DNA of 64,000 nucleotides, from NCBI GenBank assembly GCA_038049695.1, contig CP142458.1, positions 60,421,501 through 60,485,500 of the forward strand. Direction: 5' to 3'. The DNA is from Cinnamomum chago (Eukaryota > Streptophyta > Magnoliopsida > Laurales > Lauraceae). Shown piece after piece: positions 1 to 64,000 of this stretch (the first letter of the stretch is position 1; each line of letters starts with the position of its first letter). Below the pieces are notes generated by a model that did not search any database, was not told the origin of the DNA, and worked only from the letters and a program-made list of their open reading frames with translations. The position numbers were made by a program, and so were the translations under genes.

Positions 1-843
1 GCACCAGGTTTTAAATGATGTAATTTTCTTAGTTTGGACCGCCCAAGTGACACGCGAAACAAATTGATGATTTCTAATGTGAAACACTATGATTGCTCGA
101 GCAATGGATACCATTCACTCGTGTGATCCATCATAGAAGCTCATTCGCTCAAGCTTTCTATTTTGTAGCTCTAGCCATTACTGCACTGCTCGATTTACTG
201 AAGGCAGAATCTACTTCGCCCTAGCAATCTCCTCTGTTGGCTCGAGCGAACCTGGCGCGAAGTTGGAAACCTGATCCGGAAACTGTTTCCTATTTTCTCT
301 CAAGATGCTAATTCGAGTCCTACTACATCTCTTAAGGGACGAATCTAGGCTTATAAATAGCCATTCTTTCTCCATTCCAAAGTACTTCTCTCCCATACTA
401 AACCCTAGAGAAGAATCTAAGAGATCCATCATCATCCAAAGCTTCCTTGCTGTTGTTCTGAAGTTCGAGCTTTGGTTTATGTTCCATCTACTCTATTGAA
501 TAAAGACATCTTGAAGACGGTTTCAAGGTGGTTGGCTCAAACATGGTGAAGGTGTACGATTTCACAGTCCTTAGGTTGAGTTGCAACTGGGAAAGGATGG
601 TGAGTTCTCTTGTAACTTTCAAGTTTGTTTAGTGTTTATAGTTGTCTGTTGGCCTAGACGGTAAGGCCCGTGGTTTTTTTCCCGAGTAAGGTTTTTCGCA
701 TATACTTCATGTCTCTTTCTCATTGTGCGGTTGATTGTTTTCAATTGGATTTAGATTTAACTACTAGTTTAAACACTTGGTTTGAAATCTAATAGAATAA
801 TATTGTTATTGGGACCTAAGCCTATGTTAAGGCCGATTTTTCA
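1..843 (+). mobile_element. 5' LTR region of a degraded Ty1/Copia element (left edge not resolved)
   Basis: This non-coding stretch ends in CA just before a classic Copia primer-binding site, and a broken Copia gag follows it, so it reads as the 5' LTR of a plus-strand element. A TATA-like motif (TATAAAT, 352-358) would fit the U3/R boundary. The left LTR end was not found and may lie outside the window. No matching 3' LTR was seen, so the element is truncated. Confidence 0.6.
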
Positions 844-845
844 AT

Positions 846-857
846 TGGTATCAGAGC
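846..857 (+). other. Primer-binding site of the first Copia element
   Basis: The sequence TGGTATCAGAGC lies 2 nt after the presumed LTR end. It is the usual Ty1/Copia primer-binding site, complementary to the 3' end of initiator tRNA-Met, and marks the start of the internal region. Confidence 0.85.
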
Positions 858-902
858 ATGTTACACTAATTTGTTGTGTGATCTATAGAATAGTAATCTC
901 TA

Positions 903-2345
903 ATGAATTTCAACAAAGAAGGAACGTCTACTACTAAGCCCCCTCTCTTAGATGGAACCAATTACGCTTGCTGGAAGGTAAGAATGATTCCTTTCCTTAG
1001 GGCCATAGACGATCAAGTCTAGGGTATCGTTGTAGAGGGGTATTCTGACCCCACCATGGTTGTAGATGAGCAAACCATAAAGAAACCTAAAGCCCAATGG
1101 TCTGATGCTGAAAAAAAATAAGTCAAATTGCAACACTAAGGCTATCAATGCAATTTATAACGGAATTACCCCGGCAGAATTCCACTGAATTTCCGCGTGC
1201 CCTAATGCCAAGGAGGCTTAGGACTTGCTTCAGACTGTTCATGAGGGAACGAGCACAGTGAAACAAACCAAACTCCAAAATCTGACAACTTCTTTATGAG
1301 ACGATTAGAATGAAGGAATCAGAAACTTTCGATGAATTCAATACGAAACTGAGAAAAATCGTGAATTCCAGCTTTAATATGGGAGAACCTATTCCATGAC
1401 CAAGAATTGTCAAGAAAATTCTATGGCTGTCCCAGAACATTTTCGTCCAAAAGTGGTTGTCATCGAGGAGTGTCAGAACCTGAATTCCCTTACTGTAGAA
1501 GAACTTATCGCTAATCAACAGACCTATGAGGCAAATCACTGCCAAACCAAAAGGGGGAAGGACATCGCCCTTGTGTCCTCAAATTCTGTCGATGATAATG
1601 AAAACAACGACTCCAATTATGAATATGAGGATGCTAAATTTGAGGCCTCCATTGCTAAAAACTTTAAAAAGATGTGGAAAAATAAAAAGTTCATTACCAA
1701 GAAGGACTCACATAATCCTATGGCACCTGCGAAAGGAGAATTTGTACCAAAAATAGAAAATAATCAAAATAAGGGTACATCTAAGCCCATTCAATGTTTT
1801 GAATGCCAAGATTATGGCCACACTGCTGCTAATTAAGCGTGGCAATTGTAGTTATAAGAGCAAAGATAAGGCTCTAAACGTTGCTTGGGATGAGGAATCT
1901 AATGAAGATGTTACTGAATCCGATTCACCTTCAAGTGAGTCAGGGGAATTTGTTGCCTTCCTGGCACTTTCTAATGCCTCTTCTGTGTAGGAATCTAAGT
2001 CAAATGATGATTGGGATATTAATGAGTTTTCTGATGAATAACAAGATGGTGAGGAGGATTACAAGAAATTGCTCCAAGAATTTGTCAGGATGTTGAAAAT
2101 AAACAAGAAAAGAGCCTTGAAGTTAAAGGCAATGGAAGAAAAGAATACTTCATTTCAAGTGACCTTGACGTCTCAATCAAAGGTAAAATAGTTGAAAGAT
2201 CATCGCACCATCTATTTATCTAACAAGTTAATTGTTGCAGGTCAAGAGAATGATCGATTGAAGTAACAATCACAGAAGATCGAACCTGAATTGGAAAACT
2301 TGCGTAAAGATCTGAATTCATGTAAATCAGAAAAATAAAATCTTG
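903..2345 (+). pseudogene. Broken Copia gag with zinc knuckle
   Basis: The reading begins at an ATG 46 nt after the primer-binding site, with the Copia gag N-terminal signature (LLDGTNYACWKVRM). It is then interrupted by in-frame stops around 1020, 1120 and 1185. Coding resumes in another frame at 1396-1836, an acidic and Lys-rich stretch ending in a CCHC zinc knuckle (CFECQDYGHTAAN) whose last Cys is replaced by a stop. Weaker coding continues to about 2345. No protease, integrase, RT or RNase H follows, so this is a gag-only relic. Gag would form the virus-like particle and bind element RNA through the knuckle. The element is non-functional. Confidence 0.8.
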
Positions 2346-2362
2346 CTAGAAAGTTGAAGACT

Positions 2363-2790
2363 TTTACAATTTCACAAGAATGTACTCCATTTCCACCTTC
2401 TCAAACACCCATGAGACAAGTTTCAACCTCATTAGCATTGAATGAATCTCATCCATGGATATTCATATGAACTTGGTCTTCATGGATTTGAAACTGCAAG
2501 GCCCATAGCCATCACATACACGTACCACTAGTAGTGGAAAGTTGACTTCTCTAATCTCTATAGAGAGACTTGGCAATACATAAGCCCTTTGAATTCTAAA
2601 TTATCAACTATGTCATGTGAGTCGAGCGCAAGCTCTGCTCATTCTATCCTTTGACACAATATTCAGTTTTTCACCCACAAGCTTTCCTCATGGTAGCATT
2701 CTGTTAGCCAAAAGACCAAGTGCCATGATACAACTGCACTAAAGAAAAAAAAAAAAAAGACAAGTCAATAGAACAAGAAACTGTGTATTA
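2363..2790. repeat. Anonymous duplicated segment, copy 1
   Basis: This segment recurs at 2873-3405 and continues beyond the nested transposon stack at about 22381-22460. Shared blocks include CACCCATGAGACA..GTTTC, ACCACTAGTAGTGGAAAG and GACAAGTCAATAGAACAAG. Copy 1 lacks a stretch of about 165 bp (2991-3150) present in copy 2. No coding function was recognised. Confidence 0.75.
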
Positions 2791-2872
2791 TTCCCTTTAG
2801 TTCTAGAAAGTCCTTGCAATATTGGACCAAATCTGATATTTTTCATTGTTGCTTTTCTTTTGTGAACATGCC

Positions 2873-3405
2873 AAACTTTTACAGTTTCACAAGAATTTAC
2901 TCTATTTCCACCATCTCAAACACCCATGAGACAGGTTTCAACCTCATTAGCATTGAATGAATCTCATCCATGGATATATATTCATATGAACTTGTACAGG
3001 ATCTTACACCCCATTGAGCTACCACTTATCCCAAAACCAATTGGTGATAGGAAACGGCACAACAATAGTTTTATGGTAAGGGCGAGGGCTCGACCATACA
3101 TAATTATGACTGCTTAGGAATGAGGGTGGACATTGACCTCAACAACTTGGTCTTCGTGGAGTTGAAATTGGGAGGCCCATAGTTATCACATATACCACTA
3201 GTAGTGGAAAGTTGACTTCTCTAATCTTTATAGAGACTTGGCCAAACATAAGCTCTCGGAATCTTAAATTATCGACCATGTAATGTGAGTCGAGCGCAAG
3301 ATCTGCTCATTCTATCTATCTTTTGACACAGTATTCAGTTTTTCACCCACAAGCTTTCCTCAGGGTTGCTTTCTATTAGCAAAAGGCCAAGTGCAATGAT
3401 ACATC
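2873..3405. repeat. Anonymous duplicated segment, copy 2 (left part, split by the Copia insertion)
   Basis: This is a diverged direct copy of 2363-2745. It breaks off at 3405, where a Copia LTR begins. The sequence that follows in copy 1 (A-rich run, then the block at about 2757) reappears at 22381-22460, on the other side of the stack. The break therefore marks the left edge of the insertion. Confidence 0.7.
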
Positions 3406-3826
3406 TATTAGAAAATCTTGGGTCTATAAACCCTCTCTGAAATCAATCCAATAATACTATAAACATTTAATCTAAACCAGTAGAATAGTAAAATGGTACC
3501 TGATTGTGCCATCTTGAAACTCCGATCCAACAGAAGGTTGGTCTTCAATGGGAAATCACAACTCTCTTGTGCTTTGTCTTTTCTTCTCCGGTAAGTGATG
3601 GTTGCAGAAAAACAATCGTAGCCAAGAGAGTTACACGGGTTGCCTTTTATAGGCCTGAATCTCTCCTTCCATCAAGAAGAGAAATAATACCCTTTAAATT
3701 AGCAGTTAATGGCAATCAGTAAATAACCTTTAAGACCTTAAATTGAATCCAAAGAGGGAGAGGGTTGTTTCATATAACAAGGAAGTTGTGGTTAATGTGG
3801 GCCACCCCTAATAAAACGATCCAACA
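3406..3826 (-). repeat. 3' LTR of the nested Copia element
   Basis: On the minus strand it starts TGTTGGATCG directly after a purine run and ends ..GATTTTCTAATA, a decayed CA-type end. Positions 3671-3812 match 22229-22377 closely (blocks GAAATAATA, GAGGGAGAGG, ATATAACAAGGAAGTTGTGG, GTGGGCCACCCC), which supports an LTR pair whose right member is truncated. The length of about 421 bp is typical of Copia. Confidence 0.75.
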
Positions 3827-3839
3827 TTCCCCCACTTGG
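3827..3839 (-). other. Polypurine tract of the nested Copia element
   Basis: The minus strand reads CCAAGTGGGGGAA immediately before the 3' LTR start. This is the expected position and composition of the plus-strand primer. Confidence 0.7.
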
Positions 3840-5218
3840 TCCATATGACCACAAAAACAAAACAAAAAATTTGGAAAACTAATTTCGAAAAATGACCCTG
3901 ACCGGTGATCACCGTTTAAAAAAAAAAAAATTGCCAATCATAACTTTCATGCTAAGTCTTTAATTTGTGACTAAGGCCATGTTGGGTACCTCTACTCTTC
4001 TTCTGACAGATCCAGTTAAAATAGAGCCATTAAAAAAAGAGCCATACAAAGAAGAGGCTAAAATAAAAAAACATGTTTGGTAATGCACAAATCTATTTTA
4101 AATAGACCATTTGGTATGCCCTTTAGTTGCCTCTTTTTAGAGGGCTTTGCCTCATATTAGAAGGGCATTTATGTCATTATCTAATACACTATTAAAATCA
4201 CCCTCATCAATTAGCAAATTAAAGGGTTCATTGGCTTAAGAAAGATCCAAACATTTGCTGCCCTTCATATATATACACACAACTAAATAATTCTGTTGGC
4301 TTAAGAAAGAACCAATATTCATCTCAATGGTCTCACCATGATCGATCCACACCATAAATAATTTGTAAGCATTCTCAATTATCTCCAATTGAAGGACTAA
4401 AAAACAAAAACAAAAAAAAGGGCTTCAGAAATGTCATAAAATTGGGTTTTCGAGCAAGACATAACCACCACTGAAAACAAAGAGCCAGAGCCAACAATGA
4501 GTAGCAAGCTGGTTATACACCTCCTTTGGGGAATCAATGAGTTGGGTATATGTAGTTTAAGCATGCAATGAATACAACTAGCGCCTACCAATGTAGGGGA
4601 CGAGATCAAACAAACAGTAGCGCCTACCAACATCATATTTCTTCTTTTCCTCCTACCCTCTCCTGCCACCACTAGCAAACACCATCATCACCATTAGCCA
4701 CCTGAAACCTCAGCCATACCTGCCTACCCACACACTGCCTGCAAACCAGCCACACCTGCTAACCCACAAACTGCCCAGTCCACTGCCAACCCCTGCAGCC
4801 ACATCTACATACAGTGGATGTGATCCCATACAAGCTTTAATGGGTACATTTTTTAAAAATGCTTTAAATGTATTGATGGATCTAGTTCACTTTGCATCTT
4901 CCACATTAGTTAGTAATGCCTAGTTATATCATTGGTCTTCCATATTAATAAACAAGACCTAATTATATCATTGGTGGGTCACAGTTCTATTCAAATGCTT
5001 CAGCTTAATGTACTTTCAAAATTCTGATCAAGTATCTAGTGAAGTTCTCCATAAAAATGAGAATTGCAGGGGAACACACTCTTATACATGTAATTGGTGT
5101 GTCACATAAGCAAAGACAAGACAAACCATGCCCATTTCTAAAAATCTTGAAACAACCTGTCATCAAACATTTCCATCAAAGTCTAGCATGTAACATTTCC
5201 ATCAAAAACAAAACACAC

Positions 5219-6540
5219 TTAAGAAGATGCATCTCGCCAAATGGCATCTGCAATTGAATTCCTCTTTGCATCTATCTTTGTCCTATCCGTGATATCAAAA
5301 GTATAAGTGTTTTCTCCAAGATCTTCCTCAAAGTTAGTGTCACACTCTACTTGTGTATCGGAACTTGAGAATTGTGCAAATAATTGATCCTCCATATCCT
5401 CTTTCCTAATGAAATTATGCAGCGCCATTGCAGCAACCACGATGCTCCATTGTACAGGAAATGGATAACGAGTCATCCGCTTGAGGATAGGAAATCGAGC
5501 CTTCAATACTCTAAAGCTGCGCTCGATCACATTCCTCAAGGATGAATGTAATCTATTAAAATGCTCCTCTCTAATACGAGGAATAGCAACACCTTGAAAA
5601 TCTTGAAGCCAATAACGAACATTTCGAAATGGAGAAAGAAACCCTCGCATATTTGTGTAACTGGCATCAACCAAGTAATATTTACCTAAAGAAAAATATA
5701 TATAAATGTTAAAGATCATGTCAAAACATGTTGTAGCAATCATTTGATGGAAATTAAAGCACTTTAAATGCTATCTTACCGGGTGGGGCATGTGGAAACT
5801 TAAGCTTTTCATTAGAAATGGTATTGAGGAGAATCCGTTGATCATGAGTTGTACATTTCCATCCGCATACAACATAAGTAAAGAGCATGTCAAACGAACA
5901 TACTGCCATAACTTGTTGCATGCAATCCCCCTTTCTGCGGATTTGTTTCTCTAGTTGGATAATGGCATGTACAAGGGTGCCATTTAAAGCACCAATACAA
6001 TCCTATAAAAAAAATAAAAAATAAAAAGATAAAGATGTCAACAATGAGAAAACTTAATGTCATATAGAATAAAGAAAACAGATCAGTTGTAAGAATAAAA
6101 GAGATCAATACCTTAAAATATGGCTCAAAACGTGAATTCAAGAGAATTTCCTTAGGCACTGTATTTAGAGGAGGTGGCTTTATCATGTCTTTCGCAAACA
6201 ACATCATTGCTATCAGTACCTGACAGAAGTGTCTATGAATTGTTTCCCCTGAGTGTTGAAATATATCTTGTATCACTCTATTCGTATGGGCATGCGCAAT
6301 AACTATCATGAACATAGCCAACAGCTCCTCCACGAGTACATATTTACCGTCTTTCAATAACAACTTTTCTCTAAAATACATGCATAAACGCCGAAACACA
6401 ATCAAGCATCGTTGTCGCTTCTTGTACAACAATATAATAAGCATGATTTTTTGAAGTAAAATTTGATCCATTCGCACTGTATAAATGTCAGATAAAAAAA
6501 AATTTAATGTATCCATAGGGTATGACAAGTCAACATTCAA
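5219..6540 (-). pseudogene. PIF/Harbinger DDE transposase, three exons, first catalytic Asp lost
   Basis: It would cut and rejoin the element ends together with the SANT partner. Exons read right to left: about 6540-6112 (helical DNA-binding region, ..NRVIQDIFQHSGETI..), 6002-5780 and 5685-5219. Joining them at GT-AG sites (introns 6111-6003 and 5779-5686) gives a continuous DDE_Tnp_4 domain. The motif that normally reads GALDGT is GALNGT here, replacing the first catalytic Asp with Asn. The second Asp (LVDASY) and the Glu (NVIERSFRVLKARF) remain. The reading is otherwise open from the HTH region to the stop. The start exon is uncertain, since a further 5' exon is usual in the family. It is probably inactive as a nuclease. 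Confidence 0.82.
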
Positions 6541-6689
6541 CTAAATGAACATTCTTTAAATAAGAGAGATAACATGTTTCAAACATCCATATTTCAAAAA
6601 GAGAGATGAAATTCATGTTTCAAACCTCCATATTTCAAAAACAAGAGAGATAACATCCATGTTTCAAACCCAAATATAAACTTAAACAA

Positions 6690-7753
6690 CTAAAGGCCAC
6701 TATCACTTTCAGAAGCATTCCCCTTCTCTAATTGCAATTGATGTTTGAGCCAAGCCATCTTGCCCTCATCTTTCCTGAATCGCATCCAGATAGTCCTTTT
6801 ATCCTTAACCATAAAACACGTAAGAGCGATCAAATACAGTGGGCTAGCCTCTGAAATTTCGGGCATGGCATGCAATACGTCAATGCAATCATCTATGGTA
6901 GGTCCTTCAAATTTAATTGAAGGAGTAACAACCTATGTTGATGCCTTAATTGAGGCTGCGAGGTCGATTATGCATTCATTTATTGCATCATTACTTGCCA
7001 TTGATTGCTTTTTAGGAGGCCTTGGTCGCTTTCGCCTAATATTTCCCATCATGGCATCTGAAGCAATATGACTAGCGACTGAATATTCCGGCAAGGTGGA
7101 GGACCAGGAATTTGTTAGGTTCAGGGATGGAGTGTCATCATAATGATCCAAGTTAAAAAAAAAAAAAAAAACTTGAATCCACATCCGTTGTGATATCTTC
7201 AGGTACGCCATCCATTGTTGGAGCCCATTTATCATCCCCTCTTGTTGAAGTGCCATCAAATAAGGCAGCCATCTCTTCAGGAAAATGAAGGGGCTTGGAC
7301 TTAAATACTTTGGCATTTTTATGGGTCTGCAATAAAGTTTAATGATAAATGTCAAAGGCTTTCACCTATCCTATAAATACCAAAAAAACTACAAAATACA
7401 TATACCTTCAGGTATTCCGTCCATCGGTCCTATTCCATCTCCACACATCCTATATGCGGGTTGAAGCCTATACTAGTTTGGCTTGTCAAGTGCAACTAGG
7501 CATTGCATAGTTTTTTCATATTATCCAAATGATTCTTCAATTGTTTTTGGTTAAAACTGTGTCCTGTCCTTTGAGTAAACTTCTCTATGATCATCTTCCA
7601 TGCTTTTAAGCTAAATTGTATCCCCGGACGACCTCCAGATTTTACTTGTTCCAAACAAATGTCAAAGAGACACTTTCTCATGCCATCGGACCATTGAGCA
7701 CGATCTATGTCATCTGTCACTTTTGACTTTCCTTTATCCATCATGATAACCAC
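6690..7753 (-). pseudogene. Myb/SANT-like accessory protein of PIF/Harbinger (ORF2), decayed
   Basis: The N-terminal exon (7753-7496) encodes a Myb/SANT-like DNA-binding domain of the trihelix type (RAQWSDGMRKCLFDICLEQV.., ..QLKNHLDNMKKL). A stop follows shortly after, where a Trp-rich helix normally continues. Later pieces at 7355-6933 (basic run RRKRPRPPKKQ) and 6875-6690 (RKDEGKMAWLKHQLQLEKG) match the layout of PIF ORF2 proteins but lie in separate frames or exons. Known ORF2 proteins carry the transposase to the nucleus and element ends. The order beside the transposase on the same strand supports the identification. It is probably not functional. Confidence 0.7.
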
Positions 7754-10179
7754 ACCTAATTACACATAATTTGAATGAAAGCACATTTGGCAAGGAAAAT
7801 AAACAATATCTACAAGTTTACTTTAGTCCTAAAAAATGTGCAAATTTGAAATAGGGGAGCGACCCAGAAATCCTTGACGAAGGGAGGTGGGAAGATTGTT
7901 GCATCATCGATCGGTCAAGCTGACCTATCCGTCTCCAGTCCAAACAAAAATTGACTTTACAGTAACGATCTCTTAGAATGGAGATGTGGACAAATAAGGC
8001 AATAGGCCTACAATGCCTTTTAGAGGAAGAATCTCACATGATAAACAATATTGAGATATGTGCAGTACAGAGATTATCCAAAATAGGCAGGCCATTCTGG
8101 ACAAGAAAACATCATCCTTGTGAGCATGTCAAAATGATGAAAATCCTTAGCACTAGAGAACCTTAAATCTAGGGTTAGAATGATTATATGGCCCCTATAG
8201 TTAGCACTTAGCACAGACCTTGTGAACCCTTTCCTGCTCCAGAATAGATAGTGCATACTGCAACAAGGCCCATATGTAACTTTCAGATAATGACAATGCT
8301 CTTATATGGAAATGGACATACGGAAAGAATCTAGCTAGTATAGGAGAATAAGAAATTGGAATCATTTTAGTTGATGCATAAGTTTACTGCAAATAAACCT
8401 TCACTTGTATGGGCAACAACCAGAATCAAGTTGGCAATCTCATAAGCATGGCTAATGGTATAACTCACAAGACACAAATATGATGATTTCACAAAATCAA
8501 ATTCCGAAAATCCATAAAATCCATTGTGTTAAATATGTAGATCAGTTCACTAAAAAAATGCACTGAATGTGGCATCCAAATCAGCTGAAAGCTCAAGTAG
8601 AACTATAAAGTTATTAAAAGAGCTAAGGATATGCATTGAAGCCTGAAAGAAAACATTCATACACAAACCAATATAAAGTCCCCATGAGGGATGACCCATC
8701 CATTCCTAAGCTTGGAATAGCTTCCTCTCTCTGCATATATAAAACAGGTTCAAGAATATAGAACAAGCATAAATTATTAAGATGCAATGAATGAAAAGAA
8801 ACTGCAAAGTAATGAACCAGATGCCTCAAATGGCAGAAAGAACTTAATGGAATGAAATGGGACAAAGACAATGAAGTCCTTAAGATCAAAGGAGGGTATA
8901 TTCAAAATAAAAGAGATCAATACCTTAAAAAAGGCCTGAAAACAGATACCCAGTACCTAAAAAAAAGAGAAAACTACAATCAGCAAGAGGAAAAGCCACG
9001 TACCCATTTCTCAATGAAGGATTTGCATGTGCCCCAAATCAAGAATCGCAGAAAAATGGATGGTTATCCATTCAACTCAATGATCAAGAATCACATTCAA
9101 CTCAATCAAAATGGATGGTTTTCCATCAGAAAAATTTGGGGGAAATCAAGAAGAAAAAATCATGCCACCCCAATTGCAAAACCAAACAGAAACCCAATCA
9201 TCCTGCCAAAATATTCAAACCCAATTGCAATTACACATCCCAAAAAAAAAAAATCGAAGTAGATATCGACAATACTTTTATTGTGGGGTTATGAAGGTTG
9301 TGTTTGTGGAGGGTGGAATGGGTGATGGCTTTAGCGGGGTGTGGGAGGAGTGAGGAAGCCTACTTGGACAGGAAGTGGGTGAAGCAGAGGAGGCGGCACT
9401 GGTGCTGCAGGGGGGAGACGTCACGTGGGGCAAAGGAGGAAGATGAGGGTGCTACATGGAGGCGGGGGCTGCTGCGTGCGTCTGGGAGGGGTTGCTACGT
9501 GAGTCTAGAAGAGGAGATATGGAGGGAGATGGGGGGCTGTAAATTCTAGGCGAGAGAGGTAGAGCTCTGAGAGGGGTGGGTTTTGCAGGTGACGAAAGGC
9601 AAAATCGTGTTTGGGGGAGTCTCACAACAACCATCGAAAGGGTTTTGTAGCAGGGATTTTCGGTGGAAATCGTCTAATAAACATGCCTCTGCCTCTATAT
9701 TTTTAAGGGCCAACAGGTCTATTTTCCAGGTGCGCCAATTTGAAGCTTTTGCAAATTAGAGGGTTTGTCTCTAAAAGTCTAAAGTTAGTAGAGGAAAAAT
9801 CATACGCCAAACACCTCTATTTTTTAATCTTCTAGTTGTTTTAGACATTTAGAAGAATAGAGGCTTGAAATAGACCTCCCAAACATGGGCTAAGTAAGTC
9901 TGATAATGTGAACTATGGCGGTTACATACCTTTGACGTTGTGTTTCCTTCCATAATTACAACATTAGCATTATTACTTAACACAATCCTTAATTAGGGTA
10001 AAATAGGATGATTTTCATGGCAATCCTATTTATTGGGTGCAATAATGTCATTTTTCTTTAATTTTCTCACTTTATACACTTCAATCACATGTGACAATAA
10101 TTTCAATAAAGTATGAAAATACGAAATCTTATTTTATTGATAAACATGACAGTGTCTTTACATATCTTCAACAAGGCAA

Positions 10180-11183
10180 TTCAATCAGGTCTATATTTCT
10201 AACTTGTTCTTTGTAGTCTTTTGGTGTCAATGCCTTTGTCAAAGCTGCTATCATGAGGCTTGTCAGGATCCCAACGACAAACACTAACCGATCTCATACC
10301 TTTTCTTTTAGTACAAGGTATTTTACTTCCATAAATTTTGATTTACTGGAAACCTTGTCATTCTAAGCAAATCTTCTTGTAGCGTCATTATCACCATAAA
10401 TCTTCAAGGGCTCAGAAATGGTGTCCATAACACGTAGTCCTGAGATAAAATCACACATCCATAAGGCATAACCCGTGGCTTCAAAGCATGCCACGTATTC
10501 AGCATCAAATGTGGATGGAGTCACTAAAGTTTGTTTTGCACTTCTCTAAGAAACTGCCCCGCCAGCTAACAGGAAGATGTATCCTGAAGTCGACTTTCTT
10601 GTATCGAGGCAACCGGCGAAGTCAGCATCCGAATAACCGACCACATCTAAGTAAGAGAGCATTTGATTTCTTGTGCCACTAAGGTATCTCAAAACTTTCT
10701 TAACTCCTACCCAATGTGCCATTCCCGGATCACTTTGATACCTACTAAGCATGCCAACTGCAAAACTGATATCGGGTCGATCTAGTGCATGTTTGTGCAT
10801 ACATTAAACATCCGATTGTAGCCGCATGAGGACAAGTTTCCATCTGTTGCCTTTCAGTTTCATTTATTGGACTGTTCTTTACTAAACCTGTCACCTTTTG
10901 ACATAGGTACATTTTGTACCTTACACCATTCCATACGAAATCCCTCAAGTATATTTTTAATATAGGCTTCCTGTGATAGCCCAAGTAATCATCGAGATCT
11001 ATCTCGATAAATCTCGATTTCTATGACAAAGGTCGCACCCATATCTTTCATATACAAATTGTTCTTAAGATATTCCTTAGTTTCGTAAATCATTCCAAGA
11101 TAATTACAAGCCAAAAAAATGTCATCGACATATAGGACTAAAATCATAAATCGGCTCCCACTAACCTTGATATATATACAATG
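10180..11183 (-). pseudogene. Copia reverse transcriptase (C-terminal half) and RNase H, decayed
   Basis: The minus strand carries the RT catalytic motif LVLYVDDIFLA (about 11130), then ..AYIKNILEGF/RM.., then the Copia RNase H region (RPDISFAVGMLSRYQSDPG.., YSDADFAGCLDTRKSTSGY, ..TFDAEYVACFEA..) down to about 10180. Reading needs frame changes and passes stops (near 10985, 10800 and 10545). The coding continues across the 1932-bp solo LTR to 13116. These enzymes would copy element RNA into DNA. This copy cannot. Confidence 0.85.
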
Positions 11184-13115
11184 TGTTAGGGATTTTGTGT
11201 TATTGCAATTTGATGGATGCATTATCATTTTAGCATCATTTGAATTTTCACACATGCATTGATTTAGAAAATCATGAAATCTTGATTTACGCATACATTG
11301 GTTTTTAGACTTGTAAAAATATTGATTTATGCATGTTTTGATTTTAAACTTGGATGCATTTAAATTTGAAAAGTAGTTTTATAAATCAAGTTAGCCTATG
11401 TTTTAAATCTTTCAAATCATTTTAGGCTTTTTATGTTTCATGTTTTTAAACCTCTTACTTTGATTTAAATCATGATTCCAAGCTTGATTCAGTGGCCCAA
11501 AATGTTCCCATAAGAAATTACTTTGAAATATGTATTTTTGGGAATTTTGGTCCCTGGGCCCGGGTCGACTTGCAGTGTGCTCGGTCGACCGAGCCCATGG
11601 ACCCGGTCGACCGAGCACACAGTAGGTCGACCGGGTAAAGAGTCGTTGGAGCTCTTTTTAAATGGTCAGATCTATGACCATTGAAGCCCAGGTCGACCGG
11701 GGAAGGTGCAGGTCGACAAGGGACTCGCAGAAACTCATTTTTTTTAGTATAAATATAAGTTCATTCATTTGAAAATTTTGAGGAACTAAGAGGCCCTCCT
11801 TGAGATGTTTTGAGACCAATCAAAGGGGAATGAACTAAGGGATGAAATGGGTCATTTGGAAAGCTAAAGCTTGGTTCTATTGAGTTAAATCGCTAAGTAA
11901 GCTTTACTTTTCTTAATCATATGTTTTCATGCTTTGCTTTAATTATTAGTAAATCTTTTCTAGCATGATAAACTATGATTTGTTGTGTCTTTAACATGTA
12001 TATGTTTTAAATTGATTTATTGTTTTGGATGCATCACCTTGATTCAAACCAAGTAGTACTCATATTGGTATATCTAAGTAAATCATGTTAATGAAAACAT
12101 CTTTGAAATTATATGTAACATGATTTCTATACTTGGTTGAATCTTTGGTTGTTGTTTTTCATAATAAGAAAATCACTTTCAAATCTATCTTATGTTTTGG
12201 ATTCAACATCTTCATAAATCATATGTACTTTTGTTTTAAAGTTTCACAACTTGTTTAGCATTGATAGGTATATCATTTTCAAGTTGAATGTTTCATTACA
12301 TATGATTTGTCCCCTAACTTCAATCAAATCTTTTTTTGTGTTTTACACTTTCAAATGCTTTTAGCATACATATATTGAGCTACATTGTTAATTTGATTGA
12401 AACTCATATGCATCACATGTTTTATTCTTAGAATTTCATAACTTGTTTAGAATACATAGGTATATCTTTTACAAGTTATTTTTAACATGTGATTAGCATT
12501 CTCTCCTCAATCATAAATGTTTTTATGAGCTAAAACTTTTAAAAGCCTTGGGCATACATTTATGAGCTTTCATTTTCAAATTGATTGAGGACATCATACA
12601 TACACATTATGCATTCATCTTTGCATTCATAATGCGTGTGTGTGTGAAATAGATTTTCACTTTCATATCCGCCTAATTAAGAGGCATTGTAATGAGCTAT
12701 AAATTGTATATCCATCAAGTGTATTCTAGACACTACTTAGAGAGATAACCAACCTTTTGGTTGTAGATGTTATTGCTTAGCCTAAGAAAAGCATAATGTA
12801 GAGGTTATTAGCCTTGGAAAGCATAATGTAAAGGTTATTGCTTAGTCTATTGAAAATCATAAATAGTGGAAATCTGGTGGGGTGTTGGATCACAAGCCGG
12901 TAGTGGATGTAGGCATTGAGGCCGAACCACTATAAATCATTTTGTGATGGTGTATGCTTTGTGGTGATTGTTTTTTGTTAGTTTCCGCATTTAGTTTGAT
13001 AATCATCACTAGTGGCTAATTTAATTTAAAGAAGTTAAAATTGGTCATAATTGGTCACTTATTTGAAGCTCGCCCTATTCACCCCCCTCTCTAGGGTTCG
13101 GATCACGGACTTTCA
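11184..13115 (+). mobile_element. Solo LTR (1932 bp) inside Copia RT
   Basis: It starts TGTTAGGG, ends ..GGACTTTCA and is flanked by identical CAATG at 11179-11183 and 13116-13120. Removing it with one CAATG brings the two halves of the RT gene back into one frame (..NENTVDH / CIYIKVSG..). A TATA-like motif lies at about 11748. The pyrimidine block CACCCCCCTCTCTAGG near the right end resembles the ends of long Copia (SIRE-type) LTRs, an inference. No internal domain remains, as expected after LTR-LTR recombination. Confidence 0.9.
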
Positions 13116-13898
13116 CAATGATCAACGGTATTTTCATTAAAACCAAAAGATGTAATAATGTGATTGAATTTTAAATGTCATTGTCTGGAAGCTTGTTTAA
13201 GACCATATATCAATTTCTTTAATTTACAAACTAGTTTATTCTCATTCTCTTTCATGATACCTTTAGGTTGTTTCATATACACTTCTTCTTCTAGATCTCC
13301 ATTTAAGAATGTTGTTTTGACGTCTATTTGATATAGCTCTAAGTTGAAATGAGCTACAATTGCCATAACAATTCTAAATGAGTTCTTTTTAGACACCGGA
13401 GAGTAGGTTTCATAATATTCTATACCTTCTCTTTTGAGTAAAACCTTTGGCCACGAGTCGGGCCTTGGACCGTTCAACTTTTTATTTGGAATCTCTTTTG
13501 GTCTTAAAGACCCATTTACAGCCCACGGGATTGGAACCCTTGGGTAGTTCAACGATATCTCAAACTTCATTTGTGTCCATTGATTCTAACTCATCCTTCA
13601 TGGCATCTAACCATCTATCAAAATTCTCATTTTCAATGGCTTGCTTAAACATCTTAGGATTTTCTTTAATGCGAATATCAGATTCTTCCAAATGCACCAC
13701 ATAGTCATCCGGAATAGCAGGCTTTCTCATTCGAGTTGACATTCTCAACATTTCCAGATCGGATTCAATGATGCTCTGTTGTGTATTTGGAAGTGGATCA
13801 TTATTTTGTTCAAGGAATGCCTCATTGTTGGGATTTTGAAAATTTTGTGGTTGTTATACCTCTTGATAATCATTAACTATGATATCAAGTGGGACAGC
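13116..13898 (-). pseudogene. Copia linker and reverse transcriptase (N-terminal half)
   Basis: The minus strand reads from the integrase-RT linker (..STRMRKPAIPDDYVVHLEES..) into the RT start (..FDRWLDAMKDELESM..) and the RT core (VDVKTTFLNGDLEEEVYMKQ, KLKKLIYGLKQASRQ). The codon after SRQ, normally Trp, is a stop (near 13172). The frame breaks around 13560. The left border is the CAATG duplication, the right border is the insertion of the 5.1 kb solo LTR. Confidence 0.85.
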
Positions 13899-16122
13899 TG
13901 TAGACACCTCATTTTGGCCCCCTATGATAGCCTTAAACACTCATCATATATAATGATGCCCCCATTTCACTCATAATTGAATGGTTAATGGCATAATTCA
14001 AATTAATTAATGACAATGAAAATGCTTATTGATGATTTTAGATTTAGTTCGACGATCTATAGAAATTCGTGAGAGAAAAGGCTGAATCGCGTCTGGATCT
14101 CGAGTTCAACCCACTATTCAAATAAGGGATGGACTACAACACTATCCAAGCCCCTTCCAGACTACATAGAACACACTCAGGTTGTTCCTAAAGATATTAC
14201 ACTTAGTTTGCCTAAGTACGATATGATTAGCATGAAATAGGAGGCTTGGATCGTTGATCCAAATATCCCTACCTTTTCCCGACCTTTGATCATTATGATG
14301 TATAGACCAAAGGATTCTACATACCAAGAGTTTTCCGACGATATGTAGCGTAGGCACCTCATTTTGGCACCCTATGAGGGGTAATTCAATCCACCCTATT
14401 TAATGGTTTCATGATTAGGTCCCGAGTCAAAGGTCACCTATCATTTCTGGACCCCCGATCACCCTGGAAGTTAGTTTATTGTGATCTGCTCGTCAACGGC
14501 TTTCCATTCATATGCAGAACTCTGAGATCCGACGGGCGGATCGAAAAATCATAACAGTGGGTCCCAATACTCCAAAGGCGCCCTCCTAAAAAACTCACTT
14601 ATCATTTCTAGACCTCCGATCACCTTGAAAATTGGTTCATTGTGACCTATATGCTGAGAGCTTTCCGCCGATGTGTAGAACGTCGAAATCCGGCAAGCGG
14701 ATCAAAATCTACGAAGCCTGGGCCCCGACGATGATAACCCGACCCAACTCCATCGAACCCCACCTTCTGAGTCCGAACCAATTCCTTTGGTCCAAACCCG
14801 AGCCAAAACCAATCCAAAACCAAGCGAAACCCAAACCTGAACCTGACCCGATCCAACCCATTAAAACCAAGCCCAAACCCATCTAATCTGAATAAAACCT
14901 GAAGCCCAACCTAAACTCGACCCAGACCCGACCTGGCCCGCCTGGCCCATCACCTGCATGGGAGAGGAGAGTCCACGAGATCTGGACTCTCCCCTCCCCC
15001 CTGATATCTCTCTCTCTCCCACTCCTTCCTCCGCTAGAACTCTCCCTCGTCTCTATCTCTTGATCCTTATCTCCCCCTCCCCCCTGATATATCTCTCTCT
15101 CCCACTCCTTCCTCCGCAAGAACTCTCCCTCGTCTCTATCTCTTGATCCTTATCTCTCCATCGCCCCTGATATCTCTCTCTCTCCCACTCCTTCCTCCGC
15201 TAGAACTCTCCATTCATCGAACTCTCCATTCATCTCTATCTCTCGCTCCTTATCTCTCCATCGCCCCTGATATCTCTCTTCCCCTCTCTATCCCAAACGT
15301 CCTGATCTCGACCTCTGGCGCCTCTCCTCATCCCATAGATGCGCAGAGTGCTCCCCATCACGAGCCACCTTGATCCTCCCTTCATTCACAACCTAAGTGC
15401 AGACCTCTCCATCCTCCCATCATCTCCATCCTGCGCAGATCCCCTCTCCTTCTCATCATCTCCATCTCACAGCCCCGTCACCACATCACCATCCCTCTCG
15501 ATCCTCTTCCCCTGCGCAGAACAGCCACCCCAGAACCATATCATCACCATCTTCATCCCCCCTCCATCACACCATCTCCCCTCATCTATCCATCGCAACA
15601 GAGAAGCCCACGCAGATCCCCACCACCTCATCTCCAACTTTCTTCCGTCGCCCCTCACCTCCCCTCTCCTTCTCATCATCTCCATCTCCACCCTCCTTCA
15701 TCTTCATCTCATTGTCCCAGCACCATCCCTCGCCGTCTTTCTCGCAGCTTGACTCCGGAACCAGATCGTCGCCCACTTCTTCTTCCTCGTCTGCAAGTCA
15801 CTCCACGTACAGAGCTTCTCTCCGCCAGCGTCTTCCGCGTGCGGATTCCCCCTCGCCGCCGGATTCCGAACCAGCAGCACCACCAGACGCACGCTAGCAC
15901 GCCAGACGCTTGCAGCACCGTCGTTCTCCCCCTGCACGCAGCACCTGCGCCACCTTCTTCCTCCTCCGGACGCCTCCTTGACCAGGTAGACTCTCTCGTT
16001 CCTCCCGCACTCTGCACACACATCACTCGCTTTCCTTCTTTCTCTTCCTCTTCTCTCTCTCTCTCTTTGCGCTCTCCGCCCCTCTCTCTGTCAGCCTGCA
16101 CTCTCCCTCTCTCTCTCTGCCA

Positions 16123-16211
<89 letters not shown>

Positions 16212-19036
16212 CCCCACCTCTCTTTGCATTGCATCTCCCACACCAGTACCTCTCCCTTTTCTTTCTTTTTCTCTCTCCCTCTCTTCTTCCCCTTTCCCTG
16301 CACTAAGAACCCTTCTTTCTTTTCTCTTTCTTTCTCTTCTTTCTCTCCCTCCTGCTTCTTTTTCACTGCATACCTATTGTGCCCTTACCCACCTGCACGT
16401 CTTCATTTTCTTTTCTTTCTTATTTTTTTTTTATTTTTCTTTCTTTCTCTTCTTCATCCTCTTGCCACAGCCACTGCACTCACCTTGCTCCACTGCGTCT
16501 TCTTCCCCTCTACATTGCACCCACCTGTTGCATAACACATATTCTTCTCCACCCTCTCTTCACGCTCACAATAGTACACATCTTCACCACCTTGCATAGC
16601 AGCGTTGCTGCTGCACACACACACACCCATCTATCTCCCTGCACACTCCCCACCGAGCCATCTCTGTTTTCTTTCTCTCTTTTTTCTTCCTTTTCTTCTT
16701 CTTCCCCATCTTCTTCTTTCTCACCAGCACCCCCCTGGACCCATCACCTTTTCTTTTCTGCCCTCCATTTTCTTCTCCCTCCTCTTCTTCTTATCCTTCC
16801 CTGCACACGCCCCTGCAGCACCTCCGCACCACACCGTCATTCCCATTCCCCTTTCATTGCACTGTTGCACACCCATTGGGTATTCCTCCATCACTACTGC
16901 ATCCACTGAACTACACTCGCCTTTCATCATCCCAAGAACCTGCCTGAAGTCATGCAGCCACAGGAACCCATTCCATCCAACACCCCTGCTGCCCAGTCTC
17001 GACCGAATACCTTTTAAATCAGGCCCAACCACAACTGTAGCTAAGCTAAGCCCACTTCTCTGCACCCGAACTTGTCTGCATCCCTGCACCCACCTGCTGC
17101 ACCCAGACTCCTGCTGCACCCAAATTCCATTTGCTGCCCCATCTCAGTACACCCACTTGCCTAGCGCATTCATCTAAACTGAACCCATGCATGCCTATTC
17201 TATTTTCTTGCATTGAAATTTAGTTCCATATCTATTTATTGTTTCTTTTTAGAACATTTCATGCATCTTAATATGCCCATGTATTTAAATTAAAATCCTT
17301 GTTTTGCTGTTTGTTTCAATTCTCAATTTGCCCATGATCCAAGGTTAATCTTTTGATATTCATCCATTCTATCAAGTTTTTCGTGTATTTAACATGCCCA
17401 TGCATCCAGTAAATTTTTAATTTTATTGTTTAAATTATTCCTAGTTAGTATCAAACATGTCCATGCATTCAACATGCTCATGCATCATTTAACTTAGTTG
17501 TATTTTTATTTCTTATTTTACTAGATAGAATTTAATGCTGCATAATTTCCTCAAAAAGAACAAAAAAGAACAAAAACAGAAAGAACAAACAGAAGAAAGA
17601 AAAGAACAAACAAAAATAGAACCGTAGATATTAGTATTAGATTAATTAAAACAATAAGGTTAGGTTTAATAACTAATTTCTTCTCCTCCTCCACTCTCAT
17701 TAGGATTAGGGAATTTATTTAGAAAATTCTAAGTTAGTTAGTTGATTTTAATAAATAAAAATTAGTAATTTATCCCCTTCTCTCCTCCTCCCCTTTCATT
17801 AGGATTAGACAAATTAGTTTAGGAGATTTTAGACTCTATAAATAAAACAAAAACAGAATAAAAATAATAAAACCCAAACAATCCAAAAACAAAGTAAAAG
17901 ATATTAAAAAATATCAAAAAATATTAATAATCTGGAACTAGAAATTAAATAGTGGTTTAGGCTCACCAGGTCAAACCCCAGACCCAAATCTAGGTCTCCC
18001 CCAAGTCAGGTTAGACTACTTTTAGTTTTTTTCATTTAAATAAGTTAGGTCCCACTTTCTCTGCGGCCCCCATTAAGGGACCGGGAGAGCTGATGTGGGC
18101 GGTCTAGGACCTTAGGCTAAGATTAATCCGATGATCAGTAATAAAGCATTAATCACGTAAATCCAAGTTAAAATCCCCTAGTTAGGCCCTTCTAGCCCAA
18201 TATAAAAAATCCATAAAAACTATAAAACCAACAAAATAAACCCAAAAAGATTTTTCCTTTATTTCTTCCTCCAACTCAGGTGCCAGATATTTAATTGAAC
18301 TTAATGATAAAAGGGAACAAAGAACCGATTTCTAAAATTGAATAAATGAGAATAATAAGATGAGATGAGTGATTTCACACACTTTGCATATTTTTATTTC
18401 GGCCCATCGGCCCTCTAAAACAAACACCGGCCCATCGGCCACCTTCAATCAATTACAGCCCATCGGCTTTTCACTTTTTATCACTCGTGTATCGCACACG
18501 AAAAACACAGAAATCACAAGTCAAAGTCTCATTTGCATCATCATTTTGATTTAAAAAGTCAGCCTTTAAACCCTATTTTGCCAAGGGATTAGAAGGGGGT
18601 ACCTGGGAACTGGGCCGATCCTCTTCTTAAATATTTGGCACCTCCCCCCTTTTATTTTCTTTATTTTAATTATCTTATTATACTTGGATATACCATGATT
18701 TTGCTATGTGAGGACTAACCTTATTTGGACTTTTACTCATAACCCTGAATTGACCCAATATTAAAGAGACCCAAAGAGAGCCAAATTATTGTGACAGGAA
18801 AACCGTCGTGTGTTGCCGGCAGCACATTAGACGAGAGAAGAACCCACCCATTTATTTTCTCCCATTTTTCTTCGGCTTTTTCGGAGAACGGTGTTACGGC
18901 CGTTACCGTAGCTGGCGATCGTGATCCGTCGATTTTGAGGGTAGTTGGAATCCACATTTTCGATGTAAAATTTAAATAGCACATATAGATGAATGGCGAT
19001 TTCCCTCCCCTGGGGGATCAAAATTCACGTCCGACA
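13899..19036 (+). mobile_element. Very long solo LTR (5138 bp), probably Tat/Ogre-type
   Basis: It starts TGTAGACACCTC and ends ATTCACGTCCGACA, giving TGT..ACA ends. Flanks are ACAGC (13894-13898) and ACAAC (19037-19041), a 5-bp target duplication with one mismatch. Removing it restores an open Copia frame (..PIEQSRVVV / PLDIIVND..). TGTAGACACC starts and multi-kilobase LTRs are known in the Ogre/Tat lineage of Gypsy elements, so that assignment is likely but inferred. It contains a pyrimidine-rich stretch (14970-17160) and a TATA-like motif near 17840. No gag or pol sequence was seen. Long frames at 14.9-17.2 kb are low-complexity shadows. Confidence 0.82.
14970..17160. repeat. Polypyrimidine region with a (CT)n microsatellite
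   Basis: About 2.2 kb of strongly C+T-rich plus-strand sequence lies within the 5.1 kb LTR, with a near-pure (CT)n run at about 16121-16207. A block of roughly 100 bp (CTGATATCTCTCTCTCCCACTC-like) recurs at about 15000, 15080, 15165 and 15265. Frames here are Ser/Leu/Pro-rich on one strand and Arg/Glu-rich on the other, with no domain, so they are not called as genes. Confidence 0.85.
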
Positions 19037-20400
19037 ACAACAACTCTACTTTGTTCAATAGGCAACTCAAGAAGATCCCTTATTTCATTGTAAGTCACAG
19101 TTCTACTATAATCACTCCCACTTTTCTCATGATCCTCTCAAAATTTGGCATTTCCAGATTCAACAATCCTAGTTGTATGGGTTGGACAGTAAAACCTATA
19201 CCCTTTAGACCTTTCCGGATAACCAATAAAATATTCACTGATTGTTTTCGGGTCTAATTTCCTTTCTTGTGGGTTAAAAATTCTCACTACAAATGGATAA
19301 TCCCAGACTCGAAATTGATTTAAACTGGGCTTCCTACCGGTCCACAACTCGAAAGGAGTTTTGGTAACTGCTTTCGTAGGAACACGATTCAATACATACA
19401 TTGTCATCTTTAATGCCTCTCCCCACATTGAATCGAGTAAGTTGGTGTTACTAACCATACTCCTTACCATATCCATTAACATTCTATTCCTTCTTTCGGC
19501 TACACCATTTTGTTGAGGTGTGTCCGTATACTGTGTTACAATACCTTCCATTTTTAGAAATCTAGCAAATGGGGCCGGGTTACTACCCGATTCGGTGTAT
19601 CAACCGTAATACTCACCACCTCTATCGGATCTCACTACTTTAATTTTCATGTCTAATTGCTTTTCTACTTCTGCCTTATAAATTTTAAAGAATTGTAAAG
19701 CATCATATTTTTCTTTAATCAAATAGACATAACCATATCGTGAAAAATCATCGATAAAAGCGATAAAGTATTCCTCTCTCGTAAAACATGGAACATGAAT
19801 TTTACTACATATATCTGTATGAATAATTTCTAAGGGTGCAGAACTTCTTGTAATACTTTTCTTTTTGTATTGGTTTGTTTTCCCTTTATACAATCAATAC
19901 AAACATTATAATTGGTGAAATCAAGATTGAGAAATAATCCATCAGTCACCAATATTTTTATTCTCTGATCAAAGATATGTTCTAATCTTTTGTGCCACAA
20001 CCTTGATAAGTTCTCATTTAGTGGCCCTCTTTTCATGCCAATGTGCAATCCACAATTAATGTGAGGTGTGTGTAAAGTTTGTTCATATATAGAATCTAAC
20101 TTCAATCTATACAAACCATCACACATATAACCATTCCCAATCAAAATATTATTGCTAAAAATATGCATAATGCCATGTCCAAAGTTGAAATTAAATCCAT
20201 TACAATCAAGTCTGGAAAACAAAAATAAAATTTCTAGAAATATCAGGAACCAAGAAAGTATTATCTAAATCCAAGATATGACGAGTGTCAAGCACCAGCC
20301 TATAAGTGCCTACAGCTTCGACCCTTGATTCATTTTTATTCCCCATCGTAATGGTTTTCTCGCTATCATTTGGAGTCCGCCTTGAAAGGAATCCAAGCAC
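19037..20400 (-). pseudogene. Copia GAG-pre-integrase and integrase
   Basis: The minus strand encodes the zinc-binding pre-integrase (LWHKRLEHIFDQRIK.., CIDCIKGKQ), then the integrase core. The core shows the first Asp (LEIIHTDICSKI), the second Asp (VRSDRGGEYYG) and the Glu (QQNGVAERRN), followed by the C-terminal part (WTGRKPSLNQFRVWDYPF..) ending beside the ACAAC duplication. Stops and a frame change occur around 19600 and 19830-19890. Integrase would join element cDNA to the chromosome. The segment 20400-20206 is the protease-side remnant (..TYRLVLDTRHILDL..). Confidence 0.85.
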
Positions 20401-20424
20401 ACAACCAGATACATGAATGGTTGC

Positions 20425-21382
20425 TCAAGAGTGGACCCACAAAGAATTTGATGGGATATTAGCTAAGTTGGTTTCTTGACATACAAAAGATAAATTTTTA
20501 CCTCTCTTTTCAAACCAACTTTTACGCTCTAGGCAATCCTTCTTAAAATGTCCATTTTTTCCACAGAAAAAATATTTCTTTTGTGCACCTTTCTCTTTCC
20601 TGTTGGGCATTACTTCATGAACATTGACTTTCTTTTTGCATTTTCCTTTTCCTTTGGACTTATTTTGAGAAACAAAATTAACGGTTAGTTGTCCCTCAGC
20701 CTTAAGCCTCCTTTCTTCTTGATCAACTTTTACGATCAACTCATTCAATGACCACGGAGTTGAGCTCTGGTTGTAGGTTACTTTAAATAGGCCAAACTCG
20801 GGAGGAAGAGAATTGAAAATGAATTACACTAAATATTTTTCAAACACGGTCATATCAACTTCCTTCAATTTAGAAGCGATATTTGTCAAACTCGGGAGGA
20901 AGAGAATTGAAAATGAATTGCACTAAATATTTTTCAAACACGGTCATATCAACTTCCTTCAATTTAGAAGCGATATTTGTCATTGTCAATATGTGTTCTC
21001 TTACTCCCAACGTTCCATTATATTTTATGTTTGTAAAACGGCTAATCAAGGATGCACCTAGAGCTTTATCAGTTATTTGAAACTAACATTTTATAGCTTC
21101 TAGTAGGTCATTTGCATTTTCCTTTGCTTCGATGGAACCTCTAATGGTCCTCGAAATTGAGTTTGTAATAATACTTATCACAACCTTATTAGCCTTAATC
21201 CATTTATTATAGTTAGCCCTTTCATCAACTAAGCTCGCATCCGTAGGCATTGCTAGCTTAGGCTCATCTAAAGCCATATCAAGGTCCAAGTAAGTAATAG
21301 CTAACAATAACATGTCCAGCCATTCAATAAAGTTTGATCCATCTAGCATGGGTATATTCACTAAAGTCGAAAGTGATGCCAT
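20425..21382 (-). pseudogene. Copia gag, frameshifted by a 94-bp tandem duplication
   Basis: Gag begins at the ATG at 21382 with MASLSTLVNIPMLDGSNF, the UBN2-type Copia gag N-terminus, and is open to 21083. It then meets two copies of a 94-bp segment (20793-20980) that shift the frame. Downstream (20748-20425) is a Lys-rich region with a zinc knuckle whose first Cys appears as Tyr (KYFFCGKNGHFKKDC). Upstream, 21383-22228 is AT-rich untranslated leader without a recognisable primer-binding site. A remnant GCTCTAAT at about 22224 may be what is left of it. Confidence 0.8.
20793..20980. repeat. Tandem duplication of 94 bp (two copies)
   Basis: The segment beginning CAAACTCGGGAGGAAGAG at 20793 repeats at 20887 with one visible substitution (ATTACAC versus ATTGCAC). 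The 94-bp period is not a multiple of three, so it shifts the gag frame. Confidence 0.9.
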
Positions 21383-22228
21383 GGAATTTGTAACTGAAGA
21401 AAAATAAACAAGTAACAATAAGTTATGTGATGCTTTGAATTTATCGACGCAAAATATTCTTAAATTTAAAAGTGATATGTACATTATTGTAAAGCCATCT
21501 TTGGGTTGGAAAATAATATGTAAATAAATTACTTTTCTTTGATTAATATGACAATGTTTATAATATGTGATGTGATTGTATTGAATATATTCCTTTGGGT
21601 ATAAATCAAATACAAGCAAAACACTTTTATTAACCATGTCATATTCCAATTTCAAATTATGGACAATCGTACCTTTGGGCTTAATCGAACCATTTCCTTT
21701 ATGAAATTGTAATTTTAAGTGTTATCATATTCAAACAATAGAGTTTGTACTACCTTAACTCAATTTAAAGAATTAAGCAATTATCTATAATTGGTTCGCT
21801 TTGGTGGCTACCAAGTTAAGAAATTGTTGAATTTTTTAAATTGATAATAACACTTAAGTGATAAAGTTAGTTCATTCGGTCATCTAAGTGTGATGAACCA
21901 ATCAATCAAAAATATTGGTCCATATGCACCATTACATAATTTCCGAATAACTTTACTACATCACATTTAAATTGATTAGGCATCATTTCATAGATCAATG
22001 GTTAAAATTATCATTAATTGATCATTGATCAATACCTAATATCTTTAATTGATTCATCATAACCATACATCCATTCAATCCAAGAAATAGACAACTCTAA
22101 ATAATAAACCATAATGAGCATATCTGAATATTAACAATAAAATCGAACTATAATTTTGCTAAATAAGTAAAATTAGCAACGGAAGTATCAAAAAAGAGTT
22201 AAACATAATGTTAAAAATAAAATACGCT

Positions 22229-22380
22229 CTAATTTAGAAGAGAAATAATATCCTTTAAATTAGTTGTTAATGGCAACCAGTAGATAACCTTTAGGACCAT
22301 AAATAGAATCCAAAGAGGGAGAGGACCGCTTCATATAACAAGGAAGTTGTGGTCAATGTGGGCATTGTGGGCCACCCCAT
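22229..22380 (-). repeat. Remnant of the 5' LTR of the nested Copia element
   Basis: About 150 bp match 3671-3812 of the 3' LTR with moderate divergence. Both ends of this LTR are missing: it lacks the terminal TGTTGGATCG-type start and the other end. The A-rich sequence at 22381-22460 continues the duplicated host segment. Confidence 0.7.
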
Positions 22381-22650
22381 TGAACAAAAAAAGATAAAAA
22401 AAAAAAGTAAGATAAAAAGATAAGAAGATAAGTCAATAGAACAAGAAACCGTGTAACAAACCCACCCAAAACCAGCAGGAAAATAAGGAAAAAGGTAATA
22501 AGGAAGCAAGCATCTTACCTCATGGACGTGTCATATACTAGCCGTTACACGATGGGTCTTCTTTTTCAGTTCCACCACGTTTATACTCACATTCCAACAT
22601 AACAAATTGTTGCATGCAATTGATTGAGTGGGTTTTCGAATTGAGTGAAA

Positions 22651-24270
22651 ATGGAAAAATCAAGCTCTAGGGTGAATTGGGTTCTCACCATTCTCCTATT
22701 TTTTAATTTCTCCATTGAGGTGCATGGATCATATCAAGTCCCAGCCATGTTTGTGTTTGGAGATTCATTGGTTGATAATGGGAACAATAACAATCTCTAC
22801 TCTTTGGCAAAAGCTAATTACTTTCCCTATGGGATTGATTTCTATCAAGGGGCTTCTGGGAGATTTTCTAATGGAAAAACTGCAGTAGATATGTGGGGTA
22901 AGATATTATCTAATGATTATTTAATCACCATTCATTACAGCTGCTGCATCATTTTACTCAATTGTAATGTTGATGAGGCTGGCTTTTTCAGGTGAGATGT
23001 TGGGACTCCCATATCTTCCAACCTTTGTACAAAGCAAAAGTAATGTTCGTGCAATGCTAAGTGGTGTTAATTACGCTTCAGCAGCAGGAGGCATCCTTGA
23101 TGAGACAGGCCAGCACTTGGTAATCACTACTAACTGCTACTACAGCTGTAGAAAAGAAAGAGTTCATAGATTGTTTTTACCAATTAAACATTCACTAACT
23201 TTAGTTTTGTCAAATCAATATTCTTAAGAAACATTTTTAGTGAGAACCTTAGGAATAGTTCTAAGTTTATGATCATGAATTATGAGAGGATGTAAGCAGG
23301 TCAATCCGGGCCGGAACCAAAATGTATTCAGATCCAGAGACATTTTATATTGGATAGGATTCAGATCCCGGTAGGACTCGTGTGTTGGACCCAGATCTTT
23401 CATCAACTAATTGAAAGTTAAAAAAATGAGATATTATAGTTTTGGACACAAATCTGAAAAAATTGTAAGACTCATATTAGGTCATGTTTAGTAACAGTAA
23501 AGGAATCTATAGATTTAAGGATTTCTCATTGCCTCTAGAACAAGGCTTTCTTTACTAGGAAATTGTATAGCTAGGATTCGATAGGTCAAATTTGGTAACA
23601 GGTAAGGAACTCACAAATCTGAAAGATTTTATAACCTCCATCTTTCAGCTAAGATTTCCACATTGAATGTGAGGGGTAATCTTTAAAAATAAGGATCTCC
23701 CATGACACAAATTTTCAAATTTTACAAATGTCAAATGTGGATTTTTCACTTCAACTTTGTAAAAAGCGGAAATTTTTTCTCTGAGGATTTGGTTGTTAAA
23801 TGTGACATTAGTATGCTCAGGTTAATACCTCAAAATATAACTACTTGATAATACAAGCGGGTCTTTAGAAACGGCAATACAATCCAAGCTTAGTAGACTA
23901 TTAAACTGTTGATAAATAGATGAAGTTGGTTTTGGATATGGATCCTTTGGTTGGATTGGAACGTACAAATCAGAATATCAATCTGAAAACTCACGGATCA
24001 TATGTTCAGGGATCAACATCCAGATCTGAATTTCTTGCGCAAAACAGGGTGCACAGCTAGGTTCCTTTTTTTTTTTTCCCTCCCAATCGAAAAGGCCCGT
24101 GAGAGTAAGAAAATCAAACTCCCAAGTTATGATAGCCGGATACTTCAAAATAAACAACGCATGATATCATATCGTATTTAACTTTATTTTTCATGTGTAA
24201 AATTCATGTCCTCGTTGTATCCTTGATGTGTCCCCACAATATCTATCCTGTGTACGGGCATGGTAGTTCC

Positions 24271-24306
<36 letters not shown>

Positions 24307-27168
24307 ATCTCATTTTTTTTTTATTTTTTGTGTTGTTTTGTTTTGTTTGTTGTTTTCTTGAAGGCAAATGTGATCTCGTTTGTTAATTTTTGTGACAGGG
24401 AGGGCGTTTTAGTTTAAGCCAACAGGTGATGAATTTCGAGAGCAACATGAATGACTTGAGAAATGAAATGGGGCCAAATAACTTGACTCAGTACCTTGCA
24501 AAGTCAATTTCTCTGATGGTAATGGGAAGCAATGACTACCTGATCAACTACCTCCTGCCATACCTCTACAATTCCAGCCACAACTACACTCCTCAGGACT
24601 ATGCCGACCTCCTCCTCAATCACTACACAAGGCAGATACTGGTAATCTGAAACCATTGAGTTCTTCAACTTCATTTTTTTTTCCCTCTCATATATATACA
24701 CATATACATGCCTCAATTAGCCATTCCTTTTTTCTTATAAAATAAAATAAAATTCTGGGTCTGGATCAGGACCTTAGCCAACCTGAACCTGACCAATTTA
24801 GTAATTAGATTGAGCATGCTCACCCGGACCTAACCCAGAAATTAAAACAGAGTCAATCTGAAACTTTAAATATTTTCTTGTAGGGTTGGGAGGTGGAAAA
24901 GCAAGTAGGGACTCAACCTGAACCTGACCCATTTATTAAATATAAATAGGTTGGAAAAATTGACCTGAGTCCAAACCAGAAGTACAATGGTCAACCGAAT
25001 CCTAAATCTACCTGATTGAGGTGGTGGGTCAGGTTAGAAACTGGCAGCACTCTCGTTGACATTTCCAACCCATTAATAGATGGGTTATGTTTGTTTTGGG
25101 CCACTACTTCTCTATTCTGAGAGTTGGGCTGACCCATTTACTTTCTAGTCGAGTTCCTCTTGATATGGGGTGGTTCCATACTCACTAGACAAGCCACCAA
25201 CCCGACCTGACCGATCGCCACTCTCACTCCCCACAGAATAGGGCCAGATATGAGGCCTGACTGGACCAGAAAGTAGTAGGTCTGGATCCAATATTAGAGA
25301 GATCATCCCAGCTAATAGAGTGATCAGCTGACTCACTTGGACGTTAATCCATTTGAACTTGATCCCAATTTTATACAAAAATGATTTGCTGAAGAAACAA
25401 TGGGCCTATTGAACTTATTACTGACCCATAAAAGTTGCACATGGGCCCTAAATTTTTGCCTGATTGATATCAGTTCCAGGTCTGGACGCACAATCAACAA
25501 TTATGAAACTGATAATCTATCAATGGCATATGTTACCATCTTAATCTTAGCTGGACTCTCTTATTGCAGGCAGTTCACAGTGTAGGGGTGCGGAAGTTCT
25601 TTCCGGCTGGACTAGGCCCACTTGGTTGTATTCCTTACCAATTAGCACTGAACCAAACCCCGCCGGGGCAGTGTGTCTCCGGCGTTAATGAGATCGTCGG
25701 ACTATTCAATGTGGGCCTAAAATCTCTGGTCGACCAGCTCAATGGCAACCACACTGGGGCAATCTTTCTCTACGGCAACGCTTATGAAGCCGTCAGTGAC
25801 ATGCTCAATGACCCTTCAACTTATGGTGAGATACTTTTAATTATAACTGCAACTGGGCAGGCCCAAGCTATCCAAGCACAATTCTGTTTTATTTTGTTGA
25901 TACTGATATTCAGAGACGTGTAACCCGCTGGCTCAGCTCGTTAGAAAACAGGCATGCCACTCAATGGATTAGGCCCAGGACTTACACATTTAGATGTAGA
26001 GCTGGTAATGGGTCCCATCCTAGCCAGATGAAATACTTTCCTGTATACCAAAACACCCAAAAAAATTGGGTTAGGGTTCCAAAATTTCTAGCCATTTTAG
26101 TTTGGGCCTCCATGTCCTTTATCCTGGCCTGAAGAAATCATATGGTCCAAATATCTGAATGCTACAACTGTATATGTCATATCTATGAGGCTATAGTAAG
26201 TCATCACAAGTAGGAAATCCTAAATGAGCACAAGCCCAAATTTAATATCCATTTAACTGCGCCCCATTGGGTTTTTTTTTTTCTTTTCTTTTCTTAGCTA
26301 GCCAGGGAGCTGAACCCATGAGAGACCCACCAACTACTGGAGTGGACTCCAGCACACTCTGGGGAGAGAAAGCGTGCGCACTCAAGGAGAGGATTCATGC
26401 ATCAATCACTAGATAGCTGGGTGAGATATGAGATAACCAAACAATTGCGACGTCCCTATGTTCTCTACTCACCATTGGATTAAAATCCAAAAATTGATGT
26501 CTTCTAAAACCATTAAATTATAGGGTAATAGATCAAAGGGTTAGAATGATCTAATGGGGCCGGATGATCTTTTGCATGCCCCTATGTGTTATTTAGATCG
26601 GTTGAGCCCCCACCACCCACATGATTGACATGGATCCACAAGGGGGATCTCATGAGAGGTGCTTAAGAGAGGGCGCCCCATATTTAGTAGGGAAATCCCC
26701 AAATGAGCACCATCCAAGTCTAGGTTTGAGTCTGGGTTTCGTCAGTGTCTTGACAAAAGATTTTGTGTATCATACGAACCAGAAGCCTAGACCCATTTTG
26801 TGTTCCATGTTCAGGTCCACATCAATTGATTTTGGTCTGGTCCAGCTATACTATGGACCCAACCCAATTCCCCATGGACATTTTATTTTGGCCATCATGG
26901 ACAAGATATGAATGGACGGCTGATCCATCTTCATGCTTACATGACAGGGTTTCACGTGACTAATGAGGGATGCTGTGGGATTGGGAGGAACAAAGGGAAG
27001 GTGACATGCCTTCCCCTCTCAATACCATGTGCAAACAGGGATCAATACATCTTCTGGGATGCCTTCCATCCAACACAAGCTGTCAATGCCATCTTTGCTC
27101 AGAGGGCTTTTTCTGGCCCCCCTTCATATTGCTATCCAATCAACATACAACAGATGGCACTAAAGTAA
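22651..27168 (+). CDS. GDSL esterase/lipase (SGNH hydrolase), five exons, intact
   Basis: Members hydrolyse ester bonds of lipids, cutin monomers or acylated sugars and are usually secreted. Exons 22651-22897, 22992-23119, 24399-24641, 25570-25825 and 26948-27168 join at GT-AG sites into one open frame of 364 residues, the usual family length. The N-terminus is a signal peptide (hydrophobic [12 protein letters not shown], cut near VHGSYQ). Block I holds the nucleophile Ser ([14 protein letters not shown]), block [13 protein letters not shown], block [12 protein letters not shown] with the oxyanion Asn, and block [11 protein letters not shown] with catalytic Asp and His. The frame also reads GTG AAA just before the chosen ATG. 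The substrate cannot be told. The retrotransposon stack ends about 270 bp upstream. I see no lesion. Confidence 0.93.
23480..23807. mobile_element. Tourist-like MITE in GDSL intron 2
   Basis: This 328-bp non-coding element has inverted ends (left GGTCATGTTTAGTAAC, right in reverse TGTCACATTTAACAAC) and is flanked by TTA at 23477-23479 and 23808-23810, as for PIF/Harbinger-derived MITEs. It lies wholly in intron 2 and does not alter the coding sequence. Confidence 0.6.
24274..24302. repeat. (GA)n microsatellite in GDSL intron 2
   Basis: A pure AG dinucleotide run of about 29 nt lies about 100 bp upstream of exon 3. Confidence 0.95.
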
Positions 27169-27462
27169 ACAAATATTACTAGCCCCGTTTCATCTTGTTG
27201 TAGCATAGTTATGGATGAATAAATATTTTGAAATATATGTATGTGTATGTGTATGTGTATATTTTCTTTCTCTGTGGCTTTAAGCTCTTTCTTTTGTGGT
27301 GACATGTATGCATTAAATAATGATCTATATGACTCTAATCCTGTGGTTTTTCAATCAAATCAAGCTCAACCTCTTTGTATTTAGACCTAAAATTATACAC
27401 ATTTGGTTCCACGGGCCTCGATGTTAGACCTTGGCACGTTGTCAGAGATTTCTTCTTCCAAC

Positions 27463-28080
27463 TAGACTCCTGTAGGTGTGGAATTGACTGTTGACCTGGT
27501 AAGTCAAGCAGGAATTTGAATAATGACAAGCATTAGAACTTTTATCATTCATCGAGAGACTACTTGGATCCATCGATGACGCGAAACAGAAAATCCCAAC
27601 CTTAGATTCTTTTATTGTAAAAATGGATACATGGGATCGTGTTAACCAAGCAACATATTCCACCAAAGACTTGCTTAAAAAAATAGCTTATGAAAAGTTA
27701 CTTTAAAAATAGTTACTATAGAGTGGGTTATATTCGTGCATTTCCTTACCGTGCACTCTGGTTGCTTGGGCCTACATGGATCCTCATAGATCATGAGGCA
27801 TGGAAGAGATGAAAGATCCAATCATGATGGACCCACACATAAAAAATGGGGTCAATCTCATTCCTCTAGTCCTTCGCTCCATAGCCCATAAGTTTAACGC
27901 CTTTATATTAAAGAAAAAAGTTGACCTTCAATCCAATGCTTTAATTCATTCGGTGAGTGCAAATCCCTAGGTCTAGCGACGATCATGAGATTTTTCGTGT
28001 CTATGAACAGTTCAGATGGATCATAAGGTAGGCTTGCTGAAAATTATCATTGTAAGGATGCCAAGGAACATTTCCATATA
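27463..28080 (+). repeat. Dispersed repeat family, copy A (left part)
   Basis: It matches 43181-43800 along its length with moderate divergence (blocks TAGGTGTGGAATTGACT, AATCCCAACCTTAGAT, TAGTTACTATAGAGTGGGT, AGGATGC). The copy appears to continue at 28541-29056 after an interruption of about 460 bp made of two MITE-like elements and a TA run. The family is non-coding and its class is unknown. Confidence 0.75.
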
Positions 28081-28090
28081 TATAAATATA

Positions 28091-28328
28091 GGTCAGCTCT
28101 CCTAAGCCGCAACTTAACTTATCCTAAGCTAAAACATGGCTAGTTCCACAAATCAAACTTGATTATGTTGTTTTTTGCATAATGATCGTCTCCAAAATCG
28201 AGATAAATTCAATCAGAACTAGATTTTTCAATTCCATCATACAAAAAGCAGATATAATCAACTTTGATTTGTAAGACCAGTACTATTATAGCTTAGGATA
28301 AACTAAACTGTAGCTTAGGAGAGCCCTG

Positions 28329-28330
<2 letters not shown>
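28091..28330. mobile_element. MITE with inverted ends (about 240 bp)
   Basis: The left end GCTCTCCTAAGC..TTATCCTAAGCT is mirrored at the right end (AGCTTAGGATAAAC..GCTTAGGAGAGC). TA dinucleotides lie on both sides. It contains no ORF and interrupts repeat copy A. The superfamily is not certain; TA flanks suggest Tc1/Mariner, but the ends are not the usual Stowaway ones. Confidence 0.7.

Positions 28331-28379
<49 letters not shown>
28328..28379. repeat. (TA)n microsatellite
   Basis: An alternating AT run of about 50 nt lies between two MITE-like elements. Confidence 0.95.
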
Positions 28380-28385
<6 letters not shown>

Positions 28386-28386
28386 T

Positions 28387-28512
28387 TCAAATGAGGGACT
28401 CCCCTTTTTGGGGAGGTTTCAAATACAAAAAGGGCTTTTGTATTTGAAGGGAGTACACCCTTTTATACTTAAAATCTCTCCAAGTGGTAAGGGAATCCCC
28501 CACTTAAATATC
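28387..28512. mobile_element. Short MITE-like inverted repeat (about 125 bp)
   Basis: The left arm TTCAAATGAGGGACTCCC is mirrored on the right as TTTAAGTGGGGGATTCCC when reversed, with further pairing of the inner parts around a (C)AAATACAAAAAGGG-like core. It lacks an ORF. Target duplication is unclear in the AT-rich flanks. Confidence 0.5.
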
Positions 28513-28540
28513 TTTATATATAAATATAAATATATATATA

Positions 28541-29056
28541 TTATTTACCACACCCATACATTTGTGTGTCTCTTTACAATTGCGATGACCAAGTCCGTTG
28601 TTGGTTAAGGTTGATCCTGAACCCGATAGCGCCATGTCCAGGAGTGATTAAGACAACTTCAGTCTTTCAATCGAGACTTATTTGTCCATAAGTAATCAGC
28701 ATGGGAAGACTCGTTAAAATGATGACACGCAACAGCGATATGCAAGAAAAACAACAAGATACTCAAACGACCCCATGGAATGATGTGACATGCGACCTTT
28801 TGTTTCAGATGTTTGGTGTTCTTTTGTTTTTGTACTTGCATGTTTGTTTTCTGTCTTTTAGTGAAAAAAGGAAGTTGCTTTTTTTACTTTTTTTTTTTTA
28901 AAGATGGAGGGAATGTTGAAATTATGTACTTTTGATATGACCCTTGTCAATTCTTGTCTAGATTCACTTTACTTCACTTTAACTTAGTTAAGTGCCAAAC
29001 ACGCCCTTAAGGGTAACTGAATTGCAAAAAGGGGAAAGAGAGACATGAGATCAAAG
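28541..29056 (+). repeat. Dispersed repeat family, copy A (right part)
   Basis: It matches 40585-41040 closely over its first 320 bp (ACCACACCCATA.., TCCGTTGTTGGTTAAGG, TTCAGTCTTTCAATCGAGAC, ACACGCAACAGCGATATGCA). A second match follows at its end (GAGAGACATG). The hAT-like sequence starts directly after it. Confidence 0.75.
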
Positions 29057-31930
29057 TAGGCATGTCCCGTGCCACGGGCCAGGCCTTGCCAGGGATGGGC
29101 CGTGCTGTGCCAGGCCGGCGGACTTTTTTTCCTTTTTTTTTTCTTATCAGTATTAAAAATAAAAATTAGAACATAAGCACGGAGAATGACAAAGGTATTT
29201 AAGTGGTTCGGTCAAACTCGACCTACTCCATTAAGAAAAGAGAACCATTTTGATCTTAACTTCTTGAAGGTTTCTAAATAGGATTACCTTCAAAACCTTA
29301 CAATCTTTTTTAGAAAATAAAAAAAAATGAAAATTTTATATATTTACAAATTACAATGAAGGAAAAAGTAAAAAATCAGATGCGTAGTCCACTAATGTAT
29401 TCTGCTGGATCATAATCTTCCATTGATGTCAACTCTTACTTCCTCTTGTCTGCCAAATACCAGTCTCGTAGGCAAACACAACAATCTACCATTTCTTCAG
29501 TTAGATTTGATCTTTTGTCATCCACTACACGTCCACCTGCAGTAAAAGCCTGTTCTAATGCTACAAAAGATATTGGAATAGTCAATAGATCACGAGTCAT
29601 GATGGCCAACACTGAATAAACGCTTTCTTGTTGCTTTCATCAGGCTAAAAGGTCAAAACTAGATGCATCCTTGCACCCGTTTTACACCGACGTCAAGATA
29701 CGATGATAACTCCGTCACAATATTACTTGAGCTTGAGTTGGATGCCATGCCCGTGGACAGAGAAGAATACCACACATCCCACACACCGACACCTGTTTGC
29801 TGAACTTTTAAATAGCCCATACTAAGCCCAGTTGTACCCATTTTGCTCATAATAAAATTGAAAAAGTGCTTGTAGATTTTCCCTCATATTTGAAAAAATA
29901 TTTAAATCTATATAATTCTTATTTTTATTTATTTCATCAATAAAAAATTGTACACAACTTAATTTTAACCTAGCATCAAATACAACAGCTAAAGAAAATG
30001 TTATTGGAACCTTTTTCCAATATTTATTAAAATTTTCTTCCATATTTCTAATAGTGCTACTCAGTAAAAAAATGATCTCTAAATCTACTGAATTGTAAAG
30101 TAATTTTAAAATTTTTCTTTAAAACTTCATTAGATGTGGGATAGTATATCTCGGAAAAAAAAATAATGTTGAAGTATAAAAAACTTCTATTAAATCTCTT
30201 ATATAGGCACATAACTCCCAATGTTCATCACTAATCATCAAATCTTGTGCTTGAAAAGCACAAAATTCATTCAAAACAATTTTCCGGTCAAGTGCCTTGT
30301 TTAATAAATCATACATAAAATTACATCTATGTTCTACCTTTTTAGGCATTTTAATAGCTGATATGCCTTGCCTCCCACATATTTGGGTATACAACTGTAT
30401 TCTCTGTACGTAGGAGAAAATAAATCTAGCAATGTCTTTAATAGCATCTGTGTAACTTACAATATGCTTTAAACCAACCTTTGTCAATGAGATTTAAGAT
30501 GTGACAAATACATCTATTTTGAAAGATATAGCTATCTATCAAAGTTACAAGTGGCATCTGCATTCTCATTAATTCAATAGTCAATGTATTATTACTGACA
30601 TTATCTAAAGTTATAGATAAAACTTTTTCTTTAATATTATATTCATCTAGTTTTTTTTCAAAATAAATGTACTTATTCTAGTGTCATTGTGTGGCCATTC
30701 AAGACAGCTAAAAATAATTATACGTTTATTAATAATCCATTTTGCATCTATGTTATGTGCAGCAATACAAAGAAAACTATCACCCCCTTTAGAAGTCTAC
30801 ATATCTGTGGTTATGGCCATTATACCAGGAATTTCTGGAAGGTAAGATTTGATATTTGTTTTCTCTTCCTGACAGAGTCTAATAGCATCATTTCTGGCTA
30901 TATTTCTTAAAATACTGTGAAATTGTGGTTGACAGTATTTCTGGAACATTTTCAAAAATCTCATTTTCAACAAAAGAAAATAGTAATTCGGGTAACACAA
31001 TCATCTTAACAAGATTTTGTTTAGCACTTTGTGCATTAAAAGAAAAAAGACTCAAACTACTACTACTACCACCACCATCAGCAGTAGAAATTTGGGTCTG
31101 TCTGCATCCGCCGGCTTATATAAGGCTAAACATTTTGCCTATGTCTTGTCAAATGGGCGGTACCCGATTTTGACTCGGCACCATAAATCTTACTACAAAA
31201 TTTGCATTTTGCCTTTTCAACTTTCTTTCCATTTTCAATAACATCAAACCTTGTAAATACATCCCAAACTATTTAAGTTCTATTCCTCTTTGTTGGTTTA
31301 CGGGAACTCTGAGGAAAGGGGGGTGGTAAATCACCTACTTCATCCTGTAATTCAATAAAATCTTCTTCTACCCCTAAATTAACGGAAGAAGATTCTGTGG
31401 AAAATCTTCTAGCCATATTTCAAAAAATAAAATTTATAAATAACAACAGTAATAGGCTAATAGCCTTCTTTTGTGATAATTAATATAAGAAATGGGAGAA
31501 AATGAGAGTTAATATAATATAATATAAACTTATATATATACATATATATATATATGGAATCTCAAATTTAAATAATATAAATACCTCTAAATCTTTGAAG
31601 GTCCCTTTAATCTTGTTTTTTGATGACTTAATCATTGGCCCTCCAAAAGATTCTTGGAGAAAGTGAAAGAGTTGAATGCTTTGAGAGAGAGAGCTATAAA
31701 ATGTATAAAGAGTGAGAGAGAATTGTGTAAATTGGTGAGGAATGAAAATAAGAGGGTTAGGGTATTTATAAACTTTGTAAAATGAAAAATGACATAAAAT
31801 ACCCCTGATATAACCGTTTTATAGTTGGTGGCGGGGGGTGGTTGTAAAATAGACTTCTTTTAAAAAAAAAAAGGGCCGTTGGGCGGGCCGGGCGTTGTTG
31901 AGAAGACCACGCCCATATATACTCATATTT
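29057..31930 (-). mobile_element. Decayed hAT transposon (Ac/RICESLEEPER-like)
   Basis: The left end (from about 29057) and right part (about 31870-31905) carry GGGCC/GGCCC-rich subterminal sequence, as hAT elements often do. Between them lies a broken hAT transposase on the minus strand. A clean 8-bp target duplication and right terminus were not found, so the borders are approximate. The MULE begins just to the right at 31937. Confidence 0.7.
29376..31416 (-). pseudogene. hAT transposase with BED zinc finger, many stops
   Basis: The minus strand begins MARRFSTESSS.. at 31416 and reaches a BED-type zinc finger (VWDVFTRFDVI.., KCKFCSKIYGAESK.GT.HLTRH). Middle segments show KKVEHRCNFMYDLLNKAL (30340) and NKYWKKVPITFSLAVVFDARLKL (30020). 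The C-terminal dimerisation domain follows (TIPISFVALEQAFTAGGRVVDD, about 29560), ending ..EYISGLRI at about 29376. Stops and shifts occur throughout (for example just after the first 45 codons). It is related to plant RICESLEEPER-type transposases and is not functional. Confidence 0.85.
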
Positions 31931-31936
31931 ATATAT
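31928..31936. repeat. 9-bp target site duplication, left of MULE
   Basis: TTTATATAT directly precedes the left MULE end and is identical to 40576-40584. Nine-base duplications are the hallmark of Mutator-like insertion. Confidence 0.9.
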
Positions 31937-32527
31937 CGGATTTGTTCAGGTGAGAAGCCTTCTCACATAATGTATGAGAAGTTTTGCTGACAGCCGTTGG
32001 ATCTGTAAAGTGGATCCAACGGCTGAACCCGGTTTATATATAATACTTGTTTTTTATGGATGGGCGCCAGCTTCACTCATTTCCCCTTTTCGTTTCCCTC
32101 TCCTCATTGGAACGAAAATTTCTCTCCTTCCACATTCCTCTTCATCGTCTCCACCAGCGGCTGATTTGGGCGTCTCCATCTTGCAGCGCCATCACCGAAG
32201 AGAAACGCCCATTTCACTCCTTTCCAAGTTGCAGCTCCATCACCGAAGAGAAAAGACCTCATCGGACCCTTTTCGAACGCATCCCTGTGCTTCGTCTCCT
32301 CTCCATCGACATCTCTCCATCATCGTTACTCGCTGCAGCACCATCAAAACCTGCAGATTTTCGGGCGCCATTGCAAATATTCTTTTGTAGGGTTTGCTCT
32401 CTTCTCCGAAGAAGGTACCCGCTCTGTCTCTCTCTCCTTTCTTCTATTCTCCTCATCATCTACCAATCTACTCTTTCTTCCCATCTCTCTTCATCAGAAT
32501 CCCAAAGAAAGAGGGTTTTCATGGCAG
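31937..32527 (+). repeat. Left terminal inverted repeat of the MULE
   Basis: It pairs with 40575-40078 in reverse. The outermost 48 nt are identical, and inner parts differ by indels (591 versus 498 bp). A perfect 13-bp stem with a 9-nt loop (CAGCCGTTGGATC .. GATCCAACGGCTG, 31991-32025) lies near the tip. Two tandem blocks ending in CATCACCGAAGAGAAA occur at about 32190 and 32240. Confidence 0.92.
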
Positions 32528-32663
32528 GATTATTTTAAATGCTTTGTATGCGTTGTGCTCTGCCCTATGTTCATGTAAAGAACAAATCTGCATATGGAAC
32601 GAACGTCCCTCTGCTGCTGTGAGGTTCAATCTATTTTTATATGTGTAAAAGTGGAGGGCGAGG

Positions 32664-32894
32664 ATGGGTGCAGCCGGGTTCGGACCGGTGAATCTGGGCT
32701 CGAACGCTTTCAGCAGGCTATTGCCCCTGTTCGCTGGTGATGATGGGTACAGGGTTGAGGAGAACAATGGTTGCTTGATGCTTGGCTGGCACACCAGGCC
32801 TCTCATAGCTTTATTTCAACGCTTTCAATTTCTTATTCATATAGCTTCTGAAAGAATGTATGCGGATTTTTGTTTTTTTTATTTTCTGTGTTAG
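32664..32894 (+). other. Unrecognised 76-codon frame inside the MULE
   Basis: The frame begins [20 protein letters not shown]. Its first third is G+C-rich compared with the AT-rich neighbourhood, which could mean a captured gene fragment. I recognise no family, and no splice structure is evident. It may be untranslated. Confidence 0.2.
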
Positions 32895-33696
32895 GGTTTT
32901 TTGATCGTATTAAAAAAATTCTGTTAATTTTTTTTTTTTGATTGCTCATATCATCACATGGGAAAGATTAGATTCTGTTAAAAATGATGGCATCAGAGTC
33001 TGGATGGCCCTCAAGGCAAATGGTATGACCTACTTCATTTTTTAGATTTGTGGAGTCTCAGATCTGTAGTGAATTGATATGAGATAGTGGATATTTTTAA
33101 CAGTTGTATTATTTCCCTTACCATAGAGAAGGTGTATAGAAAAATAAAGTTTTTGAGAAGGACCTGATGTGGTTATAAAGGTAGCAGTCAAAACCTCAAT
33201 TCCTTAATCACAAAAGACCTGATGTGGTTATATCTTCTCCACTTCTACTGGCTCGGTGGAAATAGATGTCAATGTTATTTAATTTGTATACATACATGCA
33301 AATCCAAAGAACTTTCCGTTTAGATGGAGAGAAAGAGACCCATCTATAGTGTCTAGTGTCTAGTCATTACCAAAACTCATATTGAAACAAAGACGCAACT
33401 GAAACTTACTATTGTAAACGTCTAAATGGTCCCCTGTTGTCCTATCCCTCTTTATAATTTTGGATGGATAAAACTTTAGAGCATAATATAATGCATTAAT
33501 GAAAAAAGGAAAGTGAATAATAATGCATTGTTGGCTGAAGTTTTATAGAGTTTGGGAGCAAGTTTTTTTTTTCTGCAAGATTGTACATTTTTTTTTATAG
33601 TTCATCATCTGTTTTGTTTAGGCATTCAGGTGCACACAATTTTTATTTATTTCTTATATAGTCTCATAAACCACTCAATTTTTGTAGGTCGAGAGC

Positions 33697-34059
33697 ATGT
33701 CATCGTCGTATTCTATTTCTAGTGATTACGTGCCAAAATGCTCATGTGGAGAGATGATTTGCCTCACCTCTCGTACAAAGAATAATCCAAATAGGAAGTT
33801 TTGGAGATGTCCCAATTGGAAAGATGAAAAGGGTTGTGGTAGATTCATATGGAAAGATGAAGCTGACTATGAGAAGAATGTAGTAGCACTTGTGGAGGAA
33901 ATGAAGAAGACGGTAGAGAAACTGAATGAAAACGTATGTGATGCAGTTGAAGAGATGAGACATGCTACCGAAGAAAGGAAAAAAATAAACAAATTTCTGT
34001 TTATAGTAGTGTTTGTCAGTTTTCTTGTAATTTTGATCTCCATGATGAAAAATGTGTGA
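33697..34059 (+). CDS. GRF-type zinc-finger protein with C-terminal membrane segment
   Basis: This 120-residue protein starts at an ATG shortly after a possible 3' splice site (TTTTTGTAG at 33688), so an untranslated or short 5' exon is likely. The GRF zinc finger spans residues 12-50 (CSCGEMICL..RKFWRCPNWKDEKGCGRFIWKD), with the Cys/His-type spacing of zf-GRF. A Lys/Glu-rich, probably coiled-coil middle follows, then a hydrophobic segment (FLFIVVFVSFLVILISM). GRF fingers bind single-stranded nucleic acid in some proteins, and small plant versions of this layout are common and uncharacterised. It lies inside the MULE between the inverted ends. It could be a captured host gene or a standard passenger of this MULE family. 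Confidence 0.7.
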   Translation: MSSSYSISSDYVPKCSCGEMICLTSRTKNNPNRKFWRCPNWKDEKGCGRFIWKDEADYEKNVVALVEEMKKTVEKLNENVCDAVEEMRHATEERKKINKFLFIVVFVSFLVILISMMKNV

Positions 34060-34239
34060 TATATCTTCTGAAATCTAATGAATGTGTGATGTATCTTTTG
34101 GGTTCATTTTAATAGGAAAGTGATGGACCTCAAGGGTGATTCAGGCAAAATGTGCTCTTTTAGTCTATACTTACTCCTTTAATCATGTATTTGCAGGATA
34201 GGGATTGCAAGGGGACCTTTGATTGTTTGTATGAATTTC

Positions 34240-34246
34240 TATAAAT
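34240..34246 (+). promoter_or_regulatory. TATA box of the arabinogalactan-peptide-like gene
   Basis: TATAAAT lies 135 bp before the ATG at 34381, with a C/T-rich leader between, as in plant promoters. This suggests the passenger gene carries its own promoter. Confidence 0.5.
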
Positions 34247-34380
34247 CCCACCAAAACCCACATCCCAATTCAACATTCCATACCCTTCCAAGTTCCATCC
34301 CATCTTCTCCTCTGCAATTCCCCAAAACTCCCCATTTCACTCTCCTCATATCCTCCTCTGTTTCTCATCTTTTATCATCA

Positions 34381-34572
34381 ATGGAAGCACTCAAGCTTTT
34401 CACAAAGCTATCTGTTCTTCTTGTTCTTCTCCTTAGTGTTGCAGTATCTGCGCAGGAGGGTGACATTGCTCCATCACCAACAATGACGAGTGGTGCGATT
34501 TCTTGTCTAGTGGTTCTGGGTCCCCTTCTATTCACTTCTCTCATGTGTTTCCTTGCTCTCCTTTCTCATTGA
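34381..34572 (+). CDS. Arabinogalactan-peptide-like protein (63 aa), passenger in the MULE
   Basis: The protein has the full AG-peptide layout. An N-terminal signal peptide (MEALKLFTKLSVLLVLLLSV, cut near VSAQ) is followed by a short mature part with AP/SP dipeptides (EGDIAPSPTMTSG) that could be hydroxylated and O-glycosylated. A hydrophobic C-terminus (LVVLGPLLFTSLMCFLALL) acts in the family as a GPI-anchor signal. AG peptides are small cell-surface proteoglycans of the plant plasma membrane and wall. Length and order match the family (about 60 residues). It is intronless here, as many are. Its position inside a MULE indicates capture from the host or long-term residence. A frame extends upstream to 34219, but the downstream ATG best fits the signal peptide. 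Confidence 0.65.
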   Translation: MEALKLFTKLSVLLVLLLSVAVSAQEGDIAPSPTMTSGAISCLVVLGPLLFTSLMCFLALLSH

Positions 34573-35035
34573 GAGCTCTGTTCTACTGAAGATTTCATGG
34601 AGTTGTTTCAGATTAAAGTAGCTTTTTTTATATGATTGGTGCTTTTTTTGACTTAGTATAGTTGCATATATCTTGTAATTCTGTGGGAGAGAGATTGTGG
34701 AAGAGAGATTGGCTCTTGAGGTCATTCATTTGTAGATGTTACTATTTATATGATTTGATATAAGCTTTGATGAAATAATGGCTCGTCTTAAGTTTGGTCC
34801 ATGTATGCACAGTAAGCCCAGTTTGATCTGACAGTTTTTCTTTGAGTGGGCATTGGCATTGCTAATTTGTTCTGATTCTTACCTCCTTCTGATTGGATTG
34901 TTTCCAAGTTGTATCTGGATGAGCCTGGCCCAACACAAACAACAGTACCGACCTGACCAACCCAAATGTGATTGATGATCTTGATGAGTGCATGATTTCT
35001 CCATTTAGTAATTGCTATACTCACTGCGCTACATA

Positions 35036-35342
35036 GGCTACGTTTCGTTGAGTGCAGTTGGGCACTCAGGTGTAAGAAGCAAATACAAATAAAAAACAAG
35101 TACACATCATAGGCTACATTTCGTTGAAAGGTTTAAAACGTCAGGAGTGCAGTTGGGCAATCCACCAACGTCAGGAGTGCAGTTTGTGAAAGGTTCCAGT
35201 GAAACCTGGAGTGTAGTTTGTGAAAGGTGGCTCCCCCCAACGAATGCATAGAGACTAAGGCTACATTTCGTTGAAAGGTTTAAAATGATCACTTGGGTGG
35301 TGGTAGTTGGGCAATCCACCAACGTCAGGAGTGCATCAAGAT
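35036..35342. repeat. Small complex repeat cluster inside the MULE
   Basis: Short motifs recur in this stretch: GGCTAC(A/G)TTTCGTTGA at about 35036, 35112 and 35261; CGTCAGGAGTGCA at about 35140, 35167 and 35322; GGGCAATCCACCAACGTCAG twice; and GTGAAAGGT twice. It looks like rearranged pieces of one small element. Confidence 0.7.
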
Positions 35343-35522
35343 TCTTTTAGAGACCTAAACAAATTCATCCATTCAATGTTGGCCAAACCACCATTTCCCT
35401 TCTATACCCAGTTTGTGACTGCTGTACATAGCTTACGACTGCAAGAAATGGCTATCAAGTGCTGCTACAGGTGGGATTTCTCCTACCAACCTCAGGATGA
35501 TGTACCACAAGCCTTAACTTTA

Positions 35523-36080
35523 TAAGATGTTGATGCAACTGCCTACATGGATACTGGTGCTAGTGCTCACATCACTAATGATCCAGGTACATTGACAAAC
35601 TTAGTACCCTATTATGGTTCAGACAAAATCATGAAAGGGGACTGATCACATCTAAACATCTCGCACATAGGAGATTGTGAGAAATACAAAAATCTCAAGA
35701 TGAAAGATGTCTCAGTTGTTCCAAATATAAAAAAGAATCTTGTTTCTGTTTCTCAATTAACTAGAGATAATTCTTGTATCTGTGAGTTCACTGATTCAGA
35801 CTTTGTCATTAAATATCAGCAAACCAAGCAGGTCCTAGCAACGGGCAGTAAGAGAGGGAATCTATATGCATTTCACAAGGAAGCTATGATGGATCTTGTT
35901 GCAGTCAACACAGGAAGAGCACTGGAGGAGACACAGCATCATTTGAGAGATAGAACTGCCTCTGAATGTTTGCATATAATTCATAGTGATGTGTGGGGTC
36001 CAGCGCCAATTGAATCTGTTCAAGGAATGAAATACTACATCATATTTGTCGATGATTTTAGAGACCTTAATTCATTCATT
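35523..36080 (+). pseudogene. Copia pol fragment (protease and pre-integrase) inside the MULE
   Basis: The plus strand reads ..YMDTGASAHITND.. (Copia protease active site DTGA), then after a stop (near 35642) a frame with VPNIKKNLVSVSQLT, followed by ..SECLHIIHSDVWGPAP.. and YIIFVDDF, the start of integrase, where it ends abruptly. An approximately 26-bp sequence (AGAGACCTAAACAAATTCAT) occurs just before it (35349) and twice just after it (about 36089 and 36116). The pre-integrase HHCC part is reduced. It is a non-functional insert or captured piece. Confidence 0.75.
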
Positions 36081-36372
36081 CATCAAGAGACCTAAACAAA
36101 TTCATCCATTCACCTAGAGACCTAAACAAATTCATCCATTCACCTAGATTTTTTTAGAGCATCCAAACCATGTATTTTCAAAAGTGCAATATCCACAAGA
36201 TAAAAACAGCTAGAACTCTAATACATCTCCAAATACTCTGTTCACAAAACAAATATTGAAACAGCCAGTATTCTAATAGTTCTGAACCACACCACACATC
36301 AAAACATAAAAAGGATGGTCAGTATGATAATCCAATTAATCCTGGGAGAGAGGGAAGGACCCAACATGAGCA

Positions 36373-39107
36373 TCAATTAATCCTGCGATCAAACATGTAA
36401 TGATCAGTATGATAATAGTAATTTACAGAATCCAATACTATCAGAATAAATTTTTTTAAAATGGACTGATTAATTAGAATGGGAAAATGTATACCTTCTA
36501 ATTGTGTCAATGTCTCGTCCTCAGATGATCTCTCCGATGCCTCATTTTCATTTAATGGCTCAGAGTTGTCATGTGCAATACTAAAAAAAAAAAAAGGCAA
36601 AATTAAACAAAGCTTGTCAATGTATATTAAATTAAAAAAATGCATTGGTAGGAAAAATTCGTACCTCTTGTCAAGCCCAGGGCAATTGCGTCTGTCATGT
36701 GCAACCCCACGCTTGCCACATCCGCGGCAAAGTCGATCTTTCTTCCTGGCTTTTTCCTTAGAGGACTTCAATCTCCTAGGACGACCCTTTGTAATTGCTT
36801 GCTTCGGTGGAAGATATCTCTCTGTAGGGCTTGCTTTTTTCTTTCTTCTCTTTGGATCATCTTCTGCCATCACCGTTTTTTCATTTATCTCGCGAATCCT
36901 TTTTTTAAGGTCTTGTAGAACTGATTTTGCATGCTGATATGCTTCCTTGGACAATGATGCTTCATCAATGATATTTGCAGCATCATATGATAAATCACCG
37001 TGTCGTGCTAGCAATGACCCGTCAAATTCAGAGCATGTACTTTTACCAGAATCATCATCTACCCTCGCATACCTTGTCCATCTTTTCAAAATGTATTGCT
37101 CAGGCAGTGTGTATATTTTTTCTTGTTTCAAAACGCAGATGATGTGTCCACATGGAATGCCTTTGAATTCAAATAGTTGACAAGAACATTTTGCATATTT
37201 TTCATCCTTTTTGAAAATGACGACCCTTTCAATTTCTTTGTTATCTTTGAATGATGAAACATTATATATTCTGTGTTCCATATCATCGTTTACAATCTCA
37301 GCAATGCCGGATGTTATGTACATGAATTGATCTTGGAACTTATAAAACAACTTCTTCGTGTATATTTGTGACATTTGCCTCTCCATTGGCAAGTCCGTCA
37401 TCAATTTTGGCCTTCCATTAGAAGTGTCATGAATTGCCTTCAATTGACGGTACTTTTGAGTTGCAATCCCTTGGTTAAATCGAAACATAAAACCACATAG
37501 ACCATTCTTTTGTGTCACATATTGCTTTACAAAGGCATTAATACTTTCACTCCTTCCGGTTGTTGACATCCCTCCAAAGAAAAGGTGTCTCATATATATA
37601 GGCACCCACATATCACGGATATCGTACATCCCATTTAGCCAATCGTTGTTTGCAACATCCTCTTTTATCAACATCTTCTGCCAACCCGATTCAAATTCCT
37701 CAGTTGTCAAAGAGTTGAATGCGATATTTTTAATTGTTGGGATCAAGTCATTCTTATGTATCGCAACTCCACCTAAATTCTTTTGCAAATTTTCCATGAT
37801 GTGCCACAAACAGTAACGGTGGCTCGTAGTTGGAAGAGCAAACCGAATGGCTTTTGTCATTGCAAGGTCCTGATCTGTCAAGATGGACTTTGGTGGGTCT
37901 CCCGGCATTGCTTCAAGCCATTTATTGAAAACCCAAACAAATGTATCAAAAGTCTCATTTGAGATTAAGCAACATCCAAAAATGATGGACTGATCATGAT
38001 GATTAATTCCAGTGAATACACCAAAAATGAGACCATATCTGTTTGTATTGTACGTTGTATCAAACGAGACAACATCACCGAACTCCTCATATGACTTCTG
38101 GAAATAATAATCAGCCCAAAACACATTTTTTATGTGGTCCTCATCATCTTTCTCAATAGCAAAAAAATTCCTTGGATCTCTCTCCTTCCATTGTCTGAAG
38201 TGTTCGTAAAACATATCACCATCATTGTCCTTTGTTTCCTCATTTTTATCTCTAATATGATTTCGAAAGTCTGTCTCTGTGAAACCCACTTTATCTCTCC
38301 CACCAGCCTGCAACACTAAAATCCCCATTTGTTTATTTGGTCTAATATTAGCAGCCCCATAAGTTTCTATCAATTTTTTTTTTGGGGCGTCAATCCGACG
38401 ATGTGACCGTAGCATGTGGGTCTTTCTAGGGGTACTTAATATATGGGAATGTTCCACAACACTTTTATATACAATCCACTGCCCACTTTTAATTTTTTTT
38501 AACTGAAGACATGCACCACAATTCTCCCGTGTATCTGAGGTCCTTCTTTCACCGCCAATTCTTTCTTTCTTACGACCTTCTTTAGAGCAGACAAACTTTT
38601 TCCTCACTACTTGGTTATTAAGCCTCGTCTCCGAGCTTCGTCTAATGCTAAAACCCGCTTCTTTCGCATAAGTGTTGTAAGCATTGTAAGCATCCTCTAT
38701 ATTTTCAAAAACTTGACCTACTCTTGGTAAGTTCTCTTCATCAACTTGTGGCACAAATGTTTTAATTGGCAAAGATGCGACATTGTCAATCTTTTGTACG
38801 TTTTAAGCACGATATGAGCATCACACCATGACAATACATGCAAAACAAAATTAAAAAGAAAATACGAAAGCAATCAATTGCAAGTTTTAGCAACATATTA
38901 TTTTTCTATGGATAGAGATGTTGAGATGGGAGAGATATAGAGATAGTAACCTACTTGGCTGCTAGCAACTTCACAGGTGATCGGTTGCGATGAGTTTACT
39001 GCTTCAAATGGGGCTGGGAGGTGCGAGGGCATTAGAGACTGCGAATAGATCGGATGCCAAAGTTGCAAATCGATAGGTGGATCATGAGATGAATCTTTGT
39101 CATCCAT
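36373..39107 (-). CDS. FAR1/FHY3-family MULE transposase
   Basis: It cuts and moves the MULE; domesticated relatives are the FHY3/FAR1 light-signalling factors. Exon 1 (39107-38955) supplies the ATG. Intron 38954-38791 joins in phase to the main exon (38790-36665), which has no ATG of its own at its start. A second intron (36664-36581) joins ..CPGLDK to SIAHDNSEP... The last exon either runs to 36373 or splices again near 36495 and stops near 36336. Main-exon domains: FAR1 DNA-binding (residues about 35-125, ending ..VYKSVVEHSH), MULE DDE core with DVVSFDTTY and ILTDQDLAM, SWIM zinc finger (CSCQLFEFKGIPCGHI), basic stretch and CCHC-like knuckle (CRGCGKRGVAHDRRNCP). No internal stop. Confidence 0.9.
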
Positions 39108-40077
39108 TAGGGCAAATATATACTGCATATGAAAATGCCCCTGAATATTAATTCATGAAGAGGAAGCAACAAAGTGGTCACATCACCATGTTTTTGGCAT
39201 GATTTGTGTGTGTGTGTATATATTTGCCTAGTCCCAGTGGTTTGCTTGTTCTATGCCTAGTCCCCTGTATTGAGCTAGCACTAAGTGGGGCAACAAAGTT
39301 CACAATGTGAGGCCCCCTTTTCTTCAGGAGAAACCATTGTGCCAAACTGCCAATACATTCCTCCGTGGATTGTGACGCATGTTCAAAATTTCTATTGGCC
39401 ACTGGATCGGCAGTCATCTACACTAAGTTAAAATATGATATCACCACTTGATATAAAGGTTAGTATCATTTTGATGTGAGGAATATTAAGAACAGTTGCA
39501 AGTCAAAAGGATGTTTCGGTCTAATGCTGTGATGAGAAGTTTGGCCTGTGATGTTGATTTGGATTACGTGTATCAGAAATTAGAGCACAGATGTGTTTGG
39601 GTGGAAAAACCCTTTGCTTGAAGATGATGGTTGCAGGTTTTAAGGGATCAAAGATTTAATTGTCTAAAATCCGGATGAGCATTACATTAATTTGGGTATA
39701 TATATTCAAATTCCAAGTAGGCCAGAGGAGTTTTTAATCCAAGCTGGGTGGTGATTTAAGTACTGATCGCGATGCCTAAAAAATCGAGCACATCAAAGTT
39801 TAAGGGACCATGATAAAAGTTCATATGGATTGATCAACGTGTATAAAACCATGATTATGTTTTTACACCTTAATTAATCAAGGTGCAAAAAAACCATAAA
39901 GGGTGTAAAATAACAGGTTTAGGGTTGATGAAGGTGTAAGGTAAGATGACCATGATGAGGCTTGCTATTATAAACTATTCTAGTTGGCTCAGATTTTTGA
40001 GAATCCACAATTTTTGCTTGGTGCATTGACTGAGAAAAGGAGGGTGCATAAGAAATCGCAAGGGTGACCACTCACCA

Positions 40078-40575
40078 CTGCCATGAAAACCCTCTTTCTT
40101 TGGGATTCTGATGAAGAGAGATGGGAAGAAAGAGTGGATTGGTAGATGATGAGGAGAATAGAAGAAAGGAGAGAGAGACAGAGAGGGTACCTTCTTCGGA
40201 GACAGAGACGAAGCACAGAGCAGCGTGGAGACGAAGCACAGTCGAAAAGGGTCCGATGAGGTCTCTTCGGTGATGGAGCTGCAACTTGGAGATGAGTGAA
40301 ATGGGTGTTTGGAAAAGAGTGAAATGGGCGTTTCTCTTCGGTGATGGAGCTGCAACGATGGAGACGCCCAAATGAGGGGATGGAGAGGAGAAGTTTTCGT
40401 TGGAAGGAGAAGAGGGAAACGAAGAGTGAAATGGAGAGAAATGGCGCCCGTTTTCAGCAATGACAAGTCTTATATATAAAATGTTGGCAGCCGTTGGATC
40501 CACTTTACAGATCCAACGGCTGGCAGAAAACTTCTCATACATTATGTGAGAAGGCTTCTCACCTGAACAAATCCG
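40078..40575 (-). repeat. Right terminal inverted repeat of the MULE
   Basis: It is the reverse complement partner of 31937-32527. It carries the same 13-bp hairpin at 40488-40522 and only one of the two tandem blocks in full, which accounts for part of the length difference. Confidence 0.92.
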
Positions 40576-40584
40576 TTTATATAT
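40576..40584. repeat. 9-bp target site duplication, right of MULE
   Basis: TTTATATAT, identical to 31928-31936. Confidence 0.9.
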
Positions 40585-41040
40585 TATGTACCACACCCAT
40601 ATGTTTGTGTGTCTCTTTACAATTGAGAAGACCAAGTCCGTTGTTGGTTAAGGTTGATCCTGAACCCATAGCTCTATGTCCCGGAGTGATTAAGACAACT
40701 TCAGTCTTTCAATCGAGACTTATTTGTCCATAAGTAATCAGCATGGCAAGACTCGTTAAAATGAAGACACGCAACAGCGATATGCAGGAAAAACTACAAG
40801 ATACTCAAACAACCCATGCAATGATGTGACATGCTACCTTTTGTTTTAGATGTTGGGTGTTCTTTTGTTTTAGTACTTATCTTGCATGTTTGTTTTCTGA
40901 ACTTCTCTTTCCACAATTAAAAAAAGGCCAGAGCCCCAGCCTGAGCCGGCTCTAGTCGGACTATTTTTTTATTTTTATTTTTTTTTCTCTTTAAGGATAA
41001 TTGAATTGCAGAAGGGAGGAAGAGAGACATGGGTTCAAAC
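40585..41040 (+). repeat. Dispersed repeat family, copy D
   Basis: It matches 28541-28900 and the end of copy A at 29010-29056. It begins directly at the MULE target site, so the MULE inserted at or beside its left edge. Confidence 0.75.
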
Positions 41041-42404
41041 GAACCCCCAAATCGGGCTCTAGTCGGACTTTGCTGAGTCCTCGTCTCAACTCGATTTTCC
41101 TCTTCTTCTTCTCAAGAACCCTCTTTCGAATTCTTACTTAATAGAACCTGACCCAACAAGCTCTCTCTCAATATGCACTCTTGATGTTAGTCTCTATCTC
41201 TCCTCCTCCTCTCTCTCACTCATAGATGAACAATTCAATGTGATCACTACGCTGAGTCACAAATCAGAATCTAACTCAACTCGGCTCAAATTGAGGCCAA
41301 TTCCAGTTCCAAGTTCCAATTGGAATTCAACTCGACTCAGGGTGATCGGACAAACTAATTATTTGTGTTGGGCCTATTCATTGATTATTTAAAAATTTTC
41401 TCCTATGTTGGGTGACTAGTCACAAGTGATACATTCATCTTGAAGACATGAGTGTGAAACGAAGTGCCAACACTACTGAACCATGAGGGTGTCCTATTTG
41501 TAAATTATATTAAACATCTTATTCAGGCCAAACATGTCACTACTTTCTCAAAAAGTGACATACAATATTTATGACCCACCTATCTCATTCCTGATCTCGT
41601 AATAAAAAAGACTCAATGTGAATGGATCCAATGTTTTTACCTGTTTTTTTCTAGATACTTGCATTTCATACTTAGAGGACATAGGTAAGGACGTACGCCA
41701 CAATGTGTGTATATAATTATTTTGCTTTTCCTTCCAGGGGTACCGACGTACGGCTTGTAGAAGATATCAGAGTCCAAGCCCCTTTTGGGATCAAAATGAA
41801 TGAACTTTGATCATGGGAGGATTGTATCATGGAAAGGTCTCATTAATATTAATTTTTTCAGCATAAGCACATTAAAGCATAATGGTTTTTTAGGCTACAC
41901 TATTTTTTTGAGGGGTTTTTACGAAAGAATTAGCCTTATAAACCGACTAGACAAATTGAACATTAAAAATATAAATTGATGGATTATGGTGCAGTAAATT
42001 TTTTTGAAAAAATTACCCCCGTGATGATATCATTACCTATGTAATAATATCGTAATCCACCGGACACCCATTTTGCATGTATTCTACCCAACATAATCGA
42101 TGTTCTAGCTTTTCCATCTCCATTTTCAATGAAGTTTCTCTAAATATCAAAGAATAAAATGGTTATTATCAAAAAGAAAAAAAGGGAACCCATGTTTCGG
42201 ATCCTACAAAAATTCTAATGCCTTAAGATATTAGTTATAAATATTTGCTAGATCCCTATTGTGGATCCAAAAGTGGAAAGAGCTTTTTTCCTTTATGATA
42301 CAATTACCAAAATAACTATGACTCTGAACCTGGTCATTGGCCAACCCAATCAACCAATCCGGTAAACATGGAATACAAGAAATAAACCGAACATTTATAT
42401 ATTA
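41041..42404. other. Intergenic AT-rich sequence without recognised features
   Basis: Only short unsupported frames were seen here. No transposon ends, tRNA or conserved protein segment was recognised. Confidence 0.6.
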
Positions 42405-42725
42405 AATAAAAAATTGACCCTCAATTCAATAGTGCCGTCCATTTGGTGGTGTAAGCCGGTGTAAGCCCCTAGGTCCCGAAGGGGTGTCCTGTGTGTGTGA
42501 ACGGTTTAGATGAATCACAAAGTGGGCTTGCTGGAAGTTCTCACCTTAAGGATGCACGTAGACATTTTCCTCATGGCCGGAGTAGTCTACCACACCCATC
42601 CTTTGTGTTTATTTACAATTGAGAAGACCAAGACCAAGACCGGTGTCGGTCAAGATCAACCGTGAACTCTATAGCCCTATTTCAGTGAGTGATCAAGACT
42701 ACCCTTCAAGCCATTCTTCTGCAAG
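42405..42725 (+). repeat. Dispersed repeat family, copy C (partial)
   Basis: It matches the last third of copies A and B (AATTGACC.TCAATTCAATAGT, GGAAGTTCTC.CCTTAAGGATGCAC, ACCACACCCATCC, TTTACAATTGAGAAGACCAAG). It sits about 450 bp upstream of copy B in the same orientation. Confidence 0.75.
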
Positions 42726-43180
42726 TCCGATCACACCTCCGAGTCACCAAGGTCCATCGCTTAGCTTAATTGTCCTTTTCTTTTGTTTGAGGCCATTGTA
42801 TAAACCTTAATTGTCTATATCTTTTGTTAAACTTTTAGCATTATTAATGAAATGTTTTTACTCTAAATTGTTATTTGTACCATCTGTAATTATGTGAACC
42901 TTCGGCTTGTATTTATAGCTGACTGAGAAAATGTTTACACCTCACTGTTGATTGCGGTATGTACGACTACGTTGTATGGTTTCACAGTAAACTTCTGAAT
43001 TTACCTCTAGTCTTATGTATGATCCCCGTGCCTATCAACGGGGGTGTGACATTAGTTGTACTTCACCAGTCAGGAAAACAAAAGAGCTATATTAATTTTT
43101 TTGCATCCATTAGTGTGCCCAGGATAGCGTGAGTGTGGGGCGTGGATGGTGACTGGCATTAGCATTGGCTTTGTCCTCTA

Positions 43181-43860
43181 CTGGACTCCAGTAGGTGTGG
43201 AATTGACTCCTCTTGGTCCGCCAAGTCGGGCTGAAACTTGAATAATGGCCAGTATCGAGTCTTTTATCATTTTATTTGTGGACTCTTTGGATCCAACGAT
43301 GACTCAGAACAGAGAAATCCCAACCTTAGATGCTTTTATTTTAAAATGGATACATACGATCATGTTAACCAAGAAACATATTTCCTTAGATTTACTAAAT
43401 AAAGTAGCTTATGTGACGCTACTTTTAAAATAGTAACTATAGAGTGGGTAATATTCGTGTGCATCTTTACTGTGCAAACCAGTTGCTAGGGCCCACACAT
43501 CATGGGACATATGGGATGGAAAGATACGCTCATGATGGATGTTAATTTGAAAAATGGCGTCAATCTTTATATCTGTAACCCCATGGTCCTTGGCCCACAA
43601 ATTTATCGGTTTTATATTAAAAAAAAATTGACCCACAATTCAATAGTCCAGCCTATTTAGTGGTGCAAGCACCTAGATCCAATGACTATCAAAGTGCGTC
43701 CCATATGTGCGCACCGTTCAAATGAATTGCAAAGCGGGCACACAGGAAGTTCTCGCCTTAAGGATGCACAGAAACATTTCCCCCATAGAGTAGTTTACTT
43801 TACCCATCCCGTGTGTCTCTCTATTTACATTTGAGAAGACCAAGAGCAGTGTCTATTTAC
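43181..43860 (+). repeat. Dispersed repeat family, copy B
   Basis: It is a near full-length relative of copy A without the MITE interruption: it runs from TAGGTGTGGAATTGACT to TTTACATTTGAGAAGACCAAG. It lies about 370 bp upstream of the LRR kinase ATG, so it forms part of that gene's upstream region. Confidence 0.75.
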
Positions 43861-44157
43861 AATTGAGTCCTTTACATCTACCCCACCCCGTAGGCATCTC
43901 TTGGGTCCCTAAAAGAGCTTGAGTGCGTATGAGAAATATATAGCCCGCTCATCGGAGAACATTGGTCTAATATGCTATTTGTAACTGAGTAGTACATATA
44001 TAAGGCTAGCAATCCAAGACCAAATTGCTTAAAAATGACATAATTAAGCTAATGAGATATTTAAGAAAAAAAAAAAAAAAAACCTAAAGACTACAACAAC
44101 CTTCTTGATACAGACGTCCGCTTGAACGATCACTTTCTCTGTTTCCATCTTGTTTGT

Positions 44158-44167
44158 TATATAAATA
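44158..44167 (+). promoter_or_regulatory. TATA box of the LRR receptor kinase
   Basis: TATATAAATA lies 61 bp upstream of the ATG at 44228, a normal distance for a short plant leader. Confidence 0.55.
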
Positions 44168-44822
44168 TACGAGAGTGCATTCTGTTTCTTTATTCGAGCT
44201 CTCCCCCTATCTCTAGACAAAACTAGTATGCAGCTTCCCAACATGATTCTGAGTAGGAGACTCTTTGCGGAGTACTCTCTCTTTCATGTCACTTTTCTAG
44301 TTATTTGCATCAACTTGATGTGCTTTGCAGAAGCTGCCAGTGCCATCCCCTTGAGAAATGAGTCGGATCGGCTCGCTCTGCTCGCTATCAAGGGCCAGAT
44401 ATCTGATGGTCCCAACGGAATCCTGAGCTCTTGGAACCATTCTCTCCATTTCTGTATGTGGGGTGGTGTCACTTGTAGCAGGCGACATCCTCAGCGCGTC
44501 ATAGCATTGAACCTCAGAAGCCAGAACTTGGCAGGCTATTTATCACCTCACATTGGAAACCTCTCCTTTCTCAGGGTTATAGAACTCGCAAACAACAGCT
44601 TCCAAGGCCAAATTCCCCCCGAAATAGTCGGTCTGCGACGACTCCGCTCTCTTCATCTCGCAAACAATTCTTTCAATGGAGAGATTCCAGGCAATTTGTC
44701 CCAGTGTTCAGAACTCGAAAGATTGGGTTTATATGGCAATAAGATTGCTGGTACAATTCCTCCAGAGCTGGGCTCTCTGTCAAATCTCAGGCGGTTGGAT
44801 CTTCACATCAACCATCTCATTG

Positions 44823-44827
44823 GCCGC
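44823..44827. repeat. Target site duplication GCCGC, left of the Gypsy element
   Basis: It is identical to 56636-56640 and directly abuts the TGT start of the left LTR. Confidence 0.93.
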
Positions 44828-45545
44828 TGTAAGTGCAGAAATAATAATACTCACAAGATCAGGATGCCTCTTAGGACTTATTCAATGCATGGAGGAGATA
44901 GCTGCGACGACCTGAGCCTGAAAGAGGAGAAAGACAAAGGTCAGAGGACCCTGGCTCTGGGCAGCGCAGGGCTCTCCGATGCTTAAGTCAGCAATGGATC
45001 GGAGAAGAAGAAGAAGAGGAAGAAGAAAGACTGGGTGTTTTTGTGAGAGTGCTTACCCCTTGCTCCCTTTGGCTCGTGCCTTATATATGGGACAGTCTTG
45101 GGTGAATGCCAGTGGGCTTGGTGATGTGACCTGGGTCACATCAGCCCACAAAGCCATTAATGAAGGTCCATCATAGCCCATACTGCATTTAATGTGGGTC
45201 CGATCAGCCCACAATGCATTTAATGTCAGTCACATTGGGCCTGATCCTGCCCTGATCTGGTGGTGGCTGAAGTCCCATCAGATCCCTTCCTTGGGCTTTG
45301 CCACGATAGGGCCGCGGCTATCAGCTGCAAGCGCAATTCCGCATTGCCGAGCTTGCATTGCCGAGACTGAACGATACGCGCGGCCGAACTGAATTCTGTT
45401 TGGCCGAGACCAGCACGTAGTGCCGAGACCGAAGTAGATCGGATCGTAGCCGAGATCAAGGGACGTGGTCCCCTAAACAGTAGCTAACCGAGCACACCCT
45501 AGCCGAGACCAAGAGAAACTAGTTCACGGAATGGGCCCCCACACA
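44828..45545 (-). repeat. 3' LTR of the Gypsy element (718 bp)
   Basis: On the plus strand it runs TGTAAGTGCAG.. to ..GGGCCCCCACACA. It is the same length as 55918-56635 and differs at one base by direct reading. Short frames inside are not genes. Confidence 0.95.
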
Positions 45546-45556
45546 ATAGCCCCTCA
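45546..45556 (-). other. Polypurine tract of the Gypsy element
   Basis: The minus strand reads TGAGGGGCTAT immediately before the LTR start TGTGTGGGGG, the expected place for the plus-strand primer. Confidence 0.6.
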
Positions 45557-46173
45557 GTTCTTGACCTCTAGGGCTCTCTCGGGCACTAAGGTTAAGAGCT
45601 GGACCGATCCCCCGCACTAGGGTTGAGAACTGAACCGATCTCCCGAGACGGACAGTGCTCGCCTTCCATCTGATTTTGTTTAAGGGTTCTGACTTATTCG
45701 GCGCCGGACGCCGCCGTTGCTTCGTCTGCCAGAGATAATAAAGGGGGTAATAAATGCGGGGGCTATGATTAGCATGGGAAGGCGAACCATCACTGCCACA
45801 GCGCCACGCGTTATTGCCCGGTAGGCTATCTTGCCTTTTCGAGGGGGGATGCGACGCAAGCCGAGGCGACATCTCACGCGTGTCCTGCTTCGAATTCCGG
45901 AATGGCGCCCATTCCTCCCCTTTATATTCATTTTCGTCTTCTCCCTTTGCCATTTTCGCTCTCAATTCCTCTGCTCTCTGCCTGGACTTCTGTTTCCTGC
46001 TAGAACTAGTGCCACCGGACTAGGACCAGACCTCGTACTGTTTCCCAACAGTAGTCGCCCACATCCGTCAGTCGGAGTCTGACTTTGCCCCGTCAAACCA
46101 GTGAGTTTTCTTCCGCTCCCTCCTCCTTCATTTACATTCCAGACCTAGCCCCTAGGGTTTCTTAGATCCGGAA

Positions 46174-49035
46174 ATGGGGATTTTCACCCATTGGATAGAT
46201 TCCCCGTCAGGCCTGGCTAACCTTAGGAGAGTTTACATGATCCCGGACGAGGTCCGGATCATGGCAGCCGACCCTTCTGTTTATGCTTTCCGCAACGGCT
46301 GGATGCCGTTCCCTCTGATAGCCGTCATCGAGGGTGGGGTCAGATTCCCCGTGCACCCTCTTCTTAGGTCTTGTTTGGAGACCTGGAACCTCAGCCCCTG
46401 CCAGCTAATGCCCAATGGGTATAAAATAATCATGGGCGTCGCCGAGCTGAATAGGATTCTAGACATCAGTCTCGGCGTCCATGATATAGAGGATATATAT
46501 GACCTCTGCAAGACCAGGGACGGGGTCACCTATTACCTTCGCGTCAAGGCGAAGTGCCAACCCCTCGTCACGGCGCTGGAGGACTCCAATAAATACGCCG
46601 GAGATGACCGTCTGCTCGTCTCGGGAAACTGGGAGTTCGGCGAGACCGAGACCGAAGTAGCTAGGAGGGTCCGAGTCCCTCGACGCTTCGGGACTCCACC
46701 GAGTAAAGACCTAACCCCTTTGGGTTTCGGATTTTCCCTTTCCCCCCTTTTTTTTTTTTTTGTTTTATTTCTGCTGCCGAATTCTAACTCAGCTGTTTTT
46801 CGCAGGCCTTTCTCAGCGCAAGCGTGAAGCCCAGCTGAACGGCTGGAGAAGGCACTCACCTTGGCTGAGCAAGGTGTACTGCTACCACGGCCACCACACA
46901 AGAGCTGCCTACTCTCTTCTGAAGTACGAGCCGAGATACGTGTCTTACACACGGAAATCCGGCAACCCGGAGAGATTCGCCCCCGATCCAGCAGAAACCA
47001 GCGGGACCGTCACGGTTGCGGAAGCGTCCGCAACGTTGGCCGTGGTCACGGGCATCCCGCTAAGGGAAATTGAAGAATATACCTCCGGAGCCGAGGTAGA
47101 CTCTCCGACAAGGGAAGTTGAGAACTATACTTCCGGTGCCGAGGCCGAAGTCGACGATATGGAGAGGCGCAGGCCCGCGTTTCAGCCAAAGAGTCTGGCG
47201 AACGCCGTCCTCGGAGGCGGTAGAAAGGTTGCCGCAACCCGCACTGCCTCGCCCTCCTTCGGGACCATCGTCCCTGCTAGAATTGAGGCCCGACCTTCCC
47301 CAGTCTCGGAAAGCGAGAGGCCGAGGAAAAAGGCGAAGGGGAAGGAGCCGGAGCGGGAGGAGCGACCACGGCAAAGTTCCCCACGAGCTGCGAGGGAAAC
47401 GGCAGTGGACATGGTGCCCACCCCATGTCTCAGCGCAAGCGTGAAGCCCAGCTGAACGGCTGGAGAAGGCACTCACCTTGGCTGAGCAAGGTGTACTGCT
47501 ACCACGGCCACCACACAAGAGCTGCCTACTCTCTTCTGAAGTACGAGCCGAGATACGTGTCTTACACACGGAAATCCGGCAACCCGGAGAGATTCGCCCC
47601 CGATCCAGCAGAAACCAGCGGGACCGTCACGGTTGCGGAAGCGTCCGCAACGTTGGCCGTGGTCACGGGCATCCCGCTAAGGGAAATTGAAGAATATACC
47701 TCCGGAGCCGAGGTAGACTCTCCGACAAGGGAAGTTGAGAACTATACTTCCGGTGCCGAGGCCGAAGTCGACGATATGGAGAGGCGCAGGCCCGCGTTTC
47801 AGCCAAAGAGTCTGGCGAACGCCGTCCTCGGAGGCGGTAGAAAGGTTGCCGCAACCCGCACTGCCTCGCCCTCCTTCGGGACCATCGTCCCTGCTAGAAT
47901 TGAGGCCCGACCTTCCCCAGTCTCGGAAAGCGAGAGGCCGAGGAAAAAGGCGAAGGGGAAGGAGCCGGAGCGGGAGGAGCGACCACGGCAAAGTTCCCCA
48001 CGAGCTGCGAGGGAAACGGCAGTGGACATGGTGCCCACCCCGGCAGTTCCTCTGGCGGAGAGTCGCTCCGAGCCCCAGGCGGCAACGTCCCCGGGTGCTG
48101 AGCCGGCCGAGTTCAGGCCGGACATGGAGCTGAGGAAGGGGAGGCCCCTAAATGCTGGGGATAGACTGGTGGGGAGCCCGGATGTCATCGCGGCGCTCAG
48201 CCGAGCCTGTGCGCTCCCCAGGGACATGGAGAGGCACAGGTCGGAAGGCACCCCCCTGCTGCTTATGAGGACCATACAGCACTCCCTCGCTGTAAGTGCC
48301 CGACTTTCCTGGTCACAGGTGTTTCTATCTTTAAATATTTCTTGCTTTCATGCTGAGCTTCTTTTGTTTGATCCGCTGCAGGCTGTCCAAAGGCTCCAGA
48401 TAGTCGCGGACAGGATAGCGGAGGAGGACAGTCGGTTGGCTCGCCTGGCAAAGGAAAAGCAGAAAGCCGAATCCGAACTGCGAGCGGCCAAGGAGGAGCT
48501 GAAGGCGGAGGCGGCCAAGACTGCGGAGCTCAAGGCTCAGTCAGATATGATGGCCAGCGACCTCTGCAAAGCAAGGTCAGAGGGCTTCGAATGGCAAACG
48601 AAGCTCCAGGCAGAGGAGAAGAGTTCGGCGGGGTTCAAGGCCGAGCTGGAGCTGGAAAGGAAGGCGAAGGAGGAACTCCTTGCATCGAAGGAGGAACTCC
48701 TTGCATCGAAACAAGCTGAGGTCGATGCCGCCTTCCTGGAGGGGACTGAGGAAGCTGCGAAGATTTACGTTGATCAAATCACGGCGCTCAGCCCGAAGCT
48801 GTACCGGCTCGGCTGCAAGGCCGTGTTGAAGAAGATGGGGGTTCCTGCAGATGATCCGATACATCAGAGTCTCCCCGAGCTCGGAGAGGAGCCCCTAGAT
48901 GAGGCCCTGGCCGAGACCCCTGCCACCCCGGCCGAAGTCCCTTCCGAGCCAACGCCTGACCCCGTTGAAGAAGCTCCTCAAGCCGAGGCCGCCGTGGTCG
49001 TCATCGAGGACCTAGAAGCAGAGCCATCGACTTAA
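46174..49035 (+). pseudogene. Antisense extra ORF of the Tat element (Transposase_28-like), split by a duplication
   Basis: It lies between pol and the 3' LTR, opposite to gag-pol. Exon 1 (46174-46702) resembles the plant 'putative gypsy-type transposon' domain (VYMIPDEVRI.., GGVRFPVHPLLRSCLETWNLSP, LMPNGYKIIMGVAELN). Intron 46703-46805 joins to exon 2 in phase (TPPSLSQRKREAQ). A 90-bp intron (48292-48381) precedes a long coiled coil (48382-48860) and an acidic Pro/Glu-rich tail. Exon 2 contains a 614-bp segment twice, joined by ATG. After copy 1 the frame runs off to a stop at 47453-47455, while copy 2 has an open frame starting at that ATG (47425) to 49035. Function of such ORFs is unknown. 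Removing one copy plus the 3 nt would restore a single frame. Confidence 0.8.
46811..48041. repeat. 614-bp tandem duplication with 3-bp filler
   Basis: Copy 1 (46811-47424) and copy 2 (47428-48041) appear identical: translations of the matching frames in both copies are the same residue for residue. They are separated by ATG (47425-47427). The period of 617 is not a multiple of three. Identity suggests a duplication as recent as the element itself, or an assembly error. Confidence 0.93.
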
Positions 49036-49309
49036 CTTCCTCTTTTTTCTTTTCTTTATAAAATGTAGTCTTTGTTTCAAACTGTCTCGATGTAAATCAA
49101 TGCTATCAATGAAAGACTCTTTCTCATATTTTTCTCCTGTGTGGTGTGGCTTTTACTTGCTTTCCTTTGTACGCTTTCCGTGAGTGTTGTGAATTTGGGT
49201 GTGACTTCGGACCAGAGTAGACCGACCTGATCAGGGTTCTCTGCGAGCGCTGACCCTTTGGAAGCCCCATGTATTTCGGCGAAACCAGATTTCCGTGTTG
49301 GAAAACTGG

Positions 49310-49850
49310 TGCCGTTTCGGCTGGTCTAGGTGGCTGAGTACCAGCCTTAGACATGGGCTGTTTCGGAAACTCGTCTAGGTGGCTGAGTGCCAGCCTGAGA
49401 CATGGTCCGTTTCGGCAACTCATCTAGGAGGCTGAGTGCCAACCTTAGATATGAGCCGTGACGGAAACTCATCTAGGTGGCTGAGTGCCGACCTTAGACA
49501 TGGTCCGTTTCGGCAGCTCGTCTAGGTGGCTGAGTGCCAACCTTAGACATGGGCCGTTTCGGCAACTCATCTAGGTGGCTGAGCGCCAACCTTAGATATG
49601 GGCCGTGGCGGATACTCGTCTAGGTGGCTGAGTGCCGGCCTTAGACATGGTCCGTTTCGGCAGCTCGTCTAGGTGGCTGAGTGCCAACCTTAGACATGGG
49701 CCGTTTCGGCGACTCATCTAGGTGGCTGAGTGCCAACCTTAGATATGGGCCGTTTCGGCAACTCATCTAGGTGGCTGAGTGCCAACCTTAGATATGGGCC
49801 GTGGCGGATACTCGTCTAGGTGGCTGAGTGCCGGCCTTAGACGGTCTTCC
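49310..49850. repeat. Tandem array, 11 units of 49 bp
   Basis: The motif CTAGG(T/A)GGCTGAG recurs at 49326, 49375, 49424, 49473, 49522, 49571, 49620, 49669, 49718, 49767 and 49816, exactly every 49 bp. Units alternate between variant types (..CATGGTCCGTTTCGGCAGC.. and ..ATATGGGCCG..), hinting at higher-order duplication. It lies just downstream of pol in the 3' untranslated part of the element, where Tat/Ogre elements often carry variable tandem repeats. Confidence 0.95.
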
Positions 49851-49947
49851 AACTTCGCACCATTGTCACTGTCAGGATGCCAGATTGCTACAAATTGTGG
49901 AGAACTGTAGTTTCATTGAATCCAGAAGCGTTGTACAAGTACAAAGA

Positions 49948-52900
49948 CTAAAAATAGAATTTTTTGAGGTGTGAGGCGTTCCATGGTCTCGGTAGCGGAC
50001 GTCCCTCCATGTCTTCGAGCCGATAAGCCGACCGTCCAGCAATGGAAGTGACCTTAAACGGACCATGCCAATTCGGCGCTAGCTTCCCTTGATTCGGATC
50101 CCTGTCGGCTGGGAGCGCTTTCTTGAGAACCAGTTCCCCCACGCAGAACTTCCTTTCTCTGACGTTCTGGTTATAGCCCCTGGCTAGCCGCTGCTGGTAG
50201 ACGGCCAGTCTGACTGCCGCCGCTTCTCTTCTTTCGTCTGCCAAATCCAGTTCCCTGGCCAAGTTAGTCTCGTTCTGTCCTTGGTCAAAGAGTTCGGACC
50301 TCAGAGTGGGGAGGCCGATCTCCAAAGGGATGACCGCTTCCATCCCGTAGGCGAGCGAGAAGGGGGTAGCCGAAGTGGAACGCCTTGGAGTGGTCCTGTA
50401 AGCCCACAGGACGCTCGGCAGTTCTTCCACCCATCTCCCCTTCGCTTGGTCCAGCCGCTTCTTGAGCCCATCGAGGATCACCTTGTTGGAGATCTCGGCC
50501 TGGCCGTTACTCTGTGGGTAAGCTGGCGTGGAGTAATGGTTTCGGATGCCGAGATCCTGGCAGAAGGTCTTGAAGAGTTTAGAGTCGAACTGAGTTCCGT
50601 TGTCCGAAACCAGCGCTCTGGGAATGCCAAACCTTGTAACGACATTCTTCCACACAAAATTCTTGGAGTCTCGCTCTGTGATGGATGAAAGTGGCTCTGC
50701 TTCGATCCATTTGGTGAAGTAATCTGTCGCCACAATAAGCCATCTCTTGTTCCCTGGGGTTCGGTGGAGCGGGCCCACTATATCGAGCCCCCACTGGGCG
50801 AATGGCCACGGGCTAGAGAGCGGGCTGAGATCCTGCGCGGGCTGATGGAGAGAGTGTGAGAACTTCTGGCACTTCTCGCACTTCTTCGCATATACCTGCG
50901 CATCTTTCTGCATATACGGCCACCAGTAACCCTGGCTGATGGCTCGGTAAGATAGGGATCTTCCTCCGATATGGCTCCCGCAGATTCCTTCGTGCATCTC
51001 GAAAAGGAGGTCCTCGACCTTACTTGGATGGACGCACTGGAGGTACGGTCCCGAGAACGATTTCCTGTAGAGCTTGACTTCGGGAGATAGCCAAAACCGA
51101 GCTGCCTTGAGTCTGACCCGGTGGGCCTCACCACTGTCCTCGGGAAGCCTGTCGTCCTTCAGGTAGGTGATAATAGGGTCCATCCAGCTCGGACCGAGAC
51201 CGATGCATAACACTTCCCGAGGTGAACAGAGCTCAATGCTGGGCGCAGCTAGCGATCCGACTTCGACGCTCCTCTTTTTCCCTGCCTCAACAGCACTGGC
51301 CAGGTTAGCCAAGGCGTCTGCGTGAGAGTTCGCTTCTCTGCCGATCTGCCTGACTTCGGCCGACTGAAATTGTGCCAGCAGCTTCTTAGCCAGGGCCAAG
51401 TACGCGGCCATCCGGTCGTCGCGAGCCTGGTAGTTCCCAGTCAGCTGGTTTGTCACCAACTGTGAATCACTGAAGACCACCAGCTGTTGAGCTCCGAGGA
51501 TATTGGCACTGTTAAGTCCGGCTAAAAGGGCTTCGTACTCAGCTTCATTGTTTGACGCCTTGAAGTCCAGGGTCAGAGCCTGCTCGATGACCAGTCCTTC
51601 TGGCGATTGGAGAACAACTCCTGCTCCGGCTCTTCTCGAGGTGGAAGATCCGTCGACGAAGATTTTCCAAACTGGGGTCTCGGCTTGAGATGGTGATTGT
51701 TCAGAACTCGTGGGAGCCCCACGCTCCTCGCCCCCCAGTTCGGTGCCGAGCTGGGTTGGTGCCGAACTTGAATCAAACTCGGCGAGGAAATCTGCCAGAA
51801 CCTGGGCTTTTATTGCTGTCCGTGGCTGATACTGAATCTCATACTGCCCTAGTTCGACAGCCCATCGGGAGATTCTTCCTGAAAAGTCAGCCTTCTTGAA
51901 AACAGATTGGAGTGGGTGCTCCGTAACAACCGCAATAGAATGGGTTTGAAAGTAATGGGAGAGCTTTCGCGAGGCGCTAACGAGCGCCAAGGCGAGCTTC
52001 TCCAGAGGCAGATACCTGGTCTCGGCATCAATAAGGGTCTTGCTCGTATAATATACCGGTTTCTGAACCTTGTCCTCTTCTCGGATGAGGACCGAGCTGA
52101 CCGCATGATCCGAGACCGCTAAGTATAAATACAGGGTCTCCTCGTGGGTCGGGGTTGACAACAACGGTGGTGATGAAAGGTAAGCCTTGAGCTGCTGCAA
52201 GGCGTGGTCACATTCTGGGGTCCATTGGAATTTAGAATTTTTTCTAAGAAGATGAAAGAAAGGTCGGCACTTATCTGAAGATTTGCTGATGAAGCGATTC
52301 AGTGCCGCGGCCATTCCTGTAAGCTTCTGGACCTCCTTGACCGAAGTTGGACTCTGCACTCTGAGGATAGCTGAGATCTGATCTGGGTCTGCCTCAATGC
52401 CTCTGCGTGTAACCAAGCTGCCCAAAAACTTGCCGGAACCAACACCGAAGGCGCACTTCGAGGCGTTAAGCTTCAGCCGGAACTTCTTTAGAGTGGCGAA
52501 GATCTCGGCCAAGTCTGACAGATGATCCCGCGCCTGCTTGGACTTGACCACCATGTCATCGATGTAAACCTCCACGGTTTTGCCGAGCTGATCGTGAAAC
52601 ATATTGGTGACAAGTCTCTGGTAGGTGGCCCCTGCATTCTTCAGCCCAAACGGCATCACCTTATAACAGTAGGTTCCCCTGGGCGTGATAAAAGCTGTTT
52701 TCTCTTCGTCTGGCCCAAATAGTGGGATCTGATGATAGCCGCGGTAGGCGTCGAGGAAGCTCATTCTGTCGTGCCCGGCCGTGGCGTCGATCAACTGGTC
52801 AATCTTCGGGAGGGGAAAGCTGTCCTTGGGACAGGCTTTGTTGAGGTCGGTAAAGTCGACGCACACCCTCCACTTGCCAGTCTTCTTCCTGACGACCACC

Positions 52901-55857
52901 GGATTGGCTAACCATTTCGGGTATTGAACCTCCCTGATAGCTCCGGCCTCAAGCAGCTTATCCACTTCCTCGACGACGGCTTCGGTCTGCGGGACCCCAG
53001 TTCTCCGTGCCTTCTGCATCACAGGTTTGTGGTTAGGGTCAACATTTAGTTTGTGACACATTACCTCGGGGTCGACGCCAGGCATCTCCTGAGGCGTCCA
53101 GGCGAAGGCATCTCTGTTCTGCATCAGGAACTGGGCCAGTTCGGACCTTTCCGGCTCTCCAAGCTGGCTGCCGAGTAGAAAGAACCGATCCGGGTCCTTC
53201 TGGTCGATCCGGACTTCGGCCAATTCCTCGACGCTCTTCCTGCCCGGATCTTGGCCGAGCTCATCCAGCCCCTGCTCCAGGTTCTTCTCCATCTCGGCCA
53301 CATTGACCTCCTTGGGCTCTTGCTCCCCAGGTACCACAGCTGTCAAGCACAGCTTAGCCGCCTGCTGATCTCCTCTTACCGTGATAATCTCAATTCGGCC
53401 GCTCTTTCCCTCCCATGGAAATTTCAGCTTCTGATGGAGGGTGGAAGGGACTGCTTCCAGGCTGTGGAGCCAAGACCTGCCCATTATAGCATTGTAGGGA
53501 GAGGGTGCGTCGATCACCATGAAGGTTGCCATGACAGACGCGCCACCGACCTCGACCTTGAATGTCACTTTCCCCTTAGGATAGACTGGTTTGGCGCTGA
53601 AGCCGATAAGGGGAATTCGAGCCTCCTGCAGATCTTTCTCTGTCAGTCCCATCCTTCGAAAGCTGTCGAAATAGAGGACCTCGGAAGAACTACCGGGGTC
53701 AACAAGGACTTTCTTCACAGTACAATTCTTCACGCCCTGCTTAGAGCAATCGAACTTCAGAGTCACGATCAGGGGGTCGTTGTGGGGGAGCTGCACCCCT
53801 TCTAGATCTGCATCAGTAAACCTGATCTCGGGACGCTCCCTCCGAGCCCTTTTCGGTGCTGAACCGAGTTCGGCGGCCATGACATGTTTGCCGTGAGAGG
53901 CTTTCCTGGCTTCGGCACGTGCTTGGTTACTCCCCTTGGGCGGGGGTGCCAGATGGATAACGTCAATTATCTTCTCTGTCCCGTCGCTGTCGTGACCCCC
54001 TTCGTCTCGGCGCGGGGCTCGGGTGTCGGCCCTGGTTTCTCTCCTGACAAACTCTTGCAGGTGTCCATCCTGGACAAGCTTCTCTAAATGCGACCGCAGT
54101 ATCCTGCAATCTTCAGTCTTATGGCCGCCCTCCTTGTGATAGGAACAGAACTTCGTCTGATCTCGTTTAGAAGGGTCGCCTTGCATGGGCTCTGGCCAGC
54201 TGAAGTACGGCCTGCTCTTGATCTTATACATGATTTTGTGGATTGGCATCTTGAAGACCGTGTTGACCGCCTGGAATGCGTCCTCTGTCAGCCTGGGTCG
54301 CTTGTTTCTTTCCGAGACGAACGCATGAGGCCTTGCCGAGCTGGTGGGCGCCCAACGCCTGTTTGGCTCATCTCTCCGCCGCTCCTCTCTCCGAGGTTCA
54401 CTCCTCCGAGACGGTCCCCCGTCTTGCCTGGATGTCCTCCCACCCCGGTCCTTCAGCGCGGTTCCATGGTTTTCCCGAGCGCGGATCTGGTCATCTTCTT
54501 GGGCAATGTACCGGTTGGCGATGGACATGAGCGCTGCTATGGAAGACACCGGGTTCCTAGCCAAGTCCTTGCGGAGATCGCTGTCTGGCAGCAAGGCATT
54601 CTGGAATGCGAAGACGGCAACCTCGTCCTTGGAGCTCTCTATCTGACTGTAGACCGCCCAGAACCGCTTGGCGAACTGGGTGACGTTCTCTCCTTGCTTC
54701 ATCTTCAAGGCCATGATGTCTGCATCTGTCTTCGGAAGGACTCTGTAGGCCTGGAACTTCTTCAAGAAGGACTGCTGGAGCTGCTGCCAGCTCGAAATGG
54801 CCCCCTCCGGTAGTGCACAGAACCACTTCAGGGGGAGGTCACCCAGACTGGAAGAAAAAACCCTACAGTTCAGGTGACCCTCATCTCCCCAGACAGACAT
54901 CCTCTGGGAGAAGTGCCTGAGATGCGTAGCTGGATCCGAGACCCCATCATAGGTGACGAATCTTGGTACGGTGAACTTCTTGGGTAAGGGGTACCTCCTG
55001 ATGTCTTGGGAGAAAGGAGACGCACCGAGATCAACGGGGTTACAGCAAGCATCCTTTTGGTCTCGGCCGAAGCCGGCTACCTCCAGGTTGCGCTGGACCG
55101 TTTCCCTTATGTGTGCGTCCAGCCATTCCTGGTCTCGGTACATGTTCTCCGGAATGGTTTCGGACGCCTTCCTGGAATAGCTACGGCTGGCGCTTGAGCC
55201 TTCATCTCGGGTTCGGTCGTCCCCTTTCTTGTTCCTGTTCAAGTGGTCCCTCAGATCCTCCTTTGAGGAAGAGATGCGCGTAACACGAGTAACCCTCTCC
55301 TCATGTTGTCGCTGGGATCGCTCCTGACGAGTCCGCTGCTGCTGGGACTGCTCCTGACGAGTCCGCTGCTGCTGTCGAGACCGTTGCTGCTGTGACTGCT
55401 CCCTACGAGTCCGCTGCTGCTGCCTTGCTGAGCCCGCAGCTTTCTCCAGCTGCTGCTGGAGCTGGCGGATTAGAGCATCCTTTTCCCTGAGGGCCTCGTT
55501 CTGTGCCTTAATCTCCCGAAGGGTGGAGTTCAAGCTGTCGCCAGGGTTGTAGTCATCATCCTCTTCATCCTCAACGTCTTCGACGTGTCCTTCCTGACCT
55601 GAAGGGCGTGGTCCATCGACCACTGGGGACTTATCCCGCTGGTCTCGCCCTGTCAGGAGACCTGCAGGCTGCTGGGCGTCTCCCCTCCCGGGAGCGGACT
55701 CTGTACGGAGGTCACGCTGCTGGACGTTGATCCGGATGAGAGCGCGTTCAGCATCGTCCTCTGCGACTACTTGCTTCCCAGCCCTCTGCTGGTCAGGGGG
55801 CGGTCCTGCATGCTTTGTCTTGGAAGTCTCTCCGCTTTTCGCAGTTCTCCTCGTCAT
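49948..55857 (-). CDS. Gag-pol polyprotein of the Tat/Retand element (1969 aa)
   Basis: A single open frame starts at an ATG about 40 nt after the primer-binding site. Order: N-terminal region with an acidic patch and a Gln/Arg-rich repeated stretch (residues about 100-190, QQQRTRQEQS-type units); gag core (RYPLPKKFTVPRFVTYDG..GDLPLKWFCALP); protease (VLVDPGSSSEVLYFDSF); reverse transcriptase (WRVCVDFTDLNKACPKD, YIDDMVVKS); RNase H (YYTSKTLIDAETRYLPLEKL); a second RNase H of the archaeal-like type (WKIFVDGSSTSRRAGAGVVL, NNEAEYEALLAGL) typical of Tat elements; integrase (zinc part HEGICGSHIGGR..CEKCQKF; core GLDIVGPL, LVSDNGTQFDS, PQSNGQAEISNK); C-terminus ..WNASHLKKFYF without a chromodomain. 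I see no stop or lost catalytic residue. It is likely competent. Confidence 0.95.
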   Translation of the reverse strand: MTRRTAKSGETSKTKHAGPPPDQQRAGKQVVAEDDAERALIRINVQQRDLRTESAPGRGDAQQPAGLLTGRDQRDKSPVVDGPRPSGQEGHVEDVEDEEDDDYNPGDSLNSTLREIKAQNEALREKDALIRQLQQQLEKAAGSARQQQRTRREQSQQQRSRQQQRTRQEQSQQQRTRQERSQRQHEERVTRVTRISSSKEDLRDHLNRNKKGDDRTRDEGSSASRSYSRKASETIPENMYRDQEWLDAHIRETVQRNLEVAGFGRDQKDACCNPVDLGASPFSQDIRRYPLPKKFTVPRFVTYDGVSDPATHLRHFSQRMSVWGDEGHLNCRVFSSSLGDLPLKWFCALPEGAISSWQQLQQSFLKKFQAYRVLPKTDADIMALKMKQGENVTQFAKRFWAVYSQIESSKDEVAVFAFQNALLPDSDLRKDLARNPVSSIAALMSIANRYIAQEDDQIRARENHGTALKDRGGRTSRQDGGPSRRSEPRREERRRDEPNRRWAPTSSARPHAFVSERNKRPRLTEDAFQAVNTVFKMPIHKIMYKIKSRPYFSWPEPMQGDPSKRDQTKFCSYHKEGGHKTEDCRILRSHLEKLVQDGHLQEFVRRETRADTRAPRRDEGGHDSDGTEKIIDVIHLAPPPKGSNQARAEARKASHGKHVMAAELGSAPKRARRERPEIRFTDADLEGVQLPHNDPLIVTLKFDCSKQGVKNCTVKKVLVDPGSSSEVLYFDSFRRMGLTEKDLQEARIPLIGFSAKPVYPKGKVTFKVEVGGASVMATFMVIDAPSPYNAIMGRSWLHSLEAVPSTLHQKLKFPWEGKSGRIEIITVRGDQQAAKLCLTAVVPGEQEPKEVNVAEMEKNLEQGLDELGQDPGRKSVEELAEVRIDQKDPDRFFLLGSQLGEPERSELAQFLMQNRDAFAWTPQEMPGVDPEVMCHKLNVDPNHKPVMQKARRTGVPQTEAVVEEVDKLLEAGAIREVQYPKWLANPVVVRKKTGKWRVCVDFTDLNKACPKDSFPLPKIDQLIDATAGHDRMSFLDAYRGYHQIPLFGPDEEKTAFITPRGTYCYKVMPFGLKNAGATYQRLVTNMFHDQLGKTVEVYIDDMVVKSKQARDHLSDLAEIFATLKKFRLKLNASKCAFGVGSGKFLGSLVTRRGIEADPDQISAILRVQSPTSVKEVQKLTGMAAALNRFISKSSDKCRPFFHLLRKNSKFQWTPECDHALQQLKAYLSSPPLLSTPTHEETLYLYLAVSDHAVSSVLIREEDKVQKPVYYTSKTLIDAETRYLPLEKLALALVSASRKLSHYFQTHSIAVVTEHPLQSVFKKADFSGRISRWAVELGQYEIQYQPRTAIKAQVLADFLAEFDSSSAPTQLGTELGGEERGAPTSSEQSPSQAETPVWKIFVDGSSTSRRAGAGVVLQSPEGLVIEQALTLDFKASNNEAEYEALLAGLNSANILGAQQLVVFSDSQLVTNQLTGNYQARDDRMAAYLALAKKLLAQFQSAEVRQIGREANSHADALANLASAVEAGKKRSVEVGSLAAPSIELCSPREVLCIGLGPSWMDPIITYLKDDRLPEDSGEAHRVRLKAARFWLSPEVKLYRKSFSGPYLQCVHPSKVEDLLFEMHEGICGSHIGGRSLSYRAISQGYWWPYMQKDAQVYAKKCEKCQKFSHSLHQPAQDLSPLSSPWPFAQWGLDIVGPLHRTPGNKRWLIVATDYFTKWIEAEPLSSITERDSKNFVWKNVVTRFGIPRALVSDNGTQFDSKLFKTFCQDLGIRNHYSTPAYPQSNGQAEISNKVILDGLKKRLDQAKGRWVEELPSVLWAYRTTPRRSTSATPFSLAYGMEAVIPLEIGLPTLRSELFDQGQNETNLARELDLADERREAAAVRLAVYQQRLARGYNQNVRERKFCVGELVLKKALPADRDPNQGKLAPNWHGPFKVTSIAGRSAYRLEDMEGRPLPRPWNASHLKKFYF

Positions 55858-55897
55858 GGTATTTAGGAATAGGAATAGGAAAGATTATAGAAATCGT

Positions 55898-55915
55898 TTC
55901 CCACAGACGGCGCCA
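55898..55915 (-). other. Primer-binding site of the Gypsy element
   Basis: The minus strand reads TGGCGCCGTCTGTGGGAA two bases after the 5' LTR end, the form common in Athila/Tat elements. Confidence 0.9.
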
Positions 55916-55917
55916 AT

Positions 55918-56635
55918 TGTAAGTGCAGAAATAATAATACTCACAAGATCAGGATGCCTCTTAGGACTTATTCAATGCATGGAGGAGATAGCTGCGACGA
56001 CCTGAGCCTGAAAGAGGAGAAAGACAAAGGTCAGAGGACCCTGGCTCTGGGCAGCGCAGGGCTCTCCGATGCTTAAGTCAGCAATGGATCGGAGAAGAAG
56101 AAGAAGAGGAAGAAGAAAGACTGGGTGTTTTTGTGAGAGTGCTTACCCCTTGCTCCCTTTGGCTCGTGCCTTATATATGGGACAGTCTTGGGTGAATGCC
56201 AGTGGGCTTGGTGATGTGACCTGGGTCACATCAGCCCACAAAGCCATTAATGAAGGTCCATCATAGCCCATACTGCATTTAATGTGGGTCCGATCAGCCC
56301 ACAATGCATTTAATGTCAGTCACATTGGGCCTGATCCTGCCCTGATCTGGTGGTGGCTGAAGTCCCATCAGATCCCTTCCTTGGGCTTTGCCACGATAGG
56401 GCCGCGGCTATCAGCTGCAAGCGCAATTCCGCATTGCCGAGCTTGCATTGCCGAGACTGAACGATATGCGCGGCCGAACTGAATTCTGTTTGGCCGAGAC
56501 CAGCACGTAGTGCCGAGACCGAAGTAGATCGGATCGTAGCCGAGATCAAGGGACGTGGTCCCCTAAACAGTAGCTAACCGAGCACACCCTAGCCGAGACC
56601 AAGAGAAACTAGTTCACGGAATGGGCCCCCACACA
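55918..56635 (-). repeat. 5' LTR of the Gypsy element (718 bp)
   Basis: It pairs with 44828-45545. On the minus strand it supplies the promoter for gag-pol. Being at the 3' side of the receptor-kinase coding strand, it is opposed to kinase transcription. Confidence 0.95.
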
Positions 56636-56640
56636 GCCGC
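56636..56640. repeat. Target site duplication GCCGC, right of the Gypsy element
   Basis: It follows the ACACA end of the right LTR and is identical to 44823-44827. One copy belongs to the kinase codons GGC CGC. Confidence 0.93.
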
Positions 56641-59560
56641 ATTCCTCCATCTATTGGGAACATTTCATCTCTCACTGTTCTCAATTTATCCTTTAATGAT
56701 CTATATGGAAACATTCCCGATGATCTCGGCCAACTTCTAAAGTTGGAATTTCTACGGCTCGTCAATGACCAGCTTTCGGGTACAATTCCTTCTTCTCTTT
56801 ATAATCTTTCATCACTTACTAATTTTGACCTGGGGGCTAACAATCTGCATGGGACCATTCCACCTGATTTCGGCATCAATCTTCCAAATATCCGATGGTT
56901 TTCTCTTCACAAAAATCTATTAGAGGGACCCATACCATATTCACTGAGTAATGCTTCTAGGATTGAATATCTCGATCTTGGTGGGAATAGATTTAGAGGA
57001 TCCGTACCTATGAATCTTGGAAAGTTGCAAGCTCTTCTACGGTTTCATCTAGCAAATAACTATCTTGGCGGTGAGACGCATGACATGGATTTCATCACTT
57101 CCCTGACCAATTGCAGCAATTTGCTCTCTCTAAATTTAGGGGAGAATCGATTCAGTGGTGTCCTGCCTTCCTCAATAGCTAACCTCTCATCCCAGCTGAC
57201 ATATCTACGTTTAGGATATAATCAGATATCTGGGACCATCCCGTCAGGAATTGAGAACCTTGCCAACTTGAACTTGTTGGCAATGCATAAGAACCGTTTT
57301 ACAGGTAACATTCCCGTTCATCTCGGGAAGCTACAAAAGCTGGAAGTGATTTCCTTGAGTCATAACAGATTCTCGAGGCAAATTCCAGAATCCCTTGGAA
57401 ATCTCACAAGACTGTACCAACTATATTTAATTGAGAATGATCTACAAGGAAGCATTCCATGGAGCCTTGGAAACTGCCAGCGCCTAGAGGTATTATCCCT
57501 CTCCAAAAACAATTTTAATGGTACCATACCGAAACAACTTCTGTATATTCCTCCACTGAGAATGCTGTTTGTGGGTATGAACTCCTTGAGCGGTCCTTTT
57601 CCATTGGATGTAGATGGCTTAAAGAATCTTGAAATCCTGGATGTCTCCAACAACAAATTCTCGGGTGAAATTCCTAGCACTCTTGGCACTTGTACTCACT
57701 TGGAAAGACTTTATATGGAAGACAATTCCTTCCAAGGAAATATTCCTTCTTCCTTGAGTTCTTTAAGAGGCCTCGAGGTACTTGATTTTTCACATAACAA
57801 CCTATCTGGGCAAATTCCAAGATATCTAGAGGAATTTCAGTTTCTACAGTATTTAAATCTGTCTTTCAATGATCTCGAGGGTGCCGTGCCAGAGCATCGA
57901 ATTTTTCAGAATTCCAGTGCATTTTCAATTCAAGGAAATGTAAAGCTTTGTGGAGGAATTACAAAATTGGGGTTACCTCCATGCTCCAAGCTAGCTCCAA
58001 AGAAACACAAGAAAGCTCTTCCTTTGATAGGAATAGTCATCTCTGGTGTTATTGTGGTTCTATCTCTCTTTATGTTGTCATATTTTTTAACTCGTTACTG
58101 GTGGAAGAAGTCAAGCGAGAAAAGGCCCATTATATCTTCACTGGGAGAGCGGTTTTTAGAGGTAACTTATGCAGAGCTTCTTAAAGCAACTGATGGTTTC
58201 TCATCAACCAATTTAATTGGTGTGGGAAGTTTTGGCTTTGTCTATAAAGGATTTCTTGATCAAATCGGATTGACTGCTGCAATAAAAGTTCTCAAATTAC
58301 GACAACAAAGAGCGTCTAAAAGTTTTATTGCAGAATGCAAAGCTCTGAGAAGCAGCCGACATCGAAATATTGTTAAGATCTTATCTGTTTGCTCAAGCAT
58401 TGATTTTACTGGCAATGATTTCAAGGCGTTGGTTTTTGAGTATATGCCCAATGGGAGTTTGGACACATGGCTACATCCAAATGAAGAGCAACAAAATTCA
58501 ACATGTTTAAACTTCATTCAAAGGCTAAATGTAGCCATTGATGTGGCTAGTGCGTTGGATTATCTTCATCACGATTGTGAAGCTCCAGTAGTTCATTGTG
58601 ACCTCAAACCTAGCAATGTTCTACTTGATGAAGACATGGTTGCCCATGTGGGGGATTTTGGCTTGGCGAGGATTTTCTCCAAAGATGTCAGTAATTGCTC
58701 TCAGACTCAATCCAGCTCAATTGGGATAAAGGGATCTATTGGATATGTCGCCCCAGGTAACATACTTTTATTATGCCTTACGTTATTATTCTATAGATTC
58801 CCTGGCATGCATGTTTCAATTTTTGGTATTTTATATATGTAATACTCAAGAGCCTTTTTTTTCTTCTTTTTTTGAGAAAATTTGCACATAGTATTAGGCA
58901 CACTTATTAGTTGAAGCCACATGGGGTCATTCCAATCAGAAGAGAGGTCCGAGATGGAAAGACCAATGAAACCTAGGGGAATGAAAATGTCATCCTCAAT
59001 AGAGCAGCCTAATCCCATTACTTTTGGTCCTCAAATTTATGGTTTAGTCTTTTGTGTTTCAATACAACAGGGAGAGAACAGTTGGTTGTGTCAATTTATG
59101 GCTTGTCGGCATTTCACATTTAGATTGAAATAAATAAAAGAAAGATCTCTTTTCAAATAAAGAGAGGAAAACTACTAGAGGTTACTAGCTCTCCTCGGTC
59201 ATCTCATTTTGATGAAGGACGAAGTCAAATATTGGGAGACTTAGCCAAGTCACCTCATTTTCATATTGAATTCTGATCCATTTAATAGGTAGATCTGAAT
59301 TGAAACAATTAATATTTACTTTTAAGTAATATGCATGAGGTTTGGAGTCAACAATTTAAAAATGATGACTAAAGTGTAATTTGAAACTTATATTTGATTC
59401 CTTACATTTGGTATTTGGACTAAAAAGTTATGTCATTTGCAAGAGTTTTTTTATTTTATTTTCGTTATTAAAATATTTCCCTTGCATATAAAAATTTATT
59501 AATTTGAATTAGTTACCATGAACACTCTTTAAATGTGGGCCCATGCCCACCAAATACATG

Positions 59561-59566
<6 letters not shown>

Positions 59567-59597
<31 letters not shown>
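59567..59597. repeat. (TA)n microsatellite in the kinase intron
   Basis: A pure AT alternation of about 30 nt lies within intron 58757-61604. Other parts of this intron are AT-rich, with Asp/Ser-type low-complexity stretches at about 59930-60050 and 61060-61220. Confidence 0.95.
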
Positions 59598-59600
<3 letters not shown>

Positions 59601-60385
59601 TTTTTAGGGATAGCTAAACACTTATGAACACTATTTAGGTCACATTTAGTCACCACTAACAAAGTAGACAGGGCACGAAAAAAATTCATAAATGGGTAAC
59701 GGATATATAAAAAATCAGATCAAGTTTTGTTTAGTGTGGTGTGATATCTCAATCCAACGATGAATATAAGTGAATTGATTGTCGAATATGAACGATTGCC
59801 AATCTCTTTATTTAATTTTGTTTTATTATTTTCCTTGTGCATGTGCATGTAATGGTGGTTTTCTTTTGGGTGGGTTGATGATGGTTTGTGTTCTTAGGGG
59901 ATTTTATAAACTAGGGCTAGCAAAACCGAACCCGATCGACCCACCAACCCAACCCCAACCCATATATGACCTTCATAACCGACTCACAGGTTAATTTTCC
60001 CAGACCCGCATTGGGGTCAAGTCAACCCACGTAACCCGTACAACCCACAATTAACCTTTTAAGTTTTCATCCAAAGTATATTAAATGGATTGTTTCAATG
60101 CTTAAATAGGGATTTTAGCATCAATGAACAGGAAATTATCGAATTTCAAAGCTCTAGTATTTGAAATTCCCAAATATCCACCCATGTGAAATCCAGAAAT
60201 TTCTAATAAAGAAATGGCCTTATATATACTTAACCTTGTTATATGCATATCATACATATATATTATCAAAGTGTATTTTAGAGTTTACAATAGACATAAA
60301 TGTGATGTATTATTAAATGTGAAGGAAAATATTGTAGTTTCCTTGGTAACTAATGATACGAAGGACGTCCGGGGCTACTGACTTT

Positions 60386-60721
60386 CAATGCCCCTTAAAC
60401 ACTCAATCCCCAATTTCTTAAACACTCAATCTCCAATTTCATTACTATAAGTCTCTAAATGTACCCAGAGTCATTTGACTTTGGTACGCTTTTTTTTTAC
60501 ATTTTTTCCCTCGATCCCAAGATATCATGGGTTTTTAAAAATCCATGATATCATGGGATCCAGGTAGCTTTTCAACTTTTGACATTTGGAACCCATGATG
60601 TCATGTGTTTTTAAAATCCCATGATATCATGGGCAAAAAAGTAAAAAACAAAAGTGTACCAGAGTCAAACGACTCTGGAGAGACTTACAAAAATTGGGGA
60701 TTGAGTGTTTAAGGGGCATTG
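60386..60721. mobile_element. Palindromic MITE in the kinase intron
   Basis: The 336-bp segment starts CAATGCCCCTTAAACACTCA and ends with its reverse complement. The arms pair further inward (CCAGAGTC..TTTGACT..TGGTA). The left arm has a partial extra copy of its tip (TTAAACACTCAAT). The centre holds ATGATATCATGGG-type palindromes. It has no ORF and sits wholly in the intron. No clear target duplication was found. Confidence 0.75.
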
Positions 60722-62159
60722 TAATGTCAAATCCCCTAATATATACTCTCTAACATCATGTATTCTCATTTTTTCTGTTGGTTTTTTTTCTTTTTAATAT
60801 TGTTCGCATTTTCTATTGCATGTTTGGGTTCTGAGAACGGGTTTAATATGCTGCCGATTTTTTTGCTAGAATTAACATGAAGTTGATTTGTTGGAGAAAG
60901 ATAACACTACCTGTCAGGTTCATTCCGTAGTTGAATTCAAAACTCCAATTCCAACTATTCAAAATCAGGGAGTGCATTTTTTTTTTGGCGATGCAGGAAA
61001 TGAAATGTGTCTTCATTCTTTTCTTTTCACTAACTCAAACCGAACCTCTATGGTTATTCTGGACTCAGACTCAGACCCGGACTTAGAGTCCTCAATTCTA
61101 ATTGGAATTTATAGTTGGGCAAAGTCAAAATCAGCCCCAAATCTTGCTAATTGGATGGACAAAGGCAAGTCCAGCCCCAATTCGAATTGGACTCATGCTT
61201 GGACAATGACAAGTCCAGCCCGAGTTGACCCATTTATAGCCTTAGAAACCATAATTTAACTTTTTTTTTCTCAGTAGTGTCTTAAGATGATATGAACTTC
61301 ATTTTTATTTCGCATATAAAATGGGACAAGGCTTTGTTGATCAATTGATCATGGCAGTACAAACCTGCGCCTTCATGAAATCAATGGGCAAAGCAATCAT
61401 TATGAAATCTCAGCTAAATAACTATAAATATGAATGAAATCATAGCCATTCGTTTGATAAGTAAATATATGATGTAACCATTATTAAGGAAGATCATAAG
61501 GAGAAATTCATGTCTATGATGTTTGTGGGCCTAAGCTTGTGAAAATGATTTTGACAATTTTTTTTTGAACCATGTCTTGCTATTTCCTTTCACATAAAAA
61601 GCAGAGTATGGAATGGGTGGTGAAGTTTCTACATTCGGCGACGTGTACAGCTATGGAATCCTATTATTGGAAATGTTCACGGGAAAGAGGCCTACTGATG
61701 ATGTATTCAAAGACAATTTAAGCCTTCATCAACTTGCTAAAATGGCATTCCCAGAAAGAGTGATAGAGATTATAGATCATCGTTTGTTGTTGGAAGGCAA
61801 TGAGAACATTTCATCTAATGAAGATTACAATGAAATGAGAAGTAGGATGCATGAGTCCTTGCTTTCGTTGGTGAGAATAGGTATATCTTGTTCCGTAGCA
61901 GCACCGAAGGAACGATCGGAGATGCGAGATGTTATGCTGGAACTACAAGGAGTTAGAGACTTTTATCTTGGTGTCAACAAGTATAAAGCTAAGGAGAAGA
62001 AGGTCCTCCTGTCACTCGAAGGTCCATCGTATATTAGCAATTATTGAGACGTTGTTAGCTATTGTGATAAGGAATATGATGTTGAACACCGTTTTTGTTT
62101 CAAATAATGTTTTTCAGTGTTGTCCTTAATAATGTGCTTATTATTGTCATTAGTGAAAT

Positions 62160-62160
62160 G

Positions 62161-62207
<47 letters not shown>
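62160..62207. repeat. (CT)n and (TA)n compound microsatellite, 3' of the kinase
   Basis: About 28 nt of CT repeats are followed by about 20 nt of TA repeats, roughly 110 nt after the stop codon, probably in the 3' UTR or just beyond. Confidence 0.95.
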
Positions 62208-62396
62208 CAATTCTTATATTAATGAATGTTGTTTAGTCATGAATGTGGATGGGTACTAGGAGAGGCTTGGGATAGCAACAGTCTATTTTGGTTCGTGATC
62301 CCTCGTGCTCATGCATCCATGTGGAAACGAGGTCATTTTCTGTGTTTGGAAGGGTGGAAAACTACTTTTGAGAGGGCCCACTGTCTTGCTAAATAA

Positions 62397-62475
62397 AAAA
62401 TTGGCTTCAGGATCTATCCGTCTACAAAATATAAAACTCATTAATTGGGAGTAGTTATCTATTTGATCTTAGGCA
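62397..62475. repeat. Direct repeat flanking a LINE-like remnant, left copy
   Basis: It matches 63166-63243 (blocks AGGATCTA, TCTACAAAATATAAAA, TCATCTATT/GATCTA) with scattered differences. Confidence 0.65.
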
Positions 62476-62514
62476 TTTTGATGGTCAGCAGAAGGGTCGT
62501 CATTGGCATTCCGA

Positions 62515-63033
62515 TGCTCTCTCTTGCTATAGAGGCAGTGAAGATGATCTCCATCTCTTCTTCCTCTCTTCTTTTGCTTCTAAACATTGCTTAGTATATA
62601 TACCTTCAAAATGTAGAGCTTTCAACCTTTGGATGGCGCTTATCATACTATGTGATGCCTATGCTAGAAGAGCTATCTTCTTTATTTATTTACATCTTTT
62701 TTTTCAGCTATGAACTCTCTTTGGGGAACTAGAAAAGATGCCATATTCAGAGACATTACTCCAGCTCTAATGACCTCCTTTTCACTGCTTAATAAAATCT
62801 GATTCCCCTCCCGTTAAGCTGCATCAAAAAACCGTTCTCAAGTCCTCCACTAGTTTCAGTTCTTTATCTTTTTGGGACTTGTCGCTCTACTGTGATAATT
62901 ATATAATGTTTGTTGTTTTTCTCTTTTGATAATTTTTTGTAATCTCCTTGGGATTCTCCTTTTGTAAATTTGGGGTTTGTTTTCAATAGTTCATCCTCTC
63001 TCAATCTATTGAATCTTGCATTACAACAAAAAA
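62515..63033 (+). pseudogene. 3' end of a LINE retrotransposon (decayed)
   Basis: The plus strand, with stops and shifts, resembles the C-terminal zinc region of plant LINE reverse transcriptase (C..EDDLHLFFLSSFA.., ..SLWGTRKDAIFRDITP..). A T-rich 3' part and a short A-rich tail (ATTACAACAAAAAAAA, about 63022) follow. It is severely 5'-truncated, as usual for LINE insertions. The match is by pattern only. Confidence 0.4.
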
Positions 63034-63165
63034 AATCTGTTGGGTCTAATTAGGCCACGAAATAGATTTTTACAAGTTTCTATTATGACCATTTAATATG
63101 CACGACATGAACGTTTTTTGTGTGTAAAACCATTTTTTAAGTGGGCAAGACGATCGTACTAGATA

Positions 63166-63243
63166 AAAATTGAATTTAGGATCTAGTCATCTACAAAATA
63201 TAAAATTCATTAGGAGTTGTCATCTATTCGATCTAAGGTCATG
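63166..63243. repeat. Direct repeat flanking a LINE-like remnant, right copy
   Basis: It is a diverged copy of 62397-62475. The remaining sequence to 64000 is AT-rich, with no gene I can support. Confidence 0.65.
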
Positions 63244-64000
63244 AAATAAACATTATGCAGAGTTTTTGCTGTGACAATTTAATCACAACCTTAAATCTTG
63301 GAACTTGCAACAACCAATGGAATTTATGTTTTTATTATATTATTAATATTAATACAAGGGAGAAAATAAGTCACACCTTATCTAAATCTCAAATCCGAAA
63401 GTATGCTTTGATATCACTTTTGGAGGGAGATGGGAGGAGAGGAAAGAAAATTAAATATGAAAAATGCTAGTTTATTGCATTATACTAAATTGAGTTACAT
63501 CAAGCTAAGTTATAAACAACTAAAAGTAAACCTGCTAAAAGAAAACTCTTAACCAAAATAACAAAACACAATCCTAAAAGATAACATAAATATAATAAAA
63601 AAAAAGGAATATTCCTAATAAAATAGAAAGCAGTCCTAATCTATCCGGTTAACTACAACGACTTAACTCCTCTAATGTGTTTATCTAGTCAACGATGACT
63701 CTAACGTCACAAAATTTAGTCAACCAACCATAATCACAATCACGAAAAAGACACACCAATTTTATGTGATTTAGCCAATGTGTCTGTGCCAACAGAATAA
63801 AAGAGATTATCTATTCCTCTTAATTGTTCTCCTTAGGGTTAGGGTAACAATTTATCAATATAAATATTCTGAAGCCCTTAAAAAGCCATGCTACAAAGAT
63901 CAAAATACCCTCAAACTCTAAATATATCTAGGGTAACTCACATACAACCAATTCAGTTCATTATTAGAATACAAGATACAAACCAACAATATCTTGAACA

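Follow-up and report, generated by a model that had tools for sequence, protein, structure and literature searches.

Which of the genes lying between the ends of a mobile element belong to it, and which are carried along? The question is raised by a Mutator-like element (MULE) in Cinnamomum chago, the one genome from which all loci and counts given here are taken; by "the window" we mean the whole stretch of DNA that was analysed, 64,000 nucleotides in length. In a preliminary description, two genes inside this element, one for an AG-peptide-like protein and one for a GRF zinc finger, had both been taken for passengers. The answer that we favour, with a probability of roughly 80%, is that this is a two-gene autonomous Jittery-like MULE (FAR1 and SWIM), in which GRF would be the element's own second gene and the AG-peptide-like gene would have been captured by one sub-lineage. 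The element and its borders are as follows.

31937-40575, 8.6 kb: MULE, whole element (from TIRs, TSD and domains)
31928-31936, no strand: left copy of the TSD, 9 bp, TTTATATAT (from the sequence and the mapped ends)
40576-40584, no strand: right copy of the TSD, 9 bp, TTTATATAT (same basis)
31937-32527, plus strand: left TIR, outer end CGGATTTGTTCAGGTGAGAAG (TIR-TIR alignment)
40078-40575, minus strand: right TIR (TIR-TIR alignment)

Mutator-like elements are marked by a target-site duplication (TSD) of 9-11 bp, long TIRs and a MULE transposase domain, and all three are found here. The TIRs, 591 and 498 bp long, match imperfectly when aligned with each other; the 9-mer TTTATATAT is the same at both borders, so the perfect 9-bp duplication and the exact coordinates given in the preliminary description stand. 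Readable TSDs elsewhere in the family are TTTATTAAA in the copy on C10, TTTTCTATA in L021 and TATATCTAT in L026, the limits being unreadable in most other copies because of their (TA)n flanks. The C10 copy differs from the window copy by 10 substitutions across 8.6 kb and sits in unrelated flanks; the element has therefore moved recently, and the mobile, transposase-encoding MULE described before is borne out. Nineteen further transposase-bearing copies were retrieved from the genome, so the element as such is not a chance pattern. A dead relic was also considered for the window copy and ruled out, its main transposase exon and GRF being open and the C10 copy near-identical.

These 20 copies, found with a left-end query (window 31900-33000) and with 40 of 135 candidates scored, are a lower bound (at least 20). 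L014 and L015 together make up a single copy; L021, L011 (with a single TIR) and L038 (a short match to the interior) were omitted before counting. L021 is a 2.2-kb derivative that has TIRs and neither transposase nor GRF. The interior of the element also contains the following.

35520-36060, plus strand: Copia-like polyprotein fragment (Pol_BBD match, weak and under the cut-off; borders and name set partly by eye)
36099-36175, no strand: repeat unit (multiple matches per copy)

The Copia-like fragment is in the C10 copy and has no blastn match in the C5 copy; several further members of the family have the repeat unit in duplicate or triplicate.

Most insertions of the family are in (TA)n tracts, as is known from other MULEs. 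Of 39 readable ends in 21 elements, L021 among them, 30 adjoin a TA run of at least 8, against 0.25% of window positions; the runs are 7 at the window copy and 2 and 3 at the C10 copy. In this it resembles MuTAnT/AutoMuTAnT and TAFT, which target TA microsatellites, and the microsatellite-targeted SaTar MULEs, as the available portions of the two sources have it (PMC4486113, PMC5907723). AutoMuTAnT, whose transposase is similar to that of Jittery, is described in those same portions as a single ORF in 4.9 kb (PMC4486113, PMC5907723), whereas most of the present elements measure 8-9 kb, with two genes.

The first of these genes is the transposase.

36373-39128, minus strand: transposase gene, main exon 36664-38799 (domains by Pfam)
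38956-39128, minus strand: putative exon 1 (predicted splice sites)
within 36373-36583, minus strand: putative 3′ exon (predicted splice sites)

Its main exon is open over 712 aa and carries FAR1 (PF03101, E 5e-18), MULE (PF10551, E 1.1e-27) and SWIM (PF04434) domains, all over the Pfam cut-offs, in agreement with the open FAR1-type transposase first reported. It is free of stops and indels in 11 of the 20 copies, and dN/dS among these close copies is 0.53. FAR1 at the N-terminus, a MULE core and SWIM are also found in the Jittery group, to which the element is likened by its domains. In the part of PMC6446971 available, this group (group 36) has FAR1 N-terminal, SWIM (or CCHC) C-terminal, one ORF, and both dicot and monocot members; unlike it, the elements here have a second conserved gene, GRF, in 20 of 20 copies.

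32984-34059, plus strand: GRF zinc-finger gene, 136 aa in total (exon 1 32984-33022, exon 2 33688-34059)
32984-33022, plus strand: putative GRF exon 1, MMASESGWPSRQM (junction by eye from GT/AG and frame)
33688-34059, plus strand: GRF exon 2 (zinc finger, helical middle part, hydrophobic C-terminus)

The ORF 33697-34059 matches Pfam PF06839 with 28.8 bits against a cut-off of 25.9, and exon 2 is in every one of the 20 transposase-bearing copies. A wider search, in which 65 of 2939 candidates were scored, yielded 52 and 13 transposase loci (second pieces of copies already counted, C5:9663810 and C8:59113160, were omitted), and these were paired with 102 places among the listed matches of a GRF search (150 of 594 candidates scored). 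At 52 of the 52 placed loci where transposase identity is 63-100% (30, 12 and 10 by identity bin), a GRF gene lies within 15 kb of the transposase and tail-to-tail with it; the expected chance is about 0.003 per locus, although the loci are not independent, many being recent copies. This constant pairing is not biased by GRF, since the search query was the transposase. The idea that GRF is a captured passenger was accordingly rejected, and with it the second passenger of the preliminary description.

In its full form this idea, the view of the preliminary description, makes both genes passengers of a one-gene MULE; GRF would then have been captured earlier and amplified by hitch-hiking. We hold this to be quite improbable. 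In its favour, plant Jittery-group elements are tabulated with one ORF in the available part of PMC6446971, and GRF fingers occur in host-type repair proteins (a weak NEIL3 match, E 0.0037). With the window GRF as query, moreover, none of the 13 loci of 50-59% transposase identity has a tail-to-tail GRF: 12 lack a GRF inside 15 kb, and at the 13th it is in the wrong orientation. Yet when three loci of 52-55% identity were checked directly, a divergent GRF gene, with a hydrophobic tail and an intron, was found downstream of the transposase at two of them (54% and 55%); the third, L053, shows none in its 2-kb stretch. A neutral hitch-hiker would also be expected to be missing from many copies, like the AG-peptide-like gene (17 of 20), and not to accompany all 52 loci.

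Selection bears on both sides of this question. Among the 20 close copies dN/dS of GRF is 0.72; for seven genes without introns, 80-100% identical, it is 0.67 (0.47-0.89 for pairs with the window gene), values that suit a passenger; against two divergent genes, L047 and L049, it falls to 0.40 and 0.38 (Fisher p ~6e-4 and ~5e-4), which argues for purifying selection in both deep comparisons made. These two were used of four intron-containing genes; L050 has a stop and L048 an incomplete first part, and both were omitted. By these ratios GRF is under weak selection when close copies are compared, and the signal is clear in the deep comparisons alone. In the seven genes the zinc-finger part (0.90) is less constrained than the tail (0.63), which speaks against DNA binding as the main constraint.

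GRF is best read as the element's second gene, placed like mudrB in MuDR. In maize MuDR, mudrA and mudrB converge and are transcribed from the TIRs, according to the available text of PMC3310237 and PMC6446971. As there, a MULE transposase and a small protein are encoded by two convergent genes, each starting near a long TIR, an orientation seen in the window and at all 52 placed loci. Unlike MuDR, the transposase has a FAR1 domain and the second gene, likened to mudrB by its position, encodes a GRF zinc finger followed by a hydrophobic tail. VANDAL MULEs likewise carry and keep accessory genes, VANC and KIU, of other protein families (VANC, Ulp1 domain), according to the portion of PMC13317346 available. 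Outside subscription journals and Repbase, the papers listed, partly judged by title, yielded no link of GRF to MULEs or transposons, and a search there for mudrB as an accessory gene came back empty; GRF is absent from the main text of PMC6446971. The minus-strand transposase and the plus-strand GRF gene each adjoin a long TIR of their own and read inward. In the mechanism that we propose, the GRF protein would assist transposition as an accessory factor; it might bind TIR or single-stranded DNA while the element integrates, or it might counteract silencing.

What, then, of the other supposed passenger?

34237-35030, plus strand: captured host segment (blastn 97.2% and 98.6% to L035, the C12 donor; alignment)
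34240-34246, plus strand: TATA box TATAAAT, close to the upstream border of the captured segment (sequence and donor alignment)
34381-34572, plus strand: complete AG-peptide-like CDS, 63 aa (same protein in window, C10, C5 and C12)

Here the preliminary description fared better. The gene is whole, with TATAAAT at 34240, and the parent gene whose search had been advised was located on C12. The donor segment lies within C12:3521498-3522194 (105 bp of the window segment, 34852-34956, are absent from it), and the captured ~0.7 kb comprises the TATA box, the whole CDS and the 3′ region; as its start is only a few bases ahead of the TATA box, the sequence further upstream was left behind, and spread of a working proteoglycan gene by the element is for this reason no more than a conjecture. 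The gene is in 3 of the 20 copies (window, C10 and C5). The refuting condition of the preliminary description, other copies without both passengers, thus comes out as 17 of 20 for this gene and 0 of 20 for GRF. It is highly implausible that the C12 locus was the recipient of a segment from an element: alignment alone gives no direction, but no family TIR was found in 10 kb around the C12 gene, homology with the elements is confined to the gene segment, 17 of 20 elements are without it, and related genes are present on C4 (65%) and C6 (53%).

The AG-peptide rule, in the available part of PMC5073881, is 50-90 aa, AP/SP-type dipeptides and at least 35% P+A+S+T. The protein agrees in its 63 aa and its AP, SP and GP dipeptides, and falls under the rule with 33.3% P+A+S+T (host paralogs 42.2% and 39.7%). 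Its N- and C-termini, where a signal peptide and a GPI-anchor signal would be expected, are hydrophobic (Kyte-Doolittle 2.46 and 2.36, hydropathy alone), and the ORF has no significant Pfam match. That the gene is now functional, transcribed from the captured core promoter or a TIR and kept by selection, seems unlikely. The protein is identical in the three elements and the donor, and window and donor differ at 1 of 192 coding sites (synonymous) against 16 of 496 flanking sites. However, the Fisher p is just 0.052 (0.13 with the C5 copy in place of the window), the same pattern would arise if the donor branch alone were constrained, the window-C5 comparison (0 of 192 coding and 6 of 602 other sites, p 0.35) is uninformative on selection, and the sequence upstream of the TATA box stayed uncaptured. 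By its sequence the gene is a true, host-derived passenger, and probably a recent arrival that hitch-hikes and plays no part in transposition: one sub-lineage would have taken it up into the space separating the convergent genes, and the loaded element would since have spread to three or more places. As in Pack-MULEs, a host gene with an identifiable parent lies between MULE TIRs; unlike those elements, non-autonomous in the available text of PMC3310237, this one encodes an open transposase exon and its captured CDS is complete.

This is one case in which the captured gene, its donor locus and the transposase of the element are all identified, so that capture of an intact CDS by a MULE can be traced through later moves. 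A conserved partner gene is also suggested for a MULE group tabulated with one. The chances are about even that this holds for a clade of FAR1-type (Jittery-like) plant MULEs, printed as transposase-only: a GRF gene in the mudrB position, with a hydrophobic, possibly membrane-anchored tail, whose protein may bind ssDNA or TIRs in integration or may act against silencing. A partner gene of this kind would be a candidate, open to testing, for the role of mudrB-like proteins and, if the wider reading is true, plant "GRF-type zinc finger" annotations would need re-reading, many of them being transposon genes.

The MULE at 31937-40575 was correctly delimited and characterized in the preliminary description. 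The window is C8:60421501-60485500 of a 1.06-Gb genome in 14 contigs, which by its gene content is that of a plant. The element's features are these:

31937-40575, MULE whose terminal inverted repeats (TIRs), 591 and 498 bp long, are imperfect
Both sides of 31937-40575, target-site duplication of 9 bp, TTTATATAT
36664-38799, minus strand, transposase main exon, open over 712 aa, whose FAR1, MULE and SWIM domains exceed the Pfam cut-offs
Inside the element, plus strand, GRF zinc-finger gene
Inside the element, plus strand, AG-peptide-like open reading frame (ORF) of 63 aa

Elsewhere in the window, the minus strand carries a 1978-aa open frame (49948-55884) resembling by eye the gag-pol polyprotein of an LTR retrotransposon, flanked by frames (44165-44986 and 56593-58842) which, also by eye, resemble pieces of a leucine-rich-repeat receptor kinase.

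Do other copies lack both genes that had been taken for passengers? The answer is divided: the AG-peptide-like gene is missing from 17 of the 20 transposase-bearing copies, while the GRF gene is kept in all 20, at 96-100% identity and with a full-length open frame at 18, the exceptions being L016 (one stop) and L019 (an internal duplication). When the best 65 of 2939 transposase candidates were placed against 102 GRF places with a limit of 15 kb, a tail-to-tail GRF gene accompanied the transposase at 30/30 loci of at least 90% identity, 12/12 of 80-89%, and 10/10 of 60-79% (lowest 63%). At 50-59% identity none of those GRF places lay tail-to-tail at the 13 loci, one of which has a same-strand GRF 8.5 kb off. 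Some or all of this zero stems from how far the query could reach. Downstream DNA was inspected at three of these loci: in two, the nearly identical L051 and L052, it holds a divergent GRF gene that has a hydrophobic tail and is interrupted by an intron following its PNW motif; in the third, L053, no GRF gene occurs in the 2 kb fetched. The GRF gene is therefore not a passenger of the MULE, given its presence in every copy and its tail-to-tail position at all placed loci of at least 63% identity.

Some transposases 92-95% identical to the window's adjoin much more divergent GRF genes, split by an intron-like gap, at C10:7215978-7219954, C9:56931600-56935727 and C6:83998870-84003086, and lineages may for this reason have swapped their GRF and transposase modules.

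The window GRF was compared with two divergent GRF genes: against L047, which pairs with a 64%-identical transposase, dN/dS is 0.40 (Fisher p 6e-4), and against L049, used without a placed partner, it is 0.38 (Fisher p 5e-4). At closer range the selection signal is weak: dN/dS is 0.72 among the 20 copies (transposase 0.53) and 0.67 among seven genes 80-100% identical (zinc-finger part 0.90, tail part 0.63). The young copies have left selection little time to act. Low constraint on the zinc finger makes DNA binding less likely as the protein's only function.

Transposase and GRF protein would probably be produced convergently from the element's two ends, the former cutting and joining, the latter helping. 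A first guess is that the GRF protein acts at single-stranded intermediates of integration, since APE2 binds single-stranded DNA through its GRF finger (PMC8593216) and NEIL3, though it matches weakly (E 0.0037), is the solved relative nearest in sequence. With a Kyte-Doolittle maximum of 3.13, the hydrophobic tail might tether the protein to a membrane. Alternatively, the GRF protein could be anti-silencing, by analogy with the role described for VANC (PMC13317346).

The AG-peptide-like gene, on the other hand, is a real passenger, as the preliminary description held. A genome-wide search (6/6 candidates scored) gave close matches at four places: the elements of the window, C10 and C5, and C12:3521498-3522040, the host donor, whose match reaches about C12:3522194. 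The 10 kb fetched around the donor showed no family TIR. All four places encode the same protein, and the single coding difference from the donor is synonymous, against 16/496 differing flanking sites in the window copy (Fisher p 0.052; C5 copy 0.13). This hints at constraint on the coding sequence, which constraint on the donor branch alone could account for. Capture reached just a few bases 5′ of the TATA box, and the upstream promoter is therefore missing. C4 and C6 hold related genes, 65% and 53% identical. The label "AG peptide" is reasonable, though the protein falls formally short of it, with 33.3% PAST against the 35% rule and no significant match in Pfam. Within the captured segment, 105 bp at 34852-34956 (122 bp in the C5 copy) lack a counterpart in the donor, through either insertion after capture or deletion from the donor.

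The family's transposase-bearing copies number at least 20, the window's included, a lower bound because 40 of the 135 candidates found with the element's left end were scored. Across 8.6 kb, 10 substitutions and two gaps, of 1 and 30 bp, separate the window copy from the one on C10 (L009), which has its own target-site duplication, TTTATTAAA; among the C8, C10 and C5 copies, no compared flank (about 220-540 bp each) matches another. Of the family's 39 readable ends, 30 border on a TA run 8 or more bases long, versus 0.25% of window positions; neither the window copy, with runs of 7, nor the C10 copy (2 and 3) reaches that length. MuTAnT and TAFT elements are known to insert into TA microsatellites, and SaTar MULEs to target microsatellites (PMC4486113, PMC5907723). 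In most copies (of L010-L040) the TIRs have diverged further from the window's than the interior has (left TIR 79-94% identical, interior 95-98%), and the window element's ends best match different copies (31937-32527, L010, 94%; 40078-40575, L027, 97%), which suggests that elements have exchanged ends. At 7832-9224, L025 has a second, tandem TIR about 790 bp from the first, resembling the multiple-TIR MULEs of PMC3310237.

With the Jittery group the element shares its FAR1/SWIM domains, but it has two genes where these dicot and monocot MULEs are listed with one ORF, with FAR1 and SWIM or CCHC (table of PMC6446971); one ORF is also reported for AutoMuTAnT. With MuDR, whose two convergent genes are transcribed from the TIRs (PMC3310237), it shares the two-gene plan; the function of mudrB is given as unknown, though integration apparently needs it (PMC6446971). 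The term Pack-MULE by definition does not apply, although the sub-lineage bears Pack-MULE-like cargo. In the literature outside subscription journals and Repbase, no paper was found joining GRF genes to MULEs. The element is therefore classed as a MULE combining Jittery-like domains with a MuDR-like two-gene plan. A GRF profile run over the genome gave 531 first-look candidates and 128 matches among the 150 scored, many in near-identical multi-copy sets with frames of about 70 to 105 aa. Further transposons may carry GRF genes too.
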